The translations under genes were made by a program, and so were the position numbers. Shown here piece after piece: positions 1 to 54,900 of a stretch of 54,900 nt of DNA. The first letter of the stretch is position 1. Each line of letters starts with the position of its first letter. The DNA is from an uncultured Alphaproteobacteria bacterium (GTDB lineage Bacteria; Pseudomonadota; Alphaproteobacteria; Micavibrionales; Micavibrionaceae), in contig CAMLMM010000005.1 of NCBI GenBank assembly GCA_946481105.1, positions 1 through 54,900 on the forward strand, given 5' to 3'. The notes beneath the pieces were generated by a model, which was not told the origin of the DNA, made no database searches, and was given only the letters and a program-made list of their open reading frames with translations.

Positions 1-1
1 G

Positions 2-436
2 AATCAGGTCAGGCTGTTCCACGATTGGACCGACACGCTGACGGTCCTGGTCGATGGCCACGAAATTCCATCGGATGTCCGCGCTGATCTGGCGCGCCGC
101 AAGATCGCTGTCGTCGATGGGCGGATCGCCGAAATCGGCCATCACGGGGACCATAGTGCCATCGTCGTGCTCGATAATGGCTCCAAGGTATCGGTCGACA
201 TCCTGTTCGCGCATCCGCGCAATAAGCCGTCCGCAAGCCTGCATGAATCGCTGGGTCTCGCCACAGTCGATACGCCCCTCGGCATCGTCCTCACGGTCGA
301 CGAGCGCCGCGAGACCAGCATGCCCGGCATCTATGCCGCGGGCGACCTCACCAACCCCACCCTGCCCTCGGTCACCACGGCAACATGGCAAGGCGCGATG
401 GCGGGCATCTTCGCCCAGCAGTCGATGCTGGTTTGA
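2..436 (+). CDS. NAD(P)/FAD-dependent oxidoreductase, thioredoxin-reductase-like (C-terminal part)
   Basis: The reading frame is open from base 2, so the gene begins outside the window and only about 144 C-terminal residues are present. The end carries the FAD-binding signature of the thioredoxin reductase-like fold, a GIYAAGD motif followed by NPTLPSVTTA and a helix, which normally contacts the FAD ribityl and pyrophosphate. The CxxC redox site of true thioredoxin reductases would lie upstream and cannot be checked, so the substrate is unknown. Base composition and codon use (GCC, CGC, CTC and GTC preferred) are markedly more GC-rich than all later genes, which suggests a different origin from its neighbours. 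The same strand carries the efflux operon 200 bases downstream. Family assignment is good; function is not resolved. Confidence 0.8.
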   Translation, partial: NQVRLFHDWTDTLTVLVDGHEIPSDVRADLARRKIAVVDGRIAEIGHHGDHSAIVVLDNGSKVSVDILFAHPRNKPSASLHESLGLATVDTPLGIVLTVDERRETSMPGIYAAGDLTNPTLPSVTTATWQGAMAGIFAQQSMLV

Positions 437-508
437 AAGCACAGAATTGCCATATCCTAAAGCACATTAACTTTAGCCTTCTGAAGTCAGAATTAACATT
501 ATTTTGAC

Positions 509-535
509 TAGTTACTTGCATTATGATAGTAACTA
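509..535. promoter_or_regulatory. Palindromic operator-like inverted repeat
   Basis: TAGTTACT (509-516) and AGTAACTA (528-535) are a perfect 8-base inverted repeat with an 11-base spacer. It overlaps the -35 hexamer and spacer of the predicted promoter of the SDR/RND operon, as a repressor site would. Half-sites of this type are reminiscent of HxlR-family operators, but no regulator gene is visible in the window, so the binding protein is a guess. Confidence 0.55.
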
Positions 536-544
536 ACCTATAAT
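516..544 (+). promoter_or_regulatory. Sigma70-type promoter of the SDR-RND efflux operon
   Basis: A perfect -10 hexamer TATAAT (539-544) lies 17 bases after a weak -35 TTGCAT (516-521). The intergenic stretch 437-634 is strongly AT-rich, and apart from this promoter and its overlapping palindrome nothing else was recognised in it. Transcription would start near 551, leaving a leader of about 84 bases before the SDR gene. Confidence 0.5.
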
Positions 545-634
545 ATTGAGATAGGGATATGCGGACAGACAGCAGGGACTGGAAAACACCAAAGTGAACG
601 AAGCAAATATCTGTACTTTTTGAAAGGAAATTCT

Positions 635-1444
635 ATGTCTCATAAAACAAAAGTTGTTCTGGTGACTGGCGTATCATCTGGCATAGGCCGAGCGACCGCG
701 CAGCTGTTTATCCAGAAAGGGTGTGAGGTCTTTGGCACGGTGCGTAACCTGGAAAGATCAACGCCGATACCTGGCGTTAAACTGGTCGAGATGGATATCA
801 GAGATGAAGAATCCATTCAACGCGGCATTAAATCCATCATTACCAAAGCAGGACGCATTGACGTTCTTGTTAACAATGCGGGGTTAACCTTGCTTGGCGC
901 AACCGAGGAATCATCCGTTGCTGAAGGCAAAGCTCTCTTCGACACCAATGTCTGGGGAGTATTGCGTACAATACAAGCGGTACTGCCACATATGCGTGAG
1001 CAAAAATCCGGTCGCATTGTCAACATTAGTTCAGTGCTGGGCTTCCTCCCTGCGCCCTATATGGGCCTATACGCAGCATCTAAACATGCCATTGAAGGGA
1101 TGTCCGAAAGCTTAGACCATGAAGTCAGGGAATTTGGAATTCGGGTAACGCTTGTCGAGCCATCATTCACCAAGACCAATCTTGACATCAATGCGCCTCA
1201 GGCTGAATCCCCAATATCAGCCTATGACTCAGACCGCAATGCTGCTTCTCAGGCAATATTAAAAAACGTCAATAAAGCCCCTGCTGCTGCCGGGGTTGCC
1301 TCCACTGTGGTCGAAGCGGCATTGGGGGCCTGGAAAATGAGACACACCCCTAAGGGAGAAGCATCGATTCTTCGCCAATTACGTCGTTTCATGCCTGCCG
1401 CGCCAGTTGATATGGGGATCAGAAAAACCTTCGGAATGAAGTAA
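635..1444 (+). CDS. Short-chain dehydrogenase/reductase (SDR family)
   Basis: A 269-residue classical SDR: an NAD(P)-dependent oxidoreductase of unknown substrate. It has the Rossmann glycine motif TGVSSGIG (residues 11-18), NNAG (80-83), the catalytic serine in ISS (S133) and the catalytic Y146-AAS-K150. The start at 635 was chosen because GAAAGGA lies 8-14 bases upstream; an in-frame TTG at 620 would add five residues but lacks a ribosome site. It is the first gene of an operon with an RND adaptor (41 bases downstream) and an RND pump. SDRs of this type often act on reactive carbonyls or quinones and are found under redox- or electrophile-sensing repressors, so a detoxification role with the pump is plausible but inferred. 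Confidence 0.9.
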   Translation: MSHKTKVVLVTGVSSGIGRATAQLFIQKGCEVFGTVRNLERSTPIPGVKLVEMDIRDEESIQRGIKSIITKAGRIDVLVNNAGLTLLGATEESSVAEGKALFDTNVWGVLRTIQAVLPHMREQKSGRIVNISSVLGFLPAPYMGLYAASKHAIEGMSESLDHEVREFGIRVTLVEPSFTKTNLDINAPQAESPISAYDSDRNAASQAILKNVNKAPAAAGVASTVVEAALGAWKMRHTPKGEASILRQLRRFMPAAPVDMGIRKTFGMK

Positions 1445-1485
1445 TTCCAGATAAATGACCTGACTTGATCAAGTGGAGAATTGAA

Positions 1486-2589
1486 GTGAATAAAAAAATA
1501 TACATCCTTCTTATTTCGCCTGTGTTGATAGGCATATCCGCTTTTATTGTTTTTGGTGGCGGAACTGAAAATGTGGAAACGCACACAGTTTATCCCTTAG
1601 TGCAGACATATATGCTGGACACCGACAATGAAAAAACTTTTCAACTGACGGGCACAGTTCATGCGCGGGTGGAAAGCAACTTGAGCTTCCGTGTCCCCGG
1701 GAAAATAGTAAAGCGACTGGTTGATCAAGGGCAGCGTGTTATAAAAGGACAGGCTTTAATGGAGTTGGATACGGCTGATCTGGAGCTGGCACAGAAAGCG
1801 GCGCAGTCTGCAGTGGCTGCGGCCAAAGCAGAAAATGTTCGTGCACTGCAGGATGAAGAGCGTCAAAGGGCGCTGGTTAAGGAGCAGGCTGTTTCCCTAC
1901 GGGATTATGAATCAGCAAAAGCATTGGCGGATTCAACCACCGCAAAACTGCGTGCGGCAGAGGCAAATGCACGGCAAGCGCATAATCAAGTGCAATATGC
2001 GACGCTCCAAGCGGATGCGGATGGCGTTATTATGGATGTCCCTGCTGATGTAGGCCAAGTTGTGACAGCAGGTCAGACCGTTATTCACCTTGCCCAGGCA
2101 GATACACGGGAAGCTGTGGTTTTTCTTCCAGAAACCATGACTTCATTTGCTAAAAATGCGAAAGAGGCCTTCCTCTATACCGATCCATCAAAACGCTTCC
2201 CCGTCAAACTTCGTGAACTTTCAGCGACGGCAGATCCTGCAACACGCACTTATGAGGCACGATACATACTGGAAGCCCCAGGTCAGTCCGCCCCCCTGGG
2301 ATCAACGGTTACAGTCTCGTATAGCAGGATATCTGAAAACAATAACAATACATTCCGCATACCTTTCGGCGCGTTATACGATAATGGGAGCGGGAGCAAT
2401 ATCTGGGTTGTTGATGCAGGAACTTCGACAGTTTATGCGAAACCTGTGGACGTCATTAATCTTGGTGAAGAATTTGCAACTGTGACAGGCAATTTGTCAT
2501 TGGAAGACCGGATTGTTGCCCTGGGGGCACATTTGCTGAAAGATGGTCAGAGAGTTCGCATAAACAATACCGGTATGTCGGAGCAATAA
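1486..2589 (+). CDS. RND efflux periplasmic adaptor (HlyD/MexA type)
   Basis: Membrane fusion protein of 367 residues that bridges an inner-membrane RND pump to an outer-membrane channel. The N-terminus is a short hydrophobic signal-anchor, followed by a lipoyl-like half (GKIVKRLVDQGQRVIKG), a coiled-coil hairpin rich in Ala, Glu and Gln (about residues 90-150), a second lipoyl half, a beta-barrel and a membrane-proximal domain. The GTG at 1486 is preferred over the in-frame TTG at 1465 because GGAG lies 7 bases before it. Only 2 bases separate it from the pump gene, so translation is probably coupled. No outer-membrane factor gene is present in the window. Confidence 0.9.
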   Translation: MNKKIYILLISPVLIGISAFIVFGGGTENVETHTVYPLVQTYMLDTDNEKTFQLTGTVHARVESNLSFRVPGKIVKRLVDQGQRVIKGQALMELDTADLELAQKAAQSAVAAAKAENVRALQDEERQRALVKEQAVSLRDYESAKALADSTTAKLRAAEANARQAHNQVQYATLQADADGVIMDVPADVGQVVTAGQTVIHLAQADTREAVVFLPETMTSFAKNAKEAFLYTDPSKRFPVKLRELSATADPATRTYEARYILEAPGQSAPLGSTVTVSYSRISENNNNTFRIPFGALYDNGSGSNIWVVDAGTSTVYAKPVDVINLGEEFATVTGNLSLEDRIVALGAHLLKDGQRVRINNTGMSEQ

Positions 2590-2591
2590 TA

Positions 2592-5500
2592 ATGAAATTC
2601 AATCTATCAGCGTGGGCAGTACGGGAGCAAGCCATTACCCTGTTTTTTATTCTTGCCATATTGGGTGCCGGAATTTTTGCGTTTTTCAACTTAGGAAGAG
2701 CAGAAGACCCGAAATTTACAGTCAAGGTCATGACAGTAGCGGCCATATGGCCTGGTGCGACTGCACAGGAATTGCAGAATCAGGTCGGTGATCGTCTGGA
2801 GAAACGCCTTCAGGAACTGGAACATTATGATCGGGTGGAAACAACGGCCTATCCTGATAAAATCTTGATGAAATTATACCTCAAGGATTCAACTCCCCCC
2901 AAAGATGTTCCAGAAGAGTTTTATCAGGCTAGAAAAAAACTGGGCGATGAAAAAGTCAATCTTCCTAATGGCGTTATCGGGCCAATATTGAATGATGAAT
3001 ATTCGGATGTGTATTTTGCCCTTTATGCCTTGAAGGCAAGAGGATTACCGCACCGGGAGCTGGTGTTAAAGGCCGAAAACATACGTCAACAATTACTATC
3101 CGTGCCGGGTGTAGAAAAGGTTAATATCCTGGGTGAACAGGAACAGCGTATTTACGTTGAAATCTCCTATCAGAAACTGGCCACTCAGGACGTGCCTATC
3201 AGTGCCTTCTTTCAAGCCCTGCAGTTGCAAAACGATGTTACCCCCTCCGGCTTTGTTGATACTGTTGGACCGCGTGTATATATCCGCCTTGATAACAAAA
3301 TCGACGATATTGAGACGGTAGAAAACATTCCGGTTGTTGCCAATGGACGTATCATACGGGTTGGTGACATTGCAAAGGTAAAGCGCGGTTACATTGACCC
3401 TGCTGTGGCCAGCATCCACCATCAGGGGGAGCCAGCTTTGATTTTAGGCGTAGTTATGAAGAAGAATTATAATGGCCTGATGCTTGGAAAAAATCTGGAA
3501 GACGAAGATATTCGCATTCAAAACTCCTTGCCGCTGGGAGTTGAAATATCAAAGATATCGGATCAGGCACATGTTATTAGTGAGGCTATTTACGAATTTA
3601 TGATCAAATTTTTTGTGGCCCTGGCTGTGGTTATCATTGTCAGTTTGTCCACCTTAGGTATGCGTGTTGGCATTGTTGTTGCCGCCGCTGTTCCACTTAC
3701 ATTGGCAGCTGTATTTGTTATCATGATGCTGACCGGCCGGGATTTTGATCGTATAACGCTTGGCGCTCTTATTCTGTCCTTAGGACTTCTTGTTGATGAT
3801 GCCATTATCGCCATTGAAATGATGGTCGTAAAAATGGAAGAAGGATTTGACAGGGTTAAAGCCGCTACCTATGCCTGGTCATCCACTGCGGGTCCCATGT
3901 TCTTTGGCACATTGATCACGATTGCCGGCTTCCTTCCCGTTGGCTTCGCCAAATCAACGGCAGGCGAATATGCCGGAAATATTTTCTGGGTGGTCGCCTT
4001 TTCCCTGCTCATATCATGGGTGGTCGCCGTTACGTTTACACCATATCTCGGCGTAAAGTTGTTACCGACTGTCAAACCTGTCGAAGGTGGTCACGACGCC
4101 ATCTATGCAACGAAAAATTATCAGAGATTCCGACACTTGGTACGCGCTATTGTTAATCGTAAATGGCTGGCGGCCATCGCAACGCTCGGCTTGTTCTTTA
4201 GTGCTGTTATGGGTATGGGCTTTGTGCAACAACAGTTTTTTCCCAATTCTGACCGCCCTGAGGTCATTGTGGATATAAATCTGCCACCAGGCAGCGCCTA
4301 TTCCACAACGGAAAATACCGTAAAAAAGATTGAGCAAGCCCTCTCAAAGGAACCATTGGCCAAAATCGTAACCAGCTATATCGGGCAGGGGATGCTGCGT
4401 TTTGTCTTATCGACAAACCCGGAATTGCAAAATCCAGCCTATGCCCAGATTGTTATCCTGACAGACGGGCCAAAGCAGCGCGATGAGTTAAAGCACCGTT
4501 TGCAGAAAATGGTGGCGAATGGTGATTTTCCTGAAGCGCGCATCCGCATAAAACAGTTTGTCTTTGGTCCTCCCGTCACCTATCCAGTTCTGTTTCGCGT
4601 TGTTGGACCAAATCTGGATGAATTGCGCAAGATTGCCTTCGGCGTACAGAAAGCAATGGAAGCAAATCCGAATCTGCAGGATGTGCATCTCGACTGGGGG
4701 GGACGCGCGCCCATTGAACGCTTGGTTTTTGATAACGATAGGCTGCGCCTGATGGGCTTAACGCCGCAGGAAGCCGGACTGCAGCTCCAGGCTATTCTAA
4801 GCGGCATAACTGCGACACAGATGCGTGAAGGAATCAGATCGGTGGACGTTGTATTCCGCAGCCCTGATGCCGAACGTCATACACTGAAGGACATTGAAAA
4901 CATAACCCTGATGACAAGAGATGGAAAATTCGTACCATTATTGCAGGTCGCCCAACTAAAGATAGAGATGGAAGAGCCTCTTCTGAAACGCTTCAACCGT
5001 GAGCCATACATAGCGGTTCAAGGTGACGTTGTTGACGGGATGCAGCCGCCGGAAGTGACAGCGCAAGTTCTTCCGCATCTACAAGAAATTATCAAGTCTT
5101 TACCGTCTGGCTACCGGATTGACACTGGCGGTTCGATTGAAGAAAGCGAAAAGGCAAACATGGCTTTGGTTAAACTTTTCCCACTCATGTTGCTATTGAC
5201 GCTGACTTTTATCATGCTTCAGGTGCGTTCTTTTTCTACCATGTTCATGGTCTTTGCAACTGCGCCCCTTGGCTTGGTTGGCGCAGTACCAACGCTCCTG
5301 CTGTTTAATCAGCCATTTGGATTTAATGCCATCCTTGGCCTAATTGGCTTATCCGGAATATTAATGCGCAACACACTTATTCTTGTCGATCAAATTCATC
5401 ATGACAAAACAGCTGGTTTAAGTGACTACGATGCGATCGTTGAATCAACGGTACGTCGTGCCCGCCCTGTTATCCTGACGGCGCTGGCTGCGATGTTGGC

Positions 5501-5684
5501 TTTTATTCCGTTGACCTTCTCCAGTTTCTGGGGATCGCTAGCCTTTGTGTTGATTGGTGGTGTCGGCGTTGGAACTTTGCTTACGCTTCTCTTTCTGCCC
5601 GCACTCTATGCGCTATGGTTTAAAGTCAAGCCGAACGAGCATAAGGATATGCCACCCCAACTATATGACAATGATCTCGCCTGA
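2592..5684 (+). CDS. RND multidrug efflux pump, inner-membrane subunit (AcrB/MexB superfamily)
   Basis: A 1030-residue proton-driven resistance-nodulation-division transporter, normal length for the family. It shows the expected duplicated plan: N-terminal transmembrane helix, large periplasmic porter loop, a block of transmembrane helices, then a second loop and helix block. The proton-relay aspartate pair is seen in GLLVDDAIIAIE (nt about 3790-3825). The N-terminal sequence (LGRAEDPKFTV) resembles the subgroup of HAE-1-like pumps with a RAEDP motif rather than classical AcrB. It follows its adaptor directly. Substrate cannot be predicted; the SDR in the operon suggests a toxic organic compound. 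Confidence 0.93.
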   Translation: MKFNLSAWAVREQAITLFFILAILGAGIFAFFNLGRAEDPKFTVKVMTVAAIWPGATAQELQNQVGDRLEKRLQELEHYDRVETTAYPDKILMKLYLKDSTPPKDVPEEFYQARKKLGDEKVNLPNGVIGPILNDEYSDVYFALYALKARGLPHRELVLKAENIRQQLLSVPGVEKVNILGEQEQRIYVEISYQKLATQDVPISAFFQALQLQNDVTPSGFVDTVGPRVYIRLDNKIDDIETVENIPVVANGRIIRVGDIAKVKRGYIDPAVASIHHQGEPALILGVVMKKNYNGLMLGKNLEDEDIRIQNSLPLGVEISKISDQAHVISEAIYEFMIKFFVALAVVIIVSLSTLGMRVGIVVAAAVPLTLAAVFVIMMLTGRDFDRITLGALILSLGLLVDDAIIAIEMMVVKMEEGFDRVKAATYAWSSTAGPMFFGTLITIAGFLPVGFAKSTAGEYAGNIFWVVAFSLLISWVVAVTFTPYLGVKLLPTVKPVEGGHDAIYATKNYQRFRHLVRAIVNRKWLAAIATLGLFFSAVMGMGFVQQQFFPNSDRPEVIVDINLPPGSAYSTTENTVKKIEQALSKEPLAKIVTSYIGQGMLRFVLSTNPELQNPAYAQIVILTDGPKQRDELKHRLQKMVANGDFPEARIRIKQFVFGPPVTYPVLFRVVGPNLDELRKIAFGVQKAMEANPNLQDVHLDWGGRAPIERLVFDNDRLRLMGLTPQEAGLQLQAILSGITATQMREGIRSVDVVFRSPDAERHTLKDIENITLMTRDGKFVPLLQVAQLKIEMEEPLLKRFNREPYIAVQGDVVDGMQPPEVTAQVLPHLQEIIKSLPSGYRIDTGGSIEESEKANMALVKLFPLMLLLTLTFIMLQVRSFSTMFMVFATAPLGLVGAVPTLLLFNQPFGFNAILGLIGLSGILMRNTLILVDQIHHDKTAGLSDYDAIVESTVRRARPVILTALAAMLAFIPLTFSSFWGSLAFVLIGGVGVGTLLTLLFLPALYALWFKVKPNEHKDMPPQLYDNDLA

Positions 5685-5778
5685 AAATTTTGTGAAATCT
5701 CTTAATATAAGCACAAGAAGGCAGTTATATTGCTATATATAGATAAATTATTAAACAGGCAGATAATATCAGACTGAA

Positions 5779-6852
5779 ATGACCAAGACTGACAGATATA
5801 AAAGACAACTCCTCCTTCCGGAAATTGGAGATGAGGGGCAAAAGAAAATAAATGAAGCTTCTATCTTGTGTATAGGAGCTGGCGGGCTGGGTTGCCCTGC
5901 CTTGCTTTATCTGGCTGCCGCAGGGATAGGCCGGATTGGCATCATTGATTTTGACAAGGTTGATGAAAGCAACCTTCAAAGACAAGTAATTTACACATCA
6001 GGTCTTGTCGGCATGCCCAAAGCAGAATCTGCCGCCGCCCAATTATCTAAACTTAATCCCGACATCCAGATTGAATATTATAACGAAGCCTTGACGGCAC
6101 AGAATGTAGAAACGCTTTTTCAAAACTATGACTTGATTCTGGATGGAACAGATAATTTTGAAACAAAATTTCTGATCAACGATGCGTCAATTAAATTCGG
6201 AAAACCATGGATTTATGGGGCTATCCAAGGATTCGATGGCCAGGTCAGTGTTTTCAATTACAAGGGGGGACCATGTTACCGCTGCCTGTATCCTGAAAAA
6301 CCCAAGGGCTATATTATGAACTGTGCCGAAGCAGGCGTTATTGGGGCTGTCGCTGGCATCATTGGCGTTACCCAAGCCCTGCAAGCCATTCAGATTATCA
6401 CCCAATACGAAAGCTTCACGCCTCTGGCCGGAGAATTATGGGTTATTGATACCCACACAATGGACACACGAACATTAAAACTGGAAAAAAATGCAACATG
6501 TCCTGTATGCAGCAAGAGTACTGCAGAAATAATACTTAACTACTCATCGCCAGTTTGTGCCATTATCCCCGAAATTACCATTCATGAATTCCGGAAGATG
6601 ACCAACACGATACTCATCGATGTACGTGAACAGGAAGAATGGGATAGAGGCAATATTCCAGGCGCCCAGCTTTGGCCATTGTCAAAAATTAAATCAGGCG
6701 ACATTCCAGATATTCCGAAAGAAACCAGTATCATCCTGCATTGCCAGAAGGGAATGCGTAGCATTCAAGCGGCCCAGATCCTTAAAACACACGGCTACAC
6801 GTCTGTTGTTAGTCTTACCGGTGGATATGAAGCTTGGGTAAGTAATTCCTAA
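5779..6852 (+). CDS. moeB: MoeB/MoeZ-type adenylyltransferase-sulfurtransferase (ThiF domain plus rhodanese domain)
   Basis: A 357-residue E1-like enzyme predicted to adenylate the C-terminal glycine of MoaD and, through its rhodanese domain, hand over sulfur for molybdopterin synthase. Residues 1-245 form the ThiF/MoeB domain with the ATP loop GAGGLG (33-38), the arginine and aspartate positions of the active site (VDESNLQRQ), the conserved Cys in NCAEAG (C182) and zinc ligands C166/C169 and C241/C244. Residues 267-355 are a rhodanese domain with active-site loop HCQKGMRS (C322). This MOCS3/MoeZ-like fusion may also serve other ubiquitin-like sulfur carriers. It is convergent with the TSUP gene (4-base overlap), on the opposite strand to the moa operon whose moaD product it should activate. 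The ribosome site is weak. Confidence 0.9.
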   Translation: MTKTDRYKRQLLLPEIGDEGQKKINEASILCIGAGGLGCPALLYLAAAGIGRIGIIDFDKVDESNLQRQVIYTSGLVGMPKAESAAAQLSKLNPDIQIEYYNEALTAQNVETLFQNYDLILDGTDNFETKFLINDASIKFGKPWIYGAIQGFDGQVSVFNYKGGPCYRCLYPEKPKGYIMNCAEAGVIGAVAGIIGVTQALQAIQIITQYESFTPLAGELWVIDTHTMDTRTLKLEKNATCPVCSKSTAEIILNYSSPVCAIIPEITIHEFRKMTNTILIDVREQEEWDRGNIPGAQLWPLSKIKSGDIPDIPKETSIILHCQKGMRSIQAAQILKTHGYTSVVSLTGGYEAWVSNS

Positions 6853-7625
6853 GCCAGCATTTTTATAAATTTTATGATTAGTTTGACCGCCACATAAAGA
6901 ACCAGCACCCCCGTCGCCTTTTTAACCATTGCCAAGTTAAGCCGTGACGATCCCGTCCATGAGCCAATCTGCCCACCTATGAGAACCGCTGGAAACAGCA
7001 ACCAGTACGATGTCATAGCCTCACTTATGCCCACATACCCCCCTTTTATTATCTGACCTGCCAGCCCGGCAAACGAATTGACCAGAATAAAAAAGGCACA
7101 GGCCCCTGCTATCTCCTTGGCATGTCCCCATCGAAGAAAATGCAATAAGGGCGCAAGGAATATCCCACCGCCAATGCCGGTAATCCCTGCGATAAACCCT
7201 AACCCCAGCCCCAGAACAGCAGGAAGATATTTTTTCTCTGTTTCACTTGAAGTGGATATTGGTTCAGAAAATCTGGTCTGTGTTTTCTCCGGCCACAATA
7301 ATCGGATACCTGAGACCGTCAATGCCAACCCCAGGATACCTGTAAAAAGGTATTCAGGGACGGGAATAAGCCCCCCTGCAAAGGACGCAGGCACCGAAAA
7401 TACAATCCATGGCAGGACTTTAGAGAAATTGAGATGCCACCCCCGGTAAAAATGCCATACTCCGCCCGTAACCACAATAATATTGCAGATCAGAGAAATG
7501 AGCGGAATAATGCGGTAACTAACGTCAGCCAAAACCAATAGCGCGTTATAGGTCGACCCACCACCAAAGCCGACAGTGGCATACAGCAACGCCGTCATAA
7601 AGAAAGCCGATGACAGACCCAGCAT
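6849..7625 (-). CDS. Sulfite exporter TauE/SafE (TSUP) family membrane protein
   Basis: A 258-residue polytopic membrane protein of the TSUP family, which moves sulfite, organosulfonates or other small sulfur anions. Two internally repeated halves are visible, each with a glycine-rich motif: ATVGFGGGS near the start and GITGIGGGIFLAPLL in the middle, with about eight hydrophobic segments. It is the last gene of the moa operon, beginning 2 bases after the stop of the preceding unknown gene. Membership in a molybdopterin operon suggests handling of a sulfur species or oxyanion connected with cofactor assembly, but the substrate is inference. Confidence 0.85.
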   Translation of the reverse strand: MLGLSSAFFMTALLYATVGFGGGSTYNALLVLADVSYRIIPLISLICNIIVVTGGVWHFYRGWHLNFSKVLPWIVFSVPASFAGGLIPVPEYLFTGILGLALTVSGIRLLWPEKTQTRFSEPISTSSETEKKYLPAVLGLGLGFIAGITGIGGGIFLAPLLHFLRWGHAKEIAGACAFFILVNSFAGLAGQIIKGGYVGISEAMTSYWLLFPAVLIGGQIGSWTGSSRLNLAMVKKATGVLVLYVAVKLIIKFIKMLA

Positions 7626-7627
7626 TT

Positions 7628-7951
7628 TTATGCCCTTGCCCGCGCCCTGGTATCCGCCCTTACATCAACCTGCAAATGCACATCCGTTCCATTTACGCAC
7701 ATGGACAATCCTTCTCGGCTACGGCCCATATCTTTAAGCTCCTGAAGTTCTTCCTGCATAATGCTCAAGGTCAGGCAAAAATCTGTATTAAGTTCAAGAG
7801 AGGATGAAACGGCGCCTGCCTTTATTCTTATTTTAAAGGGCGTTGCTCCCAAAAGCAGTTTTTCTTCAAAGATTCCCTTCGCATGAAGAACATTCATTTC
7901 CTCTTCCGTAATTTTGAAAGTAATTCCCTTGCTCTCGATTTTTACATTCAT
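7628..7951 (-). CDS. Conserved hypothetical protein in the molybdopterin operon
   Basis: A 107-residue soluble protein not confidently recognised. The sequence alternates beta strands and charged turns, starting MNVKIESKGITFKIT; this pattern recalls the small DUF7009-type proteins, a recollection that would need a profile search. The C-terminal tail is rich in Ala and Arg (ending RARARA). The start at 7951 was chosen because the ATG overlaps the mobA stop in an ATGA, and the TSUP gene follows 2 bases after its stop, so it is embedded in and translationally coupled with the moa-mob operon. A role linked to molybdopterin or to the neighbouring exporter is suggested by position only. Confidence 0.7.
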   Translation of the reverse strand: MNVKIESKGITFKITEEEMNVLHAKGIFEEKLLLGATPFKIRIKAGAVSSSLELNTDFCLTLSIMQEELQELKDMGRSREGLSMCVNGTDVHLQVDVRADTRARARA

Positions 7952-8472
7952 GATGCAGATAAAACTTCTTTCCATTCCTGCGGCGTATTGGCGTTCTTCA
8001 TAAAAGAGGCATATCTATCAGGCACATCAACAGGCTGCACCTCAAGGTCATCCAGATACCCCTGAACAGATGCCGAAGCACTTTGTCCAAGGGGAAGAGT
8101 AAGGCAGACAGGTAAAGGCCATCCGGTAAAATACCCGCCTTTCTCCTGCGTCAGCAAAACCGTCAACATATCCGGCGTTAACAGCGGCATATCAACAGGC
8201 ACAAACAAGTATTTTTTATATCCGGCTTTATGGCGCATAATGCTTCTTATGGCCTGCACCGGCCCGCCAAAAGGATTGTCATCCTGTACACTGTTATATT
8301 CCGGCAAATTACCACTTACAAAAATATCCTGAACACCTGTCTGCTTTAGTATGTCTATGACATGTTCTATTAACGGTCGGCCCCTGAAATGCAGTAATGC
8401 CTTATTTTTTCCCATACGGCTGGACCGTCCCCCTGCCAAAACAATCCCGGCAAGTTTCACCTGTTCACCCAT
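7948..8472 (-). CDS. mobA: Molybdenum cofactor guanylyltransferase MobA
   Basis: A 174-residue nucleotidyltransferase that links GMP to molybdopterin to make the MGD form needed by NarG. The signature LAGGRSSRMGKNKA near the N-terminus binds GTP, and the metal-binding VPVDMPLL motif follows at about residue 95. The start at 8472 (MGEQVKLAG) is preferred over an in-frame upstream ATG at 8496 because AGGA lies 8 bases before it; it overlaps the end of moaE by 8 bases. MGD synthesis fits the presence of the nitrate reductase operon in the same window. The protein is slightly shorter than E. coli MobA but all core motifs are seen. Confidence 0.9.
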   Translation of the reverse strand: MGEQVKLAGIVLAGGRSSRMGKNKALLHFRGRPLIEHVIDILKQTGVQDIFVSGNLPEYNSVQDDNPFGGPVQAIRSIMRHKAGYKKYLFVPVDMPLLTPDMLTVLLTQEKGGYFTGWPLPVCLTLPLGQSASASVQGYLDDLEVQPVDVPDRYASFMKNANTPQEWKEVLSAS

Positions 8473-8950
8473 GGCGTTCCTCTCCACATTTGCCACAGCA
8501 AACCTGACTATATTTCGCCTCTTCCCTTAATGAATGTCCCGGCAGCCATTCACTTCGTCCATCCAGATAATGTTCCTGCTTCCATATAGGTGCCCGCCTC
8601 TTGATCTCCTCAATGACATAGCGGCACGCTTCAAAACTCTCCGCCCGGTGGGCTGAACCAACCGCAATAACAATACTTACCCCGCCCACAGGCAATTCAC
8701 CCTTAAAATGAGCGACATGATATATTGTGCCAGGCCAGATACCCGCAGCCTCGGCACATATCTCGCCAAACGCCTTTTCAGCCAGCGACTTATGCGCGTC
8801 ATACGTTATACCACTCACCGATTTTCCATTATGATGATTTCGTACCGTGCCGATAAATACATCTATCGCGCCATGATCATCGTTCTGAACATTTTGGATA
8901 ATTGACAGGATATCAATTTCGTCTTCCGTCACGCATGCACTTATAGACAT
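8465..8950 (-). CDS. moaE: Molybdopterin synthase large subunit MoaE with a cysteine-rich C-terminal tail
   Basis: A 161-residue catalytic subunit of molybdopterin synthase, which inserts two sulfurs carried by MoaD thiocarboxylate into cyclic pyranopterin monophosphate. Recognisable family features are FIGTVRNHH (32-40), VGSAHRAESFEACRYVI (98-113) and the active-site region APIWKQEHY with K124. The start at 8950 lies 2 bases after the moaD stop. The last residues form a tail with C151, C152 and C155 in a CCGKCG motif, beyond the usual ~150-residue family length. A similar CCGSCG motif occurs in the small ORF between narH and narJ, and CGSCG ends NarH. Confidence 0.93.
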   Translation of the reverse strand: MSISACVTEDEIDILSIIQNVQNDDHGAIDVFIGTVRNHHNGKSVSGITYDAHKSLAEKAFGEICAEAAGIWPGTIYHVAHFKGELPVGGVSIVIAVGSAHRAESFEACRYVIEEIKRRAPIWKQEHYLDGRSEWLPGHSLREEAKYSQVCCGKCGEERHG

Positions 8951-8952
8951 GA

Positions 8953-9198
8953 TTACCCCCCACACACAGGAGGCAAAATAGAAAGACTGCAATTACCGCT
9001 GACAACATAACTATCTGTTAGAATGTCTGTGCTGCTCGCAAGAACCGACTCAGAAATAAGAATTCGTTGCTCAACCCCCAGTTTCTCTGCCAACACATTC
9101 CTGATAAACCCGATAGTGGCCATTTCAGGAATTTCAAGCTGTATGGCATTACCGAATTTTCGCATGGCACCGAAAGTATGTATTGTTACAGATATCAT
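8953..9198 (-). CDS. moaD: Molybdopterin synthase small subunit MoaD (sulfur carrier)
   Basis: An 81-residue ubiquitin-like sulfur carrier. The essential C-terminal Gly-Gly (PPVCGG) is present for adenylation by the MoeB-like protein and thiocarboxylation, after which it delivers sulfur to precursor Z together with MoaE. The beta-grasp pattern (ISVTIHTFGAMRKF, then LSILPPVCGG) is clear. It overlaps the stop of the moaC-moaB fusion by 4 bases and is followed by moaE, the usual order. The Cys immediately before the Gly-Gly is a small oddity. Confidence 0.9.
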   Translation of the reverse strand: MISVTIHTFGAMRKFGNAIQLEIPEMATIGFIRNVLAEKLGVEQRILISESVLASSTDILTDSYVVSGNCSLSILPPVCGG

Positions 9199-10223
9199 TT
9201 TGTGGCGTATCCTTGCTTTTGAATTTTATCCAGTGCATCACCAATAAACGGAGCTATAATGTCCCAGCATTCCTGTACCGCCTTTGGGGAGCCCGGAAAA
9301 GCAATCACCAGTGTTGAACCAACCATGCCTGCCGTCATGCGCGACAGCCACGCCGTATCCGTGTAATACAGGCTCTCATGCCTCAAAAAATCTCCCAGAC
9401 CATCCAGCATCCGTTCGCATATCTGCGCCAGCGCATCCGGCGTAATATCCCTTGGCCCCGGCCCTGTACCACCAGACGCAAATAAAATATCAGGCCTGCT
9501 ATCCCTGCAGATGGCGGTTATTGTTCCTATAATCCTATCTTCTTCATCCGGAATGATGACCACATCATCACTCTGTGCTTCAGCTTGACTCAACAAATTT
9601 TTAAGCAGCGCACCTGACTCATCCACATATTCACCTGCAGATGCGCGATCGCTCATCACGACAATGGCCGCCTTCCTCCCCTTTAAGAAAGAGGGGTCAG
9701 GAAGCTGTTCAGCCAGCCAAACCGGAATGCCGTCTGGATTCACCCATGTGCCGCTTTTTCCTCCTGTTTTCACCAGCAGCCGCACACCGGTAATAGAGAG
9801 ATTAGGGTCTGTCCCTTTTGTTAAATCCCATATTGTCAGCAACGCTGCATTCACCGCAGACAAGGCTTCCATCTCTACACCTGTTTTGGCAAAGGCTACA
9901 GCCTGGGCATAGACGGTAACACAGGTCTCGCTTTCATCCAGATGGCAATGGATAGTCACTTGGTCGAGTGGTAGCGTGTGGCACATGGGAACGAATTCGG
10001 GCGTTCTTTTGGCCCCCATAATTCCAGCCGCTTCAGCCAAGGCGAGTACATTCCCTTTGGGAAGCTGGCCGTTCTTTACTGCGTCAAATGCAACCCTGTT
10101 CATATATATGGACCCACAGGCAACAGCGCGTCTGCGCGTAGGTCTTTTTCGGCCCACATCTATCATTGTAAAATTAGGGGCGGTGCTCACGGGAAAGTGA
10201 ATGATTTCTTTTGCTTTAATCAT
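9195..10223 (-). CDS. moaC: Bifunctional MoaC/MoaB (MogA-like) molybdenum cofactor biosynthesis protein
   Basis: A 342-residue fusion. Residues 1-160 are MoaC, which converts the MoaA product 3',8-cyclo-GTP to cyclic pyranopterin monophosphate; MCHTLPL (80-86), GVEMEALSAV (116-125) and the catalytic region WDLTKG (132-137) are seen. Residues about 183-342 are a MogA/MoaB domain that binds molybdopterin and adenylates it, with SDRASAG (191-197), SGGTGPGPRD (250-259) and FPGSPKA (309-315). Such fusions are known from several proteobacteria. The gene starts 17 bases after moaA ends and overlaps moaD by 4, so it is part of one operon. Fusing steps two and four of the pathway may keep the intermediates local, which is inference. 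Confidence 0.93.
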   Translation of the reverse strand: MIKAKEIIHFPVSTAPNFTMIDVGRKRPTRRRAVACGSIYMNRVAFDAVKNGQLPKGNVLALAEAAGIMGAKRTPEFVPMCHTLPLDQVTIHCHLDESETCVTVYAQAVAFAKTGVEMEALSAVNAALLTIWDLTKGTDPNLSITGVRLLVKTGGKSGTWVNPDGIPVWLAEQLPDPSFLKGRKAAIVVMSDRASAGEYVDESGALLKNLLSQAEAQSDDVVIIPDEEDRIIGTITAICRDSRPDILFASGGTGPGPRDITPDALAQICERMLDGLGDFLRHESLYYTDTAWLSRMTAGMVGSTLVIAFPGSPKAVQECWDIIAPFIGDALDKIQKQGYATK

Positions 10224-10240
10224 ATTCTGTTCTCCTAATT

Positions 10241-11230
10241 CTATCCACCGATTGACGCCAGATGCGGTGTAGCCCCTGTTAAACCATCATGAAGGAAATG
10301 CGTTGATTTCTTGTAATTCATAAGTGACATTATTTTATCCTGAAGCTCTTCTTGCTGCTCATCCTTTTGCAGAAGCGACCGCAGGGAATAACCACCTTCA
10401 CCGAACAAGCATAGGTGCAAAGCACCTTTAGCTGATATGCGCAACCGGTTGCATGTCTTACAAAAATCCTTGGAATACGGTGCAATCAGGCCAATATTTC
10501 CCTTACTGGCGCTATGTTCAAATTCCAGTGCTGGGCCATCTCCGTCTTTACGATCTTTTATGCGCCACCCTCTGGCCAGCAATTGTTCAGTCACAAACGA
10601 CCCTGGCAAATGATGCTCCTGAAAATAGGAAAGATTTTCTCCAGTCCTCATTAATTCTATAAATCGCAGTGATATCGGCCGGTCGGTTACAAAACGTATA
10701 AAGTCATCCAACTCGGTATCATTCAGCCCTTTGAGCAGGACCGTATTAACTTTGACAGTCTTGAACCCCACTCTAAAACATTCTTCCATGCCTTCAAGAA
10801 TTTCTTCCAGACGGTTATGGCCTGTAATAACTTCAAACTTTCCTTTATTCAAAGAGTCGATGCTGATATTGATTGCCCGAAGCCCCGCATCAAAATAACT
10901 TTGCGCACGCTCGGGGAGTTTATAACCATTAGTAGTGAAAGCCAGTTTTTTTATACCCGGAATCTGGGAGATACTGGTCGCAATCTCCAGAAAATCAGGA
11001 CGGACCGTAGGTTCCCCACCTGTCAGCCGAATTTTCCAGACCCCCAGACCTGCAAAAGCCTTTATCAGCCTGATGATTTCCCCCTGGCTTAAAAAGCTTT
11101 CGCAGCCAGATTTTTTGTAGCCATCAGGCAGGCAATAGGAGCAACGGAAGTTACAAATATCCGTTATGGACAGCCGCAGGTATGGAAAACGCCTGCCAAA
11201 ATTATCCGCAATCTGCGGTTTTGTATCCAC
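10241..11230 (-). CDS. moaA: GTP 3',8-cyclase MoaA (radical SAM)
   Basis: A 329-residue radical SAM enzyme that makes 3',8-cyclo-GTP, the first step of molybdopterin synthesis. The N-terminal [4Fe-4S] motif is C26-x3-C30-x2-C33 (CNFRCSYC), the SAM-contacting GGEPTVR is at 71-77, and the C-terminal cluster that binds GTP uses C257, C260 and C274. The essential C-terminal Gly-Gly (328-329) is present. The start is a GTG at 11230; an ATG four bases upstream is out of frame. The ribosome site AGGAG falls inside a hairpin of the upstream riboswitch-like leader, so translation is probably ligand-controlled. It is the first gene of the moaA-moaC/B-moaD-moaE-mobA-unknown-TSUP operon. Confidence 0.95.
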   Translation of the reverse strand: MDTKPQIADNFGRRFPYLRLSITDICNFRCSYCLPDGYKKSGCESFLSQGEIIRLIKAFAGLGVWKIRLTGGEPTVRPDFLEIATSISQIPGIKKLAFTTNGYKLPERAQSYFDAGLRAINISIDSLNKGKFEVITGHNRLEEILEGMEECFRVGFKTVKVNTVLLKGLNDTELDDFIRFVTDRPISLRFIELMRTGENLSYFQEHHLPGSFVTEQLLARGWRIKDRKDGDGPALEFEHSASKGNIGLIAPYSKDFCKTCNRLRISAKGALHLCLFGEGGYSLRSLLQKDEQQEELQDKIMSLMNYKKSTHFLHDGLTGATPHLASIGG

Positions 11231-11231
11231 T

Positions 11232-11345
11232 CATTCTCTCCTTTCCAAAGACGGGAGGCCGCAACGTTTCCACTACGACCCCGGCTGACCGTCCATATCT
11301 GCCTTACATCACAGACTTAGGCGCGGCTAGCTCGGAGATGTCATG
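11232..11345 (-). ncRNA. Moco riboswitch-like leader upstream of moaA
   Basis: Read on the minus strand, the moaA leader holds CTCCGAGC (11337-11330), then GCCGCGCC, a GGTCAGCC segment and a block reading GGAAACG-ttg-CGGCCTCCC, then GGAAAGGAG just before the start. These segments match the remembered conserved cores of the molybdenum-cofactor RNA motif (RF01055). The final CTCC can pair with the GGAG that serves as the moaA ribosome site, so ligand binding would shut translation, as proposed for the E. coli moaA leader. A covariance-model search was not possible. Confidence 0.75.
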
Positions 11346-11371
11346 CCCATAAGCATCTGACATATCATAAT

Positions 11372-11420
11372 TCCTTTGATTATGATGGAAGTTAAAGACC
11401 TGCGACTTGATCCAAATCAA
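11372..11420 (-). promoter_or_regulatory. FNR/DNR-type promoter of the moaA operon (shared box in the moaA-crp gap)
   Basis: TTGAT (11407-11411), CCAA, ATCAA (11416-11420) is a perfect FNR/DNR box. On the minus strand a CATAAT (11384-11379) lies exactly where the -10 of a class II activated promoter belongs, with the box centred at -41.5 from a start near 11372. The transcript would carry the whole riboswitch-like leader. The same box lies upstream of the Crp/Fnr gene on the plus strand. Confidence 0.7.
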
Positions 11421-11434
11421 GTCGCTAAAATAGA

Positions 11435-11440
11435 TATAAT
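11435..11440 (+). promoter_or_regulatory. -10 element of the first Crp/Fnr-family gene
   Basis: A perfect TATAAT lies 14 bases before the start codon at 11455, giving a start of transcription near 11447 and a very short leader. The FNR-type box would then be centred near -33, overlapping the -35 region, a geometry more suited to repression or autoregulation than to activation. Confidence 0.4.
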
Positions 11441-11454
11441 TCATAAAGATAATT

Positions 11455-12156
11455 ATGAGTCTGGCCCAAGCAATTAAACAAACTTCTTTTTTCAGTAATA
11501 CGGATCCTGATACAATTCAGGAACTTGCAAAACAGTGCCATCAAAAGACCTTTGCTAAGGGACGTGATCTTTTTGCCATGGGCGATCAGGCAGACGCCTT
11601 TTTTATTATATTAAACGGATGGGTTAAATTATACCGCACCTCCAAGGAAGGGGAAGAAGTCATCATTCATGTTTTCGGCCCCGGCGAATCTTTCGCTGAA
11701 GCCGCCGTATTTAATGACAGCAAAACCTACCCTGTTAATGCCCAGGCGGTGGAAGATGCAAACATCATCGAAATTCCACGCAGCTTTTTTATTCATAAAA
11801 TTGAAGAAGACACTCGTTTTGCTTTGCGTATGTTAGGGGCAATTGCCGCACGTCAGCATTATCTGGTTCAGCAGCTGGAGCAAGTCACCACACGCACAGC
11901 CCCACAACGCATCGGCGCTTTTCTCATTCGATTCTGCCAAAAGGAAAAAAAAGGAAAAGATGGCTGGGTTGTTGATCTTCCCTACGACAAGTCAATTATT
12001 TCCGGGCGCCTTAACATCAAACCAGAAACCTTCTCGCGTGCCCTGGCCAAGCTGGAACCTTATGGCGTCGCCCTTATAGGACGTAATATCGTCATTACCA
12101 ATATGGCAGAACTGGCGGAATTCTGTGACATTTCCTCAAAAGAAATTCCCTGCTAA
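11455..12156 (+). CDS. Crp/Fnr-family transcriptional regulator, DNR/NnrR-like
   Basis: A 233-residue regulator with an N-terminal cyclic-nucleotide-binding-like beta roll (GDQADAFFIILNGWVKLYR at about 43-61), a long dimerisation helix and a C-terminal winged helix. The recognition helix contains PETFSRALAKL, whose Glu-x-x-Ser-Arg pattern is the one that reads TTGAT half-sites. It lacks the N-terminal cysteines of FNR, which places it with DNR/NnrR proteins that sense nitric oxide, probably through haem. It sits between the moa and nar operons and is convergent with nnrS (3 bases apart). Control of the nearby FNR-type boxes is a reasonable inference. Confidence 0.88.
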   Translation: MSLAQAIKQTSFFSNTDPDTIQELAKQCHQKTFAKGRDLFAMGDQADAFFIILNGWVKLYRTSKEGEEVIIHVFGPGESFAEAAVFNDSKTYPVNAQAVEDANIIEIPRSFFIHKIEEDTRFALRMLGAIAARQHYLVQQLEQVTTRTAPQRIGAFLIRFCQKEKKGKDGWVVDLPYDKSIISGRLNIKPETFSRALAKLEPYGVALIGRNIVITNMAELAEFCDISSKEIPC

Positions 12157-12159
12157 CAT

Positions 12160-13323
12160 TTAAGGTGAGCCACCGTCAGGACGTGGCAGGAATAACATGG
12201 GACCATAGGTCCATAGATAAACGAAAAAGCAGAATGCCCACAACAACGCTGATGCAATAAGCCAGTCAGCCGTCATGGCGGGAATCAGCATAGGGCCAAA
12301 AACACGCATTAAGGCCGCGCACTGGATAATCACAAAAGATGCAGTTACCAAAGCATTTACCTTCAACTCTCGGCCTGTATGCCCCAGGGTCACACGGCAT
12401 ATCATTCCTAAAATCATCGACCCGATGCAACCTGCCGTCAGCGCATGAATTACAGCGGCAACGCTCAATAAGCCAAATCCAGTGATGGACAGTAGCCCAA
12501 GCCCGATAATCAGCCAACCATATCCAATGTGCAAAATCCATAAAAGCGGATCACTCCCTGTCTTTAGTGTATGATAATGCCGCATTCGCAGGGCATGGAT
12601 CAGACATGAGAATCCAGCGCAAATACCCAGCAAAATGGTACCCTTTGTAAAAATCAGGCAAAGGGCGACCGCTATCAGGGAAATAAGTGCGGCTATGTCA
12701 TATTTAGTCTGGTCAGTCTGATATGCATCTACCCCCTTGCGCCGGAGTGCCGCCACGGTAAAAGCCGGGATAATGCGGCCTCCGATTAACGAAACCATCA
12801 TTAAAATCATCATCAAGGCAACGTGAAGCGCCGTTAAATTTGCGGTTCCCAAAAACCAAAGATCGCAGATAAACAAGACTGCCAGTAAGCTAAGAAAGAT
12901 AAAATTTCTTTTATTCCAGCTTTTAAAGAGAGGAATAGCAAGCGAAACAGCCAGCGCAGGGACAAAAGACGTCGCGACCGCCATTATCACCCATTGCGGT
13001 AGCCCCATATCAACATTAATGACAATGCGCCCTGCAAGCCATAACCCACACAAGGCAGCTAAATGTAACTGTCTGGCAGGCGCCCCGCCTGTCCAGTTAG
13101 CCACAGCCGTCAGCAAAAACCCGGCGATAATAGCCATACTAAACCCAAATACCATTTCATGGGCATGCCATGACACCGGATCCAGAAAAAAATCCGACGG
13201 CAGAAAATAACCAGCATAAAAGGCAGCCCACAAACCTATGCTCAGGACAGCATAAAAACTACCCATAAAGAAAAAAGGGCGAAAGCCACGCCCCCAAATA
13301 GGCGCGTTAAACATGTTCTGCAT
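12160..13323 (-). CDS. nnrS: NnrS family haem-copper membrane protein
   Basis: A 387-residue polytopic protein with about twelve hydrophobic segments, recognised as NnrS by its N-terminal WGRGFRPFFF motif and the WHAHEMVFGF segment with conserved histidines. NnrS proteins bind haem and protect against nitric oxide and the iron damage it causes. The start at 13323 has AGGAG upstream; a longer reading frame begins at 13473 but would overlap ppiC. It is the last gene of the nar operon, which fits a need to handle nitric oxide arising from nitrite. No nitrite or nitric oxide reductase genes are in the window. Confidence 0.9.
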   Translation of the reverse strand: MQNMFNAPIWGRGFRPFFFMGSFYAVLSIGLWAAFYAGYFLPSDFFLDPVSWHAHEMVFGFSMAIIAGFLLTAVANWTGGAPARQLHLAALCGLWLAGRIVINVDMGLPQWVIMAVATSFVPALAVSLAIPLFKSWNKRNFIFLSLLAVLFICDLWFLGTANLTALHVALMMILMMVSLIGGRIIPAFTVAALRRKGVDAYQTDQTKYDIAALISLIAVALCLIFTKGTILLGICAGFSCLIHALRMRHYHTLKTGSDPLLWILHIGYGWLIIGLGLLSITGFGLLSVAAVIHALTAGCIGSMILGMICRVTLGHTGRELKVNALVTASFVIIQCAALMRVFGPMLIPAMTADWLIASALLWAFCFFVYLWTYGPMLFLPRPDGGSP

Positions 13324-13343
13324 AGAAACACACTCCTGATTAT

Positions 13344-14132
13344 TTACTGAATAAGGGGGGTTTTTACCCCCTCCATCCGGAACCCGCTGATTTTTGACCG
13401 CCCCGCCAAAAGCTGAATATACTGATGAACCGCTTTTTTCCAGCTTCTGTCCTTTAACTCGCCTGTAATCCACTCCGCCACATTTTCAAAAGGCAGCTGT
13501 TGGCCATCTGCCCGCTGATGAACTTTTATAATATGATACCCGACTTCCGTAGCAACAGGTTCATAACTTACATCTCCTGCCTTCATCTGAAAAAGGGCCG
13601 CCTCAAAGGCCGGCATTGTTTGACCACGGCTAATCTGCCCTAACCTGCCCCCATCCTTTGCGGATGAACAGGCCGACTGATCCTTTGCCATAGCCTCAAA
13701 AAGATGCGGTTCTTTCCTGAGAGTTGCTATAGCTTTCTCCGCCTTCAAAAAAGCATCAGAACGCGCGTCCTCATTATCAGGAGGAGCTAAAAAAAGAATA
13801 TGTGATACTTCAAATAATGGTGAAGTAAAAAAACGGCTCTTATTATTATCGTAATATCTTCTGATCGTCTCTCCGTCAGCCTCAGGAATCTCAATTTCCT
13901 GGGCCAGCAAGTCCTCAATAATTTTATCAGGGTTTTTTATAGCTTCTTCATGTTGACATAGGCCCAATTCGGCAGCCCGCTGTATCAGCAACTCACGTAC
14001 AACCAAAGCCCGCATGGCATTATATTTTGCGGTGGTCAGGCTTTCCGCCGGATGATACTGAACTTCTGCGTTAATTTCTTCCGGTGATATTTTGATTCCA
14101 TTTACCTCAATACCCGGAGATAAAGTCTTCAT
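13344..14132 (-). CDS. Parvulin-type peptidyl-prolyl isomerase (NifM/PpiC-like) of the nar operon
   Basis: A 262-residue protein with an N-terminal SurA/NifM-like helical domain (1-110) and a parvulin PPIase domain (about 105-205: VSHILFLAPP, then GGRLGQISRGQTMPAFEAALFQM, shown here in parts, and VGYHIIKVHQR). It has no signal peptide, so it should act in the cytoplasm. A homologue follows narI in Pseudomonas nar operons. It is placed 11 bases after narI and 20 bases before nnrS. A role in folding or cofactor loading of the nitrate reductase, parallel to NifM for nitrogenase, is inferred. Confidence 0.9.
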   Translation of the reverse strand: MKTLSPGIEVNGIKISPEEINAEVQYHPAESLTTAKYNAMRALVVRELLIQRAAELGLCQHEEAIKNPDKIIEDLLAQEIEIPEADGETIRRYYDNNKSRFFTSPLFEVSHILFLAPPDNEDARSDAFLKAEKAIATLRKEPHLFEAMAKDQSACSSAKDGGRLGQISRGQTMPAFEAALFQMKAGDVSYEPVATEVGYHIIKVHQRADGQQLPFENVAEWITGELKDRSWKKAVHQYIQLLAGRSKISGFRMEGVKTPLIQ

Positions 14133-14143
14133 GACATGCTCAC

Positions 14144-14830
14144 TTATGTTGCGCGTTTTCTAACAATCTGATACGGCCGTGCCACATACCCAATAGGGGC
14201 ACTCAATGCGTGGACAAGCCGGGTGAACGGAAATACCAGCAGAATAAACAAGCCTAAGGTAATATGGAGCTTAAAGACAATCGCCACATCGGCAACAAAC
14301 TCATGCGCCCCCCCGCGCAATGTAACGATGTGTTGGGCCCAATTCATGAATTTTACCATCTCATGCCCATCCATATGCCCCATGGAAACAGGAATTGTAA
14401 ACATCCCCAAGGTAAGTTGGGCCAGTAACAACACCAAAACCGCGATATCGGCATAGGAACTATTATTGCGTATTCTGGCATCAAAGAGGCGGCGATGCAG
14501 CAATAAAGCCAGACCAATAAAGCAGAACACACCCGCTATACCCCCTGCCGTCATGGCAAGTATCTGTTTTGCGCCATGCGATATGCCTATTGCATCAAAA
14601 ACCTGTATGGGTGTCAGAAGGCCGACAGCATGCCCCCCCAGAATAACCAAGATCCCCACATGGAAAAATATGCTTCCTATAACCAGTTGCTTCCTGCGCA
14701 AGAGCTGGCTAGATTTTGTTCGCCAGGAATACGGATCCCTGTCAAAGCGAAGAATGCTTCCCAGCAGGAAAGTTGCAATTGCAATGTAAGGAAAAATCTG
14801 GAACAGGAAAAAATCAAGATAATTGCCCAT
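14144..14830 (-). CDS. narI: Respiratory nitrate reductase gamma subunit NarI
   Basis: A 228-residue cytochrome b subunit that anchors NarGH to the membrane and passes electrons from ubiquinol. Five transmembrane helices are visible. Histidines in the second and last helices (FHVGILVILGGHAVG and KLHITLGLFILLVFPFTRLVH) are the haem ligands expected for the family. It is separated from narJ by 2 bases. Its quinol substrate connects with the oxygen-independent ubiquinone genes at 26-29 kb. Confidence 0.95.
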   Translation of the reverse strand: MGNYLDFFLFQIFPYIAIATFLLGSILRFDRDPYSWRTKSSQLLRRKQLVIGSIFFHVGILVILGGHAVGLLTPIQVFDAIGISHGAKQILAMTAGGIAGVFCFIGLALLLHRRLFDARIRNNSSYADIAVLVLLLAQLTLGMFTIPVSMGHMDGHEMVKFMNWAQHIVTLRGGAHEFVADVAIVFKLHITLGLFILLVFPFTRLVHALSAPIGYVARPYQIVRKRAT

Positions 14831-14832
14831 GG

Positions 14833-15528
14833 TTAAATCCTTTCTTCCTTGTAATTATTCATACGTGCCAGCATCTCTTCCGCCTTGGGGCATCCACCCG
14901 CCTGAGTAGTCTGCGATGTATTTTCAAAAGCGAATTGTTCTTCCCACTCCTTGTCAATTTCTTCCGTGCTTAAAGGAGCACCCGAGGATTCTTTCAAGTA
15001 TTTTTCAACTGCCGCTGCATCAGGTGCCCGCGCCGCTGTTTCAATAAACGCCTCAAAAACGGCGGCATAAAAAGATTCTCGGTTTCGCAGACGCTCGGCA
15101 ATTGAAGAAAGTATATTTACAACGCTGCCCATGGTTTCGGATGCTTCTTGATGTGGCAGCGTAGCCGCATATTCAGCAAAAAGTGGCAAATAGTCTGGGG
15201 TTTCATTTGCGTTGAGAATCAGCCCTGAATCGGCATAGACTTGCATGAGATCGGCGAGCGCTTGACCGCGATCCCGGGAATCCCCGTGAATATGTTCAAA
15301 AAGATGCAATGACAGTGACGGGGTACGATCAAAAAGCGCAACATAGTCTTCCTGAAGGTCAAAAATATCCTTACGCCGCATGATTTCCATTACATTTTGC
15401 ATGGCTTCCAGATTTTTCTGACCCAGCCATTTTTCAGCTCTCAGAATATCCATACATTCCTGCAAGGTTTCCTTGTGATGCATTTCCGGATAAGTGAGCA
15501 GATATCCCAGTACCTTAAGTGTGCGCAT
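14833..15528 (-). CDS. narJ: Nitrate reductase assembly chaperone NarJ
   Basis: A 231-residue NarJ/TorD-family chaperone required to insert the molybdenum cofactor and iron-sulfur clusters in NarG and to attach NarGH to NarI. The family signature SLSLHLFEHIHGDSRDRGQA is present at about residues 72-91. The start at 15528 was chosen over an upstream in-frame ATG at 15579 since the longer form would run into the 56-aa ORF. A Cys-Pro near the C-terminus (GGCPKAEE) is typical of the family. Confidence 0.95.
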   Translation of the reverse strand: MRTLKVLGYLLTYPEMHHKETLQECMDILRAEKWLGQKNLEAMQNVMEIMRRKDIFDLQEDYVALFDRTPSLSLHLFEHIHGDSRDRGQALADLMQVYADSGLILNANETPDYLPLFAEYAATLPHQEASETMGSVVNILSSIAERLRNRESFYAAVFEAFIETAARAPDAAAVEKYLKESSGAPLSTEEIDKEWEEQFAFENTSQTTQAGGCPKAEEMLARMNNYKEERI

Positions 15529-15536
15529 ATTAGTTC

Positions 15537-15707
15537 CTACTTCTGTTCCTGTTTTTGACCGCCGCATGATCCACAACACCGGCCGACAGCGTGCGGGAAT
15601 AATTCTTTACTTTTTTCCCGCTCCATTGCATTTCTTAGCACGGAATCGGCCTGCGCCTGATTACTACTGCCTTCACCAGTAAGCCCAAAAAACTCTAATA
15701 TCTTCAT
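15537..15707 (-). CDS. Small cysteine-containing protein between narH and narJ (56 aa)
   Basis: An unrecognised 56-residue ORF that fills the gap between the narH stop (15726) and the narJ start (15528), on the same strand. It starts with MKILEFFGLTGEG, has a charged helix-forming middle, and ends with C44, C45 and C48 in GRCCGSCGG followed by a basic, Gln-rich tail. A purine-rich GGCAGAG precedes the ATG. The tight packing (18 bases after narH, 8 bases before narJ) and the motif shared with the ends of NarH (CGSCG) and MoaE (CCGKCG) argue that it is translated. Function unknown; metal or cluster binding, or chaperoning of nitrate reductase, are guesses. Confidence 0.65.
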   Translation of the reverse strand: MKILEFFGLTGEGSSNQAQADSVLRNAMEREKSKELFPHAVGRCCGSCGGQKQEQK

Positions 15708-15725
15708 ACTCTGCCTCTTCCGCCT

Positions 15726-17354
15726 CTACCCACAGCTGCCACAACCGCCCCCACCACAGCCACTTTTGGCTTGCGGAGCTTTTTCATAGAAATCGCGTTC
15801 AAAAATGGTATTTACGCGATTATCCTTAGTACTGGCTGATTGCCCACGCGTCTGCTTTGGGCTTTCAAATATGTCGACTGCACTATTGCTGTGCGATGAA
15901 CATCCGTTTCCAAATGAGAACCCGCAGCCACCGCTTTCACCATAGGCGTCCAGCGTTTCTTCCCGATGACCTGTCGGAATAACAAAGCGATCTTCGTAAT
16001 TTGCAATCGCCATGATCTTGTACATGTCATCGACAAGGTCAGTTGTTAGCCCAACTTCATCCAGGAAGTCCGTGTCTGGATTTCCCTCAAGAAGTTTGCT
16101 GCGCATATAATGTCGCATCGCCATCATGCGTTTCAGACCAAGGCGTATAGGCGCTTCCTTACCGCCCGTCAGTAAGTTAGCCAGATATTTTACAGGTATC
16201 CGCATATCATCGAGATCCGGCATAATCCCATCCGCGCGGGTTGGAATTTTACCTTGCGTCGCAGCAGATTGTATAGGCGAGAGCGGCGGAATATACCAGA
16301 CCATCGGTAAAGTGCGATATTCAGGGTGCAGCGGAAATGCCACTTTCCAGTCAATCGCCATCTTATAAACCGGCGAATTTTGCGCTCCCTCAATCCAGTT
16401 CTCGGGAATTCCGTCTTTTCTGGCTTGCTCTATAACTTTAGGGTCATGCGGGTCCAGGAATATATCGCACATAGCCTCATAAAGATCCTCGGGGTTCTCC
16501 TTGCTGGCCGCTTCCTGAATGCGGTCTGCATCGTAAAGGATAACACCCAGATAGCGAATTCTTCCTACGCATGTTTCCGAACATACGGTTGGTTCGCCAT
16601 TTTCAATACGTGGATAACAGAAGGTACATTTTTCTGCTTTACCCGTCTTCCAGTTATAATAGATTTTCTTATAAGGGCAGCCTGATATACACATCCGCCA
16701 GCCCCGGCATTTATCCTGGTCTACCAGAACAATGCCATCTTCCTCACGTTTATAGATAGATCCAGAAGGACATGACGCCACACATGTCGGGTTGAGACAG
16801 TGTTCGCACAGGCGGGGGAGATACATCATAAATGTATTCTCGAACTCGCCATACATCTCCTTCTCGATGTCTTTAAAATTATAATCTTTTTTGCGGTGTT
16901 CGAATTCGGTCCCGAGAATCTCTTCCCAGTTTGGCCCCCACTGCACTTTCTCCATGCGTTCACCAGTTACCAGCGACCGTGGCCTGGCCGTAGGCATGGT
17001 TTTCATTTCAGGCGCTTTTTGCAGATGATCATAATCAAACGTGAACGGTTCGTAATAATCGTCTATTTCCGGCAGATTGGGGTTACCAAAGATGTTCGCC
17101 AGAATACGCCAACGGCTACCCTGATTGGGTTCAATCTGGCCATTCGCTTTACGCTTCCAGCCACCCTTCCATTTCTGCTGGTTTTCCCATTCTTTCGGAT
17201 AACCAATACCGGGTTTGGTTTCAACATTGTTGAACCAGGCATATTCAATGCCCTCTCGTGATGTCCAGACATTTTTGCATGTTACACTGCATGTATGGCA
17301 GCCGATACATTTGTCCAGATTGAGTACTTTTCCTATTTGCGCACGAACTTTCAT
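15726..17354 (-). CDS. narH: Respiratory nitrate reductase beta subunit NarH
   Basis: A 542-residue electron-transfer subunit with four iron-sulfur clusters. The first motif C16-x2-C19-x2-C22-x3-C26 is seen, with further ferredoxin-like motifs in the middle of the protein (CEHCLNPTCVASC). The motif CRGWRMCISGC has the tryptophan in place of a cysteine that marks the [3Fe-4S] site. It overlaps narG by 4 bases. The C-terminus is longer than common NarH proteins and unusual: a Gly/Cys-rich segment (GGCGFSFGNGC), then a last stretch with C533, C538 and C541 in CGGGGCGSCG. Confidence 0.96.
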   Translation of the reverse strand: MKVRAQIGKVLNLDKCIGCHTCSVTCKNVWTSREGIEYAWFNNVETKPGIGYPKEWENQQKWKGGWKRKANGQIEPNQGSRWRILANIFGNPNLPEIDDYYEPFTFDYDHLQKAPEMKTMPTARPRSLVTGERMEKVQWGPNWEEILGTEFEHRKKDYNFKDIEKEMYGEFENTFMMYLPRLCEHCLNPTCVASCPSGSIYKREEDGIVLVDQDKCRGWRMCISGCPYKKIYYNWKTGKAEKCTFCYPRIENGEPTVCSETCVGRIRYLGVILYDADRIQEAASKENPEDLYEAMCDIFLDPHDPKVIEQARKDGIPENWIEGAQNSPVYKMAIDWKVAFPLHPEYRTLPMVWYIPPLSPIQSAATQGKIPTRADGIMPDLDDMRIPVKYLANLLTGGKEAPIRLGLKRMMAMRHYMRSKLLEGNPDTDFLDEVGLTTDLVDDMYKIMAIANYEDRFVIPTGHREETLDAYGESGGCGFSFGNGCSSHSNSAVDIFESPKQTRGQSASTKDNRVNTIFERDFYEKAPQAKSGCGGGGCGSCG

Positions 17355-20300
17355 GATGCAGCTGCCTCCGCTTTTGCTGGCTGTTCCATCCAGTCCACAT
17401 TATCTACCCTGCGGACAATAACGAATTCGTCGCGGTTGGAACCGACCGTGCCGTAATAGTTAAATCCATATGCCAGTTGCGCATAGCCACCAATCATGTG
17501 TGTTGGCTTGACAGTGGCCCTGGTAACAGAGTTATGGATGCCGCCCCTGGCATTGGTAATTTTACTGCCGGGAGTATGGACCAATTTTTCCTGGGCGTGA
17601 TACATCAGCATCATACCTTCGTTCACGCGTTGCGACACAACAGCCCGGGCGACAATAGCCCCATTGGTATTAAAGACCTCAAGCCAGTCGTTATCTTTTA
17701 CACCGATCTTACGGGCGTCAACTTCACTGACCCAGACAATTGGCCCGCCACGCGATAAGGTCAGCATGTGCAAATTATCCGTATACGTGGAATGTATGCC
17801 CCATTTCTGGTGAGGTGTAATAAAGTTGAGCAGGATTGTTGGCGATTCTTTGCCATGCTTGTCCAGCATATGCTGTACGGTTCGCGTATTGATAGGCGGG
17901 CGATATGAAACCAACGCCTCACCAAAATCAATCATCCAAGGATGATCCTGATACAACTGCTGACGACCGGTCAGCGTGCGCCATGGGATCATTTCATGAA
18001 CATTTGTATACCCGGCGTTGTAGCAGACATGTTCCGACTCAATCCCGCTCCAGGTAGGTGAACTGATAATTTTACGCGGCTGCGCCTGAATATCGCGGAA
18101 ACGAATTTTCTCCTCTTCTTTAGGCAACGCCAGATGCGTATGATCACGCCCCGTAATCTTGCTTAGGGCCGCCCACGCCTTAACGGCAACTTCACCGTTG
18201 GTTTCCGGGGCCAGCGACAGAACTGTCTCACAGGCATCAATATCACTTTCGATTTTGACTCGGCCTTGTTTCTCGCCATTAAGTTTTTTAAGGAATTCGA
18301 TTTCATGATCGGTATTCCAGCCAATGCCTTTGCCACCATTCCCCAATTTTTCCAGGAGCGGGCCCAGTGTCGTGAACCTCTCATATGTTGCCGGATAGTC
18401 GCGCTCGACAACTTTCATGGCGGGCGCAGTTTTACCTGGAATTAACGGGCACTCCCCTTTCCGCCATTCTTTGACATCCGGCTGCGCAAGCTCCCCGGCG
18501 GTATCATGTTGAATTGGGTTTAAAACAATTTCTTTTACAACACCCAGATGGCCATGACAAAGTTCCGAGAATTTTTTGGCGATGCCTTTATATATCTCCC
18601 AATCGGATTTGCTTTGCCAGACCGGATCAATTGCCTTGGACAGTGGATGGATGAAAGGATGCATATCAGAGGTATTGAGATCGTTTTTCTCATACCAACT
18701 GGCCGTCGGCAGAACGATATCCGAGTAAACACAGGTTGTTGACATGCGGAAGTCAAGCGTGACGATCAGGTCCAGCTTGCCTTCAGGTGCCTTGTCATGC
18801 CATACCACATCGGCGGAACGCCCTGGTCCTTCATTCCCTAGATCTTTACCTTGGACTCCATGTTGCGTGCCCAGAAAATGCTTAAGGAAATATTCATGTC
18901 CCTTGCCGCTGGAACCAAGAATATTGGAACGCCAAACGAACATATTACGCGGCCAGTTGGCAGGATTATCGGGATCTTCGCATGACATCCTCAGATCACC
19001 CTTGGTAAGACGATCAACCACATGGGCCACTGGATCAATTCCTTTTTCCGTCGCCTGCGTTACGAGATCGATCGGATTTTCCTGCAATTGCGGGGCCGAA
19101 GGAAGCCAGCCCATGCGTTCCGAACGGATATTGCAGTCAATCAGCGATCCGGCCCATTTATTGCGATCCGCCAATGGCGACAGAATTTCATCCAGCTCAA
19201 GCGTCTCATAACGCCATTGGTCGGTATGCGCATAGAAGAAAGATGTTGAATTCTGCTGACGCGGTGGACGGTTCCAATCCAGGGCAAAAGCCAAGGGAGC
19301 CCAGCCTGTCTGCGGACGAAGTTTTTCCTGACCGACATAATGCGACCATCCCCCGCCGGATTGCCCGATACAACCACAGAATACCAGCATGTTGATACAG
19401 GCACGGTAATTCATATCCATGTGATACCAGTGGTTCATGGCAGCCCCGATGATAATCATCGATTTACCCTTGGTCATATGGGCGTTGCTGGCAAAGGCCC
19501 TGGCAACCTGAATAACTTTTTCCGCTGGGACACCGGTAATGCTTTCCTGCCATTTCGGTGTATATGGAATATTTTCGTCATAGCCAGAGGCGACATGACC
19601 ACCGCCAAGACCTTCCCGTGCGATACCATACTGGGCGCAAAGAAGGTCAAAAACGCAAGCTACCGGAACCTTCTCGCCGTTCAGATCAAGAATGCGAACA
19701 GGAATATTCCGCTCCAGAACATCTTCTCTGGCATTAGGTTGGAAATAACCTGTCTCATGTGTCTTTCCACCAAAATACGGGAATCCTACTTTTACGACCT
19801 CATCGTGAACACCGAGCAACGTTTTGCGCGGCCGGATGGTTTTTCCGCTGGCCGCATCTACTGGGGCAATATTCCATTTACCCTCTTCTCCCCAGCGAAA
19901 ACCGATGGAGCCAGTCGGCACGGTAATGTTCCCTGTGGCTTCATCAAAGCAGACGGTCTTCCATTCCGGGTTATTTTCTTCATTCAAATTGCCCTTGAAA
20001 TCCGACGCACGAACCATGCGTCCGGGCACACAGGCGCCATTACGCTGTTCCAGTTTAACAAGGAACGGCATATCCGAATATGTACGGCAATATTCATCAA
20101 AATATTCTGATGTGTTCTCCAGATGAAATTCTTTCAGGATGACATGCCCCATCGCCATACCCAGGGCGGCGTCTGTGCCTTGACGTGGATTAAGCCATAT
20201 ATCACCGAATTTTGATGCCTCGGAATAATCCGGCGTGATGGTCACAACCTGCGTTCCCTTATAACGGGCCTCAGTCATAAAATGCGCATCGGGTGTGCGG

Positions 20301-21079
20301 GTTTGCGGGACGTTTGATCCCCACATGATAATAAATCCCGAATTGTACCAGTCCGCGCTTTCCGGCACGTCGGTTTGCTCACCCCATGTTTGCGGGCTGG
20401 ATGGCGGCAAGTCGCAATACCAATCATAAAAGCTCATGCATACGCCACCCAGAAGCGACAGGTAACGCGATCCTGCCGCATAAGAAATCATGGACATCGC
20501 AGGAATGGGTGAAAATCCAATAATCCGGTCGGGACCATGCTCTTTAATGGTATGAATATTGGCTGCTGCCACAATCTCATTAGCCTCATCCCAGCCTACA
20601 CGAACAAAGCCACCACGCCCGCGCACGCCCTGATATTCTTTTCTGGCTTGCGGATTGCTTTGAATTAATTTCCAGGCTTCCACGGGCGATGAGGTTGTTT
20701 TTTTTGCTTCCCGCCACAAGGACAGAAGCTTCTTACGAATCATGGGATATTTCAGACGATTGGCCGAATAGATATACCAGCTATAGCTCGCGCCCCGGGC
20801 ACACCCACGTGGCTCGTGATTTGGCAAATCAGGGCGCGTTCTAGGATAATCGGTCTGTTGCGTTTCCCACGTGATAAGCCCATTCTTTACATATATTTTC
20901 CAGGAGCAGGAACCCGTGCAATTCACGCCATGTGTGGAACGCACGATTTTATCATGAGCCCAGCGGTTCCGGTACCCTTCTTCCCACGCCCGGTTTTCTT
21001 CGGTTGTAATGCCGTGCCCATTGGAAAATGGCTCGCGCTTCTGGGAAAAATAGCTGATTCGGTCAATAAAATAGCTCAT
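17351..21079 (-). CDS. narG: Respiratory nitrate reductase alpha subunit NarG
   Basis: A 1242-residue molybdoenzyme that reduces nitrate to nitrite on the cytoplasmic side of the membrane. The N-terminus holds the FS0 cluster motif (H-x3-C-x3-C in THGVNCTGSCSW, the His-Cys type of NarG), and the molybdenum-ligand aspartate region is YDWYCDLPP. It needs bis-MGD, which the moa/mob/moe genes in the window supply. The ribosome site TAGGAG precedes the ATG. An FNR/DNR-type box lies 52 bases upstream, so narGHJI can be transcribed independently of narK1-narK2. Length matches E. coli NarG (1247). Confidence 0.97.
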   Translation of the reverse strand: MSYFIDRISYFSQKREPFSNGHGITTEENRAWEEGYRNRWAHDKIVRSTHGVNCTGSCSWKIYVKNGLITWETQQTDYPRTRPDLPNHEPRGCARGASYSWYIYSANRLKYPMIRKKLLSLWREAKKTTSSPVEAWKLIQSNPQARKEYQGVRGRGGFVRVGWDEANEIVAAANIHTIKEHGPDRIIGFSPIPAMSMISYAAGSRYLSLLGGVCMSFYDWYCDLPPSSPQTWGEQTDVPESADWYNSGFIIMWGSNVPQTRTPDAHFMTEARYKGTQVVTITPDYSEASKFGDIWLNPRQGTDAALGMAMGHVILKEFHLENTSEYFDEYCRTYSDMPFLVKLEQRNGACVPGRMVRASDFKGNLNEENNPEWKTVCFDEATGNITVPTGSIGFRWGEEGKWNIAPVDAASGKTIRPRKTLLGVHDEVVKVGFPYFGGKTHETGYFQPNAREDVLERNIPVRILDLNGEKVPVACVFDLLCAQYGIAREGLGGGHVASGYDENIPYTPKWQESITGVPAEKVIQVARAFASNAHMTKGKSMIIIGAAMNHWYHMDMNYRACINMLVFCGCIGQSGGGWSHYVGQEKLRPQTGWAPLAFALDWNRPPRQQNSTSFFYAHTDQWRYETLELDEILSPLADRNKWAGSLIDCNIRSERMGWLPSAPQLQENPIDLVTQATEKGIDPVAHVVDRLTKGDLRMSCEDPDNPANWPRNMFVWRSNILGSSGKGHEYFLKHFLGTQHGVQGKDLGNEGPGRSADVVWHDKAPEGKLDLIVTLDFRMSTTCVYSDIVLPTASWYEKNDLNTSDMHPFIHPLSKAIDPVWQSKSDWEIYKGIAKKFSELCHGHLGVVKEIVLNPIQHDTAGELAQPDVKEWRKGECPLIPGKTAPAMKVVERDYPATYERFTTLGPLLEKLGNGGKGIGWNTDHEIEFLKKLNGEKQGRVKIESDIDACETVLSLAPETNGEVAVKAWAALSKITGRDHTHLALPKEEEKIRFRDIQAQPRKIISSPTWSGIESEHVCYNAGYTNVHEMIPWRTLTGRQQLYQDHPWMIDFGEALVSYRPPINTRTVQHMLDKHGKESPTILLNFITPHQKWGIHSTYTDNLHMLTLSRGGPIVWVSEVDARKIGVKDNDWLEVFNTNGAIVARAVVSQRVNEGMMLMYHAQEKLVHTPGSKITNARGGIHNSVTRATVKPTHMIGGYAQLAYGFNYYGTVGSNRDEFVIVRRVDNVDWMEQPAKAEAAAS

Positions 21080-21095
21080 CTTTTAAGCTCCTAAT

Positions 21096-21144
21096 ATGTC
21101 TGCATTCTGCTCATTCATGGCACCACCCCCTTGATCTGAATCAA
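21096..21144 (-). promoter_or_regulatory. FNR/DNR-type promoter of narG
   Basis: TTGAT-CTGA-ATCAA (21131-21144) lies in the gap between narK2 and narG. On the minus strand a CAGAAT (21109-21104) sits about 32 bases from the box centre, suiting a class II activated start near 21096 and a leader of about 17 bases. Confidence 0.7.
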
Positions 21145-21158
21145 GGGGATGTAATTTC

Positions 21159-22766
21159 TTACGGATTTTTATATTTTGCCCCTGGTCGCAGGTAGGCGCA
21201 CCAGTTCAAAACAAGGCAAAGGACATAAAATCCTGCGAAGCCATATAAAGCTTGTTCGGGAAATCCTTTTTCAATCTGCTCACCAAACACAATCGGTATA
21301 ATGAAGGCACCGTAAGCCGCCACCGCCGATGTCCAGCCGAGGACCGGACCGGCCTGCTGACGATCAAATACCACAGCAACCGTCCTGAATGTCGATCCAT
21401 TGCCAATGCCAGCAGCAAGAAACAAGGTCAGAATGGTCAGAAAGAACGGTGTGAAATAAATTTCCGGTGTCGCAGACGCGTAGGCAATCTGCATAAAGTG
21501 TGCAGCCCCCAATGCCCCCGCCACCATGACCACCGAGCATATTTGCGTAACCATCGCTCCACCCAGTTTATCTGCCAGCCAGCCGCCGATCGGGCGGATA
21601 ATGGCTCCGATAAATGGGCCAATCCATGCGTAAGTCAAGGCGCTTGGCGCATTCGGATTTGCCAGTGTATGCGTCAACACACCATCAGGACCCGTCACAT
21701 GCTGGAACCCGAAGATAACTTTGATAGACAAAGGCAACGCGGCCGAATAACCGATGAAAGACCCAAAAGTCATCGTATAGATAACTGTCATGATCCATGT
21801 ATGCGGATGGGAGAATATTTTATATTGCGCCCGCACCCGTTCGCTCAAGCCAGGCAGAACCGCCAAAATCCCAACTGTTGCCGCAATAACTATCGGCAAT
21901 ACAATCCACTTGCTGATGTTCAAGCCCGAACCGTTTGCGCTTTCAGGTAGGATAAGCCAAAGCCCTGCAATAGAAGTTATCAGCCCCACCAGAAGCATAA
22001 TGGATACTTTAACAAAGGAAGAAACGGGTCCTCCAATATGTGGGGATACATGCTCTGATCTGATATTGCTCAGCAGGAACCAGGAGAGAACTGTTAATGG
22101 AATAAGTATCGATGCCCAAATAAATCCCGAATTAAAAATCCATGTTTCTGCTCCGGCTGGAATTTTGCCGATTAACGTCCCGGAAGCGTTGGTCAATATC
22201 ATTGGCTCTCCACCGAACAACCCAAATGTCATGACAAACGGAATCAAAATCTGCGTGGCGGTCACACCGAAATTTCCTAAGCCTGCATTCAATCCCAAAG
22301 ACAATCCCTGCATTTTCTTGGGGAAGAAAAAACTGATATTTGACATCGATGAGGCAAAATTTCCTCCACCAAACCCGCACAGCAAAGCTAAAAGCTGGAA
22401 CACCCAAAGCGGTGTATTTATATCCTGAAGCGCAAACCCTGTCCCGACCGCTGGCGCGATCAGCAATGCCGTGGTGAAAAATAAAGTATTCCGTCCCCCT
22501 GCAATACGAATAAAGAAGGAAGATGGAATACGCAACGTGGCCCCCGCCAAACCCGCAATCGAATTCAAGGTAAACAAATCGCCTTTGCTGAAAGGAAAGC
22601 CAAGATTAAGCATCTGAACGGTGATGACGCTCCAATAAATCCAAACCGCAAATCCGCATAGCAGACAGGGGATGGACATCCATAAGGTTCGCCAGGCTAT
22701 ACTTTTGCCCGTCTCTTGCCAGAAAGTTTCGCTCTCAGGTTCCCATTTAAGAATATCTTTGGCCAT
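21159..22766 (-). CDS. narK2: Nitrate/nitrite transporter NarK2-like (MFS)
   Basis: A 535-residue major facilitator of the nitrate-nitrite porter family with about twelve transmembrane segments. Typical NNP motifs are seen: GLAGATLRIPSSFF in the region after helix 2, and two glycine-rich signature helices (CGFGGGNFASSMSNISFFFP, then AGLGNFGVT). It probably imports nitrate in exchange for nitrite, feeding NarG. It begins 10 bases after narK1 ends. It is longer than the usual ~470 residues, mainly in a loop and the middle helices. Confidence 0.92.
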   Translation of the reverse strand: MAKDILKWEPESETFWQETGKSIAWRTLWMSIPCLLCGFAVWIYWSVITVQMLNLGFPFSKGDLFTLNSIAGLAGATLRIPSSFFIRIAGGRNTLFFTTALLIAPAVGTGFALQDINTPLWVFQLLALLCGFGGGNFASSMSNISFFFPKKMQGLSLGLNAGLGNFGVTATQILIPFVMTFGLFGGEPMILTNASGTLIGKIPAGAETWIFNSGFIWASILIPLTVLSWFLLSNIRSEHVSPHIGGPVSSFVKVSIMLLVGLITSIAGLWLILPESANGSGLNISKWIVLPIVIAATVGILAVLPGLSERVRAQYKIFSHPHTWIMTVIYTMTFGSFIGYSAALPLSIKVIFGFQHVTGPDGVLTHTLANPNAPSALTYAWIGPFIGAIIRPIGGWLADKLGGAMVTQICSVVMVAGALGAAHFMQIAYASATPEIYFTPFFLTILTLFLAAGIGNGSTFRTVAVVFDRQQAGPVLGWTSAVAAYGAFIIPIVFGEQIEKGFPEQALYGFAGFYVLCLVLNWCAYLRPGAKYKNP

Positions 22767-22776
22767 AATTGTCTCC

Positions 22777-24069
22777 TTATTTCTGACTGTTCACAGGAAC
22801 TTCCCCGAGTTCCGGCAGGTATTTCGATTTTTCAAGATTGCGTTCCATAATGACGATCGTGATATGCATCCAGATCAGCGCGACAGCTACAAGAATGAAC
22901 ATCAGCATGAAGCAGCTGGTCCATATATTCAGGTAATCATTCATAATGCCGAAACATATAGGCAGAAAGAATCCGCCAAGCCCGCCGATCAGGCCGACAA
23001 TCCCGGCAACAGAACCGACATCATTGGGATAATAAACCGGAATGTGTTTGTAGATGGCCGCCTTGCCCAGCGACATAAAGAAGCCTAGGACAAATACAAT
23101 CACAGTAAAGGGAATGAAGCCCCAGCCAAAACTGAATTCAATATTTCCTTTGATGCCGTGAACGATATAATCGGTCTGCGGATAGGCTAAAAGGAAACAG
23201 CAGATGGAGCAGACAAAGAATGTCCAGTACATGACCGACCGTGCCCCATATTTGTCCGAAAGATAGCCACCAGCAGCACGGAACAGTGACCCGGCAACGG
23301 AGAAGGAAGCCGCCAGCATACCCGCCGTCCGGATATCCATACCGTACACACCCACATAATAGCGTGGCAGCCACAGGGCTAACGCCACAAATCCGCCAAA
23401 AACAAAGAAGTAATACAGGGAAAAGCGCCATACCTGCAGCTTCTTGAGCGGCTTCAATGATTCCCACATTGATTTAGGCGCAGTTTTGGCTGCCCGCTGA
23501 GCCTGGATTTGCGGCTCATCCTTGGTAAATATCCAGAACAGGGCGGCCATCACTACGAGTGCAACCGCCCAGACCTGGGCCACGGTGTGCCATCCATACG
23601 CAACCATGACAAACGGGGCAGCAAACTTGGTTACAGCCGCTCCGATATTCCCCATGCCATACACGCCCAGCGCCGTCCCCTGATGCGCCTTGTCATACCA
23701 TTTAGAAAGATAAGCTATCCCGACAACAAAACTTCCACCGGACAGACCAACCCCCAGTGCAGCGAGCAGCATCATCTCGTACGTATCAGCATAAGTCAGG
23801 CACCAAGTAAAAAGAGCCGACGACAACATAATTGTTATAAAGATAGGACGCCCGCCATATTGATCCGCCCATATCCCCAAAAAGAGCCTGATAAGTGACC
23901 CGGTCAAAATCGGCGTACCGATAAGGAGACTGAATTGCGTATCACTCAGCCCCAGATCCTGCTTAATCTGGACCCCAATAATGGCAAAAATCGTCCAGAC
24001 CGCAAAACAAACCGTAAAAGCCAGAGTGGTAAGGGAAAGTGCTGAATTCCGGTCCGTTTTTGTTATCAT
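22777..24069 (-). CDS. narK1: Nitrate transporter NarK1-like (MFS)
   Basis: A 430-residue member of the nitrate-nitrite porter family, the size of NarK1-type nitrate/proton symporters. NNP features include the signature GGSFVVGIAYLSKWYDKAHQ and, later, GLIGGLGGFFLP. The start at 24069 (MITKTDRNS) was chosen because the 42 extra residues of a longer frame do not resemble the family and run into the promoter. It is the first gene of the narK1-narK2-narGH(orf)JI-ppiC-nnrS cluster. A pair of NarK proteins allows start-up by nitrate/proton symport and then nitrate/nitrite exchange. Confidence 0.92.
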   Translation of the reverse strand: MITKTDRNSALSLTTLAFTVCFAVWTIFAIIGVQIKQDLGLSDTQFSLLIGTPILTGSLIRLFLGIWADQYGGRPIFITIMLSSALFTWCLTYADTYEMMLLAALGVGLSGGSFVVGIAYLSKWYDKAHQGTALGVYGMGNIGAAVTKFAAPFVMVAYGWHTVAQVWAVALVVMAALFWIFTKDEPQIQAQRAAKTAPKSMWESLKPLKKLQVWRFSLYYFFVFGGFVALALWLPRYYVGVYGMDIRTAGMLAASFSVAGSLFRAAGGYLSDKYGARSVMYWTFFVCSICCFLLAYPQTDYIVHGIKGNIEFSFGWGFIPFTVIVFVLGFFMSLGKAAIYKHIPVYYPNDVGSVAGIVGLIGGLGGFFLPICFGIMNDYLNIWTSCFMLMFILVAVALIWMHITIVIMERNLEKSKYLPELGEVPVNSQK

Positions 24070-24134
24070 GGGATAGATTCTGTCAATATGCTGTTCTAAA
24101 TCACAGGTGGAAAATTCTTTATTTTTCCCCCTCT

Positions 24135-24183
24135 CTTCTCTAATATCCCATGTGAGCAGGAAGTGTGACTTGATCTGAATCAA
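24135..24183 (-). promoter_or_regulatory. FNR/DNR-type promoter between narK1 and the second Crp/Fnr gene
   Basis: TTGAT-CTGA-ATCAA (24170-24183) is identical over its full length to the narG box. Toward narK1 a GATATT -10-like hexamer (24147-24142) has class II geometry with a start near 24135. Toward the regulator gene at 24222 the box centre is 45 bases from the ATG and the -10 is less clear. The rest of 24070-24221 holds nothing else recognised. Confidence 0.65.
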
Positions 24184-24221
24184 GCACAGGAACAAAGGCT
24201 TAAAACTAGGCGCGGAAACTC

Positions 24222-24965
24222 ATGATAAATCTGCCTAAAAATTTTAGCAGTACTTATAAACCACAGCTTTTTGATTCCCTTTCCGAAGCGAGTCTTCATG
24301 AACTTCTGGCCTACTCTGTCATACAGGAACATGAAGCATCGAAAATTCTGGTCCAGCAGGGTGATATGCCTGAAGGTGTCTATCTCATTCTTGAAGGCAG
24401 TGTGAAAACATTGCGGTTAAATGAGGATGGAAGCGAGGCGACTATTCGTATGCTGGGCCCGGGCGACACGTGTATGGAAGCTGTATTGTTCATGGGTGGA
24501 ACATCCCCTATATCTGTCCAGACACTTTCCCCTTGCAAACTTCTGCTAATACCTGACAGGACCATAAAGGCACAGGTCATGTCCGATTCACATTTTGCAG
24601 TGAATTTGCTCCGAATTGTTACGCGCCATTATAAAGGCGCAATACATCAGATTGATGCCATGAATATAAAATCGCCTCTACAGCGTGTGGGTTATTATCT
24701 TTTGACCAAGCACCTTGAGGCAGGCCATGACAATTTGGACTTGGTTCTCCCGTTTAAAAAACAGACCATCGCCAACTACCTTGGCATGACGCCAGAAACT
24801 TTTTCCCGTACCCTTAAACAAATGAAGGAAATGGGCATTGATGTTACTGATGACCGCATTCATATGAAAGATGCCTATACGCTCTGTCACTTTTGTGATT
24901 CAGACACGGAATCGCTATGCAATCGCCATAATCGAAAAGAATGCGGGCGTTGCCGCTTTCATTAG
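24222..24965 (+). CDS. Crp/Fnr-family regulator with a C-terminal cysteine cluster
   Basis: A 247-residue regulator: N-terminal cyclic-nucleotide-binding-like domain (GDMPEGVYLILEGSVKTLR), dimerisation helix and winged helix with recognition motif TPETFSRTLKQM. It has no N-terminal FNR cysteines. Instead, after the DNA-binding domain, a tail carries C222, C225, C233, C241 and C244 in a C-x2-C-x7-C-x7-C-x2-C arrangement. This could bind zinc or an iron-sulfur cluster and so sense oxygen, nitric oxide or iron; that is inference. It is divergent from narK1, sharing a TTGAT-N4-ATCAA box, and convergent with moeA (4-base overlap). It is a likely regulator of the nar genes. Confidence 0.88.
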   Translation: MINLPKNFSSTYKPQLFDSLSEASLHELLAYSVIQEHEASKILVQQGDMPEGVYLILEGSVKTLRLNEDGSEATIRMLGPGDTCMEAVLFMGGTSPISVQTLSPCKLLLIPDRTIKAQVMSDSHFAVNLLRIVTRHYKGAIHQIDAMNIKSPLQRVGYYLLTKHLEAGHDNLDLVLPFKKQTIANYLGMTPETFSRTLKQMKEMGIDVTDDRIHMKDAYTLCHFCDSDTESLCNRHNRKECGRCRFH

Positions 24966-26209
24966 AGCATAGAAGGCATAAAGGGAAACATTTCAACAAT
25001 TTCGCCAGATTTCACCGCTTCCTGTTCTTCTGGAAGATGTACCCACCCCGTCATACCGAGGAATGGTTTAACCATAAAGGATTCTTGGCCATCAAGAATC
25101 TCGGCTGTAAGCGTACCGTCCTCCCAATGCTCCAGTTTGCCTTTCAAAATCATATGCAATCCTGACTTCTTGGAAAATTTATTCATGGCTCTGGCGTGAA
25201 AAGGGATTTCAGGTTCCATGCTTTGCATGATACGCACGGCTTCTGCCACAAAAAAACGTAATCCGACCGCCGTCGCCACTGGATTTCCCGGCAATCCGAA
25301 ATACAGACTTCCTGAAGGAAGTTTAGCCAGTAAGTTAGGTTTCCCCGGCTTCAGCTTTATTTTGTGATAGAAAATATTGGCCCCATGCTTTTCCAACCCT
25401 TCTTTCACGAAATCATAGCTGCCTGCCGACACCGCCCCTGAAGATACGACGATATCAAAATTCTCCTGATTAACCAGTTTCAGCACAGCAAGAAACTGGT
25501 TCAGATCATCACGTATTGTTACCTGCTCATGCCACTCCACGCCCAAAGCATTCAGAAAAGCCCGTGCATAAGGCCGGTTTGAGTTATATATTTGTCCTTC
25601 TTCCAAAGGGACTCCCAGCTCATCGACAATTTCCGTTCCAGTCGATAAAAAAAGAACTTTGGGCCTTTTAAACACCTGAAGCGCTGATACCCCGAGAGTT
25701 GCCAGCGGCAAAACATGCGCCGGGGTGATGCGATTACCTCTTTTAATAACTTGGTCAGCCATGCGAAAATCCTGGCCCCGACGGCGTATATGCTGGCCGC
25801 TTTGAGGTTCCTTCGCAAATTTTATGATATCACCCTCAACAATTGCATCCTCAATAGGGATAATAGCCTCTGTCAATGGTGGAATTTTTGCGCCCGTCAT
25901 AACATGACAACATGCCCCGCTTTCAATAGAAGGGCTTTGGTTATTGGCCCCTGCCCCGATTATACTCACCCGGCGTAAGCGAACAGGGTGATCAGCAGTC
26001 GCGCCGCGCAAATCGTTCAGCCGCACGGCAAATCCGTCCATGGCTGCATTATCAAACGGTTGGATATCCAATCCTGCGACAACATCTTTGGCGCAGACAC
26101 GGCCCACAGCATCGTGCAGTGTAACTTTTTCTGTATCCAACATCCGGACACTTGCGGCGTCCCGAATAATCTTCATCGCTTCATTGTAACTTATCATAGC
26201 TTCTATCAT
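24962..26209 (-). CDS. moeA: Molybdopterin molybdenumtransferase MoeA
   Basis: A protein of 415 residues that inserts molybdate into adenylylated molybdopterin. Features: the domain with PFDNAAMDGFAVR near residue 50, the MoCF-binding domain with FLSTGTEIVDE and SSGAVSAGSYDFVKE, the LFxGLPGNPVA-like motif (FGLPGNPVAT), and a C-terminal beta-barrel. The start at 26209 (MIEAMISYNEAM) is preferred, with AGG about 11 bases upstream; alternatives are an ATG 12 bases later or a longer frame from 26290. It completes the pathway with the MogA-like domain of the MoaC fusion. It is divergent from ubiT, with an FNR-type box between them. Confidence 0.93.
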   Translation of the reverse strand: MIEAMISYNEAMKIIRDAASVRMLDTEKVTLHDAVGRVCAKDVVAGLDIQPFDNAAMDGFAVRLNDLRGATADHPVRLRRVSIIGAGANNQSPSIESGACCHVMTGAKIPPLTEAIIPIEDAIVEGDIIKFAKEPQSGQHIRRRGQDFRMADQVIKRGNRITPAHVLPLATLGVSALQVFKRPKVLFLSTGTEIVDELGVPLEEGQIYNSNRPYARAFLNALGVEWHEQVTIRDDLNQFLAVLKLVNQENFDIVVSSGAVSAGSYDFVKEGLEKHGANIFYHKIKLKPGKPNLLAKLPSGSLYFGLPGNPVATAVGLRFFVAEAVRIMQSMEPEIPFHARAMNKFSKKSGLHMILKGKLEHWEDGTLTAEILDGQESFMVKPFLGMTGWVHLPEEQEAVKSGEIVEMFPFMPSML

Positions 26210-26276
26210 AACAATATACCTGGCGGGCACAAGCCGCTCCTTCCTTAAAGCTAAGCAAATTTGAGATTCCGGCAGA

Positions 26277-26290
26277 TTGATCTGGGTCAA
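26277..26290. promoter_or_regulatory. FNR/DNR-type box between moeA and ubiT
   Basis: TTGAT-CTGG-GTCAA is a near-perfect box. Measured for class II activation of ubiT, the predicted start of transcription (box centre plus 41.5) falls at about 26325, which is the ubiT ATG itself, with a weak TACTGT -10 at 26313-26318. The box could also act on moeA in the other direction, though its -10 there is poor. Confidence 0.6.
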
Positions 26291-26324
26291 TCCCAGCGTG
26301 GTGACCGCTGTTTACTGTCTTGAC

Positions 26325-26864
26325 ATGGAAGAAACATACCCACCATTCAATAAAACAGGTTCTCCACCCGCATCTTTGAAAAATATATTGCGGTTGATGG
26401 CTAAACCTATCCCTCTGCCGCTCATAAATCTGGTCTTCTCGCGTGTAATAAAGGAAATTGCCCATAACAGAATGGAAATATTCTCCCGTCTTACCGGGCA
26501 TCACCATAAGGCTTTTCTCATTGATATTTCCAATCTTCCCTTCGTCATATTTTTACGCCCAAATCCAAACCATTCGGAACTGAAGACCTATCGCAGACAT
26601 AATGCGCCACCTGCGGAGGCAAAAATTTCAGGTTCCTTTTTAACTCTTTTAGGCATGATTGACGGCCGTTATGACGGCGATGCACTTTTTTTCTCGCGCG
26701 ATCTCCGTGTGGAAGGCGATACCGAAGCTGTCGTCGCCCTGCGTAATGCCCTCGATGATATGGATGGAAGCATAGCAGAAGATATCGCTTCTTTCTTTGG
26801 CAAAACGGGGCTTTTTCTGCTTCAAACCGCCCGTGAGGTAAGCAATCATGTCTATAGAACATAA
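26325..26864 (+). CDS. ubiT: UbiT, SCP2-domain accessory factor of O2-independent ubiquinone synthesis
   Basis: A 179-residue protein with an SCP2 (sterol carrier) fold, thought to bind the lipid intermediates of ubiquinone synthesis under anoxia. Identified mainly by context with ubiU and ubiV and by the SCP2-like segment about residues 40-150 (ISGSFLTLLGMIDGRYDGDALFF shown in part, DLRVEGDTEAVVALRNALDD in part). The start at 26325 avoids an upstream TTG frame running through the FNR-type box. No clear Shine-Dalgarno is seen. It overlaps ubiU by 17 bases. Confidence 0.88.
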   Translation: MEETYPPFNKTGSPPASLKNILRLMAKPIPLPLINLVFSRVIKEIAHNRMEIFSRLTGHHHKAFLIDISNLPFVIFLRPNPNHSELKTYRRHNAPPAEAKISGSFLTLLGMIDGRYDGDALFFSRDLRVEGDTEAVVALRNALDDMDGSIAEDIASFFGKTGLFLLQTAREVSNHVYRT

Positions 26865-27855
26865 GCCCGAACTTATCTGTCCGGCCGGGACACCCGCTTC
26901 GTTGCGTGTGGCTGTGGACGCCGGAGCCGATGCCGTATATTGCGGGTTCCAGAACGCCACGAACGCCCGAAATTTTCCGGGACTGAATTTTACGCTTGAT
27001 GAAATGCGGCAGGCCGTCGCTTATGCCCATGATCATGGAACGAAAGTTCTGCTGGCGGCCAATACTTTTCCCCCTGCGGGAAAATTTCACCTATGGCAGG
27101 AAGCCATCGATAATGCAGCGCGATTGAATATCGATGCCGTCATCGTTGCCGATATCGGGGTCGCCAATTATGCCTGTCAAAACCATCCCGATCTAAGACT
27201 GCATTTATCGGTGCAGGCTGGCGCGCCGTCCGTGGAATCAATCCGGTTTTACTGCGAGGAATTCAACGTAAAACGGGTGGTTCTGCCGCGTATTCTGACC
27301 ATTCCTGAAATACAGGCGCTAAAGGAAGAAATCACATGTGAAATTGAATGTTTCATTTTTGGGAATCACGGCCTGATGGCTGAAGGCCGATGCAGTCTCA
27401 CCAATTACGCAACAGGTCTATCGACAAATATGGATGGGGTATGTTCACCCGCCCATATGGTCGCCTACGAAGAAGATAAAGAACGCAACCTGACAACCAA
27501 GCTGAATGGTTTTACGATTGACTGCTTCTCTTGCACCCAAAATCCCGGATATCCGACCATTTGTAAAGGCCGCTATCTCGCCCCTCATAAAGTCGATCCC
27601 TATTACGCCTTTGAAGAACCAGTGAGTCTTAACCTTGCCCGGCTTTTACCCGATCTTATCAAGGCAGGGGTGGATGCATTTAAAATCGAGGGACGGCAAC
27701 GTTCCAAGGCCTATATCCAGAACGTTGTCTCATCCTGGCGCGGCGCCATCGATTCTGTTTTGGCCGGAAAAGACATTGATATGCCTCAGCTTCTGGCTCT
27801 AACCGAAGGACATAAACAAACTCAGGGTGCCTATGAAAGCAAACGATGGAGATAA
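26848..27855 (+). CDS. ubiU: UbiU, U32-family subunit of the O2-independent ubiquinone hydroxylase
   Basis: A 335-residue U32 peptidase-family protein. With UbiV it forms a heterodimer, each subunit holding a [4Fe-4S] cluster, that carries out oxygen-independent hydroxylations in ubiquinone synthesis. N-terminal ELICPAGTPASLR and the EGRC-x16-C segment are characteristic. Of the four cluster cysteines known in E. coli UbiU, three are matched (C182, C199, C239), but the first is replaced: the codon at residue 175 is GGC (Gly) in FGNHGLMAEGRC. Nearby C164, C168, C226 and C229 could compensate. Overlaps ubiT; ubiV follows 4 bases after its stop. Confidence 0.92.
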   Translation: MSIEHKPELICPAGTPASLRVAVDAGADAVYCGFQNATNARNFPGLNFTLDEMRQAVAYAHDHGTKVLLAANTFPPAGKFHLWQEAIDNAARLNIDAVIVADIGVANYACQNHPDLRLHLSVQAGAPSVESIRFYCEEFNVKRVVLPRILTIPEIQALKEEITCEIECFIFGNHGLMAEGRCSLTNYATGLSTNMDGVCSPAHMVAYEEDKERNLTTKLNGFTIDCFSCTQNPGYPTICKGRYLAPHKVDPYYAFEEPVSLNLARLLPDLIKAGVDAFKIEGRQRSKAYIQNVVSSWRGAIDSVLAGKDIDMPQLLALTEGHKQTQGAYESKRWR

Positions 27856-27859
27856 GCAA

Positions 27860-28768
27860 ATGAAATCCACTCTGACAATGGGGCCTGTTTTATTTCACTG
27901 GCCCGCCGAACAGAAACGCGATTTTTATTTTCGTGTAGCCGATGAAGCTCCTGTCGATATGGTTTATATCGGGGAGGTTATATGTTCCAAACGCGCGCCT
28001 TTCTTTGAAAAATATTATGATGTGGTTGCCGACAGGCTTCAGCGGGCAGGCAAAACCGTTATTTTTTCGTCCTTAGCCGAAGTCATGATTCAACGCGAAC
28101 GGAGGATGACAGCTGGTTTATGCGAACTTGAAGATTTTGATGTCGAAGCCAACGATACTTCGGCCCTTTACCACCTGAGGGGAAAACGGCATAGGATTGG
28201 ACAGTATTTCAATGTATATAACGAAGAAACACTTGCTTATTTAGCACAGCGCGGTGCCTTCCATATGACATTACCAGCCGAATTGCCGCAACCCGCCTTG
28301 GCCGTTCTGGCAGAAAAAGCCAGACAGCATGATGTCAGCCTTGAGGTTCAGGTATTTGGTCGCGTTGGACTGGCTTTATCCGCCCGTTGCTACCACGCCC
28401 GCGCACATGGGCGAATCAAGGATAACTGCCAGTTTGTTTGTGAGGAAGACCCTGATGGGATGCCGTTGAAAACATTGGGTAATAAAGACTTTCTTTGCGT
28501 CAATGGCGTTCAAACCCTGTCCTATACTTGCCTTAACCTGATTCATGAAATACGCCAAATGCAGGATATGGGCATTGGATATTTTCGCTTGTCGCCCCAT
28601 ACGCAGGATATGGTTAAAGTTGCCACAACCTTCCATAAAGTTCTGACAGGCGAAAAAACGCCGGAAGCAGGGCTGAAAATTCTGGCCCAGGATAATTTCG
28701 GTGCCACCTATTCCAACGGTTTCTATCACGGCAAAGAAGGATATATCTGGCAACCGCCATCCGCATGA
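27860..28768 (+). CDS. ubiV: UbiV, U32-family subunit of the O2-independent ubiquinone hydroxylase
   Basis: A 302-residue partner of UbiU. All four cluster cysteines of the family are present: C42 (GEVICSKR), C177, C190 and C194 in C-x12-C-x3-C. The start at 27860 was chosen because GGAG lies 10 bases upstream and the ubiU stop is just before; a longer frame overlapping ubiU starts at 27827. Together ubiTUV let the cell make ubiquinone for NarI when no oxygen is available for the flavin hydroxylases. Confidence 0.93.
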   Translation: MKSTLTMGPVLFHWPAEQKRDFYFRVADEAPVDMVYIGEVICSKRAPFFEKYYDVVADRLQRAGKTVIFSSLAEVMIQRERRMTAGLCELEDFDVEANDTSALYHLRGKRHRIGQYFNVYNEETLAYLAQRGAFHMTLPAELPQPALAVLAEKARQHDVSLEVQVFGRVGLALSARCYHARAHGRIKDNCQFVCEEDPDGMPLKTLGNKDFLCVNGVQTLSYTCLNLIHEIRQMQDMGIGYFRLSPHTQDMVKVATTFHKVLTGEKTPEAGLKILAQDNFGATYSNGFYHGKEGYIWQPPSA

Positions 28769-28784
28769 GGAAAACCTGTGTAAA

Positions 28785-28798
28785 TTGACCCAAGTCAA
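28785..28798 (+). promoter_or_regulatory. FNR/DNR-like box upstream of nrdD
   Basis: TTGAC-CCAA-GTCAA is a perfect palindrome of the variant FNR/DNR half-site. With class II spacing a start near 28833 is predicted, but the matching -10 (TATTTG, 28821-28826) is weak. Confidence 0.55.
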
Positions 28799-28836
28799 AT
28801 ATTACAATCATTCTATAGCGTATTTGTATCAATGTA

Positions 28837-28854
28837 ACCACAATATCTTGTGGT
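28837..28854 (+). promoter_or_regulatory. NrdR-box-like palindrome upstream of nrdD
   Basis: ACCACAA (28837-28843), TATC, TTGTGGT (28848-28854) is a perfect 7-base inverted repeat that resembles the ACACnATATnTnGTGT consensus of the ribonucleotide reductase repressor NrdR. NrdR usually needs two boxes about 31 bases apart; only one good copy is visible. The remaining leader to 28958 contains a hairpin (CTTCCTCT at 28881 pairing with AGGGGAAG) of unknown role. Confidence 0.5.
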
Positions 28855-28958
28855 CGTTTTAACCTCTTGATCCAAACTCTTCCTCTCTGCAACCGCCTTT
28901 GCTGCCGAGGGGAAGAGCTGCCTCTCGAGCCTGAAATATATACACAAAGGAAACAATC

Positions 28959-30989
28959 ATGCCCACCCTCGCCCGTCCGCTCGCCTCCGTTCCTGCTAAT
29001 TCGTCCTCGCCACATCAGGGGCATCTCACTGATCCGGCAATAGATAAAATTGTGACCCTGTTCGGTGGCACACAGGTGGATTGTTCAGAAGCCGTGAGCG
29101 AATATATTTCCGGCTCCGATTGGCGCATTAATGCCAACGCCAATACAGGTTACTCCAATGCCGGTATGATCAACAACGTCGCAGGCAAGGTCATCGCCAA
29201 TTTCTGGTTGGACGAAATTTACAGTGCCGAAGAAGGTCAGGCGCATCGTCAAGGTGACATTCACATCCATGACCTGGATTGCCTGACAGGTTACTGCGCT
29301 GGCTGGTCATTACGCGCCCTTCTCAACAGTGGCTTTAATGGCGTTGGCGGCCGCGTCTCCTCCCGCCCGCCCCGCCATTTTCGTGAAGCCCTCGGCCAGA
29401 TGAGTAATTTTCTGGGGATTCTGCAATCGGAATGGGCAGGAGCGCAAGCATTCTCCAGCTTTGATACCTATCTGGCTCCTTATGTTTTTTATGACGACCT
29501 GACTTTCAAGGAAGTCAAGAAAGCCATCAGGCAATTTGTTTATAACTTGAATGTGCCCGCACGCTGGGGGCAATCTCCGTTCACCAATATTACCCTGGAT
29601 ATTACGGTGCCGGAAGACTTGGAACATCAATTCCCGACTTATAACGATCTTCACCTGTTTAAAGGAATTGACAACAAAACCCTGCTTGCCAAAGCTCAAT
29701 CGCGGGATATGGGTATACGCAATCTGGGAGATATGACATTCCGACATTTCGCGCCGGAAATGGAGATGATAAATATCGCCTATTATGAAGTTATGACTGA
29801 GGGTGATTCAACCGGCCAGCCATTCACCTTCCCTATTCCGACTGTAAACATAACCGAAGATTTCAACTGGGACAGCAAAGTCGCCAACGCCATCTTTGAA
29901 AATACTGCCAAGGTTGGCTCTTCTTACTTCCAGAATTTTGTCGGAAGCCAGTTCCTTGTCGACCCTGTAACGAAGGAACGAAAACCTAATCCGGAAGCCT
30001 ATTCACCCGGTGCTGTTCGTTCCATGTGCTGTAGATTACAGCTGGACCTGCGCGAGCTACTGAAACGTGGCAATGGTTTATTCGGGTCTGCGGAAATGAC
30101 TGGCTCTATTGGCGTTGTCACACTGAATATGGCACGCCTTGGTTACCGGTTTAAAGGTAATGTGACCGGGCTTATGAACGAAATTGATCGTTTGATGGAT
30201 ATTTCAAAGTCCACACTGGAGAAAAAACGCGTATTCGCCCAAAAAATGTACGACCGTGGGCTCTACCCCTATACAGCAAGATATCTTCCGTTCTTCCGTA
30301 ACCATTTTTCGACTATCGGCGTGAACGGCATGAATGAAATGATCCGGAATTTTACCGGGGATGCCTATGATATTACGGACGAAAAAGGCATTCAGCTATG
30401 CCTTGATATACTGGATCATATGCGTCACCGCCTGATTAATTATCAGGAATCAACCGGCAATCTGTACAATCTTGAAGCAACCCCAGCTGAAGGGACAACC
30501 TACCGCTTCGCTAAAGAAGATAAGAAAAGATATGCAGATATTATTCAAGCCGGCTCGGGTGAGAATATATACTATACAAACTCGTCGCAGATTCCTGTTG
30601 ATCATACAGAAGACCCGTTTGAAGCACTTGAACTGCAAAACCGCCTGCAATGCAAATATACGGGGGGCACCGTTCTGCATCTTTACATGAACGAAAAACT
30701 TTCCAGCGCCGAATCCTGCAAGCGTTTTATTCATAAAGTGCTCAGCACGTACCAACTGCCCTACGTGACTGTAACGCCCGTGTTTTCGGTTTGCGATACT
30801 CACGGATATCTTAATGGCGAACAACCGGAATGCCCTCACTGTCAGGCCAAAACAAAAGTCTGGACACGGGTCATGGGTTATTTCCGTCCCATAGACAGCT
30901 TCAACAAAGGCAAGCAGGGTGAGCATCATCAGCGCAAGCACTTTGTCGAAGACTGGGTAGATACGGGCAATTTATTCAAGGGTGCCTAG
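28959..30989 (+). CDS. nrdD: Anaerobic ribonucleoside-triphosphate reductase NrdD (class III)
   Basis: A 676-residue glycyl-radical enzyme that makes deoxyribonucleotides without oxygen. The radical glycine is predicted at G640 in TRVMGYFRP, preceded by the C-terminal zinc site (CDTHGYLNGEQPECPHC). The N-terminal ~90-residue ATP-cone seen in E. coli NrdD appears absent, because catalytic-domain sequence (SDWRINANANTGYS) starts near residue 53; allosteric activity control may therefore differ, which fits an NrdR-like site upstream. AAAGGAAAC precedes the ATG. nrdG follows directly. Confidence 0.95.
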   Translation: MPTLARPLASVPANSSSPHQGHLTDPAIDKIVTLFGGTQVDCSEAVSEYISGSDWRINANANTGYSNAGMINNVAGKVIANFWLDEIYSAEEGQAHRQGDIHIHDLDCLTGYCAGWSLRALLNSGFNGVGGRVSSRPPRHFREALGQMSNFLGILQSEWAGAQAFSSFDTYLAPYVFYDDLTFKEVKKAIRQFVYNLNVPARWGQSPFTNITLDITVPEDLEHQFPTYNDLHLFKGIDNKTLLAKAQSRDMGIRNLGDMTFRHFAPEMEMINIAYYEVMTEGDSTGQPFTFPIPTVNITEDFNWDSKVANAIFENTAKVGSSYFQNFVGSQFLVDPVTKERKPNPEAYSPGAVRSMCCRLQLDLRELLKRGNGLFGSAEMTGSIGVVTLNMARLGYRFKGNVTGLMNEIDRLMDISKSTLEKKRVFAQKMYDRGLYPYTARYLPFFRNHFSTIGVNGMNEMIRNFTGDAYDITDEKGIQLCLDILDHMRHRLINYQESTGNLYNLEATPAEGTTYRFAKEDKKRYADIIQAGSGENIYYTNSSQIPVDHTEDPFEALELQNRLQCKYTGGTVLHLYMNEKLSSAESCKRFIHKVLSTYQLPYVTVTPVFSVCDTHGYLNGEQPECPHCQAKTKVWTRVMGYFRPIDSFNKGKQGEHHQRKHFVEDWVDTGNLFKGA

Positions 30990-30993
30990 AGCC

Positions 30994-31743
30994 ATGCAAT
31001 CTCCTGCAGCTCTAACACAAGCGACCGGGGAGTCTTCTGCCGTCAGGCAGAAGACTCTTCCCATTTACTCGGTCACGCCCTTTACCATGCTCGATTTTCC
31101 TGGCCGCACGGCATGCATTGTATGGTTTAGCGGCTGCAACATGCGCTGCCCTTATTGCCACAACCCACAAATTGTGAAGGGAAAAGGACGTGGGAACATT
31201 ACACAAGTAATGGACTTTCTTCGTAAGCGGCAAGGGCTATTGGATGGCGTTGTCTTATCCGGGGGCGAAGCTTCTGCGTACCCGGGGCTGCCTGCATTTA
31301 TCCGCGAAGTAAAATCTATGAATTATGCGGTTAAACTTGATACAAACGGCCTAAGATCCGATATCATTAAATCTTTTCTGGACGCCGGATTTCTGGACTA
31401 TATCGCCCTTGATTACAAAGCCCCTCCCGTAAAATTCAAACTGGTGACCGGGGTAGAGAAGTACGAGTTCTTTAATCAAACGCTTGATATATTGTGCAAC
31501 CAGAGCAAAGTCCCCTTTGAAATTCGTACAACAGTGCATACCGACCTGATGAATGAAGATGATGTTAATTCGATTATCCGGGATTTAGAATCACGTGGGT
31601 ATACAGGCACCCACGCAATCCAGAATTTCAGGCACAGCGATGATCGACCAACGCTCGGGTTTATGAAACCTCAAAGCCGTATCCTGGAGCGAGATAATAT
31701 TTACCACCCCTCAGCCTTCAGAATTGAATTCAGGAATTTCTAG
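30994..31743 (+). CDS. nrdG: Anaerobic ribonucleotide reductase activating protein NrdG (radical SAM)
   Basis: A 249-residue radical SAM activase that abstracts hydrogen from the NrdD glycine. The cluster motif is C48-x3-C52-x2-C55 (CNMRCPYC), and GGEAS (positions near 88) contacts SAM. It has about 25 extra N-terminal residues compared with short NrdG proteins. The ATG at 30994, just after the nrdD stop, is preferred over a GTG at 30982 that lacks a ribosome site. The stretch 31744-31881 after it shows nothing recognised. Confidence 0.93.
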   Translation: MQSPAALTQATGESSAVRQKTLPIYSVTPFTMLDFPGRTACIVWFSGCNMRCPYCHNPQIVKGKGRGNITQVMDFLRKRQGLLDGVVLSGGEASAYPGLPAFIREVKSMNYAVKLDTNGLRSDIIKSFLDAGFLDYIALDYKAPPVKFKLVTGVEKYEFFNQTLDILCNQSKVPFEIRTTVHTDLMNEDDVNSIIRDLESRGYTGTHAIQNFRHSDDRPTLGFMKPQSRILERDNIYHPSAFRIEFRNF

Positions 31744-31881
31744 AATCTACATCACCAGAAGCGATTATCCCTGCGCCGACAATACGTCAAATTCCGGCTT
31801 ATCCGCTTAATTCCTAATTTTACAATGTGCTGCATTTACTGTACTGACTTGGTGTATAACCTATAGAATAAGAAGAAAAAC

Positions 31882-32238
31882 ATGACCACACTACCTCCGT
31901 GTCCTATATGCACATCAGTTTATACCTATGAGGATCAAAGCCTTTATATATGCCCGGAATGTGCGCACGAATGGCGTCCCGACTCTCCTGAAACAGCAAA
32001 GGGGGAAGAGGATGGAGATTTTATTGTCCATGATGCCAACGGTACTGTTCTGAAAGATGGCGACACCGTCACGCTTATCAAGGATCTGAAACTTAAAGGC
32101 TCCTCGGATATCATCAAGATTGGAACCAAGGTTAAAAATATCCGCCTGGTCAACAGCGATCATAATATCGATTGCAAAGTTCCTGGCATTGGTCCTATGG
32201 CACTCAAATCAGAATTCGTGAAAAAGGTAACGGAATAA
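31882..32238 (+). CDS. PhnA/YjdM family zinc-ribbon protein
   Basis: A 118-residue protein with an N-terminal zinc ribbon ([21 protein letters not shown] in part: CPIC and CPEC pairs) followed by a beta-rich PhnA domain ([20 protein letters not shown] in part). The name comes from alkylphosphonate operons, but the biochemical role is not settled. It stands alone with a TATAAC-like -10 about 30 bases upstream, and is convergent with the RNHCP protein. Confidence 0.9.
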
Positions 32239-32255
32239 TAGTTCACCACTTATTA

Positions 32256-32555
32256 CTACCCCCCCGATGATACTGAAACTATCGTGTTAAAATCATCTTC
32301 GGGTACTCTTTTATTCTTTCTGATGTGGCAACATTTGATGCATTCATGCACAATAACGTAATCGCCATTTTTTTGCTCTATCCCTATCGGTTTCATTAAA
32401 CCACCGCAATCAGAGGCCCTGTCCCCTGGGTTTATATCAACATGCTTGCTATAAAGACAGGACGGGCAATGATTTGTATAACCATTCCCTTTGACCGCCG
32501 CACCGCAGTTTCCACATAAAAAATCTTCAATTGTCCTTTGAAATTGCCGGGACAT
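32256..32555 (-). CDS. RNHCP-domain zinc-ribbon protein
   Basis: A 99-residue protein with several cysteine pairs: CGNCG, NHCPSC, DCGG and CIKCCHIRKNKR. The Asn-His-Cys-Pro core identifies the RNHCP domain, a small family of unknown function, probably zinc-binding. It has no signal peptide. It is monocistronic, between the PhnA-like gene and the second RND operon; the 170 bases upstream hold no other gene. Confidence 0.85.
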   Translation of the reverse strand: MSRQFQRTIEDFLCGNCGAAVKGNGYTNHCPSCLYSKHVDINPGDRASDCGGLMKPIGIEQKNGDYVIVHECIKCCHIRKNKRVPEDDFNTIVSVSSGG

Positions 32556-32725
32556 TAATTACCTAACCTACTGCGCTCACTAACTTGACATAATTTTAAT
32601 AATTATTTTTGCTCATTGCTGGAACAAAGGCAAAATAGATTTACCTTAGTTGAGCCATAGACACAATTACGCCTTCTGTGCTGATAATAAAACCTATACG
32701 GCCAACTGCTGCAATATGGATTACC

Positions 32726-33820
32726 ATGAAATCGCATATAATCTCTCTGTTTTTGTTCCTCTGCCTCACTTCCCCGACCCACGCTCAGCAGTCCCCCACC
32801 CGGAACGCCCCGCCGGTTGTCATTCAACAGGTTGCTCTGGAAGAATTCGTTGATCGTATCGAATCCATCGGCACATTAAGGGCAAACGAAACAACGACCT
32901 TGGCCTCTACCGTCACCGAAACCGTCACAGCCGTCAACTTCACCGATGGCCAGCGCGTCAAAAAAGGAGACGTGCTGATCGAAATGACTAGTGCCGAAGA
33001 AAAAGCCCTTATTGAGCAGCAGAAATCCCTTGTGCAGGAGGCATGGAAACAGCTGGAACGCGTAAAATCCTTATCGAGAGAAGGCGCGGCATCAGCCGCC
33101 CTTCTTGACCAGCGGCAGCGCGAATATACCAGCGCCGTAACCGGGATGCTGGCCCTTCAGTCGCGGCTGAATGACCATATTATCGTGGCTCCGTTCGACG
33201 GTGTTCTGGGGTTAAGGAATATCAGCGTAGGCGCGTTACTACAGCCAGGTACAAAAATTACCACTCTGGATGATGATTCGGTTATGAAGCTTGATTTTTC
33301 TGTACCGTCTATCTTCCTCCCCTCGCTGAAGCCTGGTTTGGAAATCGTTGCGAAGGCTGCGGGTTATAAAGAAGAATTCAAAGGCATCGTTACGGCAATC
33401 GATAGTCAGATTAACGAAGATACCCGTGCCATTACCGTGCGCAGCCTGATACAAAACCCTGGGCAGAACTTAAAACCAGGTCTGCTGATGACCGTCACCT
33501 TATTGAAAGACCCGCGCCAGTCGATAGCCATTCCTGAAGACGCCATTATTCCCGAAGGACGCAAAGCTTTTGTCCTGGTCGTTAGCCCGAAAGACAATCC
33601 GCCTATTGCCGAAAAACGTGAGATCATCACCGGGCTCCGCCGCCCCGGAAAAATCGAGGTGACAACCAATCTCAGCGCCGGTGAACACGTTATCGTTCAG
33701 GGAACCATGGTGGCCCGTCCCGGCCAGCCCGTAACCATACAGGCTGTCCGGAAGGACGGTGAAACCGTACATGAGGTTTTGTCGAAGACCACCGGCGCTG
33801 CTCCTCTGAAAAAGGAATAG
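32726..33820 (+). CDS. RND efflux periplasmic adaptor (second system)
   Basis: A 364-residue membrane fusion protein. The ATG at 32726 begins a classic Sec signal peptide (hydrophobic ISLFLFLCLTSPTHAQ); an upstream frame would add 16 residues without a signal. Lipoyl halves flank a coiled coil (EKALIEQQKSLVQEAWKQLE and following, about residues 90-150); beta-barrel and membrane-proximal domains follow. Only 10 bases separate it from the pump gene. Unlike the first adaptor, this one resembles MdtA/MexH-like proteins with a short hairpin. Confidence 0.88.
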   Translation: MKSHIISLFLFLCLTSPTHAQQSPTRNAPPVVIQQVALEEFVDRIESIGTLRANETTTLASTVTETVTAVNFTDGQRVKKGDVLIEMTSAEEKALIEQQKSLVQEAWKQLERVKSLSREGAASAALLDQRQREYTSAVTGMLALQSRLNDHIIVAPFDGVLGLRNISVGALLQPGTKITTLDDDSVMKLDFSVPSIFLPSLKPGLEIVAKAAGYKEEFKGIVTAIDSQINEDTRAITVRSLIQNPGQNLKPGLLMTVTLLKDPRQSIAIPEDAIIPEGRKAFVLVVSPKDNPPIAEKREIITGLRRPGKIEVTTNLSAGEHVIVQGTMVARPGQPVTIQAVRKDGETVHEVLSKTTGAAPLKKE

Positions 33821-33830
33821 GAATAGCAGA

Positions 33831-36800
33831 ATGATTCTATCAGATATATCGGTTAAACGGCCCGTCCTCGCCGCTGTCATATCCCTTTTGCTTCTTGCTT
33901 TCGGGCTCGTATCATTCACGCGGCTTTCCCTGCGCGAATACCCCGATATAGATCCGCCGATTGTCACGGTCAGCGTGAATTACCCCGGCGCGTCAGCCAG
34001 TATTGTTGAAAGCCGTGTTACCGAAGTTATTGAAGACCGCGTATCCGGTATCAGTGGCATTAATTACATAGAATCAACCAGCGAAGACGGGCGCTCACGC
34101 GTTACCCTTGAATTCAAAACCGAGCGGGACATTGATGCTGCCGCCAACGATGTGCGGGATAAAATTTCAAGTATTGTGGATGATTTGCCCGAAGAAGCCG
34201 AACCACCCGAAGTACAGAAAGTGGACTCAAGCGACGATGTTATTATCTGGCTTAGTCTCTCCAGTGAGAAAATGAGCATTGCTGAGTTAACGGACTATGC
34301 CACGCGTTATCTGGTCGACCAATTCTCTACTATTGACGGGGTATCACAGATCCGCATTAGCGGGGCTCAGACTTACGCCATGCGCGTCTGGCTCGACCGT
34401 AAACAACTGGCGGCACGCGGCCTGACCGTTCAGGATATCGAGAATGTCCTGCGCTCTGAGAATATCGAACTGCCCGCAGGAAGCATTCAATCGACCGACC
34501 GGCAGTTTACGGTACGGCTGAAGAGGTTATTTGTATCGGCACCCCAGTTTAGTGGACTTGTTATTGCCCGTGGCGCGGATGGATCTCTTGTTAAATTAGG
34601 CGATGTGGCGCGTGTCGAACGTGGCGCAGAAGAAGACAGAACCACATTCCGTGGCAATGGCATCCCCCAGGTTGGCCTGGGAATCATCAAGCAATCAACC
34701 GCCAATACCATCTCTGTTGCCCGCGCCGCCAAGGAAAAAGCCATTGAACTGAACAAAACCATCCCCAGCGGCATGAGCATCAATGAGCGTTATGATACAT
34801 CGGTATTTATTGAGAAAGCTATTCATGAGGTTTATGTAACCCTGGGTATCGCGGTTATACTGGTGGTTCTTGTTATTTATCTTTTTCTTGGGAATATTCG
34901 CGCAACGCTTATACCCTCACTTGCCGTCCCTGTTTCGCTTATTTCCGCTTTTATTATCGTCTGGGGAATGGGGTTTTCCATTAACATTCTGACTCTGCTT
35001 GCCTTAATTCTTGCAATCGGGCTGGTTGTTGACGACGCTATTATAGTTGTTGAAAACGTGGTCCGGCGCATACAGGAAGAAAAAGAAACCCCACTTGTCG
35101 CCGCCTATAATGGAACACGACAGGTGGGATTCGCCGTTATAGCCACCACATTGACACTGGTAGCCGTGTTCCTGCCCATTACTTTTCTTGAAGGCGATAT
35201 CGGCCGCCTTTTCTCGGAATTTGCCGTCACTATGGCGGCCTCGGTACTATTTTCCGGCCTTGTCGCCCTTACGCTTTCCCCTATGCTGGCATCAAAGCTC
35301 CTTACAAAGGGAGAAAATGGCAATCTGTTGACCCGCAGCTTGGATAACACATTTTCAAAACTGCGCGCCGGGTATGCGCGCACACTTAATGCGTTCCTCA
35401 TTCATCCCGCAATGGTCGCTATAGTTTTTTTGGCCATGTTGGGCGCTATTGCGTTCCTGTTTAAGGCCATACCACAGGAATATACACCGAAAGAGGATCG
35501 GGGTGCCTTCTTTATAAACGTAAACGGCCCGGAGGGCGCAACATACTCTTATATGAAACAATATATAGATGAGATAGAGTTGCGGTTGCAGCCTTACCTT
35601 GAAAGCGGTGAGTTCGAAAGTCTGCTCGTGCGCGCGCCGCGATCTTTTGGCAACACATCTTCCTTTAATTCCGGGGTAGTCATCGCTGTTTTATCCGACT
35701 GGGACAAACGGCGGTCCGGTTTCGTTATTATGGACGAAATAAAGGGAAAATTATCCAGTATTTCGGGTGTCCGTGCTTTTCCCATTATGCGTCAGGGGTT
35801 CACCGGCGGCACAACAAAGCCGGTGCAGTTTGTTATCGGGGGCGGCACCTACGAAGAACTGCGGGAATGGCGCGATACGCTAATTCAAAAAATTAATGAA
35901 AACAACCCGGGACTCAATAGTCTGGACTGGAGCTATAAGGAAACAAAACCCCAGATGGAAGTCGAAGTGGACTACCGCCGCGCGGCCGAGCTGGGGGTAA
36001 CTGTATCCGATATCGGTCGCACGCTTGAAACCATGCTTGGGTCACGGCGCGTGACCACTTACATCGAAGACGGCGACGAGTATGACGTCATTCTGGAGGG
36101 CGAACGTGAGACGCAGCAAACCGCAAATGATATTCAGAACATTTACGTTCGATCCAATAAAACCGGGGCCCTCATCCCTTTATCCAATCTGGTGAAACTG
36201 GAAGAATTAGCCGATTCATCAACCTTAACGCGCTATAACCGGGTCAGAGCCATTACCATCGAGGCTGATTTGAATTCGGGATACACGCTGGGACAAGCCC
36301 TAAACCATCTTGAGAAACTGGCGCGCGATAATTTGCCGGAGAAAGTCACCGTTGATTACAAAGGACAATCCCAGGACTATAAAGATTCAGGCGGCTCCAT
36401 TTATTTTGTATTCCTGCTGGGTATCCTTGTCATGTTTCTGATTATGGCGGCGCAATTTGAAAGCTTCATTCATCCACTTGTAATACTCCTCACCGTTCCG
36501 CTCGCTATCGTCGGCGCCCTCGCCGGGCTGTATATAACAGGGGAAAGTTTAAATATATTCACCGAGATTGGGCTTATTATGCTGGTCGGTCTGGCCGCAA
36601 AAAATGGCATCCTTATCGTTGAATTCGCCAATCAGTTGCGCGACCACGGGACGGAATTCACAGAAGCCTTAATTCAGGCGGCCACCATTCGTTTGCGCCC
36701 CATCCTGATGACCAGCATCACAGCCATGGCCGGCTCCATACCTCTTATTATTTCTACGGGTGCGGGGTCAGAAACACGCGCAGCTATCGGAATAGTCATC

Positions 36801-36932
36801 TTCTTTGGCGTTGGCATCGCAACTTTTTTTACTTTATTCATTGTCCCTGTTGCATACGCCATCATCGCCAGAAAGACAGGCTCCCCCAGCGAGGTTGCAC
36901 GGCTGCTGGAAAAGGAACAATCAGGCCGGTAA
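33831..36932 (+). CDS. RND multidrug efflux pump, inner-membrane subunit (second system)
   Basis: A 1033-residue HAE-1 family pump with the N-terminal pattern SVKRPVLAAVISLLLLAFG and LREYPDIDPPIVTV typical of AcrB/MdtB relatives. The proton-relay aspartates lie in GLVVDDAIIVVE (nt about 35018-35053). All twelve transmembrane segments and two porter loops are present and no frameshift is visible. It is convergent with the EF-hand gene; a short hairpin without a U-run spans their ends. No outer-membrane factor gene is adjacent. Confidence 0.94.
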   Translation: MILSDISVKRPVLAAVISLLLLAFGLVSFTRLSLREYPDIDPPIVTVSVNYPGASASIVESRVTEVIEDRVSGISGINYIESTSEDGRSRVTLEFKTERDIDAAANDVRDKISSIVDDLPEEAEPPEVQKVDSSDDVIIWLSLSSEKMSIAELTDYATRYLVDQFSTIDGVSQIRISGAQTYAMRVWLDRKQLAARGLTVQDIENVLRSENIELPAGSIQSTDRQFTVRLKRLFVSAPQFSGLVIARGADGSLVKLGDVARVERGAEEDRTTFRGNGIPQVGLGIIKQSTANTISVARAAKEKAIELNKTIPSGMSINERYDTSVFIEKAIHEVYVTLGIAVILVVLVIYLFLGNIRATLIPSLAVPVSLISAFIIVWGMGFSINILTLLALILAIGLVVDDAIIVVENVVRRIQEEKETPLVAAYNGTRQVGFAVIATTLTLVAVFLPITFLEGDIGRLFSEFAVTMAASVLFSGLVALTLSPMLASKLLTKGENGNLLTRSLDNTFSKLRAGYARTLNAFLIHPAMVAIVFLAMLGAIAFLFKAIPQEYTPKEDRGAFFINVNGPEGATYSYMKQYIDEIELRLQPYLESGEFESLLVRAPRSFGNTSSFNSGVVIAVLSDWDKRRSGFVIMDEIKGKLSSISGVRAFPIMRQGFTGGTTKPVQFVIGGGTYEELREWRDTLIQKINENNPGLNSLDWSYKETKPQMEVEVDYRRAAELGVTVSDIGRTLETMLGSRRVTTYIEDGDEYDVILEGERETQQTANDIQNIYVRSNKTGALIPLSNLVKLEELADSSTLTRYNRVRAITIEADLNSGYTLGQALNHLEKLARDNLPEKVTVDYKGQSQDYKDSGGSIYFVFLLGILVMFLIMAAQFESFIHPLVILLTVPLAIVGALAGLYITGESLNIFTEIGLIMLVGLAAKNGILIVEFANQLRDHGTEFTEALIQAATIRLRPILMTSITAMAGSIPLIISTGAGSETRAAIGIVIFFGVGIATFFTLFIVPVAYAIIARKTGSPSEVARLLEKEQSGR

Positions 36933-36937
36933 AACTT

Positions 36938-37399
36938 CTACTTTACCGCCCCACTGGCATTATTGGTGGCAGTCCCCGACAATGGTAACATGGTTGTAGG
37001 CTGGCTGGGAACGGGTGTGGGCGCCGGCGTGGGCGTAGGCGCGCTGTTCATGTTCCATGTATTTAATTCTGCCGAACTGATCATGCCGTCCCCATTCGTA
37101 TCAATACGACCAAATAAGGTGGCTTCAGTTCCGGCAGTAGCTTGTAATTCCATCGTACTCAACGAACCGTTTCTGTCCGTATCCAAATTGGTAAAATTAA
37201 GGGGTGTTACAGGCGGTTGCGGCTGACTGGCCGGAGAGGTCACGGGACTGCCTGAAGTAACGGGTCCACCTACGGCTTTGTTCGGACTTGCTGCCGTATT
37301 AGGACTCGTTGTATTGGCGGGTGGCGTTGCAATTTGCGCATAGGCTGTACCTGCGGCCAATCCCAATGCAGCCATAAATAAAATGTATTTTTGCATCAT
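36938..37399 (-). CDS. Secreted EF-hand protein
   Basis: A 153-residue protein with a Sec signal peptide (cleavage after AYAQ), a Pro/Ser/Thr/Ala-rich linker, and two EF-hand calcium loops: DTDRNGSLSTME and DTNGDGMISSAE. A second Pro/Thr-rich segment follows. Expected to be periplasmic and calcium-binding; no enzymatic domain is seen. Preceded by AAGGAGAATG. It is the first of two unrelated EF-hand proteins in the stress block. Confidence 0.85.
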   Translation of the reverse strand: MMQKYILFMAALGLAAGTAYAQIATPPANTTSPNTAASPNKAVGGPVTSGSPVTSPASQPQPPVTPLNFTNLDTDRNGSLSTMELQATAGTEATLFGRIDTNGDGMISSAELNTWNMNSAPTPTPAPTPVPSQPTTMLPLSGTATNNASGAVK

Positions 37400-37432
37400 A
37401 TCATTCTCCTTTTGAATCTTGAAATGACGAAA

Positions 37433-37451
37433 GGGCAGATAAATTCTGCCC
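37433..37451 (-). terminator. Possible weak terminator after the 30-aa ORF
   Basis: GGGCAGA (37433-37439) and TCTGCCC (37445-37451) form a 7-bp stem; on the minus strand only a short TTT run follows. Confidence 0.3.
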
Positions 37452-37474
37452 CCTCATCATTGTTACAGCATCAT

Positions 37475-37567
37475 CTAGCGGCGCGTATCGCTCTGCTTGC
37501 CGCGATCCTGACGTGAGTCAGATGAGGATGATCGTCCTTTATTGCTGCTTTTATCATTTTTATTCAT
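37475..37567 (-). CDS. Small basic hydrophilic peptide (30 aa)
   Basis: An ORF of 30 residues made mainly of Ser, Lys, Arg, Asp and Asn (starts MNKNDKSSNKG, ends QSDTRR). It is not recognised and probably disordered. Evidence that it is translated: a strong AAGGAG eight bases before the ATG and an EcfG-type promoter match 45-70 bases upstream. It resembles small stress-induced peptides in alphaproteobacteria only in a general way. Confidence 0.45.
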   Translation of the reverse strand: MNKNDKSSNKGRSSSSDSRQDRGKQSDTRR

Positions 37568-37611
37568 AATTTTCTCCTTGATTTTACCTGCATGATTACA
37601 GTCAATAAACA

Positions 37612-37636
37612 AACATAACTCACCCCTCAAAGTTCC
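37612..37636 (-). promoter_or_regulatory. EcfG-type promoter of the 30-aa peptide gene
   Basis: On the minus strand GGAAC (37636-37632), 16 bases, TGTT (37615-37612). This fits the GGAAC-N16/17-CGTT consensus of alphaproteobacterial general-stress sigma factors. Confidence 0.55.
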
Positions 37637-37651
37637 GCATTATTACTCAGG

Positions 37652-37684
37652 AAAAAGGCGGGAGACAGACGCTCCCGCCTTTTT
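37652..37684. terminator. Bidirectional rho-independent terminator
   Basis: GGCGGGAG and CTCCCGCC form a strong stem flanked by A5 and T5, so it works in either direction. It ends the peptidoglycan-binding protein gene on the minus strand. Confidence 0.85.
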
Positions 37685-37701
37685 CTAGATTATAAATGAT
37701 C

Positions 37702-38286
37702 CTAGTACCCGCTGGTTGCAGAAGATCGCGAGCCGGCACCGGATGCGTTCGCACTCACATCAAGTTCAGACAATGTTTCTGAATCGGGCTGGCCCGTGAC
37801 TCTCAGATTATTAGCCCGCTGAAATGAACGTAGTGCGTTTGCTGTTTCGGGCCCCCATACACCATCGATGGTCAGGGAATAGCCTTTATCTTTGAGGCTC
37901 TCTTGAACGTCCTCAATTTGGTCATTGCTCATGCCTGCTACCTCGGCATTCACACTGGCCCCCGCTGTCGTTTCATCGCGTGAGGAACTTACCCGGGCCG
38001 AAGACGACGTGGACACGCCGCTGGCAGGTTCCATTGAATTCGCGCTTGGGCTATTACCTGTATTCGTACGGCTGTCATTAGTTCCGTTATAGGCACCAGC
38101 GACTGTTCCCTCACGGCTGTTTTCATCTGTAGAACTGCTATTTGCTACTGGTTGAGATTGTGGCGTAGACGGGGTAGCGTTGGAACTGCCCGAAAGTTTC
38201 GAACTGCCGAAATCATCTGCAAAAGCCGGCGCATATACAAGGGCTGCCGCAGCGGACAGCAAAAGGGTTTTGGTAAGAGTGTTCAT
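37702..38286 (-). CDS. Secreted peptidoglycan-binding-domain protein
   Basis: A 194-residue protein: signal peptide (cleaved after AFA), a long Ser/Thr/Asn/Gly-rich low-complexity region, and a PG_binding_1 domain at about residues 118-172 (LKDKGYSLTIDGVWGPETAN in part, then ALRSFQRANNLRVTG). It likely anchors to the cell wall in the periplasm. A good EcfG-type promoter precedes it, suggesting induction in general stress. Transcription ends at the 37652 terminator. Confidence 0.88.
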   Translation of the reverse strand: MNTLTKTLLLSAAAALVYAPAFADDFGSSKLSGSSNATPSTPQSQPVANSSSTDENSREGTVAGAYNGTNDSRTNTGNSPSANSMEPASGVSTSSSARVSSSRDETTAGASVNAEVAGMSNDQIEDVQESLKDKGYSLTIDGVWGPETANALRSFQRANNLRVTGQPDSETLSELDVSANASGAGSRSSATSGY

Positions 38287-38331
38287 GATAAGCTCCTTAT
38301 CGTTAGATTGTCTTTGAGGTTGTGTCCGTCC

Positions 38332-38356
38332 AACCCGGTAACGTCGCTATGGTTCC
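38332..38356 (-). promoter_or_regulatory. EcfG-type promoter of the peptidoglycan-binding protein gene
   Basis: On the minus strand GGAAC (38356-38352), 16 bases, GGTT (38335-38332), about 46 bases before the ATG. Confidence 0.6.
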
Positions 38357-38401
38357 GTTTTTAGTAAAAGTTTTTTGTAAATTTTGGTTTACTTTCCGTC
38401 A

Positions 38402-38427
38402 GGAACTTTTCAAGTAATTAAAAAGTT
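38402..38427 (+). promoter_or_regulatory. EcfG-type promoter of the small lipoprotein gene
   Basis: GGAAC (38402-38406), 17 bases, AGTT (38424-38427), 45 bases before the ATG at 38472. Confidence 0.5.
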
Positions 38428-38471
38428 TTTCTAAGCAGATAAAATAAATAAATTATGAAAGGTTTTGAAAA

Positions 38472-38741
38472 ATGAAGCATATGTTTGCAATTTTGGGAGT
38501 CGCAGGCCTTCTTATCCCCCTTACAGCCTGCACATCAGACCCGACTACATTGCCACCAGGCAAATACAAGGAATCATATAAATCAAGCAATTCTGCGGGG
38601 ACAGATACGCAAACAAAGACGACCACAAATGTATATTATGATCAATTTGGCAATAAACGTGCCGTTCAGGAAACGGAAACAACCAACGACCCCAAAGGGT
38701 TGATGAACAAATCAACATCAACCACAGTAAAATCATACTGA
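38472..38741 (+). CDS. Small outer-membrane-type lipoprotein
   Basis: An 89-residue protein with a lipoprotein signal peptide and lipobox LTAC (lipidated Cys at residue 20), followed by a Thr/Ser/Lys-rich hydrophilic domain with repeated TT and ET motifs. No known domain was recognised. It has its own EcfG-type promoter and its own terminator, so it is monocistronic. Confidence 0.75.
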   Translation: MKHMFAILGVAGLLIPLTACTSDPTTLPPGKYKESYKSSNSAGTDTQTKTTTNVYYDQFGNKRAVQETETTNDPKGLMNKSTSTTVKSY

Positions 38742-38746
38742 TATTA

Positions 38747-38780
38747 AAAAATACCTGCATTTTTAAATGCAGGTATTTTT
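38747..38780. terminator. Rho-independent terminator (bidirectional)
   Basis: AAAAATACCTGCAT (38747-38760) pairs with ATGCAGGTATTTTT (38767-38780) around a 6-base loop. It ends the lipoprotein gene and may also serve the convergent OmpA-like gene. Confidence 0.85.
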
Positions 38781-38803
38781 ACTTGTTTCCGCAAAATGAT
38801 TAT

Positions 38804-39385
38804 CTATTTTCTGAATTGAACTACGACACGACGATTTTCCTGCAGGCGCATGCCATCAGGCGTAGGAACAGCTAAATCCTCTTCACCGCGGGCCTCCTCA
38901 TCCAGGTAAAAACTCGAAATATGCCGTAAATTAAGCTGATGGGTCACAGCATCGGCACGTTTGGCCGACAATGCCTTATTATAATCAGCATCCCCCGACG
39001 CATCCGCGTGTCCAACGACCGTAACCTGCGCAGGCTTATAAAAATCCAGTTCACTCGCAAGCTTGTCTATAACGGCTATTTGATCCTTCCGGACGTTCGA
39101 TTTGTCGAAATCAAAATAAATCGTATAGCTGGCAACTACCGGTAAAAGCTCAAACCGCGTTGTAACTTCTTTCATTGGAGTATGCCTGTCCTTGCATCGG
39201 TCATACGGGGCTATTCCGCGTGGTATCGGGCGATAAAACTGGCATGGCTCGCGCAGCTCATATTCAAGATATCGATGCGCATCCAGGTAAGCAGCAAAAT
39301 TGTAATCATATGCATTGACCTGGCCTGGCGCAAAAGCAAAGCCCAGAACAGCGCCTGTAAAAATATATGCTTTTAGATATTTCAT
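38804..39385 (-). CDS. OmpA-family peptidoglycan-associated outer membrane protein
   Basis: A 193-residue protein with a Sec signal peptide, a Tyr-rich N-terminal part and an OmpA C-terminal domain from about residue 90: YFDFDKSNVRKDQ, VVGHADASGDADYN and LSAKRADAV carry the diaminopimelate-binding Asp/Arg pattern. There is no beta-barrel domain, so it resembles a periplasmic tether more than OmpA itself. It lies 32 bases downstream of the glycine-zipper lipoprotein gene and is probably in the same transcript. Confidence 0.9.
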   Translation of the reverse strand: MKYLKAYIFTGAVLGFAFAPGQVNAYDYNFAAYLDAHRYLEYELREPCQFYRPIPRGIAPYDRCKDRHTPMKEVTTRFELLPVVASYTIYFDFDKSNVRKDQIAVIDKLASELDFYKPAQVTVVGHADASGDADYNKALSAKRADAVTHQLNLRHISSFYLDEEARGEEDLAVPTPDGMRLQENRRVVVQFRK

Positions 39386-39417
39386 GTTATCCTCGATGCT
39401 CTAAAGGAAGTTAACGA

Positions 39418-39645
39418 TTAATGCTTATTATCATAAATGGCGCCAGCAGCAGTACCGACACCTCCGCCGATAATCGCTCCGCAAGTGACGCAGCCACCGG
39501 TAACAGCAGCCCCGGCCGCCCCTACCCCGGCACCGATCGCCCCCCCCGAAAGCATTCGTTGATCGCGATTACTCATGTTTGAACATCCTGTAAGCAGGAC
39601 GCCAATTGTTGCCATTGTTAGCAAGGCATAAGAAGTTCCTCTCAT
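39418..39645 (-). CDS. Glycine-zipper lipoprotein
   Basis: A 75-residue protein with lipobox LTGC (lipidated Cys 21) and a glycine-zipper region (GGAIGAGVGAAGAAVTGG, then GAIIGGGVGTAAGAIYD) that can insert in or associate with the outer membrane. Similar small proteins (YMGG/Rickettsia 17-kDa type) are envelope components. An EcfG-type promoter lies 30-55 bases upstream; the OmpA-like gene follows. Confidence 0.82.
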   Translation of the reverse strand: MRGTSYALLTMATIGVLLTGCSNMSNRDQRMLSGGAIGAGVGAAGAAVTGGCVTCGAIIGGGVGTAAGAIYDNKH

Positions 39646-39675
39646 TTTGTCCTCCTTTATTCTGCATAAATACCA

Positions 39676-39700
39676 AACTGGCTGTCTGGTTTTTTGTTCC
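39676..39700 (-). promoter_or_regulatory. EcfG-type promoter of the glycine-zipper lipoprotein/OmpA-like operon
   Basis: On the minus strand GGAAC (39700-39696), 16 bases, AGTT (39679-39676). Confidence 0.55.
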
Positions 39701-39763
39701 GTGCAAGCAACTAAAAGCCAACGAATCTTGCCGCTCTCTGATTTTTTTATGGCTCATATTTAA

Positions 39764-39791
39764 AAAGAATCCCCGGCTAGGGGGATTCTTT
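39764..39791 (-). terminator. Rho-independent terminator of the second EF-hand gene
   Basis: AAAGAATCCCC (39764-39774) pairs with GGGGATTCTTT (39781-39791); A/T runs on both sides. Confidence 0.8.
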
Positions 39792-39801
39792 AAAAGGCTA
39801 C

Positions 39802-40383
39802 TTAGTAATTATAGCGCTTTTGCTCTGCCGCCTTGGGCTTGACTTTAATTGCATATTCACGCTGCCACTCATCAAGTTCAATCAGATTATTATGATTTAA
39901 ATCCATGGCCTTAACTTCTGACCCCATAAAATCGCGCGGCGAAAGCCCATCCATTTTTTTGTCAAACCGCATCAAACCTGACCGCTGCAGGAACTCTTCC
40001 TGGGTCAGCGTTGTATGTTCGGCCTTTCCGTCACTGTCATCATCCACGAGAGTCAAGGTTGTTTTTTCCATGGGTATGACCGTCATCACACTTTTTTGGT
40101 CATATTCGATGTTATCGATGGCACCGTTTGAATCACCGTCAAAAGCTTTAAACAGCACATCTCCAACTTCGCGCATACTCAGGACACTACTTCCATCGGC
40201 ATCCAAAGCCATAAAATCAATTCTCTTCACATTCGGAAGAACCTTGGGCTCAACTATCGTTGTCGTTGTTACAGTTTCTGCTGTAGCTGCCCCTATAGGC
40301 AATGCCAAGCAAGCTATTAAAGTATACATAGCTGCCAAACGACCGCATTTAAGGGTTCCATTCACTAAGCTTCGTTTCAACAT
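39802..40383 (-). CDS. Secreted EF-hand protein (193 aa)
   Basis: A 193-residue protein with an N-terminal hydrophobic signal (ALPIGAATA) and several EF-hand-like loops: DADGSSVLSMRE, DGDSNGAIDNIE, and near the C-terminus DLNHNNLIELDE; a degenerate loop DDDSDGKAEHTT lies between. Expected to bind calcium in the periplasm or outside the cell. An alternative start at residue 19 (MYTLIACLALP) would give a more conventional signal peptide. Function otherwise unknown. Confidence 0.82.
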   Translation of the reverse strand: MLKRSLVNGTLKCGRLAAMYTLIACLALPIGAATAETVTTTTIVEPKVLPNVKRIDFMALDADGSSVLSMREVGDVLFKAFDGDSNGAIDNIEYDQKSVMTVIPMEKTTLTLVDDDSDGKAEHTTLTQEEFLQRSGLMRFDKKMDGLSPRDFMGSEVKAMDLNHNNLIELDEWQREYAIKVKPKAAEQKRYNY

Positions 40384-40578
40384 CTTGCTTGCTCCTATTT
40401 TTTTGGATATTCAGCCATAGGAACATACTCCCCCCGGCTCAGATTTGTTCCTCATAACTTCACGTTACAAAACTGAAACAAACTTTTTCATGAAAGAAAC
40501 AAACTCGAAACTCTATCCATACACGCGCCGCGTATACTCTTCACAAGGTCTAAATTTGCCAGACAAAAGGAGAGTAAA

Positions 40579-40857
40579 ATGAATCTCGACTCACACTATG
40601 TTGTTTTAAGTCAGAATATTCAGCATATAGCCCATCCATTAGTTTCCGATATCTATATCAAACGCGAATATAACCAGGTCTAGGTTGAACAATGCCAGGA
40701 CATTCTGATTATTGAGACAAATTTCTCTGCCGTGGCCTCAGATTATACAACCTATAATTCTTTACTTTCCGATTTATATCTGGCTCTGCCTGCTATCAAG
40801 GATCAGGTGGAAGACAGCATTGGTCCCATAGACCGTGTCGACATCAAAACGCATTAG
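40579..40857 (+). pseudogene. Small gene interrupted by an in-frame amber codon
   Basis: A 92-codon frame with a strong ribosome site (AAAGGAG) and ATG at 40579. It is interrupted by TAG at codon 35 (40681-40683) and continues in the same frame to TAG at 40855. Both parts look like ordinary coding sequence (QNIQHIAHPLVSDIYIKREY before, CQDILIIETNFSAVASDY after). It may be a recent pseudogene (one base change from CAG), a sequencing error, or a readthrough product. The family was not recognised. Stretch 40384-40578 upstream holds no clear feature. Confidence 0.5.
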
Positions 40858-40868
40858 GCCCCGCTACG

Positions 40869-40894
40869 GGAACCAAGCCTGCCTATAATTTGTT
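40869..40894 (+). promoter_or_regulatory. EcfG-type promoter of the DUF1328 gene
   Basis: GGAAC (40869-40873), 17 bases, TGTT (40891-40894), 33 bases before the ATG at 40927. Confidence 0.55.
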
Positions 40895-40926
40895 TATAAA
40901 ATGAAAAACCTGAAAAGGAGATCATC

Positions 40927-41106
40927 ATGTTGAATTGGGCTTTAACATTTTTGGTTCTTGCCCTTATTGCTGGCCTGTTCGGGTTCGGCGGTATTGCGGC
41001 AGTTTCTGCAAATATAGCGCAAGTTCTGTTTGTTATTTTCGTAGTTTTATTCCTGGCTACAGCTTTAATAAGCTTTCTCAAAGGGCGGCGTCCTCCTTTG
41101 ACCTGA
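40927..41106 (+). CDS. DUF1328 (YtjA) family small membrane protein
   Basis: A 59-residue protein with two transmembrane helices, starting [20 protein letters not shown] and continuing [20 protein letters not shown], the near-invariant DUF1328 pattern. The function of the family is not known, but its members are often stress-induced in proteobacteria. AAAAGGAG precedes the ATG and an EcfG-type promoter match lies upstream. Two hairpins follow. Confidence 0.9.
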
Positions 41107-41122
41107 ATGGAACTATTTCAAG

Positions 41123-41157
41123 AGCTTACTCCTTCCTGAAGGAGGCTATAGCTTTTT
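41123..41157 (+). terminator. Rho-independent terminator of the DUF1328 gene
   Basis: CTCCTTC-CT-GAAGGAG hairpin (41129-41144) extended by AGCT/AGCT pairing and followed by TTTTT. Confidence 0.6.
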
Positions 41158-41162
41158 CCTCA

Positions 41163-41190
41163 CAGCCATCTGGCTCACCCTGGATGGCTG
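41163..41190 (+). terminator. Second hairpin, possible terminator
   Basis: CAGCCATC (41163-41170) pairs with GATGGCTG (41183-41190), followed by AATTTTAATTT, 62 bases before the histidine kinase gene. Confidence 0.5.
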
Positions 41191-41252
41191 AATTTTAATT
41201 TATGCCCAGGGACTGAAATAGTGTATAAATTCTTTCTACCATTGAGGCGTTA

Positions 41253-43601
41253 ATGCAAAGAAAAACAACTCACCTTTTTATACTCTCTACAGTGTTTGTT
41301 GTCAGCTGTATCAGCTATATCATGCTGACTGTCCAGCAGGGTCGCAAGGAAGTTAACAATAAAATGGACTGGGTGGCCCATTCCCAGGCCGTTATGCTTT
41401 CAAGTGAACATTTTCTAACCACCCTGGAGAGCATGCTAAGTTCCCAGCGTGGTTATCTTATAACAGGGGACATTTTATTCCTTGATGAATATAAATCAAA
41501 AAAATTTCGGCTCCTGCAGGAATTATCCGACTTGGAACGATTGACCGATGACCGCCAAATTCAGCACTCACAAAATAAAAAATTGAGAAAGCTTAGTGAA
41601 GAATATATCCAATATCTGGAAGCGCGTATCATCAAATTTTCTGATTCTCCTATTGTGGGGAACAAAGAAGATAAACAGGAATTTTTACGTGGCAAAAGCA
41701 AGGTTGAATCACTGCGTGCCGAAATTCTGACCATTATCAGCAAATTTCTGGAAGATGAGAAGAACCTGCTCCATGCGAACATGGATGGACTCGAAAAAAA
41801 CCGCCAGCATTATCGACAAAATCTTGCCATGTCTTTGGTTGGCGCCTGCGTGCTTATTATCCTGTCCAACTGGGTTGTCTTCTCAATTCAGCGGCGGCAT
41901 CTAACCGAAGGCGAACGCTTTCAGGCATTAGAAGACAGATACACAGTCGCTGTAAAAGCTACCAACGACGGTGTATTCGACTGGAATATAGAGACAAAAA
42001 ATATCTTCCTTTCGTCTCAGATATTCCGCATGTGCGGCTATAACAAGCCAAATTACGATGGTCACATATGGGGCGTCCCGTTTTTTATGGGCGGAAAAAA
42101 TCCCCTCGACCTTATCCATCCCGACGATATTGGAAATTTTCATCAGCGGCTGGATGAATTTATCGATGGCCAAACTCTGGAATACCACAATGTTTTCAGG
42201 GTTAAACATTATGATGGACACTGGATATGGGTTAATGCGCGGGGCGGCGGCATTTATAACGAAACCGGCAAGGTAGTCCGGATGATCGGCTCACACACGG
42301 ATATCACCACATCCAAGCAATATGAACAGCGTTTACGTCGCGATAAAGAGGAAGCAGAGAATTCCAGCAAGTCAAAAATGGAATTTCTGGCACATATGAG
42401 TCACGAAATTCGCACACCTTTAACCGCGATCACCGGTGTGGCCGAAATTTTAAATCGGCATAAGGATAAACTTGACGAGCGTCAGCAGGTTCTTCTGAAA
42501 ACGTTAATTACCAGTTCTTCCACCCTGCGCGATCTGCTTAACGACGTGCTTGATTTTTCCAAAATCGACAGCGGTGAAATCGAACTTTCTTCCGATGGAA
42601 TTGTATTAGGGCAACTTTTTGATGAAATTGTAGCAATCATGTCTGTCCAGGCTGTGGAGAAAAATATCTCTCTCATATCCCAGCATAAGAATATTGAGCA
42701 CTTGATTTTTGAAGGCGACCATGTGCGGCTAAGACAAATCTTAATTAACCTGGTAGGAAATGCCATCAAGTTCACGGACAAAGGACACGTCACCATCCGG
42801 CCCCATATTATTATACAGGGCGACAAAGCGGGTCAGGCGCGCCTGAAGGTGGATGTTATCGATACAGGCATTGGCATAGATTCCGAAAACCTGGAAATTA
42901 TCTTTGATCGGTTCAAACAGGTTGATGATACAATCTCCAAGCGATACCGTGGTACAGGACTTGGGTTACCCATTTCACGGAAGCTGGCCGAAATAATGGG
43001 CGGCACTATTGTTGTCGCCAGTGAAATAGGCCGTGGCTCTATCTTTACCCTCGATATCCCTACCAGTATTCTGAATCTTCATGAAATCAATCCGGATAAG
43101 CTGGCGGCGCATGAACAGGCCACCCTGCCTCCCGCCGCCTTACCGCTACCCGAGACCCAGCCTGCCACTGCCCTGCAGGAAGCCAACGACAATACATCAA
43201 AGCGGATACTGATGGTTGAAGATTATGAAGGGAATATTGTAGTTATAGGTTTTGCGCTTGAGGATATGAATATTGCTTTCGATGTTGCGCGCAATGGCCT
43301 CGAAGCTTTGGAATTATTCATGAGAAATAGTTATGATGCGATTCTCATGGATCTGCAAATGCCCAAAATGGACGGCGTCACAGCCACAGCAAGAATCCGT
43401 GAGCTTGAAAGGGAACAGGGATTAGCACACACCCCCATCATTGGAATGACGGCCCACGCAACCTATCAGGATATTGACCGCTGCCGTCAGGCGGGCATGG
43501 ATGACCATTTGACAAAACCGATTCACCAGAAAGATTTACGTGCAGTCGTCAGGGCACATACTGGCGACGAGGGTAATCGCCGCCAGCATATTAATGCCTA
43601 A
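41253..43601 (+). CDS. Hybrid sensor histidine kinase (CHASE3-PAS-HisKA-HATPase-REC)
   Basis: A 782-residue membrane sensor. One helix at 8-27, a CHASE3-like extracytoplasmic domain about 36-185 (LLTTLES/SSQRGYLITGD pattern), a second helix about 192-211, and a PAS domain 225-355 (DGVFDWNIETKN, then the PAC end VVRMIGSHTDIT). Next come HisKA with H384 (FLAHMSHEIRTPL), an ATPase domain (NAIKF, DTGIGI 537-542, GTGLGL 567-572) and a C-terminal receiver with acceptor D700 (LMDLQMPKMDG). Its stop overlaps the sigma gene stop (convergent). It may feed the general stress response or the nearby OmpR-type regulator; partner unknown. Confidence 0.93.
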   Translation: MQRKTTHLFILSTVFVVSCISYIMLTVQQGRKEVNNKMDWVAHSQAVMLSSEHFLTTLESMLSSQRGYLITGDILFLDEYKSKKFRLLQELSDLERLTDDRQIQHSQNKKLRKLSEEYIQYLEARIIKFSDSPIVGNKEDKQEFLRGKSKVESLRAEILTIISKFLEDEKNLLHANMDGLEKNRQHYRQNLAMSLVGACVLIILSNWVVFSIQRRHLTEGERFQALEDRYTVAVKATNDGVFDWNIETKNIFLSSQIFRMCGYNKPNYDGHIWGVPFFMGGKNPLDLIHPDDIGNFHQRLDEFIDGQTLEYHNVFRVKHYDGHWIWVNARGGGIYNETGKVVRMIGSHTDITTSKQYEQRLRRDKEEAENSSKSKMEFLAHMSHEIRTPLTAITGVAEILNRHKDKLDERQQVLLKTLITSSSTLRDLLNDVLDFSKIDSGEIELSSDGIVLGQLFDEIVAIMSVQAVEKNISLISQHKNIEHLIFEGDHVRLRQILINLVGNAIKFTDKGHVTIRPHIIIQGDKAGQARLKVDVIDTGIGIDSENLEIIFDRFKQVDDTISKRYRGTGLGLPISRKLAEIMGGTIVVASEIGRGSIFTLDIPTSILNLHEINPDKLAAHEQATLPPAALPLPETQPATALQEANDNTSKRILMVEDYEGNIVVIGFALEDMNIAFDVARNGLEALELFMRNSYDAILMDLQMPKMDGVTATARIRELEREQGLAHTPIIGMTAHATYQDIDRCRQAGMDDHLTKPIHQKDLRAVVRAHTGDEGNRRQHINA

Positions 43602-44134
43602 TTGACCAGTATAGAGCTTACTGTCATGCTTGCTTGATCAAGTGGCAATTTGCGATTGCTGCCACCCATTTCCTGAATCAGCGCATCCCGTGCCCGTGAC
43701 AAACGGGAACGAACGGTGCCTACAGGGATATCCAGTCGGTCACTCACTTCTTCATAGCTCATTTCATACGCGCATATAAGAATAAGTATCTCACGATGCG
43801 GCGCGCTCAATTTCATCAAGGCATTCTGGACTTCGTGAACCATAATCATATCTTCTTGGGTCGGTGCCGACTCAATATTCATTAAAAGCGGTTCAGGATC
43901 ATACATGCTTTCAAATTTAGACTGGCGCTTATACCCCGTCGCAAATATGTTAAACATGATTTTTGATAACCAGCTAAAAGCCTTTGTCCCATCATGAAAT
44001 TTCTCACGGTTTCGCAGCGCTTTTTCAATAGTAGATTGCACGAGGTCTTCGGCGTCTGCTGGATTGCGGCATAGTTTGACCGCAAAACGGTTAAGCCCTT
44101 CAAGTTCACAGAACAATTCGGAATCTGTAAGCAT
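43598..44134 (-). CDS. ECF RNA polymerase sigma factor (EcfG-like)
   Basis: A 178-residue ECF sigma factor with region 2 (RFAVKLCRNPADAEDLVQST, then FSWLSKIMFNIF) and region 4 (SYEEVSDRLDIPVGTVRSRL, RARDAL). The start at 44134 has AAGGAG eight bases upstream, better than an in-frame ATG at 44161. Region 2 sequence and the presence of seven GGAAC-N16/17-NGTT elements in 37-46 kb suggest an ECF15/EcfG general-stress sigma. The usual partners NepR and PhyR are not visible in this window. Confidence 0.85.
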   Translation of the reverse strand: MLTDSELFCELEGLNRFAVKLCRNPADAEDLVQSTIEKALRNREKFHDGTKAFSWLSKIMFNIFATGYKRQSKFESMYDPEPLLMNIESAPTQEDMIMVHEVQNALMKLSAPHREILILICAYEMSYEEVSDRLDIPVGTVRSRLSRARDALIQEMGGSNRKLPLDQASMTVSSILVN

Positions 44135-44280
44135 CTCTTTTCTCCTTAGCTCGTTGGACAATTAAAGGTAGACCTTATTTGTAAGCGGCTAATGTCACGA
44201 ATGTTTCAGGAACGAAAAAAATTGTATCAATCTTGTAACATTATCTTTATAATGACCTTATCCCTTAAATTATTACGGCA

Positions 44281-45021
44281 ATGAAAATGGAAAAAGCGAC
44301 TATCCTCAGCGTCGATGACGATGAAAACCTCCAGCTCGTAACCAAAGAATATCTGGAAGGCGATGGGTACAAGGTTCTGCGCGCCCATAACATGAAAGAA
44401 GTTGATATCTGGCTTAACCAGGTCAGCAGCTTTGATCTGGTTCTGCTTGATCTTGTTTTAAAGGATGCAGAAGGGCTTGAATTGATTTCACGAATCCGGG
44501 AAATCACGAAAGCTCCCATCATCATAGTCAGCGGAAAAACAGATACGACCGAGAAAATAGTCTGCCTGGAAATGGGCGCGGACGACTACATTACCAAACC
44601 TTTTGAAATGCGCGAACTGGCGGCACGGATAAAGGTGGTTATGCGCCGAACACTGGCCCCGCCCCCTTCCGCCAGCAATGACAGTAATGTCAGCCCTGTC
44701 GATGAAAAAATATACTTTGGGGACTGGCATCTGGACCGTGGCCAATATCAGCTTTATAATAAAGACGGAAGCTCCGCCGACCTTACAACCGGTGAGTTCA
44801 AACTTCTGGAAGCCCTTGTGCTTTCATCCCGGAAGGCCGTCAGCCGGGAGCGCCTGTTTGAAATTACACGTGAAGGTACCAATTTCGATTCATACGACCG
44901 GGCTATTGATATACAAATTGCCCGCATTCGCCGAAAACTGGGCGATAACCCCAAAAGCCCTGAACTTATTAAGACCATACGCGGCGTGGGTTATATGTTC
45001 TGTGGCAACGTCACTAAATAG
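44281..45021 (+). CDS. OmpR/PhoB-family response regulator
   Basis: A 246-residue two-component regulator: receiver domain (1-120) with acidic pocket DDD (12-14), phospho-acceptor D57 and K106 in DDYITKPF, then a winged-helix DNA-binding domain (about 140-242: LTTGEFKLLEALVL, RAIDIQIARIRRKLGD, IKTIRGVGYMF). It is divergent from the sigma factor gene across a 146-base AT-rich gap that contains TATAAT at 44248-44253. No ribosome site is obvious; a second ATG lies two codons in. A cognate histidine kinase is likely the hybrid kinase or one outside the window. Confidence 0.92.
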   Translation: MKMEKATILSVDDDENLQLVTKEYLEGDGYKVLRAHNMKEVDIWLNQVSSFDLVLLDLVLKDAEGLELISRIREITKAPIIIVSGKTDTTEKIVCLEMGADDYITKPFEMRELAARIKVVMRRTLAPPPSASNDSNVSPVDEKIYFGDWHLDRGQYQLYNKDGSSADLTTGEFKLLEALVLSSRKAVSRERLFEITREGTNFDSYDRAIDIQIARIRRKLGDNPKSPELIKTIRGVGYMFCGNVTK

Positions 45022-45052
45022 CGCAGTGATAGATTGGCTATGGTTCCAAAAA

Positions 45053-45077
45053 GGAACCTTTTGTCCCTACACATGTT
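45053..45077 (+). promoter_or_regulatory. EcfG-type promoter of the DUF883 operon
   Basis: GGAAC (45053-45057), 16 bases, TGTT (45074-45077), 33 bases before the ATG at 45111. Confidence 0.6.
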
Positions 45078-45110
45078 GGTTTCCTTGAACACCCCAACAA
45101 GGAGACTGCC

Positions 45111-45413
45111 ATGAAAATAGTGAACAATACTACGGATTACTCTTCCGTAAACAAAATCTCCCATTCCATTGACGACCTGAAAGAAGGCGTAAGTGAATTG
45201 GCGGGGCAGGTAAAAGCCGATGCCAGCGTGGCTGCAGCTGAAATTGGCTCCCGCACGTCCGAATACCTGAAGGCAAAATCTGCCGACTTGCGCGCCACGT
45301 TTGACCGCGACCTTAATCAGGTGAGAACTTATGTACAGGAGCAACCCGTAAAAGGTCTGGCCTTTGCCTTTCTGGCGGGTGCAGTCATCAGTCTCTTTAT
45401 GCGCCGTAGCTAG
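45111..45413 (+). CDS. ElaB/YqjD/DUF883-family membrane-anchored protein
   Basis: A 100-residue protein with a long amphipathic helix (Ala/Lys/Asp/Glu-rich) and a single C-terminal transmembrane helix (GLAFAFLAGAVISLFMRRS), the organisation of YqjD/ElaB proteins, which tether ribosomes to the membrane in stationary phase in E. coli. The V-x-E-x-P-V-K-G-L pattern before the helix is characteristic. It is the first gene of a four-gene small-protein operon ending at the 46184 terminator. Confidence 0.87.
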   Translation: MKIVNNTTDYSSVNKISHSIDDLKEGVSELAGQVKADASVAAAEIGSRTSEYLKAKSADLRATFDRDLNQVRTYVQEQPVKGLAFAFLAGAVISLFMRRS

Positions 45414-45451
45414 AAATGTGATTAGCTATGCCGGAGCCGGAGGACGACGCA

Positions 45452-45883
45452 ATGCTGAAAATATTGCCATACATTGAACATGCCTTGTTTTTAGCCAAGG
45501 CATCGTCCCCCCAACGATCCGGCCTTACGGGTTCCGACCAATTTATATTTTGGGCGTTCGCCGTAATGATGGGTGCTGCCTACGCCTTCGTTGTTGCAGG
45601 GTTATTTATTCACCTGAGTCAAAATTATAATATCTCGGTTGCTCTTTCATTCTGCGGGATTTTCATACTCGTCTCAGGTTTCCTGCTTATCGGTATTAAT
45701 ACTGCCATAAAATCATATCGCCGCCGGCGCATTGAACGTGCGGTATCATCCGCTGGGGATAATATCGGTGATGTCCTGAAAGGCATGAGTAATCAGGTTG
45801 AAGATTCACTTAAAGATCACCCGGAAATGGCTGTGGCTGCCGCAGCCATAGCCGGATTTTTAATCGCCCGTCGAATTATATAA
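45452..45883 (+). CDS. Membrane protein with two central helices (DUF883 neighbour)
   Basis: A 143-residue protein: two transmembrane helices (about residues 33-55 and 65-90), a basic KSYRRRRIER stretch, an amphipathic segment and a final hydrophobic helix (MAVAAAAIAGFLIARRII). It resembles YqjE/holin-like partners of YqjD by plan rather than by sequence. The start at 45452 has GGAGG upstream; an ATG at 45428 is less likely. 38 bases after the DUF883 gene. Confidence 0.75.
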   Translation: MLKILPYIEHALFLAKASSPQRSGLTGSDQFIFWAFAVMMGAAYAFVVAGLFIHLSQNYNISVALSFCGIFILVSGFLLIGINTAIKSYRRRRIERAVSSAGDNIGDVLKGMSNQVEDSLKDHPEMAVAAAAIAGFLIARRII

Positions 45884-45902
45884 TTCAAAACAGGAGGAAC
45901 CC

Positions 45903-46079
45903 ATGTCCCGGAATTTTTTATTAGCCGCCCTTACACTTGGTGTCTTCGGCATACTCATTATCATGATCGCCAGCTATCATCAGCGCCAGGAAAGCTTCCC
46001 TCAAAACATTGCCAATAGCATTGATGAAGCCACAGAAGAAATCAAAGATGAAATTGATGACCATACAACTGCTAAATAA
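45903..46079 (+). CDS. Small single-helix membrane protein (58 aa)
   Basis: A 58-residue protein: N-terminal transmembrane helix (FLLAALTLGVFGILIIMIAS) then an acidic helix ending DDHTTAK. Strong AGGAGG ribosome site. Unrecognised; third gene of the stress operon. Confidence 0.7.
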   Translation: MSRNFLLAALTLGVFGILIIMIASYHQRQESFPQNIANSIDEATEEIKDEIDDHTTAK

Positions 46080-46100
46080 ATTAACGATAGAGAGGGTAAA

Positions 46101-46172
46101 ATGAGAAGCATACTTATGTGGGCAATAGGCATTCCTATCCCCATCATAATACTTTACAATATATTTTTCTGA
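46101..46172 (+). CDS. Very small membrane peptide (23 aa)
   Basis: A 23-residue almost entirely hydrophobic peptide (MRSILMWAIGIPIPIIILYN, then IFF) with GAGAGGG upstream. Closely similar short peptides with an IGIPIPIIIL core are, as I remember, common near stress genes in proteobacteria. Last gene of the operon, 12 bases before the terminator stem. Confidence 0.65.
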   Translation: MRSILMWAIGIPIPIIILYNIFF

Positions 46173-46183
46173 TAGTTTACCAG

Positions 46184-46210
46184 CGGGCCTGATAGAGGCC
46201 CGTTCTCATT
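46184..46210 (+). terminator. Rho-independent terminator of the DUF883 operon
   Basis: CGGGCCT (46184-46190) pairs with AGGCCCG (46196-46202), followed by TTCTCATTTT. Confidence 0.8.
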
Positions 46211-46237
46211 TTATCCTGACTTCACAGTTTTAGCAGA

Positions 46238-46263
46238 GGAACTTTAAAATGATGTGATTGGTT
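46238..46263 (+). promoter_or_regulatory. EcfG-type promoter of the PRC-barrel gene
   Basis: GGAAC (46238-46242), 17 bases, GGTT (46260-46263), 57 bases before the ATG at 46320. Confidence 0.5.
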
Positions 46264-46319
46264 AGGAATGTATCAATATTCAATATCGAATTTTTCTAAA
46301 ATACCATGAGGGTTTAATT

Positions 46320-47156
46320 ATGAAGAACCATCCTATTTTAGCCATTTCTGCGCTTGCAATTTTATCCTCCTCCATGGTCCCCATGGCCTATGCCGATTCA
46401 GCCGGCACAGAGGCAACCGCGAACGCAGAAATTAAAGCCAAAGAAAATTCAACAGGCGATTTCACGACAGATGCGAAAAAAGCCTGGAAAGATATCAAGC
46501 AGGACACCAAGCAAGCCTACGAGAATATTAAAGCATTTGTCATTTCTGAAAAAGAAGGCGTCACTGGCCAGGAAACAACCATAGAACGCCGTTCTTCTGC
46601 TTCAGGTATGATTGGCAGTCCCGTCTATAATGAAAAAAAAGAGCGTGTAGGGACAGTAAAAGATATTATTGTTAATAGTGACGGCAAAGCAAATATGCTG
46701 GTTATCGCAGATGGCGAATTTCCGGGCTATGACGGAAAATTGGTCGCTTTCGACTTTACCTCGGTTGTACAGAATGACGAAAAAGGTGACTTTATGATCC
46801 CTCTTTCCGAAACTGTCATAGATTCGGTAGCTGAGTTCTCCTACGAACCAAAAACGGAAAAATCACTTGTCCGTGCAATTCCTGAGGGTGGCTATAGCGT
46901 CGCCAAGCTTTTGGATGGGAAGCTACTTAACGACAAGAATGAGACCGTAGGAAATATTGACGATATTTATTTTCAGGGTGGAGCCGCCAAAATGGTGGTA
47001 GTTGGCTTTGATAAGGTTTTGGGCCTTGGAGGCAAGCACGCGGCGATGAGTTATAACCTCATGTCGCTTGTCTATAACGGAAATGAGTTGAATCTTCAAC
47101 TTAGCCCAAGCCAGGCCGCCATGCTTGAATCATATAAAAAATCTACAGACAAATAA
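46320..47156 (+). CDS. Secreted PRC-barrel domain protein
   Basis: A 278-residue protein with a Sec signal peptide (cleaved after AYA), a helical Lys/Asp-rich segment, then two PRC-barrel domains: about 96-165 (GSPVYNEKKERVGTVKDIIV) and 192-260 (AKLLDGKLLNDKNETVGNID). PRC barrels mediate protein interaction. Paired-PRC periplasmic proteins are common in alphaproteobacterial stress loci, but without a defined role. An EcfG-type promoter match precedes it. Confidence 0.87.
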   Translation: MKNHPILAISALAILSSSMVPMAYADSAGTEATANAEIKAKENSTGDFTTDAKKAWKDIKQDTKQAYENIKAFVISEKEGVTGQETTIERRSSASGMIGSPVYNEKKERVGTVKDIIVNSDGKANMLVIADGEFPGYDGKLVAFDFTSVVQNDEKGDFMIPLSETVIDSVAEFSYEPKTEKSLVRAIPEGGYSVAKLLDGKLLNDKNETVGNIDDIYFQGGAAKMVVVGFDKVLGLGGKHAAMSYNLMSLVYNGNELNLQLSPSQAAMLESYKKSTDK

Positions 47157-47228
47157 GGGGAAGCCTGATTTCTGTTTCTGCGTAAGCCTGATGTTAACTT
47201 CATTTAACACTTAGACAAGGAGTCTATT

Positions 47229-47462
47229 ATGAATACGGATATTATTGAAGGCAACTGGCGCATGGTCAAAGGCGAAGTCCAGAAAAAATGGGGCAAATTG
47301 ACGGATGATGTGCTGGACCAGATTAATGGCAGCCGTGAAAAGCTCTCTGGTTACATTCAGAAAAACTATGGCATCGCCCGCGATGAAGCCGATAGGCAAA
47401 TTGAAGAATGGGATACGGCTCGCCGTCGTGCATCATCCCAATCACCGAATAAAGCAGCCTAG
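47229..47462 (+). CDS. CsbD family stress protein
   Basis: A 77-residue CsbD-like protein, starting with the family signature NTDIIEGNWRMVKGEVQKKW followed by GKLTDDVLDQINGSREKLSG. CsbD proteins are abundant, general-stress induced and of unknown biochemical function. ACAAGGAG lies before the ATG. No GGAAC element is clear upstream (GGAAG at 47159 is the nearest). Confidence 0.92.
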   Translation: MNTDIIEGNWRMVKGEVQKKWGKLTDDVLDQINGSREKLSGYIQKNYGIARDEADRQIEEWDTARRRASSQSPNKAA

Positions 47463-47485
47463 TCCACAATAGGTTGGCTTTTGGC

Positions 47486-47535
47486 GAATGGCTGGCATTA
47501 TCTCTCCCTGCGTGATGTCAGCCATTCATTTTTTT
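47486..47535 (+). terminator. Rho-independent terminator of csbD-like gene
   Basis: GAATGGCTGGCAT (47486-47498) pairs with ATGTCAGCCATTC (47515-47527), followed by a run of eight T. Confidence 0.85.
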
Positions 47536-47554
47536 TCATCTGAAGGAGACAATC

Positions 47555-48073
47555 ATGGAAATCAATTCATTAGAAGATTTATTTGTAGAACAATTGCGCG
47601 ATATGTATTACGCCGAGAATAAGCTTATCGAGGCCTTATCTGATATGGCTGATAAGGCAACAAATCCCGAACTGCGCGACGCATTCCTTAGTCATCTTGA
47701 TGAGACAAAAGACCAGGTTAGTAAACTGGTGCAAGTCATGGGCTCTCTGGACATTGAAATAAAGGCAGAGGAATGCGAAGCCATAAAAGGCATCCTGAAG
47801 GAAGCCAAAGAACTTATGGGCAATACAGACGACCGCCAGGCTCTGGATGCCGCCCTGATTTTGGCCGCCCAGAAAGTGGAGCATTATGAAATAGCCACTT
47901 ATGGGTGTCTGTGCGCTTTTGCAGAATGCTTAGGTTTTACGTCCGAAGCCCAAATTCTGCATTCTATACTGGACCAGGAAAAAAACGCAGATTCAACACT
48001 GACTTCGCTGGCCGGGGGATCAAGTTTCGGCATAAATCAGGAAGCCCAATCTCATACAGGCCTGCATCATTAA
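47555..48073 (+). CDS. DUF892 (YciE/YciF-like) ferritin-like protein
   Basis: A 172-residue ferritin-like four-helix protein: LEDLFVEQLRDMYYAENKLI, then SHLDETKDQV, ECEAIKGILKEA and KVEHYEIATYGCL show the family pattern of Glu and His residues for a di-iron site. DUF892 proteins are stress-induced; their reaction is not settled. AAGGAG precedes the ATG. It is convergent with the adhesin gene and shares the 48087 terminator. Confidence 0.9.
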   Translation: MEINSLEDLFVEQLRDMYYAENKLIEALSDMADKATNPELRDAFLSHLDETKDQVSKLVQVMGSLDIEIKAEECEAIKGILKEAKELMGNTDDRQALDAALILAAQKVEHYEIATYGCLCAFAECLGFTSEAQILHSILDQEKNADSTLTSLAGGSSFGINQEAQSHTGLHH

Positions 48074-48086
48074 TTGAGTTCAGTTT

Positions 48087-48116
48087 AAAAAACCCGTCCT
48101 TTGCGACGGGTTTTTT
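48087..48116. terminator. Bidirectional rho-independent terminator
   Basis: AAAAAACCCGTC (48087-48098) pairs with GACGGGTTTTTT (48105-48116). It ends the DUF892 gene and, on the other strand, overlaps the stop codon of the adhesin-like gene. Confidence 0.9.
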
Positions 48117-51100
48117 ACACATTGGATAGCAAAGCTTTACGCAAATTCGCCTGACGCTGCTCATGATAGGTCATGACATCAACAAATTGCCGCTGTAATG
48201 GGTTATATATTTCTTTTTCAACAGGGGTCGTATGATTATCTTTAAGGGCATCATTGCTATCCTCAACGCTGTTAAGAAACTCAAGTGCCTGACGAATATT
48301 GGTATAATGCTCCTCATGCGTCAAGGCGTAGTCGGATACGTTATCCGCATGTCCTGCCCCCCCTGCCCTACCAAAAAGATACGATGTACCATCATCCAGT
48401 TTTTTATCCAGCAGACTGGCAATTTTGCGCAGTTGAAATGTTGTGTTTTCCCGCAGAATTTGCAGGAAACTGCCCAAGCCATAAAAAGCTGCTTCCTGGC
48501 CTTCCGCGCCTCCACGCAATGTTTCGCGCAATACGCTTTCACGGCGTTCGTTCCCGGCAACACTTGGTTGTTCTGGATGGGAAATAACCGGTCCGCTTCC
48601 TGTGGCAGGTGGCGCCACGAAACTGTCTGCCAGATTTATAATATTGATGGTAAATGCCTCATCATAAATTTCACCGTGACCATCATCGCTGCGTATGATC
48701 AAATGTATAAACTGCGTGGCCTCATAATCAATATTACCGGCAACCTGAAGCTGACCGCCTACGATCATGAATTTGCTTCCGGGATTGCTGACCAGTGAAT
48801 AAATATGCGTATCTGCTACGTCCTCATCTACAGAGGACAAAGAACCTACAATTGTGCCAAACGGATCATTTTCAGTGACCTGATTATTGGTTAAGGCAAT
48901 ATCGGTTGGCGTATCATTGGCGTCCAGAATATTAATAGTCACCGTTACTGTACTAAACAACCCGGCTATGTCCTGTACACGGATATCTAATGTATAAGAA
49001 GTAACCATTTCATAATTGGCGGCAGCTACATTGGTTAATATAATAGCGCCAGTCCCTGCATTAATCGCAAATGCCCCAGCTCCTGTTCCCCCGGTAATTG
49101 AATAAGCCAGCACATCACCTGTATCCGGGTCCAGGGCCGTTACAGCCCCTGCCAAAGCACCCAGCGCGCTGTTTTCAACTAGGGAATACGGGCCTGTCAT
49201 GCTATAGACAGGGATTTCGTTGACAGGCGTTACATTTATATTAAATGTTGCTGCCGGAACAGACAAAGCGCCATCTGTAACCGCAAAGGTAAACGCATCA
49301 GATGTTGTTTCTGAATCGTCATGAGTATACTGAATGTACCCATTATCAATATCACCTTGCGTGAAGCTGTCGCCCAACCCCAAAGCCAACCCGGTATTAG
49401 TATTAACCAAAGTGCCATTATTAACTTCGTTAGTAATGGTATATATCAACGCCGAATCCGGTGGCGCATCGATGTCCGATGACGACAACATCGTATTGGT
49501 AATAACAGTAGAGGCTCCCTCATTCAACGTAACACCGGTGTTGGTGTTCAGGACAGGTGCCTCATTCACATCAGCGATATTGATCGTGACGGTCACCGTA
49601 CTAAAAAGCCCACCGGTATCCTGAACACGCAAGTCAAGCGTATACGATGTCGCCAACTCATAATTGGCGGCAGCGGCGTTAGTCAGGTTGATCTGCCCTG
49701 TGGTCGAATTTATAGCGAAAGATCCGGCCCCAGTACCCCCGGTAATACTAAAACTCAATGTATCGCCTGCATCAGGATCACCTGCATGTGCGAAGCCAAC
49801 CGATGCCCCAGTCGAAGAGTTTTCAGCAAGCGTATAAGGCCCGTTGGAAAAATTGGCCAGGATTGGCGCCCCCGTCCATTCGATAATATAAGGCCGATTG
49901 ATCATTATGTTGATGTCATTCCACAGCCCGCTGGTCAGAATTTCCATCCCGTCTTCACCACCGGAATCATTCGGTTCGCTGCCATTCCAGTTGGTATAAA
50001 AACCATTTTGTGCCGATCCGGCAGCGTTACCCAGCCAGAACATCTGGCCTGCCTCTGGCCCGCCATGCCAGAGCCACTGCCCCTCGGCCGCAGCATCACG
50101 CCCGCCCAGCCATGTGCTGGTTGTGATCATACCTGTCAACGTGGCATTCTCGGAAGCCGACGTGCTTGTCGCCAGATATCCGGTAAAGCCATATAAAAGG
50201 CTGGCAGTAGCATTCGATGTTGCTGTAGAAAGGATTGTAGCCGTGCTTATATAGCGATAAAAATTTCCGCTGGTAGCGTTGTACACCAGGTTAAGAGTAG
50301 GGTTGGCAAAAAATACCTGCTGTTCCGGCGTAAATGTCGGGGCTTCATTGGCGTTGGTAATATTAATCGTGACATTGCGCGTTGAGGATAGGGGTGTAAA
50401 ACCGTTATCCGTTCCCTGAATGGTCAGGGTATAAACATTCTGGCGTTCATAATTCAATAAAGCCGTGCTGCTGAGCGTAATGGCGCCGCTTGAAGAATTA
50501 ATGGAGAATAAATTATCGGTATTCCCCCCTGTGATGGAATAGGTAACGGTATTCCCCTCAGCATCTGACGATGTCATGGTTCCCAAAGCCGTCCCGGCTG
50601 TTGCCGCTTCGCTGACCGATAAAGGGCCAAGCGCATTCAGGACGGGCGCGGTGTTTTCGGGGACATCCAGAACATTAATGGTGATGGTTTCTGTATCTGA
50701 TAAACTTGGCGTTCCGTTATCCGTTACCTGCACAGTTAACGTATAGCTTGGGGTCACTTCGTAATTCAATGCAGCCGCATTACTGACTGTAATGGCACCG
50801 GTAGACGAATTGATACTGAATACTCCGGCACCAGTCCCGCCTATAATGCTATAGGTAAGAACACTCCCCAGGTCGGGGTCCGTAGCTATGGCCGATCCTA
50901 TCCCGGTTCCATTTGCCGCCGATTCCGAAACATTCAGGGGCCCCGGGATGCCACCTTCGGATACTTCATACACTCTTACATTATCAACACCCCACGCTTC
51001 ATCAGTTACCCCCTGGTTGAGTGTTGAACTGAATCCCAGCTTAATGGTCGATGCTGTGCTTAGAATTCGAAGCTCGTAATGATACGTTTGATCAACCCAT

Positions 51101-52617
51101 CCTCCAAAAACGAAGTTCACATTGCTGGTCGTTGTTTCCTGAACAAGCCAGGATACAGCCCCGCTGCTGCCATCGGCAGGTGAATTGAGAGTGCTTTGTG
51201 ATAAGGATATGTTATAAGCAACCAGGTTATCGATATAAATGTAGAAATTCTCGCCATCCCAGCTGTCGATTTCATACATATCAAAGGAAATGGTCACATA
51301 ATCCTGCATGCCGGACAGGTTATAGGTTTTTGACGTTAGCTGCGCGCCAGCCTCTTGCGAATGCCGTCCCAGAAAATTTGTCAGGATGGATCCGCCATTG
51401 GTGGTCGTGTTATCGCTCCACCCTGTTGCCCCTGATTCAAAATTCTCGGAAGACACTAAAGTCCAGCCACCAAAAACGGGGGCTTCATTCACGGGTGTAA
51501 TTGTGTAATTAAAAGCAGCCGAGGCTGTCGTCGCCAGACCGTCACTGACCGTGACTTCAAAGTAATCGAATGTCGTTTCCGACCCGTCATGGGTATAGGT
51601 AATGTAACCGTTATTGATATCCGCCTGCGTGAATGTGCCATTCAATCCGATGGTCAACCCGGTATTTGTATTCGTCAATGTTCCGCGGTCTACCGCATTC
51701 GTCACTGTATATAATAACGTTGAATCAGTATTATCGGCATCCGTAGCCGCCAGCATCGCGCTGATTATTACCTGCGCGGACCCTTCTGCCACTGTGCCGC
51801 CTGTGTTCGCTGAAATAGTCGGGGCTGTGTTGGTAATGCTTAAGCCCCATTTATTGGCCAGATAATTTTCAACGTCATGTCGTTCATCGGATGTCAACGC
51901 GCGGTTATAAATCACAAGTTCGGCGATATCGCCCTGCAGAAAATCGCCGCTGGTTGAATCATCGCCAACATAAACTCCGGTCGTAGTAATGCGCGCCCCG
52001 GTCGTGGCGGTAATGACGTTCGTACCGTTTATATTGACGCTGCCGCTGGTCCCCGCCTGAACGATATCCGCCAGGGTATACGCGCTGGCCGTATAATTAA
52101 CCGTTGAATTATAAAATGACCCGTTCAAATAATAATTATATTTATTTGGCCCGGATCCGTCATTCAAATATAATCCGTTACGGCTGCCCGGTCCTTCAAT
52201 TTCAAAAACATTGGCGCGCCCGCTGGTTGTCGTGCGCTGATACACGACAAAAGCTGAGTAGTTGCTCCCGGCGATTGTCGCCGCCACATTGGATAATCTG
52301 TCATCCACGCCATCAAACTTCAGGACATTTTTGCCATTTAATGTATCAACCCCGTATTGTGGCATGGCCGACCCGGCACTCGTGACATTGTAATTGCTGC
52401 TGCTTTTATCGACCCAGGTGCCCACTGTTCCAGCAAAACCATTATTGGCCCCACCCGTTCCTGTAGCGGCACTGTCCCCATCAGCATCAAGAATGGTGGT
52501 GTTATCTGCTGCGTCGAGCCAGAGCACGTTACCTGTCAAAGCAGGTAACGAAGCATCCAGCATAAGACGTTTCTCCAGCGTCAGGAGCCGCAGTTTTTTA
52601 TAATTAATCCCGCTCAT
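48115..52617 (-). CDS. Large secreted adhesin-like protein with LEPR-XLL-like N-terminus, cadherin-type repeats and a C-type-lectin-like domain
   Basis: A 1500-residue modular protein. The N-terminus has no Sec signal but LRLLTLEKRLMLDASL (9-24), a form of the LEPR-XLL motif that begins many giant surface proteins. Then: LamG/concanavalin-like domain 25-260; a CSPG/cadherin-like repeat 262-380; a jelly-roll-like domain 380-553 (NFESGATGWSDN); two cadherin-type repeats 556-758; a C-type-lectin-like domain about 760-920 (WLGGRDAAAEGQWLWHGG, later NWNGSEPNDSGGEDG); three or four further cadherin/CSPG-type repeats 920-1326; and a charged, helical non-repeat tail 1330-1500. RTX nonapeptides are not seen. 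It lies downstream of the metalloprotease-HlyD gene, probably its processing/export partner. Start at 52617 has no ribosome site but TATAAT lies 9 bases upstream. Confidence 0.88.
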   Translation of the reverse strand: MSGINYKKLRLLTLEKRLMLDASLPALTGNVLWLDAADNTTILDADGDSAATGTGGANNGFAGTVGTWVDKSSSNYNVTSAGSAMPQYGVDTLNGKNVLKFDGVDDRLSNVAATIAGSNYSAFVVYQRTTTSGRANVFEIEGPGSRNGLYLNDGSGPNKYNYYLNGSFYNSTVNYTASAYTLADIVQAGTSGSVNINGTNVITATTGARITTTGVYVGDDSTSGDFLQGDIAELVIYNRALTSDERHDVENYLANKWGLSITNTAPTISANTGGTVAEGSAQVIISAMLAATDADNTDSTLLYTVTNAVDRGTLTNTNTGLTIGLNGTFTQADINNGYITYTHDGSETTFDYFEVTVSDGLATTASAAFNYTITPVNEAPVFGGWTLVSSENFESGATGWSDNTTTNGGSILTNFLGRHSQEAGAQLTSKTYNLSGMQDYVTISFDMYEIDSWDGENFYIYIDNLVAYNISLSQSTLNSPADGSSGAVSWLVQETTTSNVNFVFGGWVDQTYHYELRILSTASTIKLGFSSTLNQGVTDEAWGVDNVRVYEVSEGGIPGPLNVSESAANGTGIGSAIATDPDLGSVLTYSIIGGTGAGVFSINSSTGAITVSNAAALNYEVTPSYTLTVQVTDNGTPSLSDTETITINVLDVPENTAPVLNALGPLSVSEAATAGTALGTMTSSDAEGNTVTYSITGGNTDNLFSINSSSGAITLSSTALLNYERQNVYTLTIQGTDNGFTPLSSTRNVTINITNANEAPTFTPEQQVFFANPTLNLVYNATSGNFYRYISTATILSTATSNATASLLYGFTGYLATSTSASENATLTGMITTSTWLGGRDAAAEGQWLWHGGPEAGQMFWLGNAAGSAQNGFYTNWNGSEPNDSGGEDGMEILTSGLWNDINIMINRPYIIEWTGAPILANFSNGPYTLAENSSTGASVGFAHAGDPDAGDTLSFSITGGTGAGSFAINSTTGQINLTNAAAANYELATSYTLDLRVQDTGGLFSTVTVTINIADVNEAPVLNTNTGVTLNEGASTVITNTMLSSSDIDAPPDSALIYTITNEVNNGTLVNTNTGLALGLGDSFTQGDIDNGYIQYTHDDSETTSDAFTFAVTDGALSVPAATFNINVTPVNEIPVYSMTGPYSLVENSALGALAGAVTALDPDTGDVLAYSITGGTGAGAFAINAGTGAIILTNVAAANYEMVTSYTLDIRVQDIAGLFSTVTVTINILDANDTPTDIALTNNQVTENDPFGTIVGSLSSVDEDVADTHIYSLVSNPGSKFMIVGGQLQVAGNIDYEATQFIHLIIRSDDGHGEIYDEAFTINIINLADSFVAPPATGSGPVISHPEQPSVAGNERRESVLRETLRGGAEGQEAAFYGLGSFLQILRENTTFQLRKIASLLDKKLDDGTSYLFGRAGGAGHADNVSDYALTHEEHYTNIRQALEFLNSVEDSNDALKDNHTTPVEKEIYNPLQRQFVDVMTYHEQRQANLRKALLSNV

Positions 52618-52666
52618 GTGTTATAATTATAAAACAAAATAATTAATCTTTTTTAGTAATTTTGAT

Positions 52667-54787
52667 TTAATTCAGCCCTAATTCCCGGAAGAATAGCCCC
52701 GCCGCATCGCGGAAAAATTCATAAAGCGGGCTTGTATAGCTGCCTGTAATACGGATGGTGCCGGAAAGTACCGTATTATCAAGACTTTCTGTTTTATTTT
52801 CCGGCAGAAGCGAAATACGGGTAATTGCCTGTATGGGCTTGAGCGCATGCCCCTGAGCTGGATCAATCTCACTCTTTATCGGCCCGCCAAAAGGGGAACC
52901 AAGCTGGGCCCAGGGTAATATCTCTATATTTGCCGGATCAATTGTCTCTACTTTAAGGGGAATGGATGTCAGGGGGGCGGCATGCGGAATGAATTTAGCT
53001 GAATTCCCTACAACAATGCGCTCAATGTCTTCATCAAGCCCATATGCCGTCACCCGACTCGCCTGGGTATTAACAATACGCGCCAGCAAATCTCCTTCCC
53101 GTACCATATCACCTGCATGAAGATTCAGCATCATATCCCGTACCATTCCCGCGAACGGCGCCTGAACTATCAGTTCATCCCGTTTTCTTCCCAGTTCTGT
53201 CAATTTTTCACGGGCTGCATGTATCTGATCCTGAATACTTGCCGAATCCTGCCCTTGCGCCCCGGCCAAAATCTGCTGCAACTGCGACTCTAATTTTTTT
53301 AATTTCTGCCCTGCTAATTTATAGTCTTGTTCCAGCTTCGGCGATTGTAATACTAGTATAACATCTCCGGCCTGTACCTTGTCCCCCTCTTTAACAAGAA
53401 TTTCCACGATCTCAGATGGGGTTGATGGATATACGGACTGATATTCCGCAGCATGCAGAATTCCTGGAATTGCGACAGTCCGGTTTAACGGCAAAATAAA
53501 GCAGAGACTGATAGCCGCCACTGCCAAAATTACCCGCCGCCCGCGTGGGCGTTGCCAGATATCCTGGCGTCGGCTCCACCAGATACAGATTTCAGAAAGA
53601 ACGGGCAATGCGATAAAATAGGCTATCTCTATCAGGAACAGAATAAGGCCTAAGGGCTTAAAGAATACATGGTAGACCAGCAGGGCAATCCCGGTGAACA
53701 GGAAAAACCGGTAAATCAGCAGCAGATAGCCAAAGATAACCAGAAAATTCTGTGTGCGGACATTCAGAAATTCAGACGCATCATCGGGCAGTGAAAAGAG
53801 TACTCGGCGTATATGCCATCGGGCAAAATTACAGGCGCGTGCCTGCAGGTTTTCCAGTCCGGTCATGTCGGACAGCATATAATAGCCATCAAATCGCATC
53901 AGGGGATTAAGATTCACGAGGAGCGAAGAAACCAGTGCGACGCAAACAACCATAAAAGACAATGTCTGTAATGTACTTCCCGGTGTGGCTATGTTCCACA
54001 GCATCAGGAAAACCGCTGCCAGGCAGAGTTCCGCCCGTATACCTGCCATCCCGATAGCCAGACGGTCATGCCGCGAAGACAACGACCAGGCACCGGTAGT
54101 TTCAGTATACAAAACCGGATACATCACAATAAACGCAATACCCATATGCGGCACAGGAATTTTATACTTTGTCGCCGTATAGGCATGCCCCAGCTCATGG
54201 ACTATCTTTACAAATCCCAATATCAACAATATCTGGATTACGCCCTCAAACGTGGCCAGCCCTGTAAAAGTGTGAAAAAATTCATCTGCGCGCGGTAACA
54301 TCAGAATAACACCAAGCGCCAGTAGGCCCATCATGCACGTAAAGAATTTTTGCCCCAGCACCCACGCTACATGGGGGTATGTTTTGTCGAGAAAAGCCTG
54401 GGAGCGAAATAAAGGAACAGTGAAAAATAAGTAACTATGAACAACTTTCTTCAGGAAGCCGGAACCACACTGCTCCGGCACGATACGCTGATCTTTTAGA
54501 ACGACCAGACCGTTCCTTTGCAGAAAGCTGACCAGCTCGGCAATATCGTCCATATCGATTTTCAAAAGCGTTTCAGATTCGACTTTTTGCTTTAACTCAT
54601 ACGCGGTAGAACAGAATACAAACCGCGCCAGGCATTCAAATTCAGCCCAGTTGAGACGATAATAAGTATTAGCGATCGGGTCATGCAATGTCCGCGTTGG
54701 CTCTCCTGTCCCCGTGGCTGCATCTCCCTGATATAATTTGAGATAGGGATGCAATACCGGAAGACGGAAGTCTGACTGCGCCGCCAT
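52667..54787 (-). CDS. M50 membrane metalloprotease fused to a HlyD-like adaptor, with PqqD-like N-terminus
   Basis: A 706-residue fusion. Residues about 15-105 resemble a PqqD-type winged helix (NTYYRLNWAEFECLARF, then LVSFLQRNGLVVL), the fold that in RiPP systems binds leader peptides. Residues 110-435 hold many transmembrane helices with the M50 zinc site HELGH (197-201) and the second motif NPLMRFDGYY (294-303). Residues 440-706 are a periplasmic lipoyl/HlyD domain with a coiled coil (QDYKLAGQKLKKLESQLQQI and following). This plan matches the peptide zinc metalloprotease/HlyD group found with large LEPR-XLL proteins. Proposed job: recognise, cleave and export the adhesin; inferred. Confidence 0.85.
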   Translation of the reverse strand: MAAQSDFRLPVLHPYLKLYQGDAATGTGEPTRTLHDPIANTYYRLNWAEFECLARFVFCSTAYELKQKVESETLLKIDMDDIAELVSFLQRNGLVVLKDQRIVPEQCGSGFLKKVVHSYLFFTVPLFRSQAFLDKTYPHVAWVLGQKFFTCMMGLLALGVILMLPRADEFFHTFTGLATFEGVIQILLILGFVKIVHELGHAYTATKYKIPVPHMGIAFIVMYPVLYTETTGAWSLSSRHDRLAIGMAGIRAELCLAAVFLMLWNIATPGSTLQTLSFMVVCVALVSSLLVNLNPLMRFDGYYMLSDMTGLENLQARACNFARWHIRRVLFSLPDDASEFLNVRTQNFLVIFGYLLLIYRFFLFTGIALLVYHVFFKPLGLILFLIEIAYFIALPVLSEICIWWSRRQDIWQRPRGRRVILAVAAISLCFILPLNRTVAIPGILHAAEYQSVYPSTPSEIVEILVKEGDKVQAGDVILVLQSPKLEQDYKLAGQKLKKLESQLQQILAGAQGQDSASIQDQIHAAREKLTELGRKRDELIVQAPFAGMVRDMMLNLHAGDMVREGDLLARIVNTQASRVTAYGLDEDIERIVVGNSAKFIPHAAPLTSIPLKVETIDPANIEILPWAQLGSPFGGPIKSEIDPAQGHALKPIQAITRISLLPENKTESLDNTVLSGTIRITGSYTSPLYEFFRDAAGLFFRELGLN

Positions 54788-54788
54788 G

Positions 54789-54900
54789 CTACAAACCTGT
54801 CAACTGGCGTATAGCCAATACCGGACGGCGTAAAAATGCATAAGACAAAAATGTCCAGTTGCCATCAAAGCTGAGCTCAATGTAATCGCCTGCGTAGAGA
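54789..54900 (-). CDS. C-terminal end of an upstream gene, probably a HlyD-family adaptor (partial)
   Basis: On the minus strand a frame open to the window end reads AGDYIELSFDGNWTFLSYAF, ending IRQLTGL and a TAG 1 base before the metalloprotease ATG. About 36 codons are visible. The segment looks like the last beta strands of a HlyD-type periplasmic adaptor, fitting an export operon, but it is too short for a firm call. Confidence 0.5.
   Translation of the reverse strand, partial: LYAGDYIELSFDGNWTFLSYAFLRRPVLAIRQLTGL

Follow-up and report, generated by a model that had tools for sequence, protein, structure and literature searches.

A putative dedicated secretion operon pairing an RRE-M50-HlyD fusion protein with giant LEPR-motif adhesins

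A LEPR-motif adhesin adjoins a protease-adaptor fusion

The last part of the 54,900-nt stretch of alphaproteobacterial DNA analysed here (hereafter the window) carries the following genes and features, all on one strand.

48115..52617, minus strand: giant surface protein/adhesin, 1500 aa (ORF and Pfam domains)
52549..52578, minus strand: LEPR-type motif LEKRLMLDAS, adhesin residues 14-23, proposed leader/recognition site (pattern and profile)
52667..54787, minus strand: RRE(PqqD)-M50-HlyD fusion, 706 aa (ORF, Pfam, alignment and fold)
52721..53491, minus strand: HlyD/MacA-like periplasmic adaptor part, fusion residues 433-689
53888..53908, minus strand: second M50 motif NPLMRFD, N294 to D300 (alignment A1)
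54185..54199, minus strand: M50 zinc site HELGH, fusion residues 197-201 (H197, E198 and H201 invariant in alignment A1)
54497..54766, minus strand: RRE/PqqD-fold domain, fusion residues 8-97 (fold)
54789..54900, minus strand: apparent C-terminal 36 aa of a neighbouring HlyD-type adaptor, whose gene runs past the window end

The adhesin is an acidic protein (155 D+E vs 49 K+R) with no cysteine, in which Pfam recognises a Laminin_G_3 domain at residues 120-245, five Cadherin stretches and other cadherin-like matches. Its first 70 residues contain no Sec-like hydrophobic stretch, the top 11-residue Kyte-Doolittle mean being 1.28, and a pattern search for GG.G.D found no RTX repeats in its 1500 aa, both as the initial annotation had described. 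The LEPR-like pattern has a single match across the six frames of the window, at adhesin residues 14-23. Because the first 50 residues score 14.5 bits (E 0.021) against the NCBIfam model NF012209 (LEPR-XLL), under its cut-off of 17 bits, the earlier wording 'LEPR-XLL-like' is correct and 'member' would be incorrect. Across 33 aligned segments the L, E, R and D of the motif are invariant, with E and R already demanded by the pattern that selected them.

The fusion proposed in the initial annotation is real. Pfam places M50 (PF02163) at residues 186-264 and HlyD/biotinyl-lipoyl matches at residues 434-618, and in alignment A1, which holds the fusion homologues, N294, P295, R298, F299, D300 and G301 are invariant in addition to the zinc-site residues. 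Among fusion ORFs of 640 aa or more, HExxH is present in 104 of 104 and RxDG in 97, and the HExxH and NP..RFDG motifs fall in predicted membrane helices. The PqqD-like part gave no match in Pfam, in NCBIfam or in a PDB profile search with alignment A2; its identity was settled by fold, with structure models of the fusion and, separately, of its N-terminal domain confirming a predicted three-strand winged helix of the RRE/PqqD type. The whole-fusion model matched mostly MacA/AcrA-type adaptors, and the M50 part showed a weak sequence match to one solved structure (3b4r, E 0.004). In both branches described below, the closest NCBIfam model to the fusion is the daptide intramembrane metalloprotease; the window's fusion scores well under the cut-offs of this model (NF041824, 109 vs 300 bits) and of YydH/LiaK (NF058609, 36 vs 225 bits).

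A single base separates the adaptor stop codon from the fusion start. This ORF end, at 12 of 23 positions identical to the homologue in locus L008, looks like the C-terminus of a conserved second adaptor (the GAF/HlyD member in relatives), in line with the earlier reading of it as another adaptor.

The fusion belongs to a conserved adaptor-TolC block

The window itself shows the downstream end of a block, namely the fusion with its adaptor part plus the end of a second adaptor. To see it in relatives, we scanned genome contigs with alignment A1 and took the best 80 of at least 581 confirmed stretches, which, judged by their record titles, span Alpha-, Beta- and Gammaproteobacteria, Nitrospirota and one Thermodesulfobacteriota MAG. 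In these best 80 of at least 581 loci, the fusion is called as one ORF in 79 (the exception is L063) and is preceded on the same strand by a HlyD-type adaptor of ~460 aa at position -1 (71/80), a small HlyD-type adaptor of ~280 aa at -2 (56/80) and a TolC-like protein at -3 (52/80), the adaptor and TolC identities coming from Pfam HlyD and OEP domains in a few members of the relatives' blocks. Pfam detects GAF in the larger adaptor of 4 of 20 relatives (E <= 0.01), and the window keeps 36 aa of its own copy. When ORFs of at least 90 aa were clustered, what recurred besides the four block genes was the giant ORFs, one cluster of which spans 13 loci, and a further cluster present in 7; every other cluster is confined to 6 or fewer of these loci (best 80 of at least 581), and most of the small clusters carry no annotation.

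The block also occurs on plasmids. The fusion matches 68 plasmid records and no phage records, and each of the five plasmids examined (two from Azospirillum, one each from Magnetospirillum, Kosakonia and E. coli) has TolC together with two additional adaptors. Of 5426 complete E. coli genomes, 24 have the fusion gene, and 21 of its 25 places there are on plasmids.

Giant LEPR proteins lie beside the block

Among the best 80 of at least 581 loci, a giant ORF with the LEPR motif adjoins the block in 48; 31 (L080 and L063 included) are not evaluable, since on one side or both the sequence stops no more than 0.7 kb from the block, or else breaks off in the adjacent ORF; and one is negative. Profile A3, with a threshold of 14 bits, assigned the motif in 47 of the 48 loci, and a pattern assigned it in L079; NF012209 alone (E <= 1e-3) detects LEPR in 8 of the 31 system-bearing genomes, which is why A3 was made to cover the other motif class. 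In the 35 loci with both genes in one stretch, the LEPR frame lies at most 4.2 kb from the block, and in 30 of these at most 0.71 kb. In 14 loci the adjacent ORF was broken or had no start in the stretch; extending these upstream recovered the motif in 13, with L080 still running off. The real negative is L009, where 6.0 and 10.0 kb of free sequence flank the block.

The same arrangement is found outside these loci. Four additional copies of the fusion occur in these genomes, of which three (L101, L102 and L104) have a motif-bearing giant alongside and L103 is cut; one genome, G035, carries two copies (L093 and L104), each next to a LEPR giant. Among plasmid blocks, those of Kosakonia (L082), Azospirillum (L084) and E. 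coli (L086) have a LEPR giant, L083 is cut, and on the Magnetospirillum plasmid (L085) the 493-aa neighbour of the block has no motif.

The N-termini of these proteins do not resemble Sec signals: among the LEPR N-termini (n = 61), 8% reach an 11-residue mean hydropathy of 2.0 or more, compared with 90% of the TolC-like proteins (n = 73) and 87% of the small adaptors (n = 63). The position of the motif (residues 4-116 in 61 ORFs) was considered as further evidence and dropped, as the ORFs had been selected by a motif within the first 130 residues.

Several loci hold more than one such protein. L007 (258-6052) has tandem LEPR proteins of 967 and 964 aa beside one block, and L011, L030 and L053 likewise have two each. 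On the E. coli plasmid NZ_CP081687.1 (L081/L086) the block is accompanied by an Ig-like protein of 4459 aa that carries LESRQLFDGAA.

LEPR proteins and the fusion co-occur across genomes

The initial annotation proposed a co-occurrence survey, and its outcome agrees with the physical linkage in 48 of the best 80 of at least 581 loci. Among 142 genomes of Alphaproteobacteria (the class of G006), 7 have the fusion and 6 have LEPR (A3, E <= 1e-3; two weaker matches, E 0.007 and 0.04, were left out), with both in 6, fusion only in 1 and LEPR only in none (Fisher p 7e-10, uncorrected for kinship). Among 229 genomes of Gammaproteobacteria (the class of G019), the fusion occurs in 30 and LEPR (A3 or NF012209, E <= 0.01) in 25, with both in 21, fusion only in 9 and LEPR only in 4 (p 6e-19, likewise uncorrected). 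Leaving out the seed genomes G006 and G019, both known beforehand to be double-positive, gives p 1.4e-8 and 3.6e-18, respectively.

In the alphaproteobacterial fusion-only genome (G147) the fusion itself is cut by the contig end. Flanks were examined in 4 of the 9 gammaproteobacterial fusion-only genomes: a neighbouring repeat-rich ORF is cut in G217 and G372, a large neighbour has a Sec-like start in G187, and neither adhesin nor adaptor flanks the fusion in G373. As for the four LEPR-only genomes, G302 has a fusion start at a contig end with adaptors alongside, the match in G299 sits in a 99-aa frame, G392 is a true exception and G255 is the fourth.

Motif class tracks two branches, one with a SecA-like ATPase

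The fusions and their neighbouring adhesins fall into two branches. In the window's branch, motif position 8 is D in 42 of 42; the second branch has motifs that close with LSAD, YSAD, LAAD or LAGD (the LSAD type) in 6 of 6. Both branches reside together in G011, G014 and G029, and in the two of these genomes where both adhesin starts could be read (G011 and G014), each branch pairs with its own motif class.

The second branch carries a 646-726-aa SecA-like protein directly after the fusion in 13 of 17 evaluable loci, a set that leaves out L147 (cut) and L142 (no recognised adaptor); the three such proteins scanned each have SecA_DEAD and SecA_PP_bind. Of the four loci without an adjoining SecA-like gene, two are in genomes with one elsewhere (G260 and G029). 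In the window's branch, no SecA-like gene was found in the best 80 of at least 581 loci except for a 907-aa SecA by L042. A single SecA match, 913-936 aa long, was obtained in each of the relatives G003, G005 and G006, and none in G004 at E <= 1e-20. The operon position suggests that the SecA-like ATPase is the motor in the sister branch, which makes SecA the first guess for an energy source, the least secure element of the mechanism, and for the window's branch the simplest guess would be housekeeping SecA.

Discussion

The operons of relatives contain a TolC-type protein, a small HlyD-type adaptor, a larger adaptor that in some has a GAF-like cytoplasmic portion, the fusion and a LEPR adhesin, and we consider it very probable that they encode a dedicated exporter for LEPR proteins. 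We favor, with less assurance, a reading of the window locus as the downstream end of such an operon, exporting the adhesin in one step by RRE capture, an M50 cut and an adaptor-TolC channel. RREs bind leader peptides by strand addition, and M50 proteases cleave inside or beside the membrane. By this reading, the LEPR segment would be a leader that docks on the cytosolic RRE; the fusion would then pass the start of the adhesin to its own membrane domain, and there the M50 site would cut at or after the motif, freeing or licensing the adhesin to cross the envelope via the three adaptor types and the TolC channel. The RRE probably binds the LEPR segment, and the chances that the M50 site cuts the adhesin appear evenly balanced. 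Much of this follows the initial annotation, whose pairing of adhesin and fusion in a dedicated system is now strongly supported and whose PqqD-like domain is borne out by fold; the steps that we infer are capture of the leader, its cleavage by the M50 site and a pulling action of the HlyD part.

An unlikely, though not far-fetched, alternative is LapA-like export with the C-terminus first, in which the RRE would grip the LEPR segment to retain the adhesin and an M50 cut would release it when needed. RRE and M50 would act on the N-terminus here too, and adhesins of one clade do have similar C-terminal ends (FVDVMTYHEQ..LR.AL among the window's kin and FS.QL in a few other cases); however, the N-terminal motif is widely shared and no C-terminal motif is common to all substrates. 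A candidate universal C-terminal signal, F[STAVQ].[QE][LVF], was rejected as unsupported, occurring in 4 of 45 substrates vs 21 of 961 controls (p 0.02).

We rate it as quite improbable that TolC and the adaptors borrow a type I ABC transporter encoded elsewhere, with the fusion merely processing the N-terminus. Such borrowing is possible because 27 of the 31 system-bearing genomes have some type I ABC above a curated cut-off (LssB-type in 17, PrtD- or HlyB-type in 10 of the remaining 14). It becomes less likely because in G010, G016, G018 and G027 no ABC passes any of the three cut-offs (a full-length HlyB-family match in G027, at 377 bits, stays below its cut-off), because the LssB operons read gene by gene in G006 and G007 bring their own adaptor and presumed TolC-type gene, and because the LEPR motif was found at 0 of 22 LssB loci (of 23 above cut-off in the 31 genomes, the one in G028 being outside the count), an imperfect control since at least 5 of these 22 have a short stretch or a giant ORF running off at the 5' end. 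At the block itself, an adjacent ABC transporter, the finding that the initial annotation had set against its own reading, did not appear: none recurs in the best 80 of at least 581 loci, and the nine ORFs with an LSGGQ/E signature in L001-L104 are scattered, with one adjoining the fusion (L077) and one being a giant ORF (L014). Some LEPR proteins may nevertheless leave by classical type I export, because one Vibrio giant protein is reported to join an N-terminal LEPR-XLL to a C-terminal RTX.

It is very unlikely that the fusion processes an unseen small RiPP-like peptide with the adhesin a passenger of the locus: the RRE and the M50 part closest to daptide and YydH/LiaK proteases would suit such a role, but no further cluster of ORFs of at least 90 aa occurs in more than 6 of the best 80 of at least 581 loci, and LEPR giants recur repeatedly, including beside both fusion copies of G035. 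Equally improbable is ordinary Sec export through an odd signal peptide, to which the SecA-like ATPase of the sister branch would lend itself but the LEPR N-termini, with no hydrophobic core and with conserved E, R and D in the motif, would not.

Returning to one-step export by the dedicated operon, among the closest described systems is the module of Kamneva, Poudel and Ward (2015; PMC4452313), which represents the SecA_DEAD branch and comprises M50-HlyD, GAF-HlyD and further HlyD proteins, a secondary SecA_DEAD protein and sometimes OEP, with no ABC. Its authors propose SecA_DEAD as the ATPase and the M50 protein as the pore, and term the broader role of the module completely unknown. The window's block shares the M50-HlyD protein and its adaptor partners with this module, but in its branch a SecA-like gene is missing beside the fusion in the best 80 of at least 581 loci (except for the one 907-aa SecA), and the block mostly includes a TolC-like gene. 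The words LEPR and PqqD do not occur in the main text of PMC4452313, and LEPR substrates and an RRE domain are absent from its abstract and sections 16-18. Our analysis adds candidate substrates, an RRE domain, a SecA-less TolC-containing branch and a motif class that tracks the branch. The initial annotation had missed the relatives' TolC and small adaptor, the motor, the SecA-like ATPase of the sister branch and the fact that the core was described, without a substrate, in 2015.

Other systems resemble parts of the block. It has HlyD-type adaptors and, in relatives, a TolC-type outer-membrane factor in common with type I ABC-HlyD-TolC systems, and differs in that no ABC recurs in the block. 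As to type I signals, RTX repeats were not found in the window's adhesin, and no C-terminal motif was common to all substrates. LapBCE and SiiCDF (PMC8277102 and general background) likewise have a TolC-type channel, HlyD-type adaptors and a giant acidic non-Sec substrate, whereas the LEPR block has no ABC or RTX and has a shared N-terminal motif. Daptide (NF041824) and YydH/LiaK (NF058609) proteases share the M50 core, and in L135 the daptide model spans residues 20-401, including the N-terminal part; the window's fusion differs in carrying an adaptor and in pairing with giant proteins. The leader-binding domains of lasso B1, PqqD and CteB have the fold of the fusion's RRE domain, but here the RRE is fused to a membrane protease-adaptor and what it presumably binds is the N-terminal end of a giant protein rather than a RiPP precursor.

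In a literature search with preprints and most subscription journals outside its scope, we found no paper on PqqD, M50 and HlyD together, and none linking LEPR substrates, an RRE, a SecA-less branch or the match of motif and branch to the module; PMC8939145 mentions PqqD and HlyD, and LEPR-XLL receives passing mentions in the literature covered. The mechanism has a fair chance of belonging to a new class. More specifically, we tentatively propose, at slightly less than an even chance, a distinct class of Gram-negative one-step secretion in which an RRE and an intramembrane protease, a leader system of the RiPP type, have been repurposed to recognise the N-termini of giant adhesins, cut off the leader and pass the proteins on through an ABC-less adaptor-TolC conduit, driven by a SecA-like or housekeeping SecA motor. 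A leader-reading protease joined to an export adaptor would, if true, be an unusual secretion logic. The proposed substrates and recognition domain concern a module to which its describers assigned no role, and suggest how LEPR proteins may be exported. In many bacteria, biofilms and attachment are shaped by giant adhesins, and the block is also plasmid-borne, including in E. coli.

Further observations

Large sensor-type proteins with N-termini alike by eye are encoded at L138:3021-6146, L150:15030-16535, L162:13894-16779, L163:1890-4823 and L166:5880-8819, the one in L138 being PAS-GGDEF-EAL by Pfam; their recurrence near LEPR or fusion genes suggests c-di-GMP control of display. Within the window, a hybrid sensor kinase (plus strand), a sigma factor-like ORF (minus) and a response regulator (plus) can be recognised by eye at 41253-45021, a few kilobases beyond the 3' end of the adhesin gene. 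Elsewhere in the window, translations read by eye point to genes of the nitrate reductase type together with two proteins resembling nitrate/nitrite transporters at 15726-24195 and, likewise by eye, to a class III anaerobic ribonucleotide reductase with its radical-SAM activase at 28959-31743, adjoining U32 peptidase-like genes.
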